Virus record (IMG/VR): IMGVR_UViG_3300033986_000111
Span: 1 to 46,212 of that record
Direction: 5' to 3' (one strand)
Source: a virus
DNA length: 46,212 nucleotides
This document shows, piece by piece, positions 1-46,212 of the stretch. Position 1 is the first letter of the stretch. Every line of letters starts with the position of its first letter. The notes under the pieces were generated by a model, which worked only from the letters and a program-made list of their open reading frames with translations, made no database searches and was not told the origin of the DNA. Position numbers and translations under genes: made by a program.

Positions 1-102
1 CGGGGATTGCTCGGCGGCCACGAACACCGGGGATTGCTCGGCGGCCACGAACACCGGGGCTCGCTCGGCGGCCACGAACACCGGGAATTACTCGGCGGCC
101 AC
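1..102 (+). repeat. 27-bp tandem repeat, nearly four copies
   Basis: Units begin at 1, 28, 55 and 82. Units 1 and 2 are identical. Unit 3 changes two bases near its start, and unit 4 is diverged at its start and stops after 21 bp. The shared core is CTCGGCGGCCACGAACAC. Each unit encodes nine residues of the repeat protein that runs through here. The array reaches the window edge, so the true copy number is unknown. Such arrays are prone to copy-number change and to misassembly. Confidence 0.9.
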
Positions 103-328
103 TGTAAAAGGCAAAGAGTCTGTTGCCATGGCTCTCGGCTACCAAAGCAAGGCCAGAGGTGCCCTTGGGTGCTGGATTGTTTTGGCCGAGTGGGCTTGGG
201 ACGATAAAGGCGATTGGCACATTATAGATGTTCAGTGCGCCAAGGTGGACGGAGAGAAAATAAAGGCCGATACCTTCTACCGCTTAGAAAACGGCAAATT
301 TGTTGAGTGCGAGGATGAGGAAGAATGA
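2..328 (+). CDS. NTG-repeat phage protein, 5' end cut by window
   Basis: The reading frame is open from base 2 to the TGA at 326-328 and has no start inside the window. It begins with nonapeptide repeats of the form SAATNTGDC (three clear copies plus degenerate ones such as GNYSAATVKG and SVAMALGYQ). A non-repetitive tail of about 65 residues follows, rich in Trp near GCWIVLAEW and ending in an acidic EDEEE. Such NTG/SAAT repeats occur in phage proteins and are expected to fold as a beta-solenoid; this is family knowledge, and the function is unknown. Another frame is also open over the repeats (from 7), but the frame used here gives the recognisable repeat and a natural tail, and its stop overlaps the next ATG (ATGA). 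If the genome is circular, the N-terminus may be the fragment at 46088-46212. Confidence 0.75.
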   Translation, partial: GDCSAATNTGDCSAATNTGARSAATNTGNYSAATVKGKESVAMALGYQSKARGALGCWIVLAEWAWDDKGDWHIIDVQCAKVDGEKIKADTFYRLENGKFVECEDEEE

Positions 329-525
329 AACGCGATGTCGCAGCCTTTGCAGGCAGCAAAATAGATTTTAGTCGGTATCTCGCTGACATGCGGGCGTGGC
401 TTAAAGAGCACCCGGAGATGGATAAGTTCATCTGGGTCAATAGTTCATGTTCCGACGTTATTGCGGTAGGTTATGCAATTAACCACATGGCCGCAAAGAA
501 CACCAATATCAAGGAGGCGGTATAA
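325..525 (+). CDS. small hypothetical protein, 66 aa
   Basis: The ATG overlaps the stop of the upstream repeat protein (ATGA), so translation is probably coupled. The product is soluble, with no membrane segment and no Cys cluster. It has an FDFSRYL-like start (residues KIDFSRYLADMRAWLKEHPEMDKF) followed by a short hydrophobic stretch and an Asn/Lys-rich end. The next gene's GGAGG ribosome site lies in its last codons, and its TAA directly precedes that ATG. I do not recognise the family. Its place in the tight early operon upstream of the recombination genes supports it being a real gene. Confidence 0.6.
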   Translation: MKRDVAAFAGSKIDFSRYLADMRAWLKEHPEMDKFIWVNSSCSDVIAVGYAINHMAAKNTNIKEAV

Positions 526-1548
526 ATGTCCATGAATGCGGCTCCAAACCAGACCGCCATAGCGGTTTTGAATGAGTATCCTCCCAGTAAGTTTAACTTA
601 CTGATACCAGTCAAGACCATGCAGGAAATCAGCCCACTGCATAAGGTCGTAATTAACCAGGTCCAGATTAACCCGGACCCGAAAAGCGGCAAAGACGTAT
701 ATGCCGAGAAAAACGGCGAGCTTGCCCTCACCAAGAAGGGGCTGGCAAAACTGATGGCAGCGGCCAATATCCAAGTGGTGGACAGCAGGCCAGTAACGCC
801 TCAAAAGTGTCAGCGTTGCGCCGAGGTGGCCAGACAGACCAGAATGGCACCCCGGTGCGGAGATTGCCCCAGTTCAGATGATGTGGCCTACCAGGTGACC
901 ATTGCCGTTCCGGAGCCCTCTGGGACCTGGCGCATGGTCAGAGCCACCAAAGAGATCCGCGTCGAGGAAGAGCGCAAGCGCATGACCGAAAAACAGTTTG
1001 AGCAGTTTTTCCCGTTCAGGACGGAACATTGCGAGACCAAGGCTTTAAACAGAGCACTGCGTGAAGCCCTAATGCTCAGTCCAACCTACACAGCGGCAGA
1101 ACTCCAGAAGCCTTTTGCTGTGGCCTATGTTGTTCCAAATATGGCTGACCCTGATATGAAAAAGGCTGTGGCCGCCAGATACGCTGGTTCAGTAATTGAC
1201 TTGTTCGGCGCACAAACGCGCCGCGGCCACGGGGACCAGCTTCAGCAACGGTATCTTACCGGTGAGGTAGAACAGCCACCTATGGTAGAAATCGGTCCAG
1301 ACGAGCCCGATGAGGCGGATTATCAACTTATGGACGAAGAGCTTCCGCCATGGGAACAAGATGAACCAGCGGCTGAAATGACGCAGGATATTATCGCATG
1401 TGAGGGATGCGGCCAGGAAATATCGGCCACGGGGAGTTGGTCGCCGGAAGCCATTCGAGATTACAGCCAGCGGACATGGGGTAAGGTTTTATGCCCTGAA
1501 TGCCAGAAGGCTGCCCGCAAGAACGGAAAGGCGGGTGGCAGACGATGA
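526..1548 (+). CDS. zinc-finger early protein, possible recombination partner
   Basis: A 340-residue protein starting at ATG 526 with GGAGG about 8 bases upstream. Two Cys clusters are visible: CQRC...CGDC at about residues 94-114, and CEGC...CPEC at about 291-325, both typical of zinc binding. Between them lies a conserved-looking segment TEHCETKALNRALREAL (about 166-182), of the kind seen in phage single-strand annealing/recombination proteins (A-T/K-R-A-x-x-R-AL). The C-terminal third is acidic and probably flexible. It sits directly upstream of SbcD/SbcC and overlaps SbcD by ATGA, so a role in DNA recombination or repair alongside them is plausible. The family is not firmly recognised, so the function is inferred from context. 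Confidence 0.7.
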   Translation: MSMNAAPNQTAIAVLNEYPPSKFNLLIPVKTMQEISPLHKVVINQVQINPDPKSGKDVYAEKNGELALTKKGLAKLMAAANIQVVDSRPVTPQKCQRCAEVARQTRMAPRCGDCPSSDDVAYQVTIAVPEPSGTWRMVRATKEIRVEEERKRMTEKQFEQFFPFRTEHCETKALNRALREALMLSPTYTAAELQKPFAVAYVVPNMADPDMKKAVAARYAGSVIDLFGAQTRRGHGDQLQQRYLTGEVEQPPMVEIGPDEPDEADYQLMDEELPPWEQDEPAAEMTQDIIACEGCGQEISATGSWSPEAIRDYSQRTWGKVLCPECQKAARKNGKAGGRR

Positions 1549-2735
1549 GCATCCGCGTTCTCCATTTTGCGGATCTGCACATGGGAGAATACCCCGGCCC
1601 AACAGTGGCCGGGGAAAACTCCCGCCTCAAAGACATTGAGAAAATGCTGTACCATATCGCCAATGAGGCCCAGGTTGGCATGTATGACCTGGTGGTGTTT
1701 GCTGGAGATGCATTCAAAACCCGCAGGCCATCATACCGTGAGATTCTCACCGTAGCCAACGGCTTGGCTCACGTTGCGCCCAGGGTGCCGGTGGTAGCCA
1801 TATCGGGCAACCACGACACCCCAAATGACGGCAGCGAGGGCGCATGGGATGTAATTGCAGCAATGAATATTCCGGGGCTGACGGTGCGAACCAGGCCAGC
1901 AGCGGATGTCATCCACACCAAATCTGGCCCGGTGCAGGTGTTCTCACTCCCTTACTTCACCAAATCAACCCTTTTGCAAAAAGAAGAATATCGCGACCTC
2001 ACGCTGGAGCAGATTAACAAGCTCCTGGGCGAAAAGGCTATGGACATCGTGCGCCACTTCGCGGGCCAGCGTGACCCAAGAATGCCATCCATTTTGATGG
2101 CTCACCTATCAGTTACAGGTGCCGAGCTATCAAACGGTCAGAACATCTTCATGGGCGCGGAGCCTGTTCTGTCAGCGGTTGAACTGGAAGCGTTGGGGTT
2201 CGATTATGTGGCCCTGGGACACATCCACAAGTTTCAACAGCTGTCACCGCGGGTGGCTTACAGCGGCAATCCGGAGCGCATAGACTTCGGTGAAGCCGAC
2301 GAGGACAAAGGATACCTATCGGTCGAGCTGGAGCCTGGCCAGGTGCCGGTGCTCGAGTTTCACAAGACGCCAGCGCGGAAGTTCGTAACTGTGGAGGTTG
2401 GTCTTGAGACACCAGAGGACCTGGAGCGGTTCTATGATGACCTTTTGCTTCCGGATACCACTGGCGCAATGGTGCGGGTTAAATATCGGGCGCCAGATGA
2501 CGTGGCGAAGATGGTCAATCATCAGGAAATTATCCGGCGCTTGCATACAGCCGGAGCCCATTACGTGGCTGGCATCCAGGCCGAAGTCGAGCGTTCGAAC
2601 CGAGCCAGAGATGAGGAAGTAACCGAGGCTATGAGTGTCCGTGACGCCCTGCTCAAATACCTGGATAAAAACAATATTCCTGATGATGGTCTCTCCAGCC
2701 TCGCTCAGGAACTTTTGCAGGAGGTGGCGATGTAA
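1545..2735 (+). CDS. sbcD: SbcD/Mre11-type exonuclease subunit
   Basis: A 396-residue metallophosphoesterase. The five motifs are in order: FADLHMGE (D10, H12), VFAGDAF (about 49), ISGNHDTP (about 86-93), MAHLSVTG (about 184) and LGHIHK (about 223-228). These provide the two-metal nuclease centre of the Mre11/SbcD family. The longer frame opens at 1500, but ATG 1545 overlaps the previous stop (ATGA) and starts directly on the conserved beta-strand, so it is preferred. The downstream SbcC partner overlaps by TAATG. The pair would form the ATP-dependent end-processing complex that opens hairpins and blocked ends. Phage T4 gp47/gp46 are the classic viral analogues and feed recombination-dependent replication. 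Confidence 0.92.
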   Translation: MSIRVLHFADLHMGEYPGPTVAGENSRLKDIEKMLYHIANEAQVGMYDLVVFAGDAFKTRRPSYREILTVANGLAHVAPRVPVVAISGNHDTPNDGSEGAWDVIAAMNIPGLTVRTRPAADVIHTKSGPVQVFSLPYFTKSTLLQKEEYRDLTLEQINKLLGEKAMDIVRHFAGQRDPRMPSILMAHLSVTGAELSNGQNIFMGAEPVLSAVELEALGFDYVALGHIHKFQQLSPRVAYSGNPERIDFGEADEDKGYLSVELEPGQVPVLEFHKTPARKFVTVEVGLETPEDLERFYDDLLLPDTTGAMVRVKYRAPDDVAKMVNHQEIIRRLHTAGAHYVAGIQAEVERSNRARDEEVTEAMSVRDALLKYLDKNNIPDDGLSSLAQELLQEVAM

Positions 2736-5281
2736 TGGAACCTATTAAGATAAGTTTAACCAATTTCGGGACTTATAGTCACGAGGATGTAGACCTGTCA
2801 GGCATCCACCTGGCGGTGGTCAGCGGTCCTAACGGTGCTGGGAAATCCACTCTTTTCACAGATTCTCTGCTCTATGCCCTCTTTGGGGCTAGCAGGACAG
2901 GCAATCTGGACGACCTGGTCCGCAAAGGCGAGCAGGATATGGCGGTTGAGGTCCAGTTTATCTTGAACGGACAGGAATATCGTGTCATGAGATCCAGGAG
3001 TACCAAAGGCCGGGGTAAATCTGGTCTTGAGCTACAGGTCCGCAACGGGGATGAGTGGCTCGCGCGATCCGGCTCCAATATCAGGGATACGGAGAAGCGT
3101 ATTCAGGACCTACTCAAGGTTACCCAGGAGACGTTCACCAGCTCATGCCTGATCATCCAGGGGCGAAGCAATGAGTTCACAGTCAAGGGACCGGCGGAGC
3201 GGAAGAAGGTCCTGGGGGAAATTCTAGGGCTGGAGGTTTATGACCGCCTCCAGGCGGCGGCCAAGGAAAAGGCCAAGGCCCTGGACGGCGAGATTAAAGC
3301 CCTTAAAGACCGCCAGGCGGCCATTGAGATCCAGCTGGCCGAAGTATCCGATTTGGAAGCCAGGAAATCCGATATTGAGGCAAGCATTGCGCAAAAAAAT
3401 GCAACCATCGCATCCTTGCAGGAGCAGCTCGACCATGTGAAGCGGCAACAGGCAGAACTAGAGGCTAAAGCCGCTCAGTTTGATGGCCTGTCATCCGAGG
3501 ATGATAGGTTGGAGCGGGAAATCGCAACGCTTCAACAGGAACGGGCAGGACTTGAACACCGGGTAGACAGGGCCAGGAAAATGTTGGCCAGCGAGCAGCA
3601 GATCCTCGCTAAGGTCAAGGAATGCGAGCAGGTCAAAGCACGGATAGCAGCCCTTGAGGCAAAGCTCCCACGCCTTCAGGCGGTAGCCGATGAGGCCAGG
3701 AAGTTGGAAAGCCAAAAGGCCCAGGCTTCCCGGACTATTGCGCAGGTAGTTGGGCAAATCAGGGAAATTGAGGCCGTCCTGTCTAACCGTGCAGAGCTGG
3801 AAGCGGCGGCGGAGCAATATCAGAAAGCAACAGCGGACATTGAGACCATCGATGCTATTGGAGAGCAGTGGCTGGCGCTGGACCAACAGGTAAAAGACGC
3901 GCGGCGAATATGGGAACGGGCCAGCTTCGAGCTTGAGGCCAGGACCAGGGAGCTTGAGAAAGAGCTGCAAGCACTGAAAACCAAGGCAGCAATGCTCGAG
4001 GATAGCGGGTGTATTGACCCTGAACGAGCATCCTGCCGGTTCCTGGCCGACGCACAGCAGGCAAAAGCAAAGATGGCGGAAGTGCAGACGGAGCTTAATG
4101 CCCTGGATAAATCGGAGGTGGAACGCCTGGAGCAGACCTGGTGCGAGCTACAGGCCAAGAAGGACGCCATCGGTTACGACCCATCTGAACGACAACGATT
4201 GAGAAACCTGGTCACTTCCTTGCGGCATAAAGCCGAACAGGCGGCGCAATTGGGTGCTAAGGCTGAACTACTACAGAACCTTAAGCACCAGGAACGGCAG
4301 CTACGGGAAAGTCTGGCCGATATCGAGGCCAGACATGCGGCACTGAACGACGAGGGGCACCAGCTCCAGGCCGAATTGAAGGACCTACAGGCGCTTAAGG
4401 CCTCCCTTCCAAACCTTGAACGGTGGGCGGCAGCCAAGGATGAACTGCCAGCAGCTCGGCAAACAGTGGCCGAGGCGGAACAACGATTTACATGGTATCG
4501 GGAACAGATTGTCGAACGGACAGCAAGGCGGGCAGAGATAGCGCGTCAGCTCGAGGAACGGGTTATCTTATGGGCCGAGCAATCAAAACTCGGGAATGAG
4601 GCGACATCCCTTAAGGCTAACATCGATGAGTGCAACCGGGCGCTGTCGGCCCTCCAGCGAGAATTGGGCATGGTCGAGCAACGACTGAAGGCTATTGATG
4701 CCCTACGAGCAGAGGCTGAGGACCTGACGGGCAAGCTGGCACAAATCGCTGCGCTACAAGTGAAGTATCAGACCTTGGTGAGGGCCTTTGGCCGAGATGG
4801 CATTCCAGCCTTGATCATCGAGAACGCCATTCCAGAGCTGGAGAGCATCGCCAATGAAATACTGGGGCGTATGACTTCCAATGGCATGAACCTGCGGTTT
4901 GAGACCCAGCGGGAGTTGAAATCGGTTAAAGGCGCCGTCTCGGAAACACTGGACATCATTATCAGTGACTGGCGTGGAGAACGCCCTTACGAGACATTTA
5001 GCGGCGGCGAAAAGTTCAGGATTGACTTCGCCATCAGGATTGCACTGAGCAAGCTTTTGGCACGGAGAGCTGGGGCGAGCTTGCGGCTGTTGGTCCTGGA
5101 CGAGGGCATCGGCAGCCAGGATGCTGAAGGGCGCGAGCGGCTTATGGAGGCTATAGCGGCCATTGAGAAGGACTTCGCGAAAGTTATAGTCATCAGCCAC
5201 GTCGAGGAAATTAAAGAGGCCTTCCCCACTCGAATTGAAGTGGAGCCTGGGCCGGATGGAAGCAAGGTGAGGGTGGCATGA
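2735..5281 (+). CDS. sbcC: SbcC/Rad50-type SMC-like ATPase
   Basis: An 848-residue ABC/SMC-type ATPase. The N-terminal Walker A is GPNGAGKST (about 31-39), and FTVKGPAERKKVLGEILGL follows near 150. Long Glu/Lys/Gln-rich coiled coils run from about 170 to 400 and from 450 to 690. The signature FSGGEKFRIDFA is near 754 and Walker B LLVLDEGIGSQD near 785. At the coiled-coil apex (about residue 425) the usual CxxC zinc hook is replaced by CIDPERASC, with the two Cys seven residues apart. Start ATG 2735 overlaps the SbcD stop. It partners SbcD in DNA end resection. The length is a little short of E. coli SbcC, consistent with shorter coiled-coil arms. Confidence 0.93.
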   Translation: MEPIKISLTNFGTYSHEDVDLSGIHLAVVSGPNGAGKSTLFTDSLLYALFGASRTGNLDDLVRKGEQDMAVEVQFILNGQEYRVMRSRSTKGRGKSGLELQVRNGDEWLARSGSNIRDTEKRIQDLLKVTQETFTSSCLIIQGRSNEFTVKGPAERKKVLGEILGLEVYDRLQAAAKEKAKALDGEIKALKDRQAAIEIQLAEVSDLEARKSDIEASIAQKNATIASLQEQLDHVKRQQAELEAKAAQFDGLSSEDDRLEREIATLQQERAGLEHRVDRARKMLASEQQILAKVKECEQVKARIAALEAKLPRLQAVADEARKLESQKAQASRTIAQVVGQIREIEAVLSNRAELEAAAEQYQKATADIETIDAIGEQWLALDQQVKDARRIWERASFELEARTRELEKELQALKTKAAMLEDSGCIDPERASCRFLADAQQAKAKMAEVQTELNALDKSEVERLEQTWCELQAKKDAIGYDPSERQRLRNLVTSLRHKAEQAAQLGAKAELLQNLKHQERQLRESLADIEARHAALNDEGHQLQAELKDLQALKASLPNLERWAAAKDELPAARQTVAEAEQRFTWYREQIVERTARRAEIARQLEERVILWAEQSKLGNEATSLKANIDECNRALSALQRELGMVEQRLKAIDALRAEAEDLTGKLAQIAALQVKYQTLVRAFGRDGIPALIIENAIPELESIANEILGRMTSNGMNLRFETQRELKSVKGAVSETLDIIISDWRGERPYETFSGGEKFRIDFAIRIALSKLLARRAGASLRLLVLDEGIGSQDAEGRERLMEAIAAIEKDFAKVIVISHVEEIKEAFPTRIEVEPGPDGSKVRVA

Positions 5282-5529
5282 TCAGGATTATTCACGGCAA
5301 ACACATAGGGGCGTTCGGTTTAATGCCGGCCGCCCCGGGCACCTGCCCGGAGTGCGCGGTGGATCACCCGCCTGAGTTGCCCCATAACCAGCAGAGCCTG
5401 TTCTACCAATACAAATTTTACAATGACCACGGTCGGTGGCCGACCTGGGAAGATGCCATGTCCCACTGCAGTGAGGACATGAAGACCATCTGGCGGGAGG
5501 AACTGCGAAAGCGGGGTGTAGAGATATGA
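5278..5529 (+). CDS. small hypothetical protein, 83 aa
   Basis: Starts by ATGA overlap with the SbcC stop and ends by ATGA overlap with the next gene. It contains a TCPECAVDHPPELPH segment (about 22-36) and then a Tyr/Trp-rich stretch with FYQYKFYNDHGRWPTWEDA. Single CPEC and a later Cys/His might bind a metal, but a complete four-ligand site is not obvious. I do not recognise the family. Position and tight coupling argue that it is translated with the sbcDC pair. Confidence 0.65.
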   Translation: MIRIIHGKHIGAFGLMPAAPGTCPECAVDHPPELPHNQQSLFYQYKFYNDHGRWPTWEDAMSHCSEDMKTIWREELRKRGVEI

Positions 5530-5918
5530 AAACTGCAATCGAGTGGTGCCCATATTGCGAAAACGAAGTCGAGGTTCATGCAGAGAGTCCTTCTCCTTGC
5601 CCGGTTTGCGGGAAGACATTGGTGCCATGTTCGATTTGCCAAGATAGCCTAAGCCGGCCTCATTTTGGCTGTAATTGGACTAATGAGAGGGGATGCTGGA
5701 GATTTAGAAGACCAGATTTGAATATTGAGTTATACAAATTCACGATCAACGCCATCGAAGCGAAAAGGAAGGCAAGCAAAGGTGAAGTTACGACACTTGA
5801 ATTTGCTAGGATGGCACAATTGCGCCCCGATATATGGTGCGATATTAGGGCGTTCCGCAAAGTAGCTACAACCAAAGAACTAAAAAATATAAAAAACGCT
5901 GCGGAGAAGTTGGTATGA
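5526..5918 (+). CDS. zinc-ribbon hypothetical protein, 130 aa
   Basis: The N-terminal 45 residues carry CPYC, CPVC and CSIC pairs, which is a classic treble-clef/zinc-ribbon arrangement. A Lys-rich helical C-terminus follows, with KRKASKGEVTTLEFARMAQ near residues 80-98. The gene becomes clearly more AT-rich towards its end than sbcC, as does the next small gene, suggesting a different origin for this patch (5.7-6.05 kb). Start and stop both overlap neighbours by ATGA. The function is unknown; nucleic-acid or protein binding is the usual role of such ribbons. Confidence 0.7.
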   Translation: MKTAIEWCPYCENEVEVHAESPSPCPVCGKTLVPCSICQDSLSRPHFGCNWTNERGCWRFRRPDLNIELYKFTINAIEAKRKASKGEVTTLEFARMAQLRPDIWCDIRAFRKVATTKELKNIKNAAEKLV

Positions 5919-6055
5919 TTATGATTTTGCAGTTATTATCCGCTTTACTTGTCTTTTTATCATCTGTAGAAATGTTTTTTGGTAAATACGAACCAGCTAT
6001 ATTCGGTATTCTCTTGGCGATATGGATAAAACTTGTGCTAAACGATCGAACATGA
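5915..6055 (+). CDS. 46-aa small membrane protein
   Basis: ATG 5915 overlaps the previous stop (ATGA) and the frame ends at TGA 6053-6055. The product is almost entirely hydrophobic. Two probable membrane segments (roughly residues 3-20 and 26-42) are separated by a short FFGKYEP turn, and a basic/polar tail LNDRT closes it. It is AT-rich relative to its neighbours. There is no independent ribosome site beyond the coupled start. The function is unknown. Small two-helix membrane proteins in early phage operons can act on the host envelope or in superinfection exclusion, but nothing here shows which. Confidence 0.5.
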   Translation: MIMILQLLSALLVFLSSVEMFFGKYEPAIFGILLAIWIKLVLNDRT

Positions 6056-6077
6056 GATGAGATCCCGGAGGTGGACA

Positions 6078-6275
6078 ATGCTTGAGTGGTCTTACCCCTA
6101 CTGCAAACAGAGTATGTTTAGCGCCTACCCGGCGCGAGATCAGGAGAAAGTGAGGTGCATTCATTGTGGACGGTGGTTTAACAACCCATATCACGAGATT
6201 GCTGGTAGATCCCGAGCTGAACGAAGCACTAACGGCACTCCAGGTGGCAAAGAACCACCTGGACCTGGCTGTTGA
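6078..6275 (+). CDS. small zinc-binding hypothetical protein, 65 aa
   Basis: ATG 6078 has a GGAGG site 8 bases upstream (CCCGGAGGTGGACAATG), which decides this start over the in-frame upstream ATG at 6057. Residues 1-40 hold a YPYC...CIHCGRWF arrangement that resembles half of a zinc ribbon. The last 25 residues are low-complexity (Gly, Pro, Arg) and lie in the part overlapped by the following frame, so only the first 45 residues look under selection. The function is unknown. Confidence 0.5.
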   Translation: MLEWSYPYCKQSMFSAYPARDQEKVRCIHCGRWFNNPYHEIAGRSRAERSTNGTPGGKEPPGPGC

Positions 6276-6540
6276 CCAGGACATGGTAGAAGCGGCTTGT
6301 TACGAGATTACAGCCGCGGAACTGCGGCTAAGGGCGATAATCAGGAGGGCCAAAGCGGAAAGGGGTGATATGGTTGGTCAAGTGGATGCCAGCAGAAAAA
6401 GGCTATTTGAAGATCAAGGTGCAGTGCCCAGAGTGTGGCCTCATGGTGGCCGGCAAAATAGACATACGGGAAGCGAAGGCCAATATCCCCTGTCAGTGTG
6501 GCCGGGCAACGCTCCAGATACTGCTGACGAACGGGTTTGA
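6166..6540 (+). CDS. helical hypothetical protein, stop possibly displaced
   Basis: GTG 6166 is preceded by AAGTGAGG about 10 bases upstream. The first 65 residues form a convincing amphipathic helical protein (LLVDPELNEALTALQVAK, then EITAAELRLRAIIRRAKAE), of the size and pattern of small phage proteins with two or three helices. From about residue 67 the sequence turns low-complexity, and the +1 frame there encodes the recognisable zinc protein at 6365-6598. The last 175 bases are therefore double-coding or, more likely, this gene has lost its original stop near 6365. Function unknown. Confidence 0.5.
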   Translation: MDGGLTTHITRLLVDPELNEALTALQVAKNHLDLAVDQDMVEAACYEITAAELRLRAIIRRAKAERGDMVGQVDASRKRLFEDQGAVPRVWPHGGRQNRHTGSEGQYPLSVWPGNAPDTADERV

Positions 6541-6598
6541 ATGGGAAATTGAAAGGCCGGCGGCAGGAAGTAATTTTTTTAACCTACAGGATTGGTAA
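6365..6598 (+). CDS. small zinc-ribbon protein, 77 aa
   Basis: The frame opens at GTG 6365; ATG 6386 is an alternative start that would remove seven residues. The sequence shows VQCPECGLMV and then IPCQCGRATLQIL, a four-Cys arrangement (CxxC, then CxC) that probably binds zinc. The C-terminus is aromatic and polar. It overlaps the tail of the previous gene in a different frame. It is one of several small Cys-pair proteins in this early region. The function is unknown, and the start is uncertain because no strong ribosome site precedes either candidate. Confidence 0.5.
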   Translation: MIWLVKWMPAEKGYLKIKVQCPECGLMVAGKIDIREAKANIPCQCGRATLQILLTNGFEWEIERPAAGSNFFNLQDW

Positions 6599-6647
6599 AT
6601 CTGACCTGCATTGCCAATTGCCTTTCCGAAAGTTGAAGGTGAAATGT

Positions 6648-6971
6648 ATGACCTACTTACCGGTTATAGATTTTCGGCGCAAGAAGTATCAAGCCTTACG
6701 CAAAGCAGTATATGAACGCGACAATTATACTTGTTGTGTTTGTGGAGCAAGACCTGACTATATCCCGTGCGATTACGACGGGCGATACACCTTATGGGTG
6801 CGAGATAGGGTTTTGGAGATCGACCATATTAGGCCGCGCATTTTTGGTGGAGATCATTCCATGAAAAATCTTCGCACTATCTGTAGTTCTTGCAACTCAC
6901 GAAAGGCCCAAACAGAACGAAAAGGGAGGTGGGGATGTGGCCTGGATAGAGAGCCATCAGGAATTAGCTAG
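6648..6971 (+). CDS. HNH endonuclease, 107 aa
   Basis: ATG 6648 follows GAAGGTGAAATGT and starts just before the domain; the frame itself is open from 6537. The HNH fold is clear. A YERDNYTCCVCGA segment carries the first Cys pair, LEIDHIRPRIFGGD the catalytic DH, and NLRTICSSCNSRKAQ the Asn and second Cys pair. Small free-standing HNH enzymes in phages nick or cut double-stranded DNA and in some phages assist terminase, though those lie near the packaging genes. Here it sits among early genes before the replication initiator and overlaps it by 35 bases, so a homing or DNA-processing role is equally possible. Confidence 0.85.
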   Translation: MTYLPVIDFRRKKYQALRKAVYERDNYTCCVCGARPDYIPCDYDGRYTLWVRDRVLEIDHIRPRIFGGDHSMKNLRTICSSCNSRKAQTERKGRWGCGLDREPSGIS

Positions 6972-7965
6972 GCATCCAAAAACGAGAAAACTTGCCCGGA
7001 TTTTGGGGGTTTCTATCCCAACGGTAATTGGCCACCTCCACCTCCTTTGGTGGTGGGCCATGGACTATGCTCAGGAAGGAACACTGGAACGGTATGACGA
7101 TAGCGACATCGCCGATGCGGCCATGTGGGAAGGTGACCCTGCACAGTTTTTGGATGCTCTTTATACAGCGGGTTTTATTGATCAGGATGAACACGGAGTG
7201 TTTTCTATTCATGATTGGCACGATTACGCAGGACGATTACTGGAAAAACGGCGTGCCGATGCGGAAAGAAAAAGGTCAACGCGGCACCGTCCAATGGATG
7301 TCCAACGGACGTCCATTGGATGTCCAACGGACGGCGCAGGTAACCTAACCGTACCTAACCAAACCGAACATAACCAGACCGTAAAAATAGATACACATGC
7401 GCCTGGCGGCGCGTCCGCGCAACCTCAAAATCCATCTGACCAACCTGCTGACCAATCTGGCGAGCAGCGAAAGCGGGCCAAGACCCAGAAGCAGGAAGAG
7501 TTGTTTGCGAGGTTTTGGGCGGCCTACCCTAAGAAGCGTTCAAAGGGTCAGGCCGAGAAAGCGTGGGCTAAACTCCAACCGGACGAGCAGCTCGTGGAGA
7601 CAATGTTAGCAGCCATCGAGCGGGCCAAGAAATCCGAGGAGTGGCGCAAAGAGAACGGGCGCTATATCCCATACCCTGCTACCTGGCTAAATGCCAAGGG
7701 GTGGGAGGATGAATACACCATCGCAGCGGAGGTGAATTCAAATGCACAGCATCGGGGATGTACTCCAAAACCTTCGGCCTTTGGAAACGCAGTCCAGGCC
7801 AAGAACCGCTTTGCGGGCCTTGCAAGGGACGGAGGAACAGGGCGTGTCATTGGACGCCAGGATAGCCCAAATACAGGCGGAAATAGCCAGGCGTCAGGAA
7901 ATCCTAGAGAAAGCGCCGGTGATAACGAAAGTCATAAAGTCGCCGCAGGAGTGTCCATGGCGTGA
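6937..7965 (+). CDS. replisome organizer / replication initiator
   Basis: GTG 6937 follows AAGGGAGGTGGG. The 342-residue product has an N-terminal winged-helix-like domain (about 1-115), beginning AWIESHQELARHPKTRKLAR and including LLWWWAMDYAQEG and DIADAAMWEGDP, as in phage replisome organizer proteins. A low-complexity linker (about 120-190) covers a repeat-rich DNA stretch. A DnaD-like C-terminal region (about 190-265) contains FARFWAAYPKKRSKGQAEKAW and YIPYPATWLNAKGWED. It is followed by a helicase loader, the standard pairing for origin binding and helicase delivery. The last 224 bases overlap that gene in another frame. Confidence 0.85.
   Translation: MAWIESHQELARHPKTRKLARILGVSIPTVIGHLHLLWWWAMDYAQEGTLERYDDSDIADAAMWEGDPAQFLDALYTAGFIDQDEHGVFSIHDWHDYAGRLLEKRRADAERKRSTRHRPMDVQRTSIGCPTDGAGNLTVPNQTEHNQTVKIDTHAPGGASAQPQNPSDQPADQSGEQRKRAKTQKQEELFARFWAAYPKKRSKGQAEKAWAKLQPDEQLVETMLAAIERAKKSEEWRKENGRYIPYPATWLNAKGWEDEYTIAAEVNSNAQHRGCTPKPSAFGNAVQAKNRFAGLARDGGTGRVIGRQDSPNTGGNSQASGNPRESAGDNESHKVAAGVSMA
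7291..7380 (+). repeat. direct/inverted repeats, candidate replication origin
   Basis: Inside the linker part of the replication initiator gene, TGGATGTCCAACGGACG occurs twice (7295-7311 and 7317-7333). The first copy is also bracketed by CCAATGGA (7291-7298) and its reverse complement TCCATTGG (7312-7319). Immediately after comes a run of AACC-type boxes (TAACCTAACC, TACCTAACC, AAACC, TAACC, AGACC; 7341-7380). Iterons inside the initiator gene are the known arrangement in lambda O and in several Gram-positive phage replisome organizers. Calling this the origin is inference. Confidence 0.45.
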
Positions 7966-8689
7966 AAATAGTTGGCGTAGGTGCGAGGAATGCCAGATGG
8001 GCAAGCGCGAGGAAAGCCAGCTGGAGCCTGAGCCACTCCGGACGATATATGACGTCAGCTCCTGCTATTCGGAGGTGCGATATCGGGAGCTTATCGAGAA
8101 AAGCGGTCTTATGGGTATTGAGTTAAACCACCTTTTCGAGAACGCAATCATCGACGAACATAACCGTGAACTTTACACCTACCTGATGGTATGGGAACCA
8201 TCCGTCGGGGGCGGGATTTATATAGCGGCAAAGAAGGACCCAGACAATCCACAGGGCAACGGAACTGGAAAGTCTTATGCCCTCCATGCGCTGACTCACC
8301 GGTTATGCCGGATGGGTATACCTTGCCTGTATGGGCGCACGGTGGATTTCTTGATGCAGCTCCGGGCGGCCTACGACGAAGGCAGCCAGGAAAGCGAGAG
8401 TAGAGTTTTGATGCGGTACACCCAGGTGCCTGTCCTGTTGTGGGACGACCTGGGCAAGGAAAGTTTCAGGACAGACTGGGGACCGGAAAAGTTTTACTAC
8501 GTGATTGATTACCGGGTAAGGGCCAATAAGCCTATTATCATTTCGACCAACTTTGACCTAGCAGAAATCGAGGTTAGGTTTGGGCGCGATAACTTCGGTC
8601 CAGCAATAGCCAGCCGTCTGGCAGGGTTTTGCGAAACATGGACACTGGGCGGGCCTGATAGGCGGCTCGGGAGGAGGTGTGTCAGGTGA
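7742..8689 (+). CDS. DnaC-type helicase loader ATPase
   Basis: ATG 7742 is preceded by GCGGAGGTGAATTCAA, so the gene probably starts well inside the previous one. The 315-residue product has a coiled, charged N-terminus, a Cys pair region ECPWRENSWRRCEECQ (about 69-84) and an AAA+ core. The core shows Walker A GNGTGKS (about 171-178), Walker B LLWDDLGKE (about 232-240) and a sensor-like IISTNFDLAEIEVRFG near 277. This matches DnaC/DnaI/IstB-like loaders that place the replicative helicase at the origin. The N-terminal Cys cluster recalls the zinc-binding domain of DnaI, which contacts the helicase. No replicative helicase gene is seen, so the host DnaB/DnaC-type helicase is presumably used. 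Confidence 0.85.
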   Translation: MHSIGDVLQNLRPLETQSRPRTALRALQGTEEQGVSLDARIAQIQAEIARRQEILEKAPVITKVIKSPQECPWRENSWRRCEECQMGKREESQLEPEPLRTIYDVSSCYSEVRYRELIEKSGLMGIELNHLFENAIIDEHNRELYTYLMVWEPSVGGGIYIAAKKDPDNPQGNGTGKSYALHALTHRLCRMGIPCLYGRTVDFLMQLRAAYDEGSQESESRVLMRYTQVPVLLWDDLGKESFRTDWGPEKFYYVIDYRVRANKPIIISTNFDLAEIEVRFGRDNFGPAIASRLAGFCETWTLGGPDRRLGRRCVR

Positions 8690-9006
8690 TAGCATTGCAG
8701 AACGGGTTTGAGGGGCAGCTGTGGCAGATTATCATTGATGCCTATGGGTATGACGAGGACACTCATTTGTTTCTACGGGAAATACGGCAAGATGGAGTAA
8801 TCGCCTGGCTTGCCAAGCGCATTGAGCACATAGAGAGCGACCTGGTTTTCTTGCGGCATTGCAAAGGCTTACCCATCTGGGACGAGACCATCAGAGACGC
8901 CACCATAGTGCGCCGTATGCTGGAGGTCATCACTACCGGCCAAGACAGAGGTCTTTACTTGGGCCCTGGCGACGACCGCCTACGGGCGGGTGCAGCAGAT
9001 GCTTAG
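8686..9006 (+). CDS. hypothetical protein, 106 aa
   Basis: GTG 8686 overlaps the loader stop (GTGA) and has GAGGAGGTG about 7 bases upstream; an earlier in-frame GTG at 8677 lies inside that ribosome site. The product is a mostly helical soluble protein, acidic at its start (NGFEGQLWQIIIDAYGYDED), with IAWLAKRIEHIESDLVFLRH in the middle. No catalytic motif is recognised. It sits between the helicase loader and a small Cys-containing gene in the replication operon. Confidence 0.6.
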   Translation: MIALQNGFEGQLWQIIIDAYGYDEDTHLFLREIRQDGVIAWLAKRIEHIESDLVFLRHCKGLPIWDETIRDATIVRRMLEVITTGQDRGLYLGPGDDRLRAGAADA

Positions 9007-9187
9007 GTTTCCTTGTGGGTTTAAGATAACCGGACGGCTTGGCATAAGCGAAAAACCGCCAGGCATTGCCCAGAGAGGTAACCCAAAGGGCGATGAGTGC
9101 AACCGGTGCCCAATGGGTATGCACTTGAGGGATGATTGGACGATTTGCAATGCAGAGATTTTGCCGGAGGGAGGGGATGAAGAATGA
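8999..9187 (+). CDS. small Cys-containing hypothetical protein, 62 aa
   Basis: Starts at ATG 8999, overlapping the end of the previous gene; GTG 8990 would add three residues. Four Cys are visible (FPCGF near the start, then CNRCPMG and TIC), spaced as in a possible iron-sulfur or zinc site. The Gly/Lys/Pro-rich middle suggests a compact or flexible domain. The stop overlaps the following ATG (ATGA). Family not recognised. Confidence 0.5.
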   Translation: MLRFPCGFKITGRLGISEKPPGIAQRGNPKGDECNRCPMGMHLRDDWTICNAEILPEGGDEE

Positions 9188-9606
9188 CCACGGTTTATTT
9201 GGCTGGCGCTATTGATGGTCAGCCAGCTGATCAAGTGACTTGCTGGCGACGGAAAGCAGCCCTGGTCCTTAAAGAGAACGGATTTTCGGTGATTGACCCA
9301 ACAGAAGGCAAAGACCTGACTGCCTTCTACGACCCGCGTGACATCGTTGAGACTGATCTGGCAAATGTGGACCGGGCTGACATCATCCTATTGGAGATGA
9401 ATACCAAAGGCCACGCTTACATAGGGACAGCCATTGAAATGAGGCGGGCCTGGGAGCAAGGAAAGCCTGTTATATGCTGGGGGACGGCCAACCGGGAGAG
9501 CTATTTTCTGCGGTATCATGCCACGGCAATGCTGGATACCCTTGATGAAGCCATTGGGGTGATTGTGAATGGCAACTATCCGCGAGATACTGGAAGCCAG
9601 GAATGA
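9184..9606 (+). CDS. nucleoside 2-deoxyribosyltransferase-like protein
   Basis: A 140-residue protein with the Rossmann-like layout of this family. The N-terminal strand is TVYLAGAI, with a following DPTEGKD, then the core DLANVDRADIILLEM (about 59-73) and GTAIEMRRAWEQGKPVI (about 82-98). The Glu in GTAIEM occupies the position of the catalytic nucleophile of the family. These enzymes move or hydrolyse the base of deoxynucleosides or nucleotides. In phages they are thought to salvage or alter nucleotide pools during replication. The start overlaps the previous stop (ATGA). The exact substrate cannot be read from the sequence. Confidence 0.8.
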   Translation: MTTVYLAGAIDGQPADQVTCWRRKAALVLKENGFSVIDPTEGKDLTAFYDPRDIVETDLANVDRADIILLEMNTKGHAYIGTAIEMRRAWEQGKPVICWGTANRESYFLRYHATAMLDTLDEAIGVIVNGNYPRDTGSQE

Positions 9607-9985
9607 GATAGCTCTTGAAGGGCCATCGAACCTTGAGCAACTGGAAAAAATCATAACCCGAAAACGGAGCGAGAAGAAAGACAGGCCACCAAAGCAAAAG
9701 AGGACCAGACAGGATGTTCGTAAGGATTATATGAGCCGAACCGAGCGGGAGGAATTCATGATATTGGCGGCTATGGCCGGCAAACTTGAGGAGGTCATTG
9801 ATAACTGGGAGAAACACAACCGGCCACGTGAGAGGATTAAATGGGCCAGGACCTCTTTGACTTTCCTTTACAAGGCCATGGATGACTGTGTGATAGGAAT
9901 TCCGCTTGAGACCATCGCCCAGATTGTGCGCGAGGTGGGCCTGTGCACTATTGGGGTTATCGAGTATGAACCCAGGAGGCGGTGA
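9569..9985 (+). CDS. hypothetical phage protein, 138 aa
   Basis: ATG 9569 overlaps the previous gene by 38 bases and follows GGGGTGATTGTGA. The N-terminal half is helical and charged. A strongly basic stretch (ITRKRSEKKDRPPKQKRTRQ, about 29-48) could bind nucleic acid. The C-terminal half is a compact helical domain including WARTSLTFLYKAMDDC and ETIAQIVREVGLCTIGVIEY. No family recognised. It lies in the middle of the replication/recombination operon, and the next gene follows by near-overlap. Confidence 0.6.
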   Translation: MATIREILEARNEIALEGPSNLEQLEKIITRKRSEKKDRPPKQKRTRQDVRKDYMSRTEREEFMILAAMAGKLEEVIDNWEKHNRPRERIKWARTSLTFLYKAMDDCVIGIPLETIAQIVREVGLCTIGVIEYEPRRR

Positions 9986-9987
9986 TA

Positions 9988-10260
9988 ATGGCAGCACAAC
10001 ACAAGCGACCTGGAAGCAAGGCCAAAGAGGAACGTAAACGGCGAGCAGCAGAACGGGAAGCCAGAAAGAACTTAAAAATCATAGTGGGCTATCCCAAGAG
10101 AGGCCAGGCAAGAGACGATTTCAACATTGGCCGCCTGGTGGTATGGGCGGAGGTGGTGAATGTTGACCAGGAGAAGAAAGAAAAGAGAGCCATCCCCGCT
10201 GCCGCCAATGCCTACGTCGGCAGAAAAGGACGCGCGAGAGCAGCGCAAGGCTTTAAGTGA
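9988..10260 (+). CDS. basic hypothetical protein, 90 aa
   Basis: ATG 9988 has AGGAGG 8 bases upstream; GTG 9982, which overlaps the previous stop, is the other option. The first 35 residues are very basic and helical (KAKEERKRRAAEREARKN), then comes a short beta-like segment (LKIIVGYPKRG, FNIGRLVVWAEVV). The last third overlaps the next gene and looks less conserved. Function unknown. Confidence 0.45.
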   Translation: MAAQHKRPGSKAKEERKRRAAEREARKNLKIIVGYPKRGQARDDFNIGRLVVWAEVVNVDQEKKEKRAIPAAANAYVGRKGRARAAQGFK

Positions 10261-10396
10261 TATGGAGTGGCAATTCAAGCCGCCAATTTTAAGCGTGGAT
10301 ATCAAAACAGGAAAGGTCACCTGGTACCGCCCACTGTTCAAGGAGACAAGGCAGTGCCTTGATGTACAGAAAGGAGGAGCCGTAGATGGCAACTGA
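10160..10396 (+). CDS. small hypothetical protein, 78 aa
   Basis: ATG 10160 follows GCGGAGGTGGTGA, a good ribosome site inside the upstream gene, giving a 101-base overlap. The N-terminus is basic and Pro-rich. The C-terminal 45 residues (DMEWQFKPPILSVDIKTGKV onward) look like a small beta domain and are probably the functional part. The stop lies just inside the next gene. Family not recognised. Confidence 0.5.
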   Translation: MLTRRRKKREPSPLPPMPTSAEKDAREQRKALSDMEWQFKPPILSVDIKTGKVTWYRPLFKETRQCLDVQKGGAVDGN

Positions 10397-10874
10397 ATAC
10401 TTCGACGCCCCGGAGGTTGAGGAAATAGCCAGAAAGCTGATTAACACAATCCACAGCCATCTGGCAGAGGCTAAGATTAAATACCTGTTCAGGACCGGCG
10501 AATGGTCAACCCAGAAACGGGAAACATGGGGCAAGGCCCAAAGGATAACCGGCCAACAGGCATTTTTAACCAGGCTGGATTTCGTGATAACGATTCACCG
10601 GGATGTTTGGAACCAACTGACTAACGAGGAGCGCATTGCTCTATTGGACCATGAACTCTCCCACTGCTGCCGCGGTGATGATGATTCTAACGGGAACCCA
10701 ACCTGGTATATCCAGGGCCACGATGTTGAGGACTTTATCGGGGTAATTCGGCGGCATGGTTTATGGAGGCCTGCGCTCAAGAAACTGCATAAGGCCGTGC
10801 AGGAGCATGAGCAACTGACGTTATTCGAGCGGGCAGATTTCTTGCCAACGGGCACGGAAGGATTTATGCAGTGA
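10386..10874 (+). CDS. putative phage metallopeptidase
   Basis: Start ATG 10386 with AAGGAGGAGCC upstream. The 162-residue protein contains the zincin motif HELSH (about residues 89-93) preceded by RIALLD and followed by an Asp-rich segment and GHDVEDFIGVIRRHG, where a downstream acidic residue could complete the site. This matches the putative phage metallopeptidase family common in Firmicute and proteobacterial phages. Its target is unknown; host-factor cleavage or anti-defence has been suggested for other phage proteases. The stop overlaps the RusA start. Confidence 0.75.
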   Translation: MATEYFDAPEVEEIARKLINTIHSHLAEAKIKYLFRTGEWSTQKRETWGKAQRITGQQAFLTRLDFVITIHRDVWNQLTNEERIALLDHELSHCCRGDDDSNGNPTWYIQGHDVEDFIGVIRRHGLWRPALKKLHKAVQEHEQLTLFERADFLPTGTEGFMQ

Positions 10875-11272
10875 TGAGTATGAAATGGGACGCACGGGTG
10901 GAGTCCACTTCTCCGCCTTCCATCTGGATCTGCATACCGACATTGCCGCCGAGTTTGAATGAGTGGTCGCGGAAGCACTGGAGGGTCCGACACCGGGCAG
11001 TTGAAGAGATGACAAATAATCTGCGGTTGTTGGCTTTAGCGGTCAACATGCCAAAAATTGAGCGGGCCGAGGTCCGCTTGGTCTATTACTTTAGGGACCG
11101 TAGGCGTCGGGACCCAGATAATTATGCAGGAAAGTTTATTTTAGATGGCCTACGGAAGGCTGGAATTATTTCGGACGATAATGCCGGGGTCCTTCGCCTA
11201 CCACAACCAGAATTCATGGTGGATAGGCAGGCACCAAGGACAGAGGTTTGGATTACTGAGTGGAAGGAGTGA
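10874..11272 (+). CDS. rusA: RusA-type Holliday junction resolvase
   Basis: ATG 10874 overlaps the previous stop, with an in-frame GTG three bases earlier. The 132-residue product has the RusA signature: a basic RDRRRRDPDNYAGKFILDGL (about 73-92) with the DPDN acidic residues, then KAGIISDDNAG (about 94-104) with the second acidic pair. An N-terminal PPSLNEWSRKHW segment is also typical. RusA dimers cut four-way junctions symmetrically, so this enzyme would resolve recombination and replication intermediates, complementing the SbcCD pair. The length is close to the E. coli enzyme. Confidence 0.9.
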   Translation: MSMKWDARVESTSPPSIWICIPTLPPSLNEWSRKHWRVRHRAVEEMTNNLRLLALAVNMPKIERAEVRLVYYFRDRRRRDPDNYAGKFILDGLRKAGIISDDNAGVLRLPQPEFMVDRQAPRTEVWITEWKE

Positions 11273-11276
11273 AGCC

Positions 11277-11459
11277 ATGCGGGTAAGTGAACAAATTGTC
11301 GCAGAGGCCAAGTCCAGGCCAGAGAGAATGGACGGCGTCACCCATGGTAAGGTCACATTCGTGATACAGGACGGGAAACTGGTCCGGGTTGAGGTCCAGG
11401 ATGGATGGGTGACAACCAGAAAGGAAAAAAGCAACAACAGCCAAATAACGCATGGCTGA
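11277..11459 (+). CDS. small DUF2292-like protein, 60 aa
   Basis: ATG 11277 with TGGAAGGAGTGAAGCC upstream. The short beta-rich product, with GKVTFVIQDGKLVRVEVQDG in its middle, resembles the DUF2292 family of about 60-residue Firmicute/phage proteins of unknown function. The C-terminus is polar and Asn-rich. It is the last gene before a strong terminator, so it closes the early operon. Confidence 0.6.
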   Translation: MRVSEQIVAEAKSRPERMDGVTHGKVTFVIQDGKLVRVEVQDGWVTTRKEKSNNSQITHG

Positions 11460-11472
11460 CCCGTATATCGGG

Positions 11473-11517
11473 AGGCCGATGCTGCTGGTAGTGTGCCAGT
11501 GGTGTCGGCCTTTTTTA
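11473..11517 (+). terminator. Rho-independent terminator closing the early operon
   Basis: AGGCCGA (11473-11479) pairs with TCGGCCT (11505-11511), and an inner CTGG/CCAG extension is possible. The stem is followed by a run of Ts. It lies 13 bases after the early gene stop and before the late regulator gene, marking a transcription boundary or an antitermination point. Confidence 0.75.
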
Positions 11518-11540
11518 GTTGATTTCGAGGGGGTGAAAAC

Positions 11541-12104
11541 GTGCACGAGGGCTTACGTGACCTGCTGGATGAATATTGCGAGTCACTGGCCAGGGTGCGA
11601 AAGCTTATTCGACGGGCTAAAGCAAATGGCTGGGAAGCAGACTTAAAAACACTTTATGGGATGGAGAAAGACCTGGAGTGGACTATCGAATACATGGTGA
11701 CCGGGTATCCACCGCTGCAAAGCACCGGACCTTATCGGCGTGCTGTCCCTGTTGACCCCCAGAAAGTGTTGGTCTGGTTTTCATCACCACCCCCATCCCC
11801 GTTGCTACCTGTTGAGCAGGTGCGACGGAAAATCCTCGCTGCACTAGACATATTAAGCCCCCAGGAAAAGGAGGCATATCTGATGGTAGTTGGCGAGGGC
11901 CTTTCATATAAAGAGGCTGCGGAAATCATGGGCGTGAAGCGTGCGACGGTTCAAAGCTATGTAGAACGGGCAAAAGTCAAAATATCTAAACGCTGTGCCA
12001 TACAGCAGAAACATAAAGGTGAGAGGGAAATTGCTGCTGCCTCTACAACCCGAGAGGAGGTGTTCAGGGATGGAAATCAAGAGGATACCGGTAGAGCAAA
12101 TTAA
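11541..12104 (+). CDS. sigma-region-4-like late transcription regulator
   Basis: GTG 11541 with GAGGGGGTGAAAAC upstream. The 187-residue product has a helical N-terminus (LRDLLDEYCESLARVRKLIR). A clear sigma-70 region-4-like helix-turn-helix follows (about 113-150): LSPQEKEAYLMVV, then GLSYKEAAEIMGVKRATVQSYV and KAKVKISKR. Proteins of this shape (ArpU/Xpf-like) commonly sit just upstream of the packaging genes in Firmicute phages and switch on late transcription. This location, between the early terminator and terminase, fits that role. The last 35 bases overlap the methyltransferase gene and the tail there looks unselected. Confidence 0.8.
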   Translation: MHEGLRDLLDEYCESLARVRKLIRRAKANGWEADLKTLYGMEKDLEWTIEYMVTGYPPLQSTGPYRRAVPVDPQKVLVWFSSPPPSPLLPVEQVRRKILAALDILSPQEKEAYLMVVGEGLSYKEAAEIMGVKRATVQSYVERAKVKISKRCAIQQKHKGEREIAAASTTREEVFRDGNQEDTGRAN

Positions 12105-13419
12105 CCCAGCTCCCTATAACCCTAGAAAAGACCTGAAACCGGGAGAGCCGGAATATGAGAAACTGCGCCGGTCCATCCAGGAGTTCGGTTTTGTAGAACC
12201 ACTTGTCTGGAATAAGCGCACAGGGAACCTTGTTGGAGGCCACCAACGCCTTAAAGTTTTAATAGAACAAGGCGTGCGAGAAGTTGAAGTGTCCGTCGTA
12301 GATTTGGACGACCAACGTGAACGCGCCCTCAATATTGCCCTGAACAAAATCTCGGGCGATTGGGATAACGAGAAATTGAAGGACCTTCTGGAGGAATTAG
12401 ATACTGGGGATTTTGATATCGAGCTTACCGGTTTTACCGAGGCTGAAATTGAGGACCTGATGATCCAGTTTCACGTTGAGAAGAAAGCCGACCCAGATGA
12501 ATTTGACGCTGACGCAGCGGCCGAGGCAATAGCGGAACCGGTAACTAAAAAAGGTGTGATATATGCCCTGGGCCGGCATCGGTTAATGTGCGGTGACGCC
12601 ACCTCCTTCGAGGACGTTAAAAAACTCATGGGGGGGGGCGTTGCGGATATGGTATTCACTAACCCTCCCTATAACGTGGCTTATAAAGACAGCAAAGGCA
12701 AAAGCATCAAGAATGACAGCTTATCTCCGGAGCAATTCAGGGAGCTGCTGGAGCGAGCCTTTGCCAATTATGCACTCGTTACCAGCGACCGGGCCGCCTT
12801 CTACGTCTGCTATGCATCCAGGGAGCATATTGCCTTTGAGCAGGCCATGAACAAGGCGGGTTTGGAGGTCAGAGCGCAGATTATTTGGGTTAAAACAGTA
12901 GCATCATTTGGGTTCGCAAATTACAAGTGGCGCCATGAGCCAATTTTATACGCGGGCAAGGCTGGGAAGCCTATCAACTTTTACGGCAACCGCCGCCAGA
13001 CCACGGTTTGGAATGAGAACGACCCGTCATTCCAGGTTGAAAAGATCAAAGACGGCATAGTACTCAAGTTCTTTGATGGGGAGAAAACCTATTTTGCCGA
13101 GGTGCCGGCGGTCACTAACATTGAGATAGACGACCCAGCTCTAACCACGATTTGGGATTTCAGTCGGGAAGTCAAATATGTTCACCCGACGCAGAAACCA
13201 GTTGCACTGGTTGAAAGGGCAATAAAGAACTCCTCTAAATACGGCCAGGTGGTCGTTGACTTCTTTGGTGGTTCGGGCACCACCCTGATTGCAGCAGAAA
13301 AAACAGGCCGGACCTGCTACATGATGGAGCTGGACGAGAAATATTGTGACGTCATCGTCCAGCGCTGGGAGGAGTTGACTGGCGAGAAGGCGGTGCTGGT
13401 CCATGACCCGGCCGCATGA
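12070..13419 (+). CDS. ParB-like domain fused to beta-class DNA methyltransferase
   Basis: ATG 12070 with AGAGGAGGTGTTCAGGG upstream; the frame is open from 11995 but the ribosome site decides. Residues 1-95 form a ParB/Srx-like domain (IPVEQINPAPYNPRKD, LVGGHQRLKVL). Residues about 165-440 form the methyltransferase: NPPYN (198-202) is motif IV, and FFGGSGTT (about 398-405) is motif I. The catalytic motif precedes the AdoMet site, which is the beta-class order. NPPY suggests N6-adenine methylation. Such fusions are common in phages and may protect DNA against restriction. A run of nine G (12630-12638) lies in the coding sequence. Confidence 0.9.
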   Translation: MEIKRIPVEQINPAPYNPRKDLKPGEPEYEKLRRSIQEFGFVEPLVWNKRTGNLVGGHQRLKVLIEQGVREVEVSVVDLDDQRERALNIALNKISGDWDNEKLKDLLEELDTGDFDIELTGFTEAEIEDLMIQFHVEKKADPDEFDADAAAEAIAEPVTKKGVIYALGRHRLMCGDATSFEDVKKLMGGGVADMVFTNPPYNVAYKDSKGKSIKNDSLSPEQFRELLERAFANYALVTSDRAAFYVCYASREHIAFEQAMNKAGLEVRAQIIWVKTVASFGFANYKWRHEPILYAGKAGKPINFYGNRRQTTVWNENDPSFQVEKIKDGIVLKFFDGEKTYFAEVPAVTNIEIDDPALTTIWDFSREVKYVHPTQKPVALVERAIKNSSKYGQVVVDFFGGSGTTLIAAEKTGRTCYMMELDEKYCDVIVQRWEELTGEKAVLVHDPAA

Positions 13420-13960
13420 TGTTCACCAGGAGCCGTGGGAACGCCAAAAAGGAGAAAGCCGTCAGGCTTTCCAGGCTTTTGCCATATACCGGGACATGGG
13501 GGCCGCCCGAAGTCTACAAAAAGTCGCCCAACAGTTGTCCAAATCCCTGGCATTGATGAAGCGCTGGAGTGAGAAATGGTCATGGGTAGCTCGGGCGGCG
13601 GCCTGGGACGCCGAACTTGACCGCAGGGCCCGGGAAGCACAGGAAAAAGCCAGGGCCGAGATGGCAGAACGCCACATCAAAGAGGCTATGTTATTTCAGC
13701 AGAAAGTTGTGGAACGGCTCAAGACATTGGAACCAGACGAGCTTTCCCCTTCCGACCTTGCCAAGTGGTTTGACATTGCCGTCAAGGTGGAGCGCCTGGC
13801 CCGGGGCGAACCGACCGAGAACGTGAAGCAGGAGGTGCAAGGGCAGGTGACACAGCGACATGAGTACGATCTTGCCCAGCGCATCCTCGAGGACCCTGAA
13901 GCCAGAGAGATCGCTAGAAGGCTTTACCGAAAAGGAGTTAATCGCGATATGGGAAGCTGA
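13403..13960 (+). CDS. terS: terminase small subunit
   Basis: ATG 13403 overlaps the methyltransferase end by 17 bases. The 185-residue product opens with an HTH-like segment (ESRQAFQAFAIYRDMG, SLQKVAQQLSKSLALMKRWS, about 18-55), the DNA-recognition domain of small terminases. A long charged helix (about 68-100) and an oligomerisation region follow. It lies immediately upstream of the large subunit and overlaps it by about 100 bases. It would recognise the pac/cos site and load the packaging motor. The pac site itself was not located. Confidence 0.82.
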   Translation: MTRPHDVHQEPWERQKGESRQAFQAFAIYRDMGAARSLQKVAQQLSKSLALMKRWSEKWSWVARAAAWDAELDRRAREAQEKARAEMAERHIKEAMLFQQKVVERLKTLEPDELSPSDLAKWFDIAVKVERLARGEPTENVKQEVQGQVTQRHEYDLAQRILEDPEAREIARRLYRKGVNRDMGS

Positions 13961-15335
13961 CGCCAGAGATAGTCTCTCGTTTTTCCTGGAGTATGAGAGC
14001 GCTGGCGAATGGAAGCCGGCGAACCATCTAAACCTTTTGTGCGAGAAATTGGAGGCCATCGAGCGCGGCGAAATCAAACGCCTTATTGTGGAGATGCCGC
14101 CTCGCCATGGTAAATCAGAGGTGGTCTCCAAAAAGTTCCCCGCATGGTTTCTTGGAAGAAACCCTGACAAAGAGGTTATCCTGACTTCTTATGGCGCCGA
14201 TTTGACATTTGATTTTAGCCGCATCGCCCGGGATACCTTTGAGCGGATGGGGCCTGTTTTGTGGGGGCTAGAGCTCTCTCCTCGCAGTTCAGCCGTTGGT
14301 CGTTGGGAAATTAAAGGACATCGCGGAGGATTGACTGCAGCAGGTATTGGTGGCCCCATTACTGGACGCGGTGCCCATGTGGCGATTATTGATGACCCGA
14401 TTAAAAACTGGGAGGAAGCTAATTCCAAGACCTACAGGGAAGCAGTGTGGAACTGGTATCGCACTGTGTTGCGGACACGGTTGGCACCCCAGGGCGCGAT
14501 CATCCTGGTTTTGACTAGGTGGCACGAGGATGACCTGGCCGGAAGATTATTGAAAGAAGCCAAAAATGGCGGTGAGCAGTGGGAGGTTCTACGCCTGCCT
14601 GCTGTAGCAGAAGAAAACGACCCACTTGGCCGCCAGCCAGGGGAACCGCTATGGCCAGAATATGGATTCGACGCTACGTGGGCCAAGGAAACCGAGAAGG
14701 CTGTCGGCAGTTTTGTTTGGGCAGCACTTTACCAGCAGCGGCCAATGCCTGCGGAGGGCGGTCTATTCAAACGGACAAACTTCCGCTACTTCCAGGTTGA
14801 CGCCGAGTGGTACACCCTTCACCGCCCCGAAGGAGACAAACGGGTCCCGAAAAATGCCTGCTGGGTGTTTCAAACTTGCGACCCAGCCGGGTCCACCAAG
14901 ACAACAGCAGACTATTTTGTCCTGGGCACATGGGCGGTCACACCAGATCGGGAGCTGTTACTCCTGGACATTATTCGAGAGCGGTTGGAGGGCCCAGACC
15001 AGCCGCGGCTGTTTAGAGAGGGTTATCGGCGTTATTCCCCCTCCTTCCAAGGGGTGGAGACAAAGAACATGGGCCTCACCCTGTATCAGATGCTACTTCG
15101 AGAAGGCCTCCCAATCCGGGAACTGAAAGCTGACAGCGACAAGGTGACCAGGGCATTGCCGGCTGCAGCCAGGATGGAAGCAGGAATGATTTACTTCCTG
15201 GACGGTGCGCCATGGCTGGGTGATTATGAGAGCGAGTTGCTCGCCTTCCCGAATGGTGAGCACGATGACCAGGTTGACGTAACGGCCTATGCCGCTCAAC
15301 AGGTGGCGGCCGGGCCACAATATGAGATTTTCTAA
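13860..15335 (+). CDS. terL: terminase large subunit
   Basis: A 491-residue packaging motor. The ATPase has Walker A-like PPRHGKSE (about 80-87), Walker B VAIIDDPIK (about 175-183) and coupling-like LVLTRWHEDDLAGRL (about 218-232). The C-terminal RNase-H-type nuclease shows TCDPAGS (about 338-344), KNMGLTLYQMLLREGLPI and the terminal HDDQVD (about 475). It cuts concatemeric DNA and pumps it into proheads. ATG 13860 has only AGGTGA at modest distance. The first 30 residues lie in the overlap with terS, so the true start could be slightly later. Confidence 0.93.
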   Translation: MSTILPSASSRTLKPERSLEGFTEKELIAIWEADARDSLSFFLEYESAGEWKPANHLNLLCEKLEAIERGEIKRLIVEMPPRHGKSEVVSKKFPAWFLGRNPDKEVILTSYGADLTFDFSRIARDTFERMGPVLWGLELSPRSSAVGRWEIKGHRGGLTAAGIGGPITGRGAHVAIIDDPIKNWEEANSKTYREAVWNWYRTVLRTRLAPQGAIILVLTRWHEDDLAGRLLKEAKNGGEQWEVLRLPAVAEENDPLGRQPGEPLWPEYGFDATWAKETEKAVGSFVWAALYQQRPMPAEGGLFKRTNFRYFQVDAEWYTLHRPEGDKRVPKNACWVFQTCDPAGSTKTTADYFVLGTWAVTPDRELLLLDIIRERLEGPDQPRLFREGYRRYSPSFQGVETKNMGLTLYQMLLREGLPIRELKADSDKVTRALPAAARMEAGMIYFLDGAPWLGDYESELLAFPNGEHDDQVDVTAYAAQQVAAGPQYEIF

Positions 15336-17385
15336 AGCGGGTGTTGCCGATGGGGTGAAAGATAGAATTCAATCTCTCCGCGCTGGCCTCGGGCTGGTCG
15401 GTGCGGGGTTTCAAGTAATGATGGCTAGTAAGGCTCCAGGAACGTTCTTGTCACAAGTCTGGGAGGCCATACAGGCCCGGTGGGGCGAGCCGCCCAAGCG
15501 CAACTCCAAACAATGGCTGGAGATGTATGGGAAAAACCCACGCTTAAGGCCGGTCTATAAGATTGCCAAGGACGTAGCGGCGTCCCAGTGGCATCTTTAT
15601 GTGGAGCGGGGCAAAGAAAAAGTCGAGCTACAGGACCACCCTCTGATTAGACTGCTGGAGAGGCCCAATCCTCGAATGACCGGAAACGCCTTGATGTATC
15701 TTACACAGGTTTACTTGAGCTTGCGCGGTGAAGCCTTTTGGCTGCAGGAAAGGAATGGACTAGGTAGCCCATCTGAACTATGGCCCATTCCTCCCTATTG
15801 GGTCGTCGAAACGCCGACCATGAACAAACCTTATTACCGAGTTGATTTTCACAACGGCTCACAAGTCCTGGTGCCTGCGGAGGACATCATTATGCTTGTC
15901 GAGCCCGACCCAGTGAACCCATACGGTCGGGGCCTGGGGTCAGCCGAAGGTATCGGAGACGAGATTGAGACCGATGAGTACATGGCGAAGTGGGCAAAGA
16001 GGTTTTTCTGGAATAATGCCACTCCTCCTGTTGTATTTGAAGCACCAAACATCCAGAAGGAACAAGCAGAGCGCATCAAGGAGGAATGGATGGAGCGGTA
16101 TGCCGGTTATTGGAACGCACACAAACCAGCCATTCTGCCATGGGAGGCAAAAATCCACGAACTGGGCAAAGGCCAGAAGGAAATGGATTTCGTGGAGTCC
16201 AGGAGGTATATCCGTGACACGGCCATGCAGCACTTCATGATTCCACCTGAGCTGATGGGGGTAATTGAAAACTCTAACAGAGCCACTATCGATGCAGCTT
16301 ATTACATTTACGCGGCAAACGTTTTAAAGCCATGCTTGGACCTCATCCAGGAGCATATACAAGTTTTCCTGGTGCCCCAATTCGACGATAAGTTGATTTT
16401 TGAGTTTGATGACCCTGTACCAGCAAATAAAGAATTCCGCCTACAGCAGGCTAATGACGGCCTCAAGCAGGGCGCCCTTACCGTGGATGAATGGCGCGAG
16501 CGCAACGGCTTTGACCGCCTGGAAGAAGGCGGCGATGTCATTTATGTGCCTATTGGGTCGGTGCCCACGCCAGTCAAACAGGTAAAGGGTAGACTCAAAG
16601 GAAAGATGACCAGGGGGCTGACGCCCGAGCAGAAAACCGCTATTTGGTGGATGTTCGATAAAGCAGCCAGAAGCCAAGAGAGCAACCTGCAGCGGGCCCT
16701 GAAGCGGTATTTTCAAGCCCAGCAGGACGAAATTACCCGCAACCTTGAGGAACTGCTGGGAGAAAAGGCAAAGGCTGTGTATAAGGATGTGGATAATCTT
16801 CTGCAGTTGTTAGCTAATTGGCAGGAGCAATATCAAGCACTGCTGGATTTGCTGCGGCAGTTTTGGGATGCATCCGCCCGGGATGGCTGGCAGGCTGTTC
16901 AGGATATCTTTGACCTTCCGGTTAGTTACGAGCTAATTAATCCCAGGGTGGTTCAGTGGATGGAGACCAACGGTGCCGAGAAGGTTAAAGACATTACCGA
17001 GACTACCAAGCGGGCACTCGCCCAAACCCTGGCCGAAGGCATAGCCCAGGGGGATGGCGTTGCAAAGCTACGGGATAGGGTTTCGGAGGTATTCCGCCAG
17101 GCAAAAGTGGTCCGGGCCGAGACCATTGCCAGAACAGAGACGCACAACGCTGTAAGCATTGGCACCTTTGAGACCTACCGAGCTGGCCGGGTGGAGCAAA
17201 AAGAATGGCTGGCCACCCGCGATTCCAGGGTGCGGGACAGCCATATCTCCATTGACCGGGAGGTGAGGCCTATCGACCAGCCGTTTTCAAACGGTTTGAT
17301 GTATCCTGGGGCGCCTGGACCGCCCGGGGAGGTCATCAACTGCAGGTGTGCACTGTTACCGGTCATTGAAGGCGTAGAGGATTGA
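15322..17385 (+). CDS. portal protein fused to MuF head-morphogenesis domain
   Basis: The N-terminal about 420 residues are an HK97/SPP1-type portal. Typical segments are RLRPVYKIAKDVAASQWHLY, HPLIRLLERPNP, SLRGEAFWLQER, ELWPIPPYWV, DEYMAKWAKRFF and FMIPPELMG. The C-terminal part, after a Lys/Gln-rich linker, is an SPP1 gp7/Mu F-type domain: VRAETIARTETHNA (about 596-609), then WLATRDSRVRDSH and VINCRCALLP at the end. These are usually two adjacent genes. Here one open frame of 687 codons joins them. ATG 15322 overlaps the terL stop by 14 bases; ATG 15289 is possible but lacks a ribosome site. Confidence 0.9.
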   Translation: MRFSKAGVADGVKDRIQSLRAGLGLVGAGFQVMMASKAPGTFLSQVWEAIQARWGEPPKRNSKQWLEMYGKNPRLRPVYKIAKDVAASQWHLYVERGKEKVELQDHPLIRLLERPNPRMTGNALMYLTQVYLSLRGEAFWLQERNGLGSPSELWPIPPYWVVETPTMNKPYYRVDFHNGSQVLVPAEDIIMLVEPDPVNPYGRGLGSAEGIGDEIETDEYMAKWAKRFFWNNATPPVVFEAPNIQKEQAERIKEEWMERYAGYWNAHKPAILPWEAKIHELGKGQKEMDFVESRRYIRDTAMQHFMIPPELMGVIENSNRATIDAAYYIYAANVLKPCLDLIQEHIQVFLVPQFDDKLIFEFDDPVPANKEFRLQQANDGLKQGALTVDEWRERNGFDRLEEGGDVIYVPIGSVPTPVKQVKGRLKGKMTRGLTPEQKTAIWWMFDKAARSQESNLQRALKRYFQAQQDEITRNLEELLGEKAKAVYKDVDNLLQLLANWQEQYQALLDLLRQFWDASARDGWQAVQDIFDLPVSYELINPRVVQWMETNGAEKVKDITETTKRALAQTLAEGIAQGDGVAKLRDRVSEVFRQAKVVRAETIARTETHNAVSIGTFETYRAGRVEQKEWLATRDSRVRDSHISIDREVRPIDQPFSNGLMYPGAPGPPGEVINCRCALLPVIEGVED

Positions 17386-17397
17386 GGAGGTGATAAC

Positions 17398-18687
17398 GTG
17401 GACCTAAAACTTAAAGCGTTACCAATCAGCATCAAGCAAGGCGACAAAGACACTTTAGTTTTTACGATTAGCACCAGAACACAGGATAGAGACGAGGATA
17501 TTTTGGAACCCAGCGGTTGCCGCCTTGACAACTACATGAAAAACCCTGTTGTGCTGTTTGCTCATGACTATAGAAGCCTTCCCATCGGCAGAAGCAAATC
17601 TGTTTCCGTGACAGCCGACGCAGTGGTGGCTGAAGTAGAATTTGCGCCCACCCAGATGGGACAGGAAGTCAAACAGCTGTGCCAGGCAGGGTTCCTTAAG
17701 GCAGCATCTGTAGGGTTTATCCCGCTTAAATATGAGCCGATAGGCGACAATTCCTGGGGCCACCGAATTTATGAATGGGAGCTGCTCGAGTGGAGCATTG
17801 TGCCGGTGCCATCTAACCCCACTGCTCTTATTAGCGAGGCAAAAGCCAAAGGCCTGAAGGTAGCGGCCATTGAGGAAGCCTTGGAGAAAGGGGTCATCAG
17901 TTATGGGCAGGCGCATCCTGATGGGACGCCAAAGGCTCCAGAAGATGAGAATTGGGACGGCGCTGCCGAGGTAGCAGCTGCCGACGTGGATGACCTTAAG
18001 GTAATGTGTGCTTGGGTAGATAGTGAAAATGCCGAGAACAAAGGTGCTTATAAATTACCCCATCATAAGGCATCCGGTAACCATGCGGTGGTGTGGCGTG
18101 GGGTTGTCGCTGCCATGTCCTCCCTGTTGGGTGCCCGCGGCGGAGTAGATATTCCTGACGGCGACCGCAAGGCGGTATATAACCACCTAGCAAAGCATTA
18201 CGCGGAGTTTGATAAAGAGCCACCGGAATTTCGCAGCACCGATGAAATTATCTCCGTTTATGCTGAAGGCAAGCCGAAGGCCCAAGCGGAACCTGGCCAG
18301 AAAGCCGGGGCGGTATTGAGCACTAAAAATAAGGACCGACTTACCCAAGCCCGGGACTTGATTAACGAGGTGCTGGCCGAGGCTGGCGAGGGCCAGGACG
18401 ACGAGCCTAAAGGTATTTTTGTAAGGGTTGCGGCGGACCAGGTTGTTGACCAGGCCGGCCTTGCTGAGACAGTAGCCGGCGAGATTGCTAAGCACCTTAA
18501 AGACGTATTATCAAAGCCCCAGGACAGTGCACCTGTGGTGATTGACCTGGATGCTATACAGCTACCTGCGGCGGCCAAAGCCGATGACCAGGAACTAAAT
18601 ATCGAACCCGAGATGCTGAAAGATCTGCTGAAAAACGTGGTCAAGGAAGAATTGGACCGTGTTCGCGGGAAAGTCAACATTTTTTGA
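17398..18687 (+). CDS. HK97-type prohead protease with C-terminal extension
   Basis: GTG 17398 with GAGGAGGTGATAAC upstream. Residues 1-150 are the prohead serine protease: LFAHDYRS with catalytic His at about 56, KAASVGFIP with Ser at about 104, and WSIVPVPSNP near 140. Residues about 180-275 form a second domain (ADVDDLKVMCAWVDSE, AYKLPHHKASGNHAVVWRGV, VYNHLAKHYAEFDKEPPEF) found attached to such proteases in other phages. The rest is charged and helical, suitable as a scaffold. A separate scaffolding gene is not seen, so this tail may serve that role. It precedes the capsid gene. Confidence 0.88.
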   Translation: MDLKLKALPISIKQGDKDTLVFTISTRTQDRDEDILEPSGCRLDNYMKNPVVLFAHDYRSLPIGRSKSVSVTADAVVAEVEFAPTQMGQEVKQLCQAGFLKAASVGFIPLKYEPIGDNSWGHRIYEWELLEWSIVPVPSNPTALISEAKAKGLKVAAIEEALEKGVISYGQAHPDGTPKAPEDENWDGAAEVAAADVDDLKVMCAWVDSENAENKGAYKLPHHKASGNHAVVWRGVVAAMSSLLGARGGVDIPDGDRKAVYNHLAKHYAEFDKEPPEFRSTDEIISVYAEGKPKAQAEPGQKAGAVLSTKNKDRLTQARDLINEVLAEAGEGQDDEPKGIFVRVAADQVVDQAGLAETVAGEIAKHLKDVLSKPQDSAPVVIDLDAIQLPAAAKADDQELNIEPEMLKDLLKNVVKEELDRVRGKVNIF

Positions 18688-18702
18688 AAGGAGATGTAAA
18701 CC

Positions 18703-19842
18703 ATGACTTTAGAGGAATTGAAAGCCCTTATGAAAGAGACTGTGCAAGCAGAGCTGGCTCCTGTGTTGGAGACTCAGCGGAAATATGCCCACTTGCTGGA
18801 TGGTAATGGACAACAGCAAACACAACCCAAAGAGTTGGAACCGGGTATCAGATTGGCCCGCTTTGCAAAGGTTATGGCTCTTGCCAAGAACGATGTAGAG
18901 CGTGCGGCCAAAATTGCTAAAACCATGTATGATGACCCTGTGTTGATTAAGGCCTTGGGCGAAGGCACCCCCTCTGACGGCGGTTACCTGGTGCCTGAAG
19001 GGTTTAGCCAGGAGATTATTCCTTTGCTCCAGGCACAGGCAGTTATCCGCAAAATTGGCGCCCGCGTTGTACCCATGAGTGGAAACGTTATGAACATGCC
19101 GCGTCAGACCGCCGCGAGCATGGCCAGCTACATCGGCGAGAATACCAATATCCAAGTGAGCCAGCCGGCATTCGGCAACCTGAAGCTGTCTGCTAAAAAG
19201 CTGGCTGCCCTGGTGCCCATTAGCAATGACCTTATTCGCGATGCCAGCACCCAGGCGGACCAATTCGTCCGTGATGATATAATTACCGCTTTAGCTCTCA
19301 AGGGTGACTGGGCGGCCCTCTATGGAACCGGAACTGGTGACGAGCCTCTCGGGCTGAAGAATACGCCGGACGTTGAAATTCGTTCCGTTGGAGCCGCTGT
19401 GGATGGCGATATCCTGGCATCCGTAGTTGGTACTCTCATGCAGGCAAACGTGGCTTTCCTGCGTCCAGGCTGGATTTTCAACGGGATTATGTGGAGCAAG
19501 ATTTACAATCTCAAAACTGCCACTGGCCAGTATCTGTTCCGTGAGGAAATGAACCAGGGCAAGCTCCTTGGATATCCATATCAGGTCAGCAACCAGATTC
19601 CGGTGGCAAACGACGCCAACAAAACTACAGATGTTTTCTTCGGGGACTGGGCAGAGTTCATGATCGGCGAGAATATGAGGATTGCTGTAGATGCATCGAC
19701 CGAGGCTGCTTATGTGGTTGGTGGCAACCTGGTTTCCGCCTACTCGCTTGACCAGACCATCATCCGTGCTATTGAGCGGCATGACTTCGGAGCAAGGCAA
19801 CCAAAGGCCTTTATCGTGCTGACCGATGTTTATACCGCTTAA
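18703..19842 (+). CDS. major capsid protein, HK97 fold
   Basis: ATG 18703 with AAAGGAGATGTAAACC upstream. The 379-residue protein has a helical N-terminal delta-like domain (LEELKALMKETVQAEL..., about 1-85) that the upstream protease probably removes, then GGYLVPEGFSQEIIPLL. The typical capsid stretch follows: ARVVPMSGNVMNMPRQ, SAKKLAALVPISNDLIRDAS and DWAALYGTGTGDEPLGL. These match the phage major capsid protein family. Cleavage would fall near residues 85-90, leaving about 32 kDa; this is inference from the domain layout. Confidence 0.92.
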   Translation: MTLEELKALMKETVQAELAPVLETQRKYAHLLDGNGQQQTQPKELEPGIRLARFAKVMALAKNDVERAAKIAKTMYDDPVLIKALGEGTPSDGGYLVPEGFSQEIIPLLQAQAVIRKIGARVVPMSGNVMNMPRQTAASMASYIGENTNIQVSQPAFGNLKLSAKKLAALVPISNDLIRDASTQADQFVRDDIITALALKGDWAALYGTGTGDEPLGLKNTPDVEIRSVGAAVDGDILASVVGTLMQANVAFLRPGWIFNGIMWSKIYNLKTATGQYLFREEMNQGKLLGYPYQVSNQIPVANDANKTTDVFFGDWAEFMIGENMRIAVDASTEAAYVVGGNLVSAYSLDQTIIRAIERHDFGARQPKAFIVLTDVYTA

Positions 19843-19859
19843 GGCAAGGAGGGATTAAG

Positions 19860-20258
19860 GTGAGCTTAAGACTACATCAGGGCATCAAGTTCCAACCTGC
19901 TATCCGGCCTCAGACGGCTGCTGCCGGGACCATCAACGGCCTGGCCATTGACCGCCTGGGTTTTGAGGATGCAGCATTGATTGTGTCCGTGGGAGCCGTC
20001 ACTGGAGCTCCTACCGCTCAGACAGTAGATGTGAAGGTCCAGGATAGCGCCGACGGGACCACATGGGCCGATGTGGAAGGACTGGCTGTCGAGCAAATAA
20101 CTGCAGGAGACACCTATAAGGAACTGGGCATCAACCTATCTCCCCTGCGACGCTACATCCGGGCGGTGGCCACCGTAGCCTTCACCGGGGGTACTGCTCC
20201 CACTATTCAGTTGGCTACGGATATTGCCCTGGGCAAGAACCGGGTGGAGCCGGTCTAA
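19860..20258 (+). CDS. probable head decoration/stabilisation protein
   Basis: GTG 19860 with AAGGAGGGATTAAG upstream. The 132-residue protein is almost all beta-strand. It has an Ala/Gly/Thr-rich middle (DVKVQDSADGTTWADVEGL) and LSPLRRYIRAVATVAFTGGTAPTIQ-like segments, a pattern seen in small virion proteins that follow the capsid gene. No Cys and no signal peptide. Its role as a capsid-surface or structural protein is inferred from position and fold character. The stop overlaps the next ATG (TAATG). Confidence 0.65.
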   Translation: MSLRLHQGIKFQPAIRPQTAAAGTINGLAIDRLGFEDAALIVSVGAVTGAPTAQTVDVKVQDSADGTTWADVEGLAVEQITAGDTYKELGINLSPLRRYIRAVATVAFTGGTAPTIQLATDIALGKNRVEPV

Positions 20259-20482
20259 TGCCGGTAAAAGTAAAAGTTAAACCGAGCCGGTCGCTTTACT
20301 ATGGCGGCCGGCTTTATACCAGCGGAGACGAATTCAATGCAGGGGAGGATTTCGACCGCTGGCAGCATGTGGATCGTTTAAACAAGGAGGCCGATGATGT
20401 GAAAACCGACGTACAGGCAAGAGCTCCAAAGGCCCCGCCTGCTGATAAGGCTATCAAAGGCGGTCAGGTCAGAAAGAAGTGA
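20258..20482 (+). CDS. small virion-region hypothetical protein, 74 aa
   Basis: Starts by TAATG overlap. The N-terminal 45 residues look like a compact beta domain (VKPSRSLYYGGRLYTSGDEF), common in small proteins between capsid and connector genes. The C-terminal 30 residues are Lys/Ala/Pro-rich and probably disordered. The precise function is unknown. Position suggests a head or connector accessory. Confidence 0.6.
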   Translation: MPVKVKVKPSRSLYYGGRLYTSGDEFNAGEDFDRWQHVDRLNKEADDVKTDVQARAPKAPPADKAIKGGQVRKK

Positions 20483-20487
20483 TGTGA

Positions 20488-21120
20488 ATGGCGCTTTCTG
20501 TGCATGCCTTGACCACACTTGCGGCGGTCAAGGATTTCCTAAAAATTGAGATTGATGATAACCAGTACGACACCCTTTTGGAGCGCATGATTAACGCAGC
20601 CTCGGAGGCAATAGAGGGATATTGCAACCGACATTTTGAGCGCGGGGTTTATGATGAGCTGTATCGCGGCAACGGGCGGCAGTTACTCGGCCTGAACCAA
20701 TATCCTGTGCAGGCCGTTACATTGGTGGAAGCAAACGGGGCCCGAATAACGGACTACCAGGTTTACAAGGAAGAAGGAATGCTCTATCGATTGGCTTTAT
20801 GGCCAGCCGGAGCATATTTTACCGGTCTTGTTGGTGACCCGGTTGGCTCCACTCGGAACATTCGAGTGGTATACGAGGCAGGCTATGTTTTACCCAAGGA
20901 CGAGGATCTGCAGGCATCTCCCCCTATCATACGCACATTGCCTTACGATTTGGAGGATGCATGTATTGAGTTGGTAGCCCTGAAATTCAACCAGCGCCAG
21001 GAAGAAGCGGCCGGCAAGGTCACCAGGGCACAAGCTGACTACCAGACTACCTACCAGCAGGATATCCCTCCTCGCCTTCGCCAGGTGCTGGATAGGCATC
21101 GCAGACTGGTGGTGGTGTGA
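20488..21120 (+). CDS. head-tail connector (gp6/adaptor-like) protein
   Basis: ATG 20488 with AGAAAGAAGTGATGTGA upstream. The first 60 residues match the gp6/gp15-like adaptor pattern (TTLAAVKDFLKIEIDDNQYD, LLERMINAASEAIEGYCNR). A beta insert follows (NGRQLLGLNQYPVQAVTLVE, VYEAGY), then a C-terminal helix (PYDLEDACIELVALKFNQRQ). Proteins with this layout form the ring joining portal to tail. It is longer than the minimal HK97 gp6 because of the beta insert, as in phiE125 gp8-like members. Confidence 0.82.
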   Translation: MALSVHALTTLAAVKDFLKIEIDDNQYDTLLERMINAASEAIEGYCNRHFERGVYDELYRGNGRQLLGLNQYPVQAVTLVEANGARITDYQVYKEEGMLYRLALWPAGAYFTGLVGDPVGSTRNIRVVYEAGYVLPKDEDLQASPPIIRTLPYDLEDACIELVALKFNQRQEEAAGKVTRAQADYQTTYQQDIPPRLRQVLDRHRRLVVV

Positions 21121-21593
21121 TGCAGTTTAAGGACTTGAACAAACTAGATGGCCTGCCGGAATACCTTTTGCTGCAATTCGCCAAGGCCGGGGAGCGCAAG
21201 ATGAAGCTGCTTACACCAGTGGACAGGGGCCGCTTGCGTTCCAGCATCGGTTATGTTCGGGTGGGCGATGAAATCCAGATTGGCTCTAATGTCGAGTATG
21301 CTCCCTATATTTTGAGCGATGCCGAGCCATACATCATCAGGGTTAAGCAAGCGCGGGCCCTGGCATGGGTGGTTTATCCCGGCAAGGGGTCAAAAAAGAC
21401 TAGACCTGCTTCAGACGATGCACAAGGTTGGCGCCGCCTCAGGAAGCGGGGTTTAGCCGCTTACGCAAAGTGGGTTAGACACCCTGGTGGCCGCAAAGTA
21501 ATCAGTCGGACAGCTGAATGGCTGGCCCAACAGCAGGATAAAATTGCCGTCAGCGCCATCAGGGAATATATGAAAGGGGTGTCAACTGAATGA
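21120..21593 (+). CDS. HK97 gp10-like head-tail joining protein
   Basis: ATG 21120 touches the previous TGA (TGATG). The 157-residue product shows TPVDRGRLRSSIGYVRVGDE (about 37-56) and IGSNVEYAPYIL, the hallmark of the gp10/minor tail component family. A basic middle (PGKGSKKTRP) and a C-terminal helix follow. It would act at the head-tail junction. It lies between connector and tail-terminator genes, the normal place for this family. Confidence 0.82.
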   Translation: MQFKDLNKLDGLPEYLLLQFAKAGERKMKLLTPVDRGRLRSSIGYVRVGDEIQIGSNVEYAPYILSDAEPYIIRVKQARALAWVVYPGKGSKKTRPASDDAQGWRRLRKRGLAAYAKWVRHPGGRKVISRTAEWLAQQQDKIAVSAIREYMKGVSTE

Positions 21594-22099
21594 GCTACCC
21601 CAGTTATCAGGCTATGGTAGAGGGAACGCTTGACGCACTGGTAGCACGACTGCAGACGGTCCAGGAATTAAAAACGGTGGCCATCACAGAGCCAGGGAAA
21701 TTGGATGTAGGCAGGATGCCTGCCGCATATGTAATGCTGGATAAGGACGTAATTAAGCGCGGGACCAGGTTCCTCGAGGAACACACCCTGACTGTAGTGG
21801 TATCAGTTATTCGGACGGTACGCGGAACAGCTCACGGGGATGTGGAGCTGGTCCGGGGATTTCAGGACGGTGTGGCCTTGGTGGGCGCTTGTTATGATGC
21901 CCTGGCAACCGACAGAACCCTGTCTGGAACTGTGAAAGACCTGACCATTACGTCGGTCGAGTACGGTCGGACACCTCTGGATGTTGGCGTGGTGTTTTGG
22001 GGTGAGCTGCAGATGGATATTCAGACGGCATATGCCCCTGGCCAGCCCACCGAAGGCACGCTTATGCAAAAAGTCACCAGTGCGGGTCAGATACGTTAA
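21590..22099 (+). CDS. probable tail terminator/completion protein
   Basis: ATG 21590 overlaps the previous stop (ATGA). The 169-residue protein begins with a helix (YQAMVEGTLDALVARLQTV) and continues as a mixed alpha/beta domain with LEEHTLTVVVSVIRTV and FWGELQMDIQTAY. It has the size, fold pattern and position (just before the sheath) of tail terminator proteins that cap the growing tail. The call rests mainly on gene order; sequence motifs are weak. Confidence 0.65.
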   Translation: MSYPSYQAMVEGTLDALVARLQTVQELKTVAITEPGKLDVGRMPAAYVMLDKDVIKRGTRFLEEHTLTVVVSVIRTVRGTAHGDVELVRGFQDGVALVGACYDALATDRTLSGTVKDLTITSVEYGRTPLDVGVVFWGELQMDIQTAYAPGQPTEGTLMQKVTSAGQIR

Positions 22100-22114
22100 T
22101 GGAGGTGAATAACA

Positions 22115-22324
22115 GTGCCTAAGGACAAAGACAAAGTGGAAGAAGTGAACGCCCCGGTCGCGAGCACACACCCGCGAGCGGAGCTTATAGCAAATTCGCA
22201 GGCCATCTTCGGGGTTATGCCGGAGGTGGTCATTGGTGCTTTGCACGGCAATAATGCCGAAGAACTAACGGTGGTCGAAGTCAAGAAGGCCATCGAGGAC
22301 TTTTTGAAAAGGAAGGTGAGCTAA
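22115..22324 (+). CDS. small protein preceding the sheath gene, 69 aa
   Basis: GTG 22115 with TGGAGGTGAATAACA upstream. The disordered N-terminus (Lys/Asp/Glu/Val/Pro) is followed by a helical segment, LIANSQAIFGVMPEVVIGAL and VVEVKKAIEDFLKRKV. Small genes of this type directly precede the sheath gene in PBSX-like tail operons. The stop codon directly abuts the sheath ATG. Function unknown; probably structural or an assembly helper. Confidence 0.65.
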   Translation: MPKDKDKVEEVNAPVASTHPRAELIANSQAIFGVMPEVVIGALHGNNAEELTVVEVKKAIEDFLKRKVS

Positions 22325-23773
22325 ATGGCAGGCGGAACTTGGAGCCCAACGGAAGCGAAAGTCAGACCTGGCTTTTACATGAATTTTGTGGCCGCTGCTC
22401 TGGCTGCTATCCAACCCGGAGCGCGGGGCATTGTGGCCATCCCTGTCAAGGCTAACTGGGGACCGGCCAAACAGATTGTAGAGATAACAGATGAAAAAGG
22501 CTTGATTGACACCTACGGTGTGGATGTGGATGGCGGCTTCACTGCCTATAATTCCATCCGGTTAGCCCTTTTGGGCGGAGCAAAAACTGTCCTGGGATAC
22601 AGAGTGGTAGATAGTGCTGCGGCAAAAGCCTCCATCACCCTGAAAGATACCGCAGGAACTCCGGCTAATATTCTAACTTTGACCACGAAATATGAGACAG
22701 CCAGACCGTTTAAGGTTACGGTAAGGGATAACGCCGTAGACCCCACCAACAAACAGGATATCGTTCTCTACGAAGATGCCAAGCAGCTTTATGTGTTTAC
22801 CTTTGCCAAGGGCGCCGGTGTGGTGGATAATGCGGTCGCGGCCATCAATAATGATGCAAACAACAAGTGGATAACCGCCACTAAGGTAGCCGATGGAAAT
22901 AACACCATCGCTAACGTGACCAGCCAGGCCCTTACGGGCGGCAACGCCGGGGTGGGCGGTATTACGAACACCGACTATGTGGATGCTATGTCCGCTTTTG
23001 AGACCAGGCGCTTTAACTTCTTTGCCCTCGACGGTGCTACTGATGCCAGCCTTCAGACCTCGGTCAAGGCATGGATTGAGCGCCTTCGTAGCGAGGGCAA
23101 GGGTGTGGTCGCTGTTATGGGTGGCTCTGTAACTGATGACCAGACACCAGCTACAGCAAATAGCCGCTCCACAGGCTTTAATTACGAGGGCGTGATTAAT
23201 GTCGGTGTAAGTGGCATCATGGACGGCGTCACCTATTCCAGTGCTCAAGTAGCATGCTGGGTGGCTGGGAAGGCTGCAGGCCAGGCATTGAGCGAAAGCC
23301 TGACCTATGCCGTCACGCCTTTCGATGATGTCACCCCAAGACTGACCCATAATCAGGTTGTGGCAGGGCTACAGGCAGGAACGCTGTTGCTGGTCCACGA
23401 CGGCGAGAAAGTAATTGTGGAACAGGGCATCAATACCCTGACCTCCCTCCGCCAGGGCCAGAACAACCAGTGGAAGAAGATCCGGGCCATCAGAGTCATG
23501 GACGCAATCAATGATGACCTGCTCAAGACGGCCCAGGACAACTATATCGGTAAAGTCAATAACAACGATGACGGCAAGGTGGCTTTAATCAGCGCCTGCA
23601 AGCAGTATATGGAGACACTGGTCAATGGTGGACTAATCGAGAAGGACTTCTCTGTTTACCTTGACCCGGATTATCATCCCGCCCTGGCTGCTCCTGACGA
23701 GGTATACATCAAATGGGATGCCAGGATTGTGGACAGTATGGAGAAAATATTCGGGACCTTTGTGGTGCACTAA
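22325..23773 (+). CDS. contractile tail sheath protein
   Basis: ATG 22325 with AAAAGGAAGGTGAGCTAA upstream. The 482-residue product has the sheath family layout. It starts GGTWSPTEAKVRPGFYMNF, with IPVKANWGPAK and LALLGGAKTVLGYRV in the N-terminal domain, DGATDASLQTSVKAWIERLR in the middle, and a C-terminal domain with KVIVEQGINTLTSLRQG and FRVMDAINDD-like RAIRVMDAINDDLL. It is XkdK-like. Its presence shows that the tail is contractile. It is followed by the tube gene, with which it would assemble around the baseplate. Confidence 0.93.
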   Translation: MAGGTWSPTEAKVRPGFYMNFVAAALAAIQPGARGIVAIPVKANWGPAKQIVEITDEKGLIDTYGVDVDGGFTAYNSIRLALLGGAKTVLGYRVVDSAAAKASITLKDTAGTPANILTLTTKYETARPFKVTVRDNAVDPTNKQDIVLYEDAKQLYVFTFAKGAGVVDNAVAAINNDANNKWITATKVADGNNTIANVTSQALTGGNAGVGGITNTDYVDAMSAFETRRFNFFALDGATDASLQTSVKAWIERLRSEGKGVVAVMGGSVTDDQTPATANSRSTGFNYEGVINVGVSGIMDGVTYSSAQVACWVAGKAAGQALSESLTYAVTPFDDVTPRLTHNQVVAGLQAGTLLLVHDGEKVIVEQGINTLTSLRQGQNNQWKKIRAIRVMDAINDDLLKTAQDNYIGKVNNNDDGKVALISACKQYMETLVNGGLIEKDFSVYLDPDYHPALAAPDEVYIKWDARIVDSMEKIFGTFVVH

Positions 23774-23786
23774 GGAGGTGGCATAG

Positions 23787-24227
23787 ATGCCTGAACTGGA
23801 TGTTAGTCGCGTAATCAATGGCACATATGGTGAGGTATGGATGGACGGAAAGTGGTTGAGCAACTTCAACCATTTAGAGGCAAACGTTGAAATCCAGAAA
23901 GCCGAGCTGAAAATATCCGGCAACCGCTGGACCAAACGTAAAGTTACCGGGCTAAATGGCACGGGCACCATTTCTGGTTTCAAGGTCACCAGCGAGCTGA
24001 TTCAGCTTAACACACCAATGGCAGACAGCGCCAATCCCGCAGTAAGGGTTGAAATCATCAGCAAGCTGGCCGACCCGGAAGCATATGGATATGAGCGCAT
24101 CAGGCTGAAATACGTCATGTTCGACCGTATTCAACTGGCTAACTGGACAGCTGGTGAGACGGTCAATGAGGAATGGCCATTTACATTCGAGGACTACGAG
24201 CTTCTCGATCCGATTGTCCAGAGTTAA
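23787..24227 (+). CDS. tail tube protein (XkdM-like)
   Basis: ATG 23787 with AAGGAGGTGGCATAG upstream. The 146-residue product matches the XkdM tube family: INGTYGEVWMDGKWLSNFNH at the start, VEIQKAELKISGNRWTKRK, GTGTISGFKVTSELI, YERIRLKYVMFDRI and WPFTFEDYELLDPI at the end. It forms the inner tube inside the sheath. Gene order sheath-tube-chaperone-tape measure is preserved. Confidence 0.92.
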   Translation: MPELDVSRVINGTYGEVWMDGKWLSNFNHLEANVEIQKAELKISGNRWTKRKVTGLNGTGTISGFKVTSELIQLNTPMADSANPAVRVEIISKLADPEAYGYERIRLKYVMFDRIQLANWTAGETVNEEWPFTFEDYELLDPIVQS

Positions 24228-24241
24228 AGGGGGAGTAAATC

Positions 24242-24649
24242 ATGGATACAAATAAACCCATGACCGAAGAGGAAATCCTTGAACGTCTACTGGATGCGGA
24301 CCGGGTACCGGAGAGAACAGTCAAAATCGAGCGCCTGGGCATTCCGGTAACAATCCGGGGCTTAACCGGTAAAGCAGTATTTCAAATTCGCGAGCAGTGC
24401 ACTCATCGCACCAATAAACGTGGTCAAACCATCGAGACCCTGGACGAGGAGCAGTTTAATTGTCGCCTAATAGCTGCGGCCACGGTATCACCTAAGTGGG
24501 ACCACCCTCGCCTTCTCGAGAAGTACAATGCCAGCGGTGCGGAGGAAGTTGTGAAACGCATCTTGCTGGCCGGTGAGCTGGCTGCTTTGGGTGATGCTGT
24601 ATTGGATATTTCCGGCTTCAATGAGGAGCTGGAAGAAGTAAAAAACTAA
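24242..24649 (+). CDS. tail assembly chaperone, short form (XkdN-like)
   Basis: ATG 24242 with GGGGGAGTAAATC upstream. The 135-residue product opens MTEEEILERLLDADRVPERT and has VKIERLGIPVTIRGLTGKAV and FNCRLIAAATVSPKWDHP, as in XkdN-type chaperones. These bind the tape measure and help tube polymerisation. The zero-frame stop (TAA 24647-24649) follows directly after an A AAA AAC heptamer, so this is the short product of a probable programmed frameshift pair. Confidence 0.88.
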   Translation: MDTNKPMTEEEILERLLDADRVPERTVKIERLGIPVTIRGLTGKAVFQIREQCTHRTNKRGQTIETLDEEQFNCRLIAAATVSPKWDHPRLLEKYNASGAEEVVKRILLAGELAALGDAVLDISGFNEELEEVKN

Positions 24650-24831
24650 TCAAATCGGGCGGGTTGGCTCACCTGGTGCATCAGATTTTTCAGCGCACGG
24701 GCCTCCCGCCTGATGAATTTTGGGCAAAGCCGCGGGGTGCTCAACTGTTCATGCTTGCAAGCACCCAAATTGTTCTTGAGGAAGAACGCCGGCGCGAGAA
24801 AGCGCTTGAGGCCCTGACACAAAGGAGGTGA
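24242..24831 (+). CDS. tail assembly chaperone, long form by -1 frameshift
   Basis: Slippage on AAAAAAC (24640-24646) moves reading to the -1 frame, which is open from the C at 24646 to TGA 24829-24831. It adds 61 residues and gives a product of about 196 residues. The added domain is coding-like (GGLAHLVHQIFQRTGLPPDE, FWAKPRGAQLFMLASTQIV, then a charged helix). It has no convincing start codon of its own near its beginning. Paired short and long chaperones made by frameshift immediately before the tape measure gene are a conserved feature of tailed phages. The frameshift is inferred from sequence. Confidence 0.82.
24640..24646 (+). promoter_or_regulatory. -1 ribosomal frameshift slippery heptamer A AAA AAC
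   Basis: In the zero frame the codons are GTA AAA AAC TAA, so the heptamer is in the correct X XXY YYZ phase and the stop follows at once. The next codon after slippage is CTA at 24646. No strong downstream stem or pseudoknot was worked out by eye; the GC-rich stretch after 24655 could supply one. Confidence 0.82.
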
Positions 24832-24836
24832 ACGGG

Positions 24837-27593
24837 ATGGCCGAAAGTAATTATAGGATTAGCCTGGTATTACGATTACATGACCGCATGACCGCGGCAC
24901 TCCAGAAAATAGACGGGGCTGCCAGCAAGGTTGAGGATAGGGCCAAGAGGCTTGACCGGGTTACGGTCAGCCCTACCGTTCGCCTCATCGACAGGGCGAG
25001 CAAAACAATAAGCCGGGTTGGGGGCGGCCTCCATGCTCTTACCTCTCGGACTTGGAATATGACCATCCGGGCCCGGGACATGGCCAGTGGGGTCATCGGT
25101 CGAATTAAAAACAGCCTATTCTCCCTTCAGGGAATGTTCGCGGTAGCTCTGGGTGCTTTAGGAGCTAGCAAGTTGTGGGACGCAACAGCAGGTGCAGCTA
25201 TGATATGGGAAACCCAAGCGGTGAGCATGGAGCACTGGCTGAAAGGCAACAAGGCCCTAGCCCGAGAGGTCACCGGCTGGCTTGAACGCTTTGCTGCAGC
25301 TACACCATTCGAGATGGAGGACCTTTTTCCTTCCATGACCAGGGCTATCGGTATCAGTGAAGGCGACGTAAAAATGGCCGAACGAATGGTTAAACTGGCG
25401 GCAGATATGGCCGGCCTTACCCCAGGCAAGACGGTCCAGGATGCTATGGAAGCCCTGGCCGACGCTCAGATGGGTGAGTTCGAGCGCCTAAAGGAATTCC
25501 AAATGAAGATGACCCAGGAGGAATATAAAAAACTAGGCGGATTCGTCGGTTTCTTGGAGGAAGCCGAGAGGCGTTTCGCTGGCGGTGCCGAGAAGTTAAG
25601 CCAGACGGCCCTTGGCCGACTGTCCACCATCACGGATACGGTTAAGACCTTTTTCCGGCAGACTGGTATCGGTATTCTCGAAGCCATGAAACCACGCCTT
25701 GATAGAGTCACAGAGTGGTTCGGCAAAAATGAGGATACTGTGGAGCGGTGGAAAACATCCCTGATGAGATTCGGGCGCGAAGGTGCCGAGCAAGTGTTTA
25801 GCTTTTTTGAGCGTGCCTTTGCCCGCCTGGGCCGTATCCTGGATGACCCGAAGTTTCAACAACTGGACTTCTGGGGAAAGGTTAAGTTTATAATTGACGA
25901 CATCTCGGCTGGCATCAAAGATTGGCTTGATTCCGGTGGACGTGACAAAATTGTTGCTGTTGGACGGGAGATCGGCGGGTTCTTGTTCTCAGGCATTAAG
26001 ATGGGGGTCACTGAAGCACTCAAAGGTCTGGGCAAGTTAAACTTGGAGGCCATTCGGAAACCGACTGCCGAGAATATTGGCAGTGCAGCTCTGGCAGACA
26101 TTTTGGCAATCAGCGCAGGTAGCGCATTGCTTAGTCCGGTTTTCCGCCTCGGTGAAGGGGCCATCGGTCTTGGTAGGCGTATCCTGGGACGCGGCGTAGC
26201 CGCAGGTGTTGCTGCAGAAGCAGCGGCGGAAACAGCAGCAACGGCGGCGACAGCAGCTAAAGGCATAAACATTGGCCAGATCCTCCGTGACCTGTTTGTC
26301 AATCCGGCCAGCAAGCGGGCGCTTGAGCCGCTCAAAAGGATAGTAATCCCTGGAACGCCAGAACAGGTATTCCATTACCGCGGATTCTTACCAGGTGGAC
26401 CGACAGTTGAAGCGTTTAGAATACCAGGAACGGCTGCAAAGACTGTTGGCGGCGGCTGGGCGCCTTTGCGCTATATCGGCATGTTTGGAAAGGTTGGGGA
26501 CTTTCTTTCAAGGTGGGCCCTACCCATTACGCTTGCTACTGGAGCGGCCGAGGTCGCCTTTGCTCGCCCGGAAGACCGGCTGCAGACAGGCCTGAAAGTT
26601 GGTGGCCGTATTGCAGGTGGGATGGCCGGAGCATCTCTTGGAGCAAAGGCAGGGGCTGCCATAGGAACATTCTTCGGGCCAGGTATAGGAACGGCTATCG
26701 GTGGAGCTATAGGCGGCCTGGGCGGTGGCATACTCGGCGCCTTAGGTGGCGAGGCTATAATACAGCGGCTCTCCGGCATGCTGGATATGGTTGATTTTAG
26801 CTCCCTGAAAGAAAAGGCAATTTCGTGGATTAAAGAATTGCCTGGGGAGGTTGCTGAACACCTCGGATATATTGCGGGTTACGCAGTCGAAAAACTGAGC
26901 CAACTTCCTGGAGTGTTCAGCGAGTGGTTCCAGCAGGCAAAAGACAGCGCTATTCAATGGATTATGGGACTACCTGACCAAATTGCTGGTTTTGTCGAAA
27001 GCATACCTGGTAGGGTGTCTGCTGCCATAGAAAGTGTGAAAGATGCCTTTTTGTCGCTAGGTAAAGCTATTCCTGAAGCCATAGTAGGAGGGTTTAACTG
27101 GGCCAAGGAACGCATAGGCGCTGCTGGTCAGTGGATTATCGATAAAGCTATGGCCGGTGTCGAAGCGGCCAAGAGCCTGGGCAAACGTCTGGTAGAGGGG
27201 TTCGAAGCAGGACGGCAAGCTGCCAAGGAACCTGTAACAGCCCACGCACTGGGTGGCATCCTCACCAGGCCCCATCTGGGTCTGGTAGCTGAAGCCGGCC
27301 CAGAGGCGGTTATTCCCCTCTCTGCTCGTTTACGACCGCGGGCTCTGGAGCTGTGGAGGGAAACCGGACGCAGGTTGGGTGTGCAGCAGTTCGAATTCGG
27401 CGGGTTTACGGCTCCGGTGGCTGTAGCTGGTGGAGGCTTAGGTGCGCCTACGGTCAACCTGAACTTTGACCTTGCTGGGCTGGTTGGGCAGATTACGGTT
27501 CAAGGGCGAGACGACCTTGAGCAAGCTGCTGACCAAATCGCAGCCGTCATCGCGACGAAATTAAAGGCCATTTTCTACAATTTGCCCGGTTAG
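24837..27593 (+). CDS. tape measure protein
   Basis: ATG 24837 has AAAGGAGGTGAACGGG upstream; the in-frame GTG at 24828 is inside that ribosome site. The 918-residue product has a helical N-terminus (RLHDRMTAALQKIDGAASKV). A tail-tape region contains TAGAAMIWETQAVSMEHWL-like and TPGKTVQDAMEALADAQMG segments. An Ala-rich stretch lies near 460-480 and a Gly-rich, membrane-like segment near 600-650. The C-terminus GGILTRPHLGLVAEAGPEAV (about 803-822) is the standard tape measure ending. It sets tail length and enters the membrane at injection. At about 0.15 nm per residue the tail would be near 140 nm, an inference. Confidence 0.92.
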   Translation: MAESNYRISLVLRLHDRMTAALQKIDGAASKVEDRAKRLDRVTVSPTVRLIDRASKTISRVGGGLHALTSRTWNMTIRARDMASGVIGRIKNSLFSLQGMFAVALGALGASKLWDATAGAAMIWETQAVSMEHWLKGNKALAREVTGWLERFAAATPFEMEDLFPSMTRAIGISEGDVKMAERMVKLAADMAGLTPGKTVQDAMEALADAQMGEFERLKEFQMKMTQEEYKKLGGFVGFLEEAERRFAGGAEKLSQTALGRLSTITDTVKTFFRQTGIGILEAMKPRLDRVTEWFGKNEDTVERWKTSLMRFGREGAEQVFSFFERAFARLGRILDDPKFQQLDFWGKVKFIIDDISAGIKDWLDSGGRDKIVAVGREIGGFLFSGIKMGVTEALKGLGKLNLEAIRKPTAENIGSAALADILAISAGSALLSPVFRLGEGAIGLGRRILGRGVAAGVAAEAAAETAATAATAAKGINIGQILRDLFVNPASKRALEPLKRIVIPGTPEQVFHYRGFLPGGPTVEAFRIPGTAAKTVGGGWAPLRYIGMFGKVGDFLSRWALPITLATGAAEVAFARPEDRLQTGLKVGGRIAGGMAGASLGAKAGAAIGTFFGPGIGTAIGGAIGGLGGGILGALGGEAIIQRLSGMLDMVDFSSLKEKAISWIKELPGEVAEHLGYIAGYAVEKLSQLPGVFSEWFQQAKDSAIQWIMGLPDQIAGFVESIPGRVSAAIESVKDAFLSLGKAIPEAIVGGFNWAKERIGAAGQWIIDKAMAGVEAAKSLGKRLVEGFEAGRQAAKEPVTAHALGGILTRPHLGLVAEAGPEAVIPLSARLRPRALELWRETGRRLGVQQFEFGGFTAPVAVAGGGLGAPTVNLNFDLAGLVGQITVQGRDDLEQAADQIAAVIATKLKAIFYNLPG

Positions 27594-27652
27594 TAGGATT
27601 TTCCTGCTCAAATGGCGAAATGTAGCATAATTAATTAGTGGAGGTGTGCTAC

Positions 27653-28357
27653 ATGGCTGTATTAGCAGGATTGCTTACGCTTTTAGGTATGGCTGGGGCA
27701 GCCGTTGCCCTGGTCATGCTGATTGTTCAGTTTATCTTTAAGCGGGGATGGGCCAAGAAAAGAATTTGGACGGTGGGGGCTGTCTCTCTGGCCCTATTCG
27801 TGGTCGGTATGGTAATGGGGGTTTCGTCGGTACCCGAGGGATATGAAGCTGGTCGACAAGCGGCGCAGAACGAAACGGCGGTTAACAAAGTTTCTACGCC
27901 AAATCCAGAGAAAGAACAACCGCCATCCCCGCCCCCTTCTTCTGATAAATTAACGGAAACTACGGAAGCCACAGCGCCAGCGAAGTCTCTGCAAGATCAA
28001 CAAGAGCAAAAAACAGAAGCAGCCCAAGCAGTCAAAAATAAAACCGAGGACATGCTAAAAAACATCGTAGTGACCGTTGAAACTCAAGAGGTTTACGACT
28101 CTAAAGACAGGCAAAAAGCGGTTGTTTGGGTAGTTAACAAAACTGACCATATATTCAGTGGCCAGTTGGATATTATGGTCAAAAGTGGAGAATTTAGCCG
28201 TGGCGCAGAGTTGTTTACGATAACAGATCTTAAACCTGGGCTGCGAACATGGGGCATTATGTGGTTACGTACATCATTCATGGGAGCGGACACAGGACGC
28301 GGGGCCGAACCAAAAGTAACATGGTCAAATGTCGAGTTTAAACAGCCCCAAGAGTAG
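27653..28357 (+). CDS. membrane protein inserted in the tail operon, 234 aa
   Basis: ATG 27653 with AGTGGAGGTGTGCTAC upstream. Two N-terminal membrane segments (about 4-27 and 38-57) flank a basic loop KRGWAKKRIW. A linker rich in Pro, Ser, Thr, Glu and Gln (about 70-130) follows, then a beta-rich C-terminal domain (NIVVTVETQEVYDSKDRQKA, AVVWVVNKTDHIFSGQLDI) resembling a small surface-exposed domain. It interrupts the usual tape measure-LysM order and has a 60-bp AT-rich leader. It looks like an accessory (moron) gene, perhaps acting on the host envelope. The function is not known. Confidence 0.75.
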   Translation: MAVLAGLLTLLGMAGAAVALVMLIVQFIFKRGWAKKRIWTVGAVSLALFVVGMVMGVSSVPEGYEAGRQAAQNETAVNKVSTPNPEKEQPPSPPPSSDKLTETTEATAPAKSLQDQQEQKTEAAQAVKNKTEDMLKNIVVTVETQEVYDSKDRQKAVVWVVNKTDHIFSGQLDIMVKSGEFSRGAELFTITDLKPGLRTWGIMWLRTSFMGADTGRGAEPKVTWSNVEFKQPQE

Positions 28358-28366
28358 GTGATGCAT

Positions 28367-29002
28367 ATGGATTTTTACATCCTGTCTCCCGACGGCCAAG
28401 ACCTCCACTTTCCGGTTAACCCGTCGGAGGTCACGGTTGAGGGAGCAAAGAAAATTGAGACGGTTTCAATTATCAACATCGGCGATGTTGATTTCCCCGT
28501 AGGCGATGAGCTGACGGGGATTTCTTTTAGTTCGTTTTTCCCCCGGGATTATGACCCAAGCTATTGCCAGTACGCGGGAATTCCAAGCCCAGAGGAAGCT
28601 GTGAAGCGCCTTATTACATTGCGGACAGCCGGGAAACCGGTTCGTCTTCTGATCACGGAAACATCGATAAACACACTGGTCCTCATTACCCGTGTTGTGC
28701 ATCGTTATGTAGGTGGAGAGCCCGGAGATATCTATTTTGAGCTAGCCATGCGGCAGTGGCGCGAGGTAAAGGTCAGGAGCATTACCCAGGTAGCGCCAAC
28801 CGCGCCGCCCAGGCCGAGGCCGGACACCAAGCCGGCTCCAAAAATATATGTGGTTAAGCCGGGAGATAGTCTTTGGAAGATTGCCAAACTCCAGCTCGGG
28901 AATGGGGCACGATGGCAGGATATTTACGCTACAAACAAAGGGGTTATAGGCCCTAATCCAAACCTGATCTACCCAGGGCAAAAGCTGGTGATGCCCGCAT
29001 GA
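28367..29002 (+). CDS. LysM tail/baseplate protein (XkdP-like)
   Basis: ATG 28367 with GTAGGTGATGCAT upstream; two earlier in-frame starts (28358, 28361) lie in that ribosome site. The 211-residue protein begins with the XkdP pattern (FYILSPDGQDLHFPVNPSEV, VSIINIGDVDFP, ISFSSFFPRDYDPSYCQY). It ends in a LysM domain (about 160-210: YVVKPGDSLWKIAKLQLG, YPGQKLVMPA). It probably links the tape measure or hub to the baseplate and may touch peptidoglycan. The stop overlaps the next ATG (ATGA). Confidence 0.9.
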   Translation: MDFYILSPDGQDLHFPVNPSEVTVEGAKKIETVSIINIGDVDFPVGDELTGISFSSFFPRDYDPSYCQYAGIPSPEEAVKRLITLRTAGKPVRLLITETSINTLVLITRVVHRYVGGEPGDIYFELAMRQWREVKVRSITQVAPTAPPRPRPDTKPAPKIYVVKPGDSLWKIAKLQLGNGARWQDIYATNKGVIGPNPNLIYPGQKLVMPA

Positions 29003-29997
29003 TTACCCCTGGCCTAATAACTTATGATGTAGTTCTTGCAGATAAATGGTCGCTGAAGGAGATTGTAGAGAGTATTTCTATCGAGGAAAGTCTGGACGAG
29101 ATAGCAGCGAGGGCCACAGTTGTGATAGCAGTTACTCCAGATTTTCCGGGCATTGCTCCGGGTCAGGCCATGCGCGTGAGCGGCGTACCCTTCGGTGGTA
29201 ATACTATGGCGGTATTGTTGGACGGAGTGATATGGGAATGTGACTCGGTCACTCGAGGGCAAAAGCACCTTACGGCCACCGTATATGACCGAAGCATTTA
29301 TTTAGCCCGAAGCGAGGACGAATACCTATTCCCTGCTGGGCAGACGGCTACTCAGAGACTGAAACGATACGCTGCAGACTGGGGTATCCCTTTGGGCCAG
29401 GTAGCAGACACCGGTGTCATCCTTGCGAAGGCTGTTTACAGGGCGCAACCCATTTACAATATGTTACTCGCCGACTTACGGGAGACTGTAAATAAGGGTG
29501 GCGGGATGTTTCGACCCAGAATGGTCGGCACCACCCTAGACCTGGTGACTCTGGGGAGCAACCGGACAGTATGGGTCCTGGAAGCCAATCAGAGCGTCGA
29601 AGAAATCAATCAGCATCGTAGCTTAGAAGGGGCCGTCACGCAAGTGAAGGTCCTTGGAGCTGCACCAGAGGAAGGCCGTTCACCTGTCCTCGCGTTGGAA
29701 AAAGGCGAGACTGCCAAGTACGGCACTCTTCAGCGTGTTATCCAGGACCCGAAAATCACCACTGCCGCAGCTGCAAAGGCAGCGGCCAAAGAAATGCTGG
29801 TGGGCGCCCAGGAAACCATCACGGTCACAGCTTTGGACATAAATACCATTCGCGCCGGCGACAAGGTCCAACTCAATGGCATGGACCTCCTGGTCGCGTC
29901 AGTTCGGCATAACCTTGGAAGTCCTGGACACATGACCTTAGAATTGGCAGCGGAAAGCTACATAAGGAGGCGGTATTATGCCAAGGGACCCGTATAA
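28999..29997 (+). CDS. tail hub protein (XkdQ-like)
   Basis: ATG 28999 overlaps the previous stop. The 332-residue protein matches the XkdQ/YqbQ hub family. It contains YDVVLADKWSLKEIVESISI, the GTL-type DLVTLGSNRTVWVLEAN, VKVLGAAPEEGRSPVLALEK and the C-terminal ITVTALDINTIRAGDKVQL. Such proteins form the gp27-like ring at the top of the tail tip. It lies in the conserved order LysM-hub-DUF2577-DUF2634-baseplate J. Confidence 0.88.
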   Translation: MITPGLITYDVVLADKWSLKEIVESISIEESLDEIAARATVVIAVTPDFPGIAPGQAMRVSGVPFGGNTMAVLLDGVIWECDSVTRGQKHLTATVYDRSIYLARSEDEYLFPAGQTATQRLKRYAADWGIPLGQVADTGVILAKAVYRAQPIYNMLLADLRETVNKGGGMFRPRMVGTTLDLVTLGSNRTVWVLEANQSVEEINQHRSLEGAVTQVKVLGAAPEEGRSPVLALEKGETAKYGTLQRVIQDPKITTAAAAKAAAKEMLVGAQETITVTALDINTIRAGDKVQLNGMDLLVASVRHNLGSPGHMTLELAAESYIRRRYYAKGPV

Positions 29998-30415
29998 GGA
30001 ACTTGCTGGGCTTATCGAGCAGCGGGCCGCTGGTCACGCGGGCCGGGTTGCCTCTACCCTGCCAGCTGAGCTTGGCACCATCACCCAAACCATGGCCCTG
30101 AAACTTGACCGCTTCCGTCACGAGATACAGGATTATCTTGTGGCCGACTGGGAGTTAAAAATCGAACTTCCACAGGCCTCGAGGGTGATAAAAACAGCGG
30201 CCCCAGTCAACCCAGACGGTAGCGATGTCCCAGGAAGCACCCAATATTCAAGTCTTAGCAGGCTGGATTTCAATGTGCAAGGTATGGGCGATCCGGCCGC
30301 CACGGTAAAGGTCCACCTCAACATGAAAGCTGGCCTTAAACCTGGTGACCGGGTGCTGGTTCTCCCGGTGAACGGAGGGCAGGATTTTGTAGTGTTGTGC
30401 AAGGTGGTGAGTTAA
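29978..30415 (+). CDS. DUF2577 (XkdR-like) baseplate protein
   Basis: ATG 29978 overlaps the hub gene by 20 bases, with TAAGGAGGCGGTATT upstream. The 145-residue product has a helical N-terminus (PRDPYKELAGLIEQRA), then LGTITQTMALKLDRFRHEI, a central LPQASRVIKTAAPVN and a C-terminal VHLNMKAGLKPGDRVLVLPV, the DUF2577 signature ending with a beta-barrel-like strand. Probable baseplate component near the hub or spike. Confidence 0.87.
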   Translation: MPRDPYKELAGLIEQRAAGHAGRVASTLPAELGTITQTMALKLDRFRHEIQDYLVADWELKIELPQASRVIKTAAPVNPDGSDVPGSTQYSSLSRLDFNVQGMGDPAATVKVHLNMKAGLKPGDRVLVLPVNGGQDFVVLCKVVS

Positions 30416-30868
30416 ATGCCATCTCTTTTTCCAACTGAACAGGTAACAGCGGCTCCAGAGGAAACACAGACCAGCCAAGTCAAATATGGCAGGTCTTTTA
30501 TCTTTGATTTTGAACAAGGGGATTTTGTTCTCTCCCCTACAGGCAAGGTGGTGGAAGCAGATGGCGTTGAGGCCTATCGCCAGTGGGCACATAAAACCCT
30601 ACTTACCCCACGGTACCGTCATCCCATTTACTCGCGAAATTATGGGCAGGAATTTGAGGACCTTTTGCGTCGCAATCTTACTCGGGCTGGGAACGAAAGC
30701 GAGATTAAGAGGATGGTTACCGAGGCGCTCATGGTTGACCATCGCACAGCCTCCGTAGGGGATTTTACATTTGATTGGCAGGAGGACACAGTTTATTTCA
30801 CCTGCACGGTCACGACGGCTCAGGGTGAGCAGGTGCAAGTCTCCGGCCAAGTGCAGGGGGTGAGCTAA
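30416..30868 (+). CDS. DUF2634 (XkdS-like, gp25-related) baseplate protein
   Basis: ATG 30416 follows directly on the previous stop, with GGTGGTGAGTTAA upstream. The 150-residue product shows FIFDFEQGDFVLSPTGKVVE, VEAYRQWAHKTLLTPRYRHP and IYSRNYGQEFEDLLRRNL, then a helix IKRMVTEALMVDHR and closing strands. This is the DUF2634/gp25-like sheath initiator, which templates sheath polymerisation at the baseplate. The next gene begins directly after its stop. Confidence 0.88.
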   Translation: MPSLFPTEQVTAAPEETQTSQVKYGRSFIFDFEQGDFVLSPTGKVVEADGVEAYRQWAHKTLLTPRYRHPIYSRNYGQEFEDLLRRNLTRAGNESEIKRMVTEALMVDHRTASVGDFTFDWQEDTVYFTCTVTTAQGEQVQVSGQVQGVS

Positions 30869-31981
30869 TTGGCTGACATTGTGTTACCTGATTTTCTTCA
30901 GGATGAGACTGAAGAACAGATTATGGCCAGAATGATTGCGCGTTTGCCGTCAGACCTGGATGTGTCAGAAGGCTCTTATCTTTGGGATGCTCTAGCGCCA
31001 GTTGCGGCAGAGATTGTCCAGATGAAGATGGAGGCTAGGGAGATCCTCAAGCGGGCATTTATACAGTTTAGTTACGGTGAGTATGTGGATGCCCGGGTTG
31101 CCGACCGTGGGATAACGCGAAAACCGGCGGTCAAAGCAACAGGCCAGGTGCAGGTGACGGGTACGCCGGCCACGGTCATTCCGGCGGGAACTGTGTTTTC
31201 AACTACCGCTAACCTAGTTACGGGAACGGCAGCCGTAGAGTTTATTTCAACTGCCCAGGTCACCATCGGGGCTGACGGAACGACATTGGTGGACATTGAA
31301 GCGGTCGAACCAGGTCCGGAGGGGAATGTCCCAGCGGGAGCAATTAATCAGCTTGTGGTTCCTATCGCAGGCGTGACGGCAGTGACTAACCTCCAGGCCA
31401 CCAGCGGCGGTGCATCAGAAGAAAGCGATGAGGCACTGATTGCTCGCTATCTTGAGCAGGTCCAGCGGCCACCTGACACCGGCAACAAGAATGACTATAT
31501 TCGCTGGGCCAAAGAGGTCCCTGGGGTGGGCGACGCTATCTGCATACCGCTTTGGGATGGTCCAGGAACAGTGAAAGTGGTAATTGTGGACAGCACCGGC
31601 GCACCTGCAAATTCGGCCCTGGTCGAGCAGGTGCAGAACTACATTTCACCTGCCCCAGGAACTGGCGAAGGCCGAGCACCAATAGGTGCAAGTGTAACGG
31701 TGACAGCGCCGACAACGGTGGCTATAGATGTTAGCGCTACTCTGTCCTATGCTGCGGGCTATGACCCGGCATCCGTTCGAGCTGAAGTAGAGGCTGCTAT
31801 CGATACCTTAATCAAGGGATTAAGAATTGGTGAAGATGTCCGCTATGCGGCCATCGCTAATGCAATATTTGATACCCCGGGCGTTGCGGATTACTCCAAC
31901 CTATTGGTAAATGGAGGAACGAGCAACGTAGCAATCGCCGAAGATGCTAAAGCGGTTAAAGGGGTGGTGAACTTGACGTGA
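30869..31981 (+). CDS. baseplate J-like wedge protein (XkdT-like)
   Basis: TTG 30869 follows the previous TAA immediately, with CAGGGGGTGAGCTAA as ribosome site; no better start exists. The 370-residue protein carries the baseplate J family features. These are the N-terminal ETEEQIMARMIARLPSDLDV, SEGSYLWDALAPVAAEIVQM, ITRKPAVKATGQVQVTGTP, the SGGASEESDEALIARYLEQV block and GVGDAICIPLWDGPGTVKVV. It forms the baseplate wedge. The end overlaps the next gene's GTG. Confidence 0.92.
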   Translation: MADIVLPDFLQDETEEQIMARMIARLPSDLDVSEGSYLWDALAPVAAEIVQMKMEAREILKRAFIQFSYGEYVDARVADRGITRKPAVKATGQVQVTGTPATVIPAGTVFSTTANLVTGTAAVEFISTAQVTIGADGTTLVDIEAVEPGPEGNVPAGAINQLVVPIAGVTAVTNLQATSGGASEESDEALIARYLEQVQRPPDTGNKNDYIRWAKEVPGVGDAICIPLWDGPGTVKVVIVDSTGAPANSALVEQVQNYISPAPGTGEGRAPIGASVTVTAPTTVAIDVSATLSYAAGYDPASVRAEVEAAIDTLIKGLRIGEDVRYAAIANAIFDTPGVADYSNLLVNGGTSNVAIAEDAKAVKGVVNLT

Positions 31982-33057
31982 TCACTTCTAACCACGGCAA
32001 AGAAATGATGAATAATTCGCCCAGGTATTATCAGACCAGCCGGGTCTTTCAGGCCCACGTAGAGGCTAAGGGCATTGAGCTGGATAACCTGGACGCCATA
32101 ATGAACGACATCGAGGCCCAGTTCTCCGCATCTACTGCAACCTGGGGACTTCGGTACTGGGAGGAAATGTGCGGTCTGCCTGTTAACGAACAGGAACCGC
32201 TTGAAAACCGCAGAGCCAGGGTGTTGGCAAAGTTAAGGAGCTTCCCTTCTGCCAGACACTACGACATACTCAATGTCATTAAATCCTTTGTAAAATCGGG
32301 CAGAGTCGATTTAGCTGTTTATCCTGGTGAGTATCGGTTCGTTGCTATCTTAGCGTCAGAGGCTGAGGCTAATGTGCCCGGAATTCTGGCGGCCATCGAG
32401 GAAGCGAGGCCAGCGCACCTGGCATTTAGCCTAATTCTCGCTATTCTATCACGATATGTGGTAACCCATGAACGCAGGGTAACCTGGCATGTGCCGGTCA
32501 TGTCCGGGATGCCCTCCAACATACGAAGGCTGGATAAGTATCGCCGTAATATAAACGGCGGTTTCAGGTTAAACAGCACGGTCACTCTTGCGCCAATCCC
32601 TGGCCTATCGGGAGTGACCTTGTTGGATGGACAAATCAAACATTCAGCCCGTTATAACTTTCAGTCGCAACGTCAGATGGGCGAAGTAAGAACCCTGGGC
32701 GTACCTCCAGACTATCTGGATTCACGCTATAGGTTAGATGGTCGATTCAAACTTGACTATCAGGTCCAGGACACCAGGTGGTTTTTGGATGGAACTACAT
32801 CAATAGGCTATATGGGGGCATTAACGGGCGGCCTCTCTTTAAATGGCGCATGGTCGCTGAACTTCGCAAGGCGATTGGATGGTGAAATTGTAATAAAGCC
32901 ACGTCATTTCCTTGTTGGTTTTGGGGATGCGCCCCTTCAAACCGAACACCGACAGCTTAATGGGTCGTGGAATATAGGAAATACTCTGGTCACCCATCGT
33001 CTGGCATGGGTCAAATGGCGTGATGGATTGGTAATTGAAAGGGGGTTGGCAAGTTGA
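31978..33057 (+). CDS. DUF2313 (XkdU/YmfQ-like) tail protein, long form
   Basis: GTG 31978 overlaps the previous TGA (GTGA). Residues 1-165 are the DUF2313 wedge protein (MMNNSPRYYQTSRVFQAHVE, WGLRYWEEMCGLPVNEQEP, PSARHYDILNVIKSF). The usual family is about 190-200 residues. This one has a further 190 residues of beta-strands with repeated LDG/LNG-type units (INGGFRLNSTVTL, YRLDGRFKLDYQV, WFLDGTTSIGY, LSLNGAWSLNF, RQLNGSWNIGN), resembling a fibre shaft. It may anchor the tail fibre. The stop overlaps the next TTG start. Confidence 0.85.
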   Translation: MITSNHGKEMMNNSPRYYQTSRVFQAHVEAKGIELDNLDAIMNDIEAQFSASTATWGLRYWEEMCGLPVNEQEPLENRRARVLAKLRSFPSARHYDILNVIKSFVKSGRVDLAVYPGEYRFVAILASEAEANVPGILAAIEEARPAHLAFSLILAILSRYVVTHERRVTWHVPVMSGMPSNIRRLDKYRRNINGGFRLNSTVTLAPIPGLSGVTLLDGQIKHSARYNFQSQRQMGEVRTLGVPPDYLDSRYRLDGRFKLDYQVQDTRWFLDGTTSIGYMGALTGGLSLNGAWSLNFARRLDGEIVIKPRHFLVGFGDAPLQTEHRQLNGSWNIGNTLVTHRLAWVKWRDGLVIERGLAS

Positions 33058-33419
33058 ATGTTGTAACCACAGTATACGGCCGAGAGGCAATGGCAAAGGC
33101 TCACGCTGGCGACGCGTCCCTGCCAAAGATAACTCATATTGCCTTTGGCGTTGGGGGTGGAGCTGGGGTAACTCCCAATCCAAATGCCACTGCTTTGACA
33201 TCAGAGATTATTAGAAAGCCGGTGGCCAGCCATTCATATCCAACGTCCACCACGGTCCGTTACCATGTAGACCTTACTGGTGATGAGATCGGTGGCGCAG
33301 GGATAAATGAAGCTGCACTTATTGATGCGACCGGCAAAGCAGTAGCCATCCAGACTTTCGGAACTAAAACTATCGAGCCTGGCGAAACCGTCGGTTTCGA
33401 TTGGGATGAAGAATTTTAA
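33054..33419 (+). CDS. tail fibre/collar-like protein, 121 aa
   Basis: TTG 33054 overlaps the previous stop, with AAAGGGGGTTGGCAAG upstream. The product shows YGREAMAKAHAGDASLPKIT, HIAFGVGGG, SEIIRKPVASHSYP and GGAGINEAALIDATG, ending GETVGFDWDEEF. This is the phage tail-collar or fibre N-terminal domain pattern, normally at the start of longer fibre proteins. Here the domain stands alone, so it may act as an adaptor between baseplate and the following fibre proteins. Confidence 0.75.
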   Translation: MNVVTTVYGREAMAKAHAGDASLPKITHIAFGVGGGAGVTPNPNATALTSEIIRKPVASHSYPTSTTVRYHVDLTGDEIGGAGINEAALIDATGKAVAIQTFGTKTIEPGETVGFDWDEEF

Positions 33420-33435
33420 GGAGGTGTAATTCCTT

Positions 33436-33801
33436 ATGGCTACTTTAATAGGCATACCAGTTTATAAGAACAACGTAAGGAAACTGGAACCTACTGACCC
33501 GGCGGCTCCAGAAACCTGGGACCCTATCCACCAGGACCTGATTAACAATGACGTCTATCTTAAGCAACAGATTGACAGCATTCAAATTCAGACGTCCCAA
33601 GGCGAGGCCAATTTTGCTTCTACCAACGGGGTAACTATCACCCATAACCTTGGGAACACAAATTATATGGTGAACATTGTCCCCCTGGCCGATACCGGCG
33701 GCGACCTTGGAGACGTGTTTATTTCCAAGGCAGCCAATGCCTTCACGGTCTACAATACCGGGGGCTTTACAGGTTCATTCCGTTGGCAAATAGCCAGTTA
33801 G
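33436..33801 (+). CDS. fibre-region protein with lectin-like C-terminus
   Basis: ATG 33436 with AAGGAGGTGTAATTCCTT upstream. The N-terminus (PVYKNNVRKLEPTDPAAPET) leads into a short helix and a C-terminal beta domain of about 60 residues (GVTITHNLGNTNYMVNIVPL, FTVYNTGGFTGSFRWQI) typical of small fibre tips or H-type-lectin-like domains. The gene sits between the collar-like protein and the gene before the DGR target. Structural role inferred from position and fold character. Confidence 0.65.
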   Translation: MATLIGIPVYKNNVRKLEPTDPAAPETWDPIHQDLINNDVYLKQQIDSIQIQTSQGEANFASTNGVTITHNLGNTNYMVNIVPLADTGGDLGDVFISKAANAFTVYNTGGFTGSFRWQIAS

Positions 33802-33810
33802 GAGGTGTTT

Positions 33811-34188
33811 ATGATGGCAATTATTCAACAAAACCCAGAAAAACCAAACGGAGTTATTAGCATTGACCAAGCTAATCCTGCATGCCTGTCTATATCCCCA
33901 TTCTCTTTCCCGGACGGAAACTGTTTCGGGGGAACGATTGACTTGACCGAATTCCAGGGCGGACCTGCCAGGGTATACCTGGACAAGAACGGCAGCTTGT
34001 CGACCGACCTTTATCGCGACCACTACTGGCTTTTGGCCGAGTGCGTCCTGCCGGAGCGCCAGTTCGACCAGCAAGAAACGGGTATGGTAGACGAGCAAGG
34101 TCAGCCGGTGACCATGATTGTGGAGCGACCGCTGGACCTTAATAACATCGATATTACAGCATTTCCTCTTCCGGAGGTGGTGGAATAA
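33811..34188 (+). CDS. hypothetical tail protein preceding the DGR target
   Basis: ATG 33811 (or 33814) with TTAGGAGGTGTTT upstream. The 125-residue product is beta-rich: PNGVISIDQANPACLSISPF, FGGTIDLTEFQGGPARVYLD, then RDHYWLLAECVLPERQF and VERPLDLNNIDITAFPLPEV. No family recognised. Its TAA abuts the ATG of the DGR target and the target's ribosome site lies inside its last codons, so the two are tightly coupled. A role as chaperone, adaptor or fibre shaft for the variable protein is possible, but unproven. Confidence 0.6.
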   Translation: MMAIIQQNPEKPNGVISIDQANPACLSISPFSFPDGNCFGGTIDLTEFQGGPARVYLDKNGSLSTDLYRDHYWLLAECVLPERQFDQQETGMVDEQGQPVTMIVERPLDLNNIDITAFPLPEVVE

Positions 34189-35730
34189 ATGGCGAACGTT
34201 AGTAAATTATCCATTGCCGCACTTAGAGACAGGATTAACGCAGGCACTCGTGAGGTGGATGTCGTCCATAATTCCAAGGCTGACGGGACTGGCACCACAG
34301 TCGTTTCAAAAGCGATTTATGTCCCAAGATTCCGCATCCCTGCTGGTCTTTGGGATAACGGTGCATTTCCTCCCTACGACCTTAAACTGGGTGGGTTCTT
34401 GTTAGATAAATACCCATGCAGCCAACCCGACGCCACCAGTTCCAGCCGGGGTAGCACTACGGCAAACAGCCCGGGCCAGACTGCAGCCGTGTCCCAGCAA
34501 GGAGTCGTTCCCTGGACCGATATAAACTGGGATAACGCCAAAATCGCCTGTGCAAACCGGAAAACAAACGGGCGTTCTTGGCATCTGGTAACCATGAAAG
34601 AATGGGCTACTATTGTATTTTTAATTAAGTTGTTGGGCCATGATATCAGGGGCAATAACAACTGGGGACGTGACTACCGTGACCCAGACTCCTGGGAGTA
34701 TTACGGCATTGCCGACCCAGTCGTCGCAAGCTATACGGCCAGTTATAATAAGACTCACTCCCGCCTGCTCACAGGCACAGGCCCGATTTCCTATAGCCAC
34801 AACGGGATGGCGAACGGCATCTTTGACATCGTGGGTAACGTCTGGGAATGGGTTGATTTCCTAATTGACTGCGGCCGTTACCAGGCCATTAAGACTGCGG
34901 CCATTAACGATGCGGACGGCATTACCGCTACTGACACTGCCATCGTCATAGACAACGTGCAGAACCCTGAACTTTGGCCTGCCAGCAATGGTTTGGTTTT
35001 AATCAAGGCAGAGGGCACCAACACAGATGAATATGTGCTTTACTCCTCCTTCGTTGATAATGGCAACGGCACCTATACCCTTACTGGCTGCCAGCGTGGC
35101 CAGAATGGCACGGCGGCCAGCGCCCATGCCAACGATGCGGTGGTGCAGCAGATCACCGATTACTGCGTCATCCCTGGCGGATGGACTGCCAAGGTGGCCG
35201 ATGCTGGCCTGAACAATACCACCAGCCCGGCCACGTTTACTATATCCAATCTGGTTAACGGGCCTGGTTGCACTGGCCCTGCTGTAGGAGATGTGCTCCA
35301 GTGTCAAACTGAGCAGATGACCATAACCGCAGTAAGCGGCAACAGTATCACAGTGAGCCGCGGCGCTAACGGCTCGACGGTCGCTGCCCATGCCCAGGGA
35401 ACTGGCATAGCCAAGATATCTCCGCAAATGAGCAATGATAACCCAACGTCCACAGACGCCACTTATGGAGCTTCACAATTCGCTAAGTTCCTGACGATGA
35501 GAACAGAGGCAGAACTGGCAGCACTGGCACTTCCAGCGACCGTTTCCTCTGGCGGAAGCGAGGAATGGAAGGACGGCTTTTGGTTACGGAACTATGGCCA
35601 GCGGGCTGCCCTCCGCGGCGGGAGCTGGGACAATGGCTCGAAGGCCCGGGCGGGGTTCGCGTTGCCCCTGACCAGTCCGCGGTCGGTCGCGAGCATCGTC
35701 TTCGGCTTCCGCGCCGCTTTGTCTCTGTAA
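34189..35730 (+). CDS. DGR target: FGE/C-type-lectin-fold tail tip protein
   Basis: ATG 34189 with CCGGAGGTGGTGGAATA upstream. The 513-residue protein has an N-terminal helix-rich segment, then an FGE-sulfatase/C-type-lectin-like domain (about 45-230). That domain contains PRFRIPAGLWD, WDNAKIACANRKTNGRSWHL and the hallmark GIFDIVGNVWEWVDFL. Two related beta modules follow (about 245-315 and 345-408), each ending in an RG-NG-A-HA pattern. The fold resumes at about 440 and ends with the variable repeat (residues 472-510). Variable positions are 479, 481, 493, 495, 496, 500, 502, 504 and 505. Surface variation on this fold diversifies ligand binding in other DGR systems. It is probably the receptor-binding protein. 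Confidence 0.93.
   Translation: MANVSKLSIAALRDRINAGTREVDVVHNSKADGTGTTVVSKAIYVPRFRIPAGLWDNGAFPPYDLKLGGFLLDKYPCSQPDATSSSRGSTTANSPGQTAAVSQQGVVPWTDINWDNAKIACANRKTNGRSWHLVTMKEWATIVFLIKLLGHDIRGNNNWGRDYRDPDSWEYYGIADPVVASYTASYNKTHSRLLTGTGPISYSHNGMANGIFDIVGNVWEWVDFLIDCGRYQAIKTAAINDADGITATDTAIVIDNVQNPELWPASNGLVLIKAEGTNTDEYVLYSSFVDNGNGTYTLTGCQRGQNGTAASAHANDAVVQQITDYCVIPGGWTAKVADAGLNNTTSPATFTISNLVNGPGCTGPAVGDVLQCQTEQMTITAVSGNSITVSRGANGSTVAAHAQGTGIAKISPQMSNDNPTSTDATYGASQFAKFLTMRTEAELAALALPATVSSGGSEEWKDGFWLRNYGQRAALRGGSWDNGSKARAGFALPLTSPRSVASIVFGFRAALSL
35601..35719 (+). repeat. DGR variable repeat (VR)
   Basis: 119 bp at the 3' end of the target gene, matching the template repeat 602 bp downstream at 105 of 119 positions. 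Twelve of 14 differences fall where the template has A (A to G, C or T). The other two are T to G (35643) and C to G (35681). The last 17 bp (CGGCTTCCGCGCCGCTT) match exactly and are GC-rich, as expected for the initiation-of-mutagenic-homology part. The VR stops 11 bp before the end of the coding sequence. Confidence 0.95.
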
Positions 35731-35759
35731 ATCTGAAATCTGATTACTGAAAATCTGAT

Positions 35760-35779
35760 GGCCTCGCGATAGCGAGGCC
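35760..35779 (+). promoter_or_regulatory. DGR target-site hairpin, 8-bp stem with GATA loop
   Basis: GGCCTCGC (35760-35767) pairs perfectly with GCGAGGCC (35772-35779) around a four-base loop GATA. It lies 40 bp after the VR end and 29 bp after the target stop. Phage DGRs are known to need a short GC-rich hairpin or cruciform with a four-base loop downstream of the VR for efficient retrohoming, and this has that shape. It lacks a T-run, so terminator function is less likely. Confidence 0.8.
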
Positions 35780-35806
35780 TCAGCTTTGAAAGGATTTTGT
35801 TAGCGT

Positions 35807-36175
35807 ATGGAACAAAGAGAGAACCAAAGTCGGCCAAGAGATGGAACATTTCTTATCGCCCAAAAGTGCGAGGACATGATTCTCTATGGGTATAAGGCCT
35901 TACAACAGTTTCCCAAATCGGAAAAACACACGCTGGCCGCCGAGATGAAGCGGTCAATGCTTAACATCCAGCGGCTGATTATAACGGCTAATCTGCGCTA
36001 TTACAAAAAGAACACTTTGGAAGAGCTAGACGTGGAGAAAGCTATCCTGATGTTTTACCTCCGTCTCTCGCGACGGCTGGGTTTCTTGCCGCCCAAAAAG
36101 TATGAGATTTGGGCCGGTATGTTGGAAGAAATCGGCCGCATGATAGGCGGATGGTTTAAGTCCATCAGGAAGTAA
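35807..36175 (+). CDS. avd: DGR accessory variability determinant (Avd)
   Basis: ATG 35807 with GAAAGGA about 10 bases upstream. The 122-residue protein is basic and almost wholly helical, with about four helices (roughly 14-33, 40-64, 70-90, 97-118) and the Avd pattern. Segments include EDMILYGYKALQQFPKSEKH, LAAEMKRSMLNIQRLIITAN and VEKAILMFYLRLSRRLGFL. The family forms a barrel-shaped pentamer of four-helix bundles that binds the reverse transcriptase and template RNA. Its place between VR and TR is the standard order in phage DGRs. It is related in fold to the 23S rRNA intervening-sequence proteins. Confidence 0.93.
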   Translation: MEQRENQSRPRDGTFLIAQKCEDMILYGYKALQQFPKSEKHTLAAEMKRSMLNIQRLIITANLRYYKKNTLEELDVEKAILMFYLRLSRRLGFLPPKKYEIWAGMLEEIGRMIGGWFKSIRK

Positions 36176-36202
36176 TTTTTTTGGGGCCTGGACTGACAAT
36201 GT

Positions 36203-36321
36203 GCGGGCTGCCCTCCGCGGCGGGAACTGGAACAATGGCTCGAATGCCCGGGCGGGGTTCGCGTTGAACCTGAACAATCCGCCGTCGAACGCGAACATCA
36301 ACATCGGCTTCCGCGCCGCTT
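36203..36321 (+). repeat. DGR template repeat (TR)
   Basis: 119 bp, non-coding in function, starting 27 bp after avd. It holds 22 adenines, all in AAC, AAT or ATC codons relative to the target frame: ten AAY codons (Asn) and two ATC (Ile). Random change of these A's gives only NNY or NTC codons, none of which is a stop. It is transcribed in the same direction as avd and the reverse transcriptase and is copied into error-prone cDNA. The small frame running through it (from 36201) is the translated template, not a gene. Confidence 0.95.
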
Positions 36322-36484
36322 CGCCTAACTGTGCCAGAAGGCGGGGTCCTACTGGGACAACGTCCAGTGCTTTAGGCAAAGGAGTTCAGGTCCCTGTCGC
36401 GCCGGAAGCCCGGCCGGCAAAAAACATAAACAGGCAGCCCATGGCCAGTAGGTTTGCGACCGTCATGGGCTGCCGCCCTCATAA
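36322..36484 (+). ncRNA. DGR template-RNA spacer between TR and reverse transcriptase
   Basis: 163 bp without a gene. By eye it can form three stem-loops: ACTGG/CCAGT (36351-36355 with 36364-36368), GCCGG/CCGGC (36401-36405 with 36410-36414), and a strong 11-bp stem GGCAGCCCATG/CATGGGCTGCC (36433-36443 with 36464-36474) ending 10 bp before the reverse transcriptase start. In the Bordetella phage DGR the region after TR is part of the structured RNA needed for cDNA priming by RT-Avd. The same role is inferred here. Confidence 0.7.
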
Positions 36485-37573
36485 GTGGTGAGAAAAATAG
36501 CCAAAACATACACCAACCTTTACCCAAAGATTTACGACTTCGAGAACCTGGAGCTGGCTTACATGAAGGCCAGGAGAAGCAAACGGTTCCAGGAGGAAGT
36601 GTTAAAATTCTCCTTTAACCTGGAGAGCAACCTTATCCAGATACAGAACGAGCTTATTTATAAGACGTTCAGGACGGGACAATACCGGTATTTCTGGGTT
36701 AACGACCCTAAAAAACGCCTGGTGGCCGCGCTTCCATTCAAAGACAGAGTGGTCCAACATGCATTGTGTAACGTCGTTGAACCGATTTTTGAGAAAAGGT
36801 TCATTTACGATAGTTATGCCTGTCGTGTTGGCCGGGGTATCCATGCAGGAGCGGATCGGGTAACGCACTTCCTTCGGGTAGCTCAACGGAAATGGGATAG
36901 AGTCTATTGCTTGAAGGCAGATATATCCCAATATTTCCCGAGTATCAACCACGCAATTCTGAAAGCCATCATAAGAAAGCGCATAGCCTGCCCTGATACC
37001 CTCTGGCTGATTGACGAAATCATCGACAGCGGAGGCGATAATAGCGACTGCCCAAGAGGTCTGCCAATCGGAAACCTCACGTCCCAGCTTTGGGCAAACG
37101 TCTACCTGGACCAATTGGACCACTTTGTGAAGGAGGTTCTCCGGGAGCCTTATTACGTCCGTTATATGGACGATTTCGTTATACTGGGCGGAGACAAAGG
37201 GCACTTGTGGCAGGTCAAGCGCGAAATCGAGGGCTTTCTTGCTGACAAGCTCGACCTGCGGCTGAATGGCAAAACTGGTATTTGGCCGATAGGCCAAGGG
37301 GTTGACTTCCTGGGATATCGCATCTGGCCCACACATCGATTGGTCAGGAAGTCGAGCATCAGGAGGATGAAGCGGAAGCTAAAGGCTTTTCAGCGGAAAT
37401 ACAGGGAAGGCAAGATTGATCTGGATAAGATTAACGCCACTATCCAGTCCTGGCTGGGCCATGTAAGCCATGCTGACAGCTATAATTTACGAAATAAGCT
37501 CCTGGGGAGCTTTGTTTTAACTAAAGGAGGCGATGTCTGTGCAGGAGATAAAGACGAGCATGAACATCATTAA
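36485..37573 (+). CDS. DGR reverse transcriptase
   Basis: A 362-residue reverse transcriptase. Motifs are in order: LVAALPFKDRVVQHALCNVV (about 79-98), RVGRGIHAG (about 114-122), catalytic LKADISQYFPSI (D146), GLPIGNLTSQLWANVYL (about 192-208), YVRYMDDFVIL (YMDD at 227-230) and VDFLGYRI (about 275-282). The SQ after GNLT, and the absence of maturase or endonuclease domains, fit the DGR clade rather than group II introns. With Avd it copies the template RNA and misreads adenines. GTG 36485 (or 36488) is used; no clear ribosome site is seen, and the strong upstream stem may tune expression. Confidence 0.95.
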   Translation: MVRKIAKTYTNLYPKIYDFENLELAYMKARRSKRFQEEVLKFSFNLESNLIQIQNELIYKTFRTGQYRYFWVNDPKKRLVAALPFKDRVVQHALCNVVEPIFEKRFIYDSYACRVGRGIHAGADRVTHFLRVAQRKWDRVYCLKADISQYFPSINHAILKAIIRKRIACPDTLWLIDEIIDSGGDNSDCPRGLPIGNLTSQLWANVYLDQLDHFVKEVLREPYYVRYMDDFVILGGDKGHLWQVKREIEGFLADKLDLRLNGKTGIWPIGQGVDFLGYRIWPTHRLVRKSSIRRMKRKLKAFQRKYREGKIDLDKINATIQSWLGHVSHADSYNLRNKLLGSFVLTKGGDVCAGDKDEHEHH

Positions 37574-37590
37574 ACCAGGGGGTGACACCT

Positions 37591-37812
37591 ATGCCGGGTC
37601 CTGAAATCGCACAATACGGCCTCGCTATGTTTGCAGTAGCGGGGTTGATATTTTTAGTTGATAGGTGGATTAGGCAAAAGGGAGACAACGACCTGGCCGA
37701 GGTGGTCCAGAATAACACCAAGGCCTTAGAGAACCTTACGACATTGATACAGGTTAACCTTACCCGCCAGGAGGCCAAGATTGACGAGCTTCTCGAGAGG
37801 GCAAGGCGGTGA
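37591..37812 (+). CDS. small holin/hemolysin-like membrane protein, 73 aa
   Basis: ATG 37591 with CCAGGGGGTGACACCT upstream; an in-frame GTG lies 9 bases earlier within that site. One hydrophobic segment (about 5-25: IAQYGLAMFAVAGLIFLVDR) precedes a basic turn and a C-terminal helix with heptad-like hydrophobics (ALENLTTLIQVNLTRQEAKI). This resembles BhlA/UviB-type small holin-related proteins of Firmicute phages. It opens the lysis cassette. Membrane location is clear; the exact role is inferred. Confidence 0.7.
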   Translation: MPGPEIAQYGLAMFAVAGLIFLVDRWIRQKGDNDLAEVVQNNTKALENLTTLIQVNLTRQEAKIDELLERARR

Positions 37813-37817
37813 TAGCT

Positions 37818-38171
37818 ATGAGGGGTTTTTGGAATGATCCGGACGGGTTCACCATAGAGGACCTGGCGGTTCTTGCGTCCCTGGGGCTGTATGTCTTTGT
37901 AGGGGTGAAAATAGCCCTGGCGGGGGACATTTCCACAAACCAGGTCGATTTTTTCACGGTCCTGGGATACCCAATCATCGCGGCCATTGCCAAGCGGGCC
38001 ATTGAGCGGATCGGCTGGCCTACGTTGGGGCGGCGGGGTCAGGTCTCACCGTACCAGCCACCATACTCTTATGATGGCTATTACTCGCCTCCGCCACAAC
38101 AGGTTTATACCCCGAGAGACGAGGGCGGCGGAGAAGAACAAGTCAGCGCTTCTAATAAACCCACAATTTAA
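37818..38171 (+). CDS. lysis-cassette membrane protein with Pro/Tyr-rich tail
   Basis: ATG 37818 with AGGCGGTGATAGCT upstream (GTG 37809 possible by overlap). Two hydrophobic stretches are seen (about 17-36 and 46-61). A Tyr/Pro/Gln-rich tail follows (SPYQPPYSYDGYYSPPPQQV) and a polar end. The layout suits a membrane protein with a cytoplasmic or surface-exposed flexible tail. Its place between two holin-like genes suggests a part in lysis timing. Family not firmly recognised. Confidence 0.6.
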   Translation: MRGFWNDPDGFTIEDLAVLASLGLYVFVGVKIALAGDISTNQVDFFTVLGYPIIAAIAKRAIERIGWPTLGRRGQVSPYQPPYSYDGYYSPPPQQVYTPRDEGGGEEQVSASNKPTI

Positions 38172-38185
38172 GGAGGTGTTGTTAG

Positions 38186-38989
38186 GTGAGAGTGTGCATT
38201 GATCCCGGCCACGGGGGGAGCGACCCGGGGGCCATGGGGGTAAACGGCCGGACAGAAAAAGAGACCAACCTCCGGGTGGCGCTTCTCGTTGAGCAGGAAC
38301 TAAAGAGCAGGGGCATTGATGTGCTGCTGACCAGGCGGGACGACCGGGACGTTAGCCTCTCCGAGCGGTGCCAGATAGCAAACCGCTGGGGAGCCGATAT
38401 TTTCGTGAGCCTCCATGCGGATGCCGCGGGCGGTCCGAGCGCCAAGGGACACCATGCTATCCATAGTATCCATTCGCAACCCGGCAAGGGCGGCAACAAG
38501 TTGGCCAGGCTTTTAGTGGACCAGGTTAGCCTGGCTACGGGCCGGCAACCCTTCTCCCGGGGAGACAGGGGCGTATGGACCAGAGAGAGCCAGAAGCACC
38601 CGGGAGTTGACTACTATGCGGTAATCCGCGAGACGGACATGCCGGCGGCCATATTGGAGCGCGGTTTCCTCACAAACCCGGAGGAGGCGGCCCTGCTGTT
38701 TGACGATGGTTTTCTGCGGAAACAGGCCCAGGGGATTGCCCGGGCTATCATGATGTACTTCGGTTTAAAAATCGAGGAGGTGGCGGTAGCATTGTTCAAG
38801 GACATCATAGGCCACTGGGCTCAGGGCAACATCGAGCATCTGGCTCAACTGGGGATCGTGCGCGGCCGGGAGGACGGCACTTTCGCCCCGGATGCGCCGA
38901 TCACCAGGGCGGAAGCGGCTGTGATCGTGGACCGGGCCATCGAGTACGTCCTGGCCGAGGTTAAGAAAATGATCAAGGAGGCGGCGTAA
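38186..38989 (+). CDS. endolysin: N-acetylmuramoyl-L-alanine amidase with SLH domain
   Basis: GTG 38186 with AAGGAGGTGTTGTTAG upstream. Residues 1-190 are an Amidase_3 catalytic domain: CIDPGHGGSDPGA with the first zinc His (about 8), EKETNLRVALLV with Glu, FVSLHADAAGG with His and the final AAILERGFLTNPEEAALLF with the catalytic Glu. Residues about 205-255 are a single S-layer homology domain (LFKDIIGHWAQGNIEHLAQL, GTFAPDAPITRAEAAVI). It cuts the amide link between muramic acid and L-alanine. No signal peptide, so release through a holin is expected. SLH domains bind pyruvylated wall polymers. Confidence 0.93.
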   Translation: MRVCIDPGHGGSDPGAMGVNGRTEKETNLRVALLVEQELKSRGIDVLLTRRDDRDVSLSERCQIANRWGADIFVSLHADAAGGPSAKGHHAIHSIHSQPGKGGNKLARLLVDQVSLATGRQPFSRGDRGVWTRESQKHPGVDYYAVIRETDMPAAILERGFLTNPEEAALLFDDGFLRKQAQGIARAIMMYFGLKIEEVAVALFKDIIGHWAQGNIEHLAQLGIVRGREDGTFAPDAPITRAEAAVIVDRAIEYVLAEVKKMIKEAA

Positions 38990-39358
38990 ATGGACGATTT
39001 GCTTTTGCGGATGCTGTATGATGTTCTAGTTCTGCTGGCTACCGTAGCAGCCGGTTATGCTGTAGCCTGGCTCCGTAAGCGCTTGGGCGTTGAGGGTATG
39101 AAGCAGGTTGAAGCAGAACTGGCTGCTAAAGAGCAGCTGGCAGCACTGGCAGTACGGTTTGTAGAACAAGTCTACCGGGACCTGCATGGCGAGCAGAAAT
39201 ATCAAAAAGCCGCCGAGTGGCTGGCGGCCCGAGCTGGGGAGCTGGGCCTGAAGGTGACACCCGAGGAGATCAAGGGCTTAATCGAAGCGGCATTGCGGGC
39301 GTTTAAAGACGAGTTTGGCGAGGAATGGGCTAAGGTGACGAGCAATGCAAGAAACTAA
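38990..39358 (+). CDS. LLH-type phage holin
   Basis: ATG 38990 directly follows the endolysin stop, with CAAGGAGGCGGCGTAA upstream. The 122-residue protein has one N-terminal membrane helix (about 8-28: MLYDVLVLLATVAAGYAVAW). A long charged helical domain follows (VEAELAAKEQLAALAVRFVE, KYQKAAEWLAARAGELGLKV, IKGLIEAALRAFKDEFGEEW), as in the LLH holin family. It would form the membrane lesion that releases the amidase. Confidence 0.85.
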   Translation: MDDLLLRMLYDVLVLLATVAAGYAVAWLRKRLGVEGMKQVEAELAAKEQLAALAVRFVEQVYRDLHGEQKYQKAAEWLAARAGELGLKVTPEEIKGLIEAALRAFKDEFGEEWAKVTSNARN

Positions 39359-39464
39359 ATGCCCTATCTGCGGTAGCGAATGGGACGGTATCGGTATCTG
39401 TCCAGATTGCGAGCTGGACCGAGCTTTGATGGAGGTGGCCGCCGGTGCTTATCAGGATAACTAG
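39345..39464 (+). CDS. 39-aa zinc-ribbon microprotein
   Basis: ATG 39345 overlaps the holin end by 14 bases, with TAAGGTGACGAGCA upstream, and the frame ends at TAG 39462-39464. The product has two knuckles, CPICGS and CPDCEL, 12 residues apart, forming a four-Cys zinc ribbon, then a short helix. Its stop overlaps the next gene's start region. Function unknown. Confidence 0.6.
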   Translation: MQETKCPICGSEWDGIGICPDCELDRALMEVAAGAYQDN

Positions 39465-39642
39465 GGGTAAAGACCTCTACTACCCCGGCGAGCTAATCTC
39501 TGTGGAGGAGGCTACCGCCCAGGAGTGGTTCGCTCAGGGCCTGGCGGAGCCAGCCACATGTCCCGACTGCGGTAGCCAATTGGAGGACGCCGGGTGCCGG
39601 GTGTATTGCCCGGATTGCGGGCTGCGAAAGTGGAAGGATTAA
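39445..39642 (+). CDS. small protein with C-terminal zinc ribbon, 65 aa
   Basis: GTG 39445 with TGGAGGTGGCCGCCG upstream. The N-terminal half (IRITRGKDLYYPGELISVEE) is a small beta domain of the type seen near phage heads and lysis genes. The C-terminal half has CPDCGSQLEDAGCRVYCPDCG, a full CxxC/CxxC zinc ribbon. It ends the rightward late operon. Function unknown. Confidence 0.65.
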   Translation: MLIRITRGKDLYYPGELISVEEATAQEWFAQGLAEPATCPDCGSQLEDAGCRVYCPDCGLRKWKD

Positions 39643-39647
39643 GTTAC

Positions 39648-39720
39648 TTGACAAAAACAGGGGAACCGACACTTTTAAGAAAGCAAGCATATTCCTTTCT
39701 AGCACTAAATAGGGTAGAAT
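39648..39720 (+). promoter_or_regulatory. possible promoter region for the lone gene at 39767
   Basis: The 124-bp gap 39643-39766 is AT-rich. It holds a perfect -35-like TTGACA (39648-39653), but only a poor -10 (ACTTTT) at 17-bp spacing. Further on, TAGAAT (39715-39720) could be a -10 with a weak -35. No hairpin terminator for the late operon was found here. The promoter call is tentative. Confidence 0.35.
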
Positions 39721-39766
39721 AGTAGGTGAAGTAAACTGATATCCCAGAGCGTAAGGGTGCAAATTT

Positions 39767-40225
39767 ATGAGTAAGAACTTTCCACATTGGTTGACAGCAG
39801 ATATAATTCTTCCCCAACTGGTAGAACGATATTGCCGGCTTGCGATTGAGAGCAATGAAAATGATGTTAATATCAGCCTTCTTGACCCGAAAATTATTTG
39901 GTTAGTGCCTCCGGAGGATAGGGAAAAATTCCAACAAATTTACATTGAATTTGCTAGTTTAATGATGCAACTACTCAAACCCACGCTAGATAGATATATT
40001 GGCACCACCAATGAGCCTAAAACCCTTCATTGCTTGAAGGCAGACGTGGAAAATGGACTGCAATCTTTGAAGCAGCATTGCGGATATACGTATAAAGATA
40101 TTCTGCTTATGATGCTCCTCGAAGGCGAAGAGGAGCGGAAACAGATTATCAGCAAGGTTTTGCAGTTGCAACCAGTGCCGATATTTCACATTCGGGGTTG
40201 TTGGGAATTAAAGCCAGTCCCCTAA
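39767..40225 (+). CDS. lone accessory (moron) gene, 152 aa
   Basis: ATG 39767 with GTAAGGGTGCAAATTT upstream. The 152-residue product is soluble and mostly helical, with WLTADIILPQLVERYCRLAI near the start and GYTYKDILLMMLLEGEEERK near 110-130. No known domain recognised. The gene is AT-richer than its neighbours, stands alone between the lysis cassette and the integrase, and is followed by its own terminator. This is the usual pattern of a lysogenic-conversion or defence gene near the attachment site. That role is inference. Confidence 0.7.
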   Translation: MSKNFPHWLTADIILPQLVERYCRLAIESNENDVNISLLDPKIIWLVPPEDREKFQQIYIEFASLMMQLLKPTLDRYIGTTNEPKTLHCLKADVENGLQSLKQHCGYTYKDILLMMLLEGEEERKQIISKVLQLQPVPIFHIRGCWELKPVP

Positions 40226-40244
40226 GTAATTAGGGGCTTTTTTT
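40219..40244. terminator. bidirectional terminator between convergent operons
   Basis: CCCCTAA (40219-40225) pairs with TTAGGGG (40230-40236) around GTAA, followed by C and seven T on the + strand. It overlaps the last codons of the rightward gene and the last codon of the leftward integrase, so it would stop rightward transcription strongly. On the - strand the stem is followed by a weaker U-run, so leftward termination is less sure. Confidence 0.85.
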
Positions 40245-42303
40245 ATTCTTCCAGGACTTTCAAATACTGATTAAGTACGTTAAAATATCGAGGTAAGGGT
40301 ACATGCTTCCCCTGCTCCCAGTTGCGGAGTGTTTTCGGGTCCACGCCTATAGCCAGGGCCATTTCCTCTTTCGTAAGGCCATGATATAGACGGGCTTTGG
40401 TAATACGCTGGCCCAGGGTGTTCTCTGGTAATTTTTCAAAACAGCCCAGGTAAGCGATAGGGACGCCCAAGGCTTTGGCCAGTAATCGTAAGTTAGGCAG
40501 CGCAGCATTGAACTTATCCGCCTCCAAATTCCCGATGGCAGTAACGGATAATCCGGTAGCTGTTGACAGGTCGCGGATGGTCATATTCTTCGCTACCCTA
40601 GCCTGCCTTAAACGAGCGCCTGGGCTATCTCCTGACCACTGGTGGCCCAATAACCACGGCGGCATTTTTGCCCGCCGAACCACAGAAAGGTCAAGGATAT
40701 TCTCTGCACGCTTGGCGGTTCGTGAAACAACCTTGGAGAAAGTGTATCGAGCGGTAACTACTGCCCGGGGACGCCCATTGTCTCCGGGTTTTGTATCTAT
40801 AATTATTTCCTTCACCAGTGCTCGAACAATTTCCCGACGCACTTCAAATGGCGGATTAGCCTCCAGTTTTGCCTTCAGGTCGGCAAGCAGTTCCTCGGCA
40901 GAATTAAACTGCTGGGCTAGCCCTTCCTCAGCCTCGATTTGCTTTTCCAGGTCACGGGCCCGCTGGTCCAGAGACGCCTTTTCCCGGGCAATCTGTTGCA
41001 GCTGCTGTTCTACATCCACACTTCCAATAATGCGCTTTCTGTAGAGGTCGAGAATGCTTTGTTTCTCGGCCTCTTTTTCTTTTGCGGCGTTCCTGACCAT
41101 TTCCAGTTCTGCGGTCAGGGCCGCCTTTTGCGACTTCCTTTCCTCCATGCTGGCGGCCAGTTCCTTAATGGCGTCACCCGGGTTATTGATGAAATCCACG
41201 CAAGCCTGCCACACCATGTCCTCGATCCATTCCTGAGGGACGTTCTTTGATGTACACTTCCCGTCTAGTGGGCCACGGTAAGCCGTTTTGCCGCCGCAGA
41301 CGTAGTAAGACTTAGGTTTTCCTCCAGGGCCACCGTAGGCAGTGCCATGGTAGGTCAGACCGCAGACCCCGCACTTGATAAGACCACGTAGCAGGTATTG
41401 CCGCTTGGCATTCTTCATGGCCTCCAGCTGGTTGTCACGCAGAACCTGCTGGGCTTTTTCCCATGTTTCTTCGGTTACCAGTGCAGGAACTTCCCTGGGT
41501 ATTAGCTCGCGCTTTTTATTGGTTCGCTTGCCATAGTAATGGATGCCTTTGTAGGTAGTGTTCACTACCATGTTCCGGATTCGCCCGGGCCTCCATATAC
41601 CTGCGGTGTTGACCTTGCGCTTTCCTCGTTTTATTTGTCGACCGTCCTTAGTGTAAGACGGCGGCACACCCAGGGCATTCAGGTAATCAGCCACCTTGAT
41701 GGTGGAATAGCCCTGGTCTGCAATAAGGCGGTATATCAGCCGCACCACGTCGGCTTCGCTCATGTCCATGCCAGGGAGCGGGTCCTCGTTAATCTCCAGA
41801 TATCCTTCTTCGTTGACCCGGTACCCGTACGGCACTATACCACCCAGCCACTTCCCCGCGCGGGCGGCACGGTTGGCACCGTACCACATGCGCTCAAGGA
41901 TGGTCTCGCGCTCTAAATCGGCGACGCCGGCCAGGATGGTCAATAAAAAGCGACCATTGGGGTCGCCGGTGTCAAATGGTTCTGTCATGCTGCGGATTTT
42001 AACGCCATGCTGCTCCAAATCATAGACGGCATTCAGAATGATGCGGGCAGACCGTCCCAGACGGTCCAGCCGGTATATTAGGAGCAACTCAAACCGGCCG
42101 GCCTTGGCATCCTCCAGAAGACGGCGTCCTTCTTCCCGCATTTCGAGCGGGATTGTTCCTGTCACGCCATCATCTCGATACCACTCCACTACGTCTAGTT
42201 GGTGAAGGTCACAATATTTCCTGGCAAATTCCAGCTGGTTCTCAATGGTCCCGCGTTCAGCCTGGTCCTCACTGCTTACGCGAGCATAGACGGCTACCCT
42301 CAT
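40243..42303 (-). CDS. int: large serine recombinase (integrase) with two C-terminal HTH domains
   Basis: ATG at 42303 has AAGGGGGTGAAAAA upstream and overlaps the preceding stop. The 686-residue protein has, in order, a resolvase domain (RVAVYARVSSEDQAERG with the nucleophile Ser; YRLDRLGRS), a recombinase domain (GANRAARAGKWLGGIVPYGY, GVPPSYTKDG), a zinc ribbon (LIKCGVCGLTYHG...YYVCGG...GKCTSK) and a long coiled coil (about 380-460). The extra part, about 562-686, is two XRE-type HTH units: LRQARVAKNMTIRDLSTATG, then ITKARLYHGLTKEEMALAIG and VDPKTLRNWEQGKHVP. The core catalyses attP-attB integration. The HTH pair is unusual for this family. Confidence 0.93.
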   Translation of the reverse strand: MRVAVYARVSSEDQAERGTIENQLEFARKYCDLHQLDVVEWYRDDGVTGTIPLEMREEGRRLLEDAKAGRFELLLIYRLDRLGRSARIILNAVYDLEQHGVKIRSMTEPFDTGDPNGRFLLTILAGVADLERETILERMWYGANRAARAGKWLGGIVPYGYRVNEEGYLEINEDPLPGMDMSEADVVRLIYRLIADQGYSTIKVADYLNALGVPPSYTKDGRQIKRGKRKVNTAGIWRPGRIRNMVVNTTYKGIHYYGKRTNKKRELIPREVPALVTEETWEKAQQVLRDNQLEAMKNAKRQYLLRGLIKCGVCGLTYHGTAYGGPGGKPKSYYVCGGKTAYRGPLDGKCTSKNVPQEWIEDMVWQACVDFINNPGDAIKELAASMEERKSQKAALTAELEMVRNAAKEKEAEKQSILDLYRKRIIGSVDVEQQLQQIAREKASLDQRARDLEKQIEAEEGLAQQFNSAEELLADLKAKLEANPPFEVRREIVRALVKEIIIDTKPGDNGRPRAVVTARYTFSKVVSRTAKRAENILDLSVVRRAKMPPWLLGHQWSGDSPGARLRQARVAKNMTIRDLSTATGLSVTAIGNLEADKFNAALPNLRLLAKALGVPIAYLGCFEKLPENTLGQRITKARLYHGLTKEEMALAIGVDPKTLRNWEQGKHVPLPRYFNVLNQYLKVLEE

Positions 42304-42899
42304 TTTTTCACCCCCTTGTATTTCAGGTATTCCGATAAAAACTGTTCGATCCATTGTTTGGTCTGATCATATCTTTGCTGCAGTTCTTCGTTGCTCAAAT
42401 CGCCCTGTTTGGCGTGATATAAATTACCGGTGCGCTTGCCACTTCGCGCCTTGTCCAATTTCCTACAGATAACCTCATAACGATAGTGGTGAACGTAAAG
42501 GAAATGGACATGGTGGAACTTCCTGCCCGTCCAACGAATAAACCGTTCAAACGTAGGGTCATTGTCACGCTCATTGCTGTAAGTAAGGCAATAGAACGGA
42601 CGTTCTTTGAGTATGTGGTTATAAATATCCACATATTCCTCCCAGCGGTCAGTCTTATCCAGGAGCTTCAAGAGAAAGTCGAGCAGTTTCATTTCGTATT
42701 GCTCATAGACCTCTCTTTTAAATGCAGCCTTTTTGATTTCCAGATAATGAAGCAGCATGCCCACCGTGTTAAGGGCACGCTCATAGTCCCGTGTTGCCAT
42801 GACCAGCCATTGAACTGATAGCCACACTGGGTCAGACAATACGACCTTGAACTTTCGTTCAAAGTCGCCATCCAGGATTAGAGAATTTTGCCCGTCCAT
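42300..42899 (-). CDS. unknown protein in the lysogeny operon, 199 aa
   Basis: Starts at ATG 42899, one base after the ImmA-like gene's stop, and ends by ATGA overlap with the integrase. The mostly helical protein contains RDYERALNTVGMLLHYLEIK, EQYEMKLLDFLLKLLDKTDR, WEEYVDIYNHILKERPFYCL and a Tyr/His-rich FHHVHFLYVHHYRYEVICRK. The C-terminus is basic and helical. No family recognised. Position between repressor/ImmA and integrase suggests a part in lysogeny control or integration, or a cargo gene. Confidence 0.7.
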   Translation of the reverse strand: MDGQNSLILDGDFERKFKVVLSDPVWLSVQWLVMATRDYERALNTVGMLLHYLEIKKAAFKREVYEQYEMKLLDFLLKLLDKTDRWEEYVDIYNHILKERPFYCLTYSNERDNDPTFERFIRWTGRKFHHVHFLYVHHYRYEVICRKLDKARSGKRTGNLYHAKQGDLSNEELQQRYDQTKQWIEQFLSEYLKYKGVKK

Positions 42900-42900
42900 G

Positions 42901-43347
42901 TCACATAACCATCGCCTGTAGTTTATCCCGGATATCCGGCAGGGCCATGCGGAAGTCCACCATATCCTCCGTCACATCGAAATGCTCTGCCAGCTCCCAA
43001 CGCTCATAAATACCCTTTCTAAAGGCAAGACGGAGCTTGTCCAGGGGCATCAAGTGCAAGGCCGCCCAGCGCATAGCGCGGTATTCTACTCTGCTTATCT
43101 CGAGACGGTCCCTGTAGTGGAACAACGTTAGGGGAATGGAGTTGCCCGTACTGGTGAAATGGTGCCCTAGTTCCTCAGCCAACACGCAGCGGAAATGTGC
43201 TCTGCTCTCAAAAAGAGACCTTGCCAGCCCAATAACCGGAGGCAATCCTGGGAAAGACCAATAAACCGCCTCCAAAGGCGGCCGAAAGTCCCAATACTCA
43301 ACGACGATTCCATGCTCGTCCGCCATTTTCAGTAGCGAGAACGGCAT
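42901..43347 (-). CDS. ImmA/IrrE-like protein
   Basis: A 148-residue protein directly downstream of the repressor. It has the ImmA/IrrE layout: HGIVVEYWDFRPP, LPPVIGLARSLFESRAHFRC, then VLAEELGHHFTSTGN (about 53-67). The canonical HExxH reads EELGH here, with Glu in place of the first His; the second His and a further His are kept. The C-terminus has the usual WAALHLMPLDKLRLAFRKGI and HFDVTEDMVDFRM helices. ImmA proteins cleave the phage or ICE repressor to trigger induction. If the missing His matters, activity may depend on another ligand. Confidence 0.82.
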   Translation of the reverse strand: MPFSLLKMADEHGIVVEYWDFRPPLEAVYWSFPGLPPVIGLARSLFESRAHFRCVLAEELGHHFTSTGNSIPLTLFHYRDRLEISRVEYRAMRWAALHLMPLDKLRLAFRKGIYERWELAEHFDVTEDMVDFRMALPDIRDKLQAMVM

Positions 43348-43349
43348 GG

Positions 43350-43733
43350 CTATTCCCTTCCTTTACCGTACTTCCTTAATATGAATTCCTTGAATTCTTC
43401 GAGGGACTTCCTGGCTTCCTCGGGCAGTTCAGACATTGGGTCATCTGATCTGTGGGCGGCTATGGTCTCTATACCATTATTAGATTTTTCCTTGTCGAGC
43501 TTATAACTTCCGTCTATTCTCTTGGTGCCGTCTAATGTAGTGCGCCCAAGAAGATAGTCAACAGAAACATTAAAGACTTCGGCTAAACGAATTAACGTTT
43601 CATAATCGGGCTGCCGCTTACCTGATTCGTAAAATGAAACGGTCGATTCCCCTATTGATAACAACTTCGCTAGTTCGGCTTGGGTTAACCCCTTTTCTTT
43701 TCTAAGTTGTCGTAACCTTTTACCAAAGTTCAT
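43350..43733 (-). CDS. cI-like XRE family repressor
   Basis: ATG at 43733 with GGTGGTGATAACC upstream; a longer frame to 43745 lies in that site. The 127-residue product has an HTH domain at 3-62 (FGKRLRQLRKEKGLTQAELA, SIGESTVSFYESGKRQPDYE). A short hinge follows, then a C-terminal helical region (MSELPEEARKSLEEFKEFIL), which probably dimerises or is recognised by the ImmA-like neighbour. It has no S24 peptidase domain, so it would not self-cleave by RecA. It is divergent to the Cro-like gene and would bind the repeats between them. Confidence 0.88.
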   Translation of the reverse strand: MNFGKRLRQLRKEKGLTQAELAKLLSIGESTVSFYESGKRQPDYETLIRLAEVFNVSVDYLLGRTTLDGTKRIDGSYKLDKEKSNNGIETIAAHRSDDPMSELPEEARKSLEEFKEFILRKYGKGRE

Positions 43734-43753
43734 GGTTATCACCACCTATTAAT

Positions 43754-43782
43754 ATTATACCTTGCAAATAGCAAAGTTTACA
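43754..43782 (-). promoter_or_regulatory. leftward (repressor/integrase operon) promoter
   Basis: Read on the - strand, TATAAT (43759-43754) is preceded 17 bp earlier by a weak -35, TGTAAA (43782-43777). One operator copy (43761-43780) lies between the two boxes. It would drive repressor, ImmA-like, unknown and integrase genes. The weak -35 suggests low or activated expression. Confidence 0.65.
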
Positions 43783-43880
43783 GATGGCAAGAACAAACTT
43801 TGCAAAAACGAAATTTTATCTTGACAAAGTGCAAAGTCGAGTTTATAATCGAATTAGAACTTGGCGAACAGCAAAGTTAA
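43761..43880. promoter_or_regulatory. operator array for repressor/Cro
   Basis: Three direct copies of about 20 bp share CTTG, then six or seven variable bases, then GCAAAGT: 43761-43780, 43820-43839 and 43860-43880. A fourth, inverted core AACTTTGC lies at 43796-43803. Copies sit inside the leftward promoter, over the rightward -35, and just downstream of the rightward -10. This is the expected arrangement for a cI/Cro-type switch. Binding is inferred from position and repetition. Confidence 0.75.
43821..43849 (+). promoter_or_regulatory. rightward early promoter, perfect sigma-70 consensus
   Basis: TTGACA (43821-43826), a 17-bp spacer and TATAAT (43844-43849). Transcription would begin near 43856. 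It is covered by operator copies at 43820 and 43860 and faces the Cro-like gene. It is expected to be very strong when unrepressed and to drive the early region. Confidence 0.9.
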
Positions 43881-43893
43881 TGGAGGTGATGGC

Positions 43894-44145
43894 ATGAATA
43901 AGCTAAAACAATTCCGCGAAGAAGCTGGTTTAACCCAAAAGCAAATTGCTGAAAAACTTGGTGTTTCAGAAAGTTACTATTGCCAGCTTGAAAACAACAA
44001 GAGACGGATGTCTTTGCAATTAGCATTAGACATTGCAGCTATTCTGAAAAAAACGCCGAATGATATTTTTTTACCCAGTAACTTTGCGGAACGCCAAGAA
44101 CAAAATAAAAATTCGGATGCCTTTGATGCCACTGGAACCGAATGA
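43894..44145 (+). CDS. Cro-like XRE regulator, 83 aa
   Basis: ATG 43894 with AATGGAGGTGATGGC upstream decides the start over the open frame from 43861. The HTH is at about 3-58 (LKQFREEAGLTQKQIAEKLG, VSESYYCQLENNKRRMSLQL), then AAILKKTPNDIFLPSNFAE and a polar tail. It is the first gene of the rightward early operon, opposite the repressor. It probably binds the same operators and favours lytic growth, as Cro does. Confidence 0.85.
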   Translation: MNKLKQFREEAGLTQKQIAEKLGVSESYYCQLENNKRRMSLQLALDIAAILKKTPNDIFLPSNFAERQEQNKNSDAFDATGTE

Positions 44146-44159
44146 TTGGAGGTATATCT

Positions 44160-44846
44160 GTGCACGACAAGGTGTTTGAATACGAGAACCACTACGCAAT
44201 GAAAAAGAACCGTATCAAAGTACTAGAAAATAGCCGCTTTACATGCCAATACTGCGGCGGGACTGCCACAGAAGTTCACCACAAAGACGGATCTAAAAAT
44301 AATCACGCACCAGATAATCTAATTCCAGTTTGCCACAAATGCCATATGCAAATTCACGCTGACGAAAATAGCGCTCCACGATGGGACACTGAAATGATTT
44401 TAGTTGCCATGATGCAACATGGGTTAAACAAAGGCGAGCTTGCTGCGCGAGCAGGCATTACTCGCCAGACTATAACTCGGCTACTAAAAACGGGCTTAAC
44501 CAAAAATAGCACCATGAAACGAATAGCGAACATATTAGGATATCCAATTGAAGCATTTCTCTTACCGAAAGAGGCCTTTAAACTCAGTCAACTCGAAAAA
44601 CGTGCGGCAACTATCAACGATATCAAGCTGGCTATTGAATGCAAACTGGAAGCGGTACAAGACCCTGTTCTTCACAGACGCTATCACATTTGGATCGCCA
44701 ACGATATTAAACGGCGTTTTGGAGTCAGATCATATTTTGATGTTCCCAAAGAGCGCATCGACGAAGCTATCGAGTTTATTAAACAGTGGGCAATTCCCGG
44801 TACCAATAATCAAGAGGCGGCCACCACCGAGGCCGTAAACCAATAA
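44160..44846 (+). CDS. HNH + HTH + ORF6C-like fusion regulator
   Basis: GTG 44160 with ATTGGAGGTATATCT upstream. The 228-residue protein has three parts. An HNH-type zinc domain (about 15-65) shows SRFTCQYCGGTATEVHHKDG, NNHAPDNLIPVCHKCHMQIH. An XRE-like HTH (about 80-140) shows MMQHGLNKGELAARAGITRQ, then RIANILGYPIEAFLLPKE. A C-terminal ORF6C-like domain (about 178-212) shows HIWIANDIKRRFGVRSYFDV and ERIDEAIEFIKQWA. ORF6C occurs in phage antirepressors, while HNH brings possible DNA cutting. It is the second early gene after Cro. A role as an antirepressor or nuclease regulator is inferred. Confidence 0.8.
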   Translation: MHDKVFEYENHYAMKKNRIKVLENSRFTCQYCGGTATEVHHKDGSKNNHAPDNLIPVCHKCHMQIHADENSAPRWDTEMILVAMMQHGLNKGELAARAGITRQTITRLLKTGLTKNSTMKRIANILGYPIEAFLLPKEAFKLSQLEKRAATINDIKLAIECKLEAVQDPVLHRRYHIWIANDIKRRFGVRSYFDVPKERIDEAIEFIKQWAIPGTNNQEAATTEAVNQ

Positions 44847-44868
44847 CTCATTAAAGGAGGTGATCCCT

Positions 44869-45282
44869 ATGTTATCCCAAGACGCAATGGCTACCGCCCG
44901 CGCAGAAGCCCTTGCCCACATCCGGAAAGCCTCCCTTGTTAGGGAATTGGCCACCATCATGGCAGGTTCGAAGCGGGACAATTGGCCGGTGAAAATTAAG
45001 GTTTGCGCCGGCGAGTATTTCGAGGTCTCCGGTCGTTATACAAGATTTGACCTCTACCTAACCGAGACCAATGCCGGTTATCTGGTGTCAATCCCCAATC
45101 ATAACAGGTGCGGTCACGTGCCTGCAGACTGCAGCGCCTACGACGTCATGGACTATGTCGGGATTGAAAACCAGGTCGATGCCACTACTTTGGCGGCGGC
45201 TATTCGATATCTGGTGTCCGCAGGATTAGCGTGCAGTCACCCTTCACCATCAATGCTACCAGAGAAAGAGGGTGATAAATAG
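44869..45282 (+). CDS. hypothetical early protein, 137 aa
   Basis: ATG 44869 with AAAGGAGGTGATCCCT upstream; the in-frame GTG at 44860 is part of that site. The N-terminal helix (ATARAEALAHIRKASLVREL) is followed by an alpha/beta domain (KIKVCAGEYFEVSGRYTRFD, GYLVSIPNHNRCGHVPADC) and a C-terminal helical segment. Four Cys are dispersed and not in ribbon spacing. Family not recognised. Confidence 0.65.
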   Translation: MLSQDAMATARAEALAHIRKASLVRELATIMAGSKRDNWPVKIKVCAGEYFEVSGRYTRFDLYLTETNAGYLVSIPNHNRCGHVPADCSAYDVMDYVGIENQVDATTLAAAIRYLVSAGLACSHPSPSMLPEKEGDK

Positions 45283-45346
45283 CCGGCCGGCTCTACAAAT
45301 GGGACAGCTCGAAATGCCCTAACTCTACTGGGAGGAGGTGATAGGG

Positions 45347-45889
45347 ATGTCAATCGGGCAGGCTCTACGGGAAGCCAGGGAGCGACGAGGCTTGACGCAG
45401 GAAGCTACCGGCCAGGCTGGTTACATCAGCGGGAAAATGGTTTCGGCCATTGAGTGTGGGAGGCGGGCAGTCGGGCCGGACGTGCTGGAGCGGCTAGCCA
45501 CAAAACTGGATTATCCCAGGCTTTACATGGAAGCAGCAGCCGATGTCACAGGCGGAGTTTATGCCTCACCTTGGTTAGACGGCGACGGAGTGGACCTGCA
45601 TCGGACGAGTGTCTGGGCCAAGACCTGCGAGGAGCTACAGGAAGCCATTAAGGTTGTGTCGGCGGCCGACGTGGTGAACGCCCCGAGCCGGGCCGACGAG
45701 GCTCACCGCCAGGCTGTTCACGACAGCATGATCCAGGCCCTCGACGCCAGGGTAGCCATCGACCACTACCTGGCGGTTATGTGCGAGGAATATGGCTTCA
45801 GCATTCTGGCGGTTTATCAGGAACATCGTCAGAAATTAGAAAGCCGAGGCTATACCAAGCCCCGGCCAAAAAGAAAGAGCGCCCTGTAA
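45347..45889 (+). CDS. XRE-type HTH protein with C-terminal helical domain, 180 aa
   Basis: ATG 45347 with GGGAGGAGGTGATAGGG upstream. The HTH is at about 3-62 (GQALREARERRGLTQEATGQ, GYISGKMVSAIECGRRAVGP). A helical domain follows (AKTCEELQEAIKVVSAADVV, AHRQAVHDSMIQALDARVAI) and then a basic tail KPRPKRKS. The long C-terminal part is not a known peptidase or ligand domain. It is the third HTH protein of the switch region and may control the downstream early genes. Confidence 0.75.
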   Translation: MSIGQALREARERRGLTQEATGQAGYISGKMVSAIECGRRAVGPDVLERLATKLDYPRLYMEAAADVTGGVYASPWLDGDGVDLHRTSVWAKTCEELQEAIKVVSAADVVNAPSRADEAHRQAVHDSMIQALDARVAIDHYLAVMCEEYGFSILAVYQEHRQKLESRGYTKPRPKRKSAL

Positions 45890-45972
45890 GCGCCCATCCG
45901 AAATTATCCTACCCCTATTGTATCACGCCTAACAGGCTGGCACAAGAGGGGAAATGAAAGGAGGCCCGCAGA

Positions 45973-46188
45973 GTGGCCAGACAACCAAAAGATTTTGAAT
46001 ATCGAGCTGAATATGATCCTGACATGGCCAGAATGGTCAAGGCCCTGCGGGTTCTCCTGGACTTCAATCCAGGAAAGGAGAATGACCATGGAACAGGCTC
46101 AAGCAACATCAGACAGGTGCATGAGGTGCAACCGAATTTTAAGCAATCCCCACTCCATAGCCAGGTCCCTCGGGCCGGTGTGTTATAA
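45973..46188 (+). CDS. small early hypothetical protein
   Basis: GTG 45973 with AAAGGAGGCCCGCAGA upstream. The first 38 residues (ARQPKDFEYRAEYDPDMARM, VKALRVLLDFNPGKEND) look coding. The remaining part overlaps the next gene in another frame and reads as its shadow (Gln/Pro/Ser-rich). The real stop is the TAA or TAG reached at 46188, so either the tail is unselected or the stop has drifted. Function unknown. Confidence 0.5.
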   Translation: MARQPKDFEYRAEYDPDMARMVKALRVLLDFNPGKENDHGTGSSNIRQVHEVQPNFKQSPLHSQVPRAGVL

Positions 46189-46212
46189 GAAATCCGGCGG
46201 CGGGGTGTTCGA
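46088..46212 (+). CDS. DUF6011-like zinc-finger protein, 3' end cut by window
   Basis: ATG 46088 with GGAAAGGAG about 8 bases upstream. The 41 visible residues contain CMRCNRILSNPHSIARSLGP followed by VCYKK, the DUF6011 pattern (CxxC, short helix NP-SIA, GPVC). The frame runs open off the window end. The last two bases (GA) plus base 1 (C) make Asp and continue in frame into the repeat protein at 2-328, so the two may be one gene in a circular genome. Small proteins of this family are common in early phage regions; the function is unknown. Confidence 0.7.
   Translation, partial: MEQAQATSDRCMRCNRILSNPHSIARSLGPVCYKKSGGGVF

Follow-up and report, generated by a model that had tools for sequence, protein, structure and literature searches.

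A complete and apparently recently active diversity-generating retroelement in a temperate contractile-tailed phage related to Bacillota prophages and contigs

Anatomy and assignment of the cassette

Positions 34189-37573 of the window (the whole stretch of DNA analysed, 46,212 nt; positions 1 to 46,212 of IMG/VR record IMGVR_UViG_3300033986_000111) held a complete diversity-generating retroelement (DGR). All parts lay on the plus strand in the order target gene with a 3' VR, GRNA hairpin, avd, TR, structured spacer RNA and reverse transcriptase (RT). It is very highly probable that this is a recently active DGR of the BPP-1/TaqVP type in a temperate, contractile-tailed phage related to Bacillota prophages and contigs. 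The part order and coordinates, including a YMDD RT, held as given in the first-pass annotation, and the reading frames of target, avd and RT, the motifs, the hairpin and the spacer RNA were all intact.

The two repeat copies (35601-35724 and 36203-36326) were 87% identical over 124 nt and 602 nt apart. Besides this VR/TR pair, no direct repeat of at least 30 nt was found in 33000-39500, and neither a further TR copy nor a second DGR target was found elsewhere in the record. VR (35601..35719; target residues 472-510, in frame), delimited by the TR alignment, the A-biased mismatches and the differences from a sister phage, differed from TR (36203..36321; from the repeat search and VR/TR alignment) at 12 of 22 template adenines and at 2 of 97 other bases (Fisher p = 5e-9), exactly reproducing the counts first claimed. 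The two non-A mismatches fell at 35643 and 35681. In the target frame the 22 template adenines were the first two letters of ten AAY codons and the first letter of two ATC codons, so that mutagenesis of adenines cannot create a stop codon; the 12 randomisable codons gave a calculated protein repertoire of about 9e12 to 1e13 sequences. Where a repeat pair could be detected in related loci, nearly all pairs shared the adenine bias; one scan behind this statement listed only pairs with >60% of mismatches at A and so gives no rate of failing pairs.

An 18-bp stretch past the last variable adenine (35702..35719) was identical in the two repeats, which diverged directly beyond it (C in TR, T in VR at 35720 and 35722). 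By analogy with BPP-1, whose IMH/IMH* divergence this resembles, the 18 bp are a putative IMH-like element. A hairpin or cruciform at 35760..35779, 41 nt 3' of VR, had a perfect 8-bp GC-rich stem and the GRNA loop GATA; when 120-nt stretches of the window were drawn at random, 0.35% contained a comparable hairpin. Stem and loop agreed with the rule that Guo et al. 2011 (PMC3240598) give for DGR hairpins, a stem of 7-10 bp and a 5'-GRNA loop, but the distance was slightly longer than their 4 to 34 bp. By an automatic strict search, a perfect stem of at least 6 bp was absent after VR in 14 of 29 loci, and by that measure the hairpin was not universal.

The spacer RNA between TR and RT (36320..36474) scored 57.4 bits against Rfam RF02921 (RT-14; gathering score 48.1) and folded better than 200 of 200 shuffles (z = -4.1). 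The RT-14 family occupied the same TR-RT spacer position in 10 of 15 related loci; the assignment is by score alone, and no publication describing RT-14 was found in the literature searched. In BPP-1 a spacer of this kind brings in the RT-Avd complex and serves to prime cDNA synthesis (PMC12875486).

The avd gene (accessory variability determinant; 35807..36175, 122 aa) encoded a protein that exceeded the cutoff of NF033474 DivGenRetAVD (113 bits; cutoff 80) and matched Pfam bAvd (1.4e-31) and the BPP-1 Bbp7/Avd structure 4dwl. The RT (36485..37573, 362 aa) matched phrog_1423 (2e-149), and its best solved relative was the BPP-1 bRT 8ub7 (1.2e-70). Its motifs were IGNLTSQ (IGxxxSQ) and YMDD, in contrast to the QGGPLSP and YADD of group II RTs. 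On the group II maturase profile it scored 135.7 bits, below the cutoff of 300; a group II or other RT origin was rejected on this sub-cutoff score, on IGNLTSQ instead of QGxxxSP and on gene context. A search for the retron RT family returned sub-cutoff matches only in the genomes searched.

An RT alignment against DGR, group II and retron clades had been proposed as a check. The window RT grouped securely with DGR RTs (99/96 for the nearest DGR-only set), but the union of all sampled DGR RTs as one clade was weakly supported (46/65) in a tree that included group II RTs and no retrons and was disturbed by the long branches of two odd RTs (L186 and L188). Close RT relatives (84-91%) came from viral contigs and from MAGs labelled Halanaerobiales and Tepidanaerobacteraceae, both Bacillota.

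The DGR of BPP-1 (mtd-avd-TR-brt) has the same order of target/VR, avd, TR, spacer and RT and follows the same hairpin rule, and its RT, the best PDB match, was 40% identical to that of this phage. Unlike BPP-1, the phage studied here has a contractile tail and Bacillota-associated relatives, and its target is of the TaqVP line, not Mtd (Mtd E 0.02 by fold). Both the basic DGR mechanism and the fact that phages use it are established, and the cassette is ordinary in type.

Adenine-specific divergence among sister phages

A sister phage (L194; IMGVR_UViG_3300033999_000128) aligned with window positions 28189-35827 over 7,639 bp with no gaps. The two differed at 4 positions in 7,520 bp outside VR and at 20 positions in the 119 bp of VR (p = 1e-33), and 18 of the 20 VR differences fell at template adenines (18 of 22 A against 2 of 97 non-A; p = 1e-15). 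A third variant (L195; 3300033987_000045) aligned over 7,452 bp, with 1 difference outside VR and 3 at template adenines; its alignment ended inside VR. The contigs of both sisters end before TR. The similar sample numbers suggest that the three phages come from sibling samples. With 20 differences in VR and 4 elsewhere in 7.5 kb, homing happened within the life of a near-clonal phage.

Compared with the TR of the window, the L194 VR differed at 13 of 22 adenines and at 0 of 97 other bases. It equalled TR at the non-A sites 35643 and 35681, so both are changes in the copy of the window. In another relative (L084) the target gene differed from that of the window at 7 positions in 900 bp (gene positions 450-1350), and VR differed at 16 of 23 A columns. 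Non-A changes in TR were carried into the VR of the same phage in 2 of 2 cases in L003, 4 of 4 in L009, 2 of 2 in L083 and 5 of 6 in L084. Such tracking by VR of non-A changes in its own TR is what one-way TR-to-VR copying would predict, and one-way transfer with adenine mutagenesis in vivo is indirectly supported by these comparisons of sequence.

An even spread of VR differences over A and non-A positions in related genomes had been named as the observation that would count against a DGR; the differences fell almost only at template adenines. Together with the Avd and RT assignments, the IGNLTSQ motif, the spacer RNA and the concerted change of TR and VR, this A-specific divergence strongly supported DGR identity and mutagenic homing as first proposed. 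The alternative that VR and TR arose by ordinary gene duplication and then drifted, or exchange sequence by plain homologous recombination, beside an unrelated group II or other RT, had practically no probability left. The score of the RT on the group II model speaks for it; against it stand the adenine bias of this cassette, shared by nearly every related locus that has a repeat pair, the Avd score above a curated cutoff, the IGNLTSQ motif, and the hairpin and spacer RNA, and the A-specific divergence of the sister phages already refuted it.

A degenerate DGR, intact in appearance, inactive in this phage and with VR as a relic, was judged highly improbable. The two non-A mismatches in the VR of the window could be drift after homing had stopped, and one member of the phage family has lost the cassette (L200, below), but all reading frames, motifs, the hairpin and the RNA were intact, and the window and L194 diverged in VR far beyond the rest of their sequence.

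In the recently active DGR that these data favour, the mechanism would, by analogy with BPP-1, proceed as follows. RNA of the avd-TR-spacer region would be copied by the Avd-bound RT, which would place random bases opposite template adenines. The existing VR would then be exchanged for the cDNA, with the IMH-like end common to both repeats and the GATA hairpin directing the exchange to the 3' end of the target gene; TR would stay unchanged during homing. In this way 12 codons of a C-type-lectin surface would be randomised at no risk of a stop codon.

The metagenomic phage DGRs described by Roux et al. 2021 (PMC8144416) have tail targets whose VR is C-terminal and lies within a C-type lectin fold, mostly >=75% A mismatches and population-level activity. 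The phage studied here resembled that catalogue in its putative tail target, C-terminal lectin VR, A-biased mismatches and population-level activity. It adds a sequence-complete DGR with public sister contigs that record recent adenine-specific diversification in natural populations.

Target protein, gene slot and host

The best phmmer match of the target (34189..35730, 513 aa) was TaqVP (5vf4; 1.6e-17), the variable protein of a DGR in a Thermus aquaticus prophage (PMC6328139). An AlphaFold2 model built with 48 sequences reached pLDDT 90 and pTM 0.89; in an earlier run with 15 sequences pLDDT was 59 and PDB matches were not significant. Foldseek of the model returned TaqVP first (8e-15), followed by Mtd variants of BPP-1 at a non-significant 0.02. 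Against Pfam, Rcc01698_C scored above its gathering score and FGE-sulfatase below. From the model and these matches the target is confidently predicted to be a variable protein with an FGE-type C-type-lectin fold and a C-terminal VR, most similar to TaqVP. An FGE-type C-type lectin, a C-terminal VR and the VR-avd-TR layout are common to both systems.

The part with GNVWEWVD and the part bearing VR were separated by an insert of beta domains, about 200 residues long (about residues 225-420) and with one Rcc01698_C match. In the shorter targets of several relatives most of this insert was missing, and blastp aligned the two flanking parts only. TaqVP has its insert 2 at the equivalent position of the fold (residues 222-296, 75 residues; PMC6328139), and the insert here is an enlargement of that theme. 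The architecture of the target had been put forward as new; that may be so for the roughly 200-residue beta insert, but not for the presence of an insert at that point of the fold.

The phage encoded a serine integrase and repressors alongside portal, terminase, tape measure and baseplate proteins and a tail sheath (22325-23773; phrog_279, 8e-119), and is a temperate, contractile-tailed phage related to Bacillota prophages and contigs. Megablast of 28000-40000 against a phage collection returned no near-identical named phage. Sheath and baseplate genes lay upstream of the DGR, which followed genes for baseplate J, Mu Gp48 and a tail-collar fibre and preceded an endolysin gene. The gene position and the fold similarity to TaqVP make a tail-associated receptor-binding protein, variation of which would alter attachment to the host, the best inference for the target.

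It is improbable, though less so than a degenerate cassette, that an active DGR diversifies some other ligand-binding virion or secreted protein here, for example one serving superinfection exclusion or benefiting the lysogen. The closest solved relative, TaqVP, is monomeric (PMC6328139), and gene position alone is no proof of incorporation into the virion. Against this, the target gene immediately follows the baseplate and tail-fibre genes and precedes lysis genes, a slot where phages carry receptor-binding proteins; the target Mtd of BPP-1 is arranged in this way relative to avd, TR and RT; and viral DGR targets were assigned mostly to tail proteins by Roux et al. 2021 (PMC8144416).

Two claims of novelty made for the host group and for the placement after a PBSX-like baseplate were not supported. 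The relatives are Bacillota-associated phages, Bacillota MAGs and isolates contain related RTs, and Bacillus phage BalMu-1 (KP063903), itself a Bacillota phage, has an RT 48% identical to this one in the same slot, preceded by XkdT genes and followed by holin and amidase. In the BalMu-1 record target and avd are annotated as hypothetical and TR has no annotation, and the likeness is one of RT and gene slot. Nothing in the sequence pointed to a host with an S-layer or an unusual wall, as had been suggested.

Probable cassette loss and possible template rewriting in related phages

Two related contigs, L200 and L198, were 99% identical on both flanks of a 1,749-bp stretch (L198 3720-5468) that contains the hairpin, avd, TR and RT and is missing from L200, in which the next gene follows directly 3' of the target. 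The L200 VR was an A-only derivative of the L198 TR (14 of 26 A, 0 of 94 non-A). Between the VRs of L200 and L198 there were 20 differing sites, all at template adenines, against 12 differences in 2,520 other bases. The break in L200 lay away from VR or TR, so that repeat collapse in assembly is no explanation; a chimeric contig would be another way to account for the absence. The two contigs form a with/without-cassette pair suited to studying under what circumstances phages retain or discard receptor diversification.

In a second pair, L004 and L005, spacer and RT were 98.7% identical, yet TR differed at 13 sites. At 8 of these 13, an adenine of the L005 TR was replaced in the L004 TR by the base present in the VR of L004 itself. 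Judged from these substitutions, the L004 TR seems to have been partly overwritten by a VR-like tract; alternatively, TR may have mutated and the changes may then have been carried into VR by homing.

Both side findings go beyond the original observation. They would fit a tentative and rather unlikely reading in which the DGR of this phage lineage is a sheddable module: after diversifying the receptor protein, some phages would drop avd, TR and RT together in a single clean step and so fix one receptor (L200 against L198), and in others TR would be rewritten from VR-like sequence, which would fix a portion of the repertoire (L004). If this were general, phages would shift between a searching and a locked state.

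Apparent loss and mosaicism of the cassette

The flanks on either side of the retroelement were 99% identical between the sister phages L200 and L198, and L200 (L200:2640-2900, compared with L198:3580-5520) lacked the whole hairpin-avd-TR-RT cassette of 1,749 bp. The VR retained in L200 was an adenine-only derivative of the TR of L198. By sequence comparison, the DGR looks to have been cleanly and recently lost in L200.

In the related locus L084, avd and TR were separated by an additional small ORF of at most 104 aa (L084:5353-5667), which brought the distance between VR and TR to 897 nt as against 602 nt. Upstream (5') of the target, L084 was nearly unrelated to the window; target and cassette are thus mosaic.

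Changes in the repeats

Between the TR of two related loci (L004:5708-5828 and L005:5708-5825), eight adenines were lost in L004, and at all of them (8/8) the TR base was that of its own VR. Spacer and RT were 98.7% identical between both loci. A VR-to-TR conversion in L004, which would lock part of the repertoire, is possible.

The two non-A mismatches of the window VR (35643, T to G; 35681, C to G) were both absent from the near-identical sister contig L194. The other sister, L195, carried the TR base at 35643, the only one of the two sites within its reach.

Integrase and other genes

A serine integrase (40243-42354, minus strand; one 703-aa frame) comprised resolvase, recombinase and zinc ribbon domains followed by two C-terminal Cro/CI-type HTH domains. 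This fusion seems real, because the related locus L009 had an open stretch of 704 codons with a similar C-terminus. In a 234-aa protein (44142-44846, plus strand), the N-terminus matched HNH endonucleases, the central part repressor-type HTH and the C-terminus anti-repressor families. Adjoining phage genes encoded SbcD-like and SbcC-like nuclease subunits (1500-5281, plus strand).
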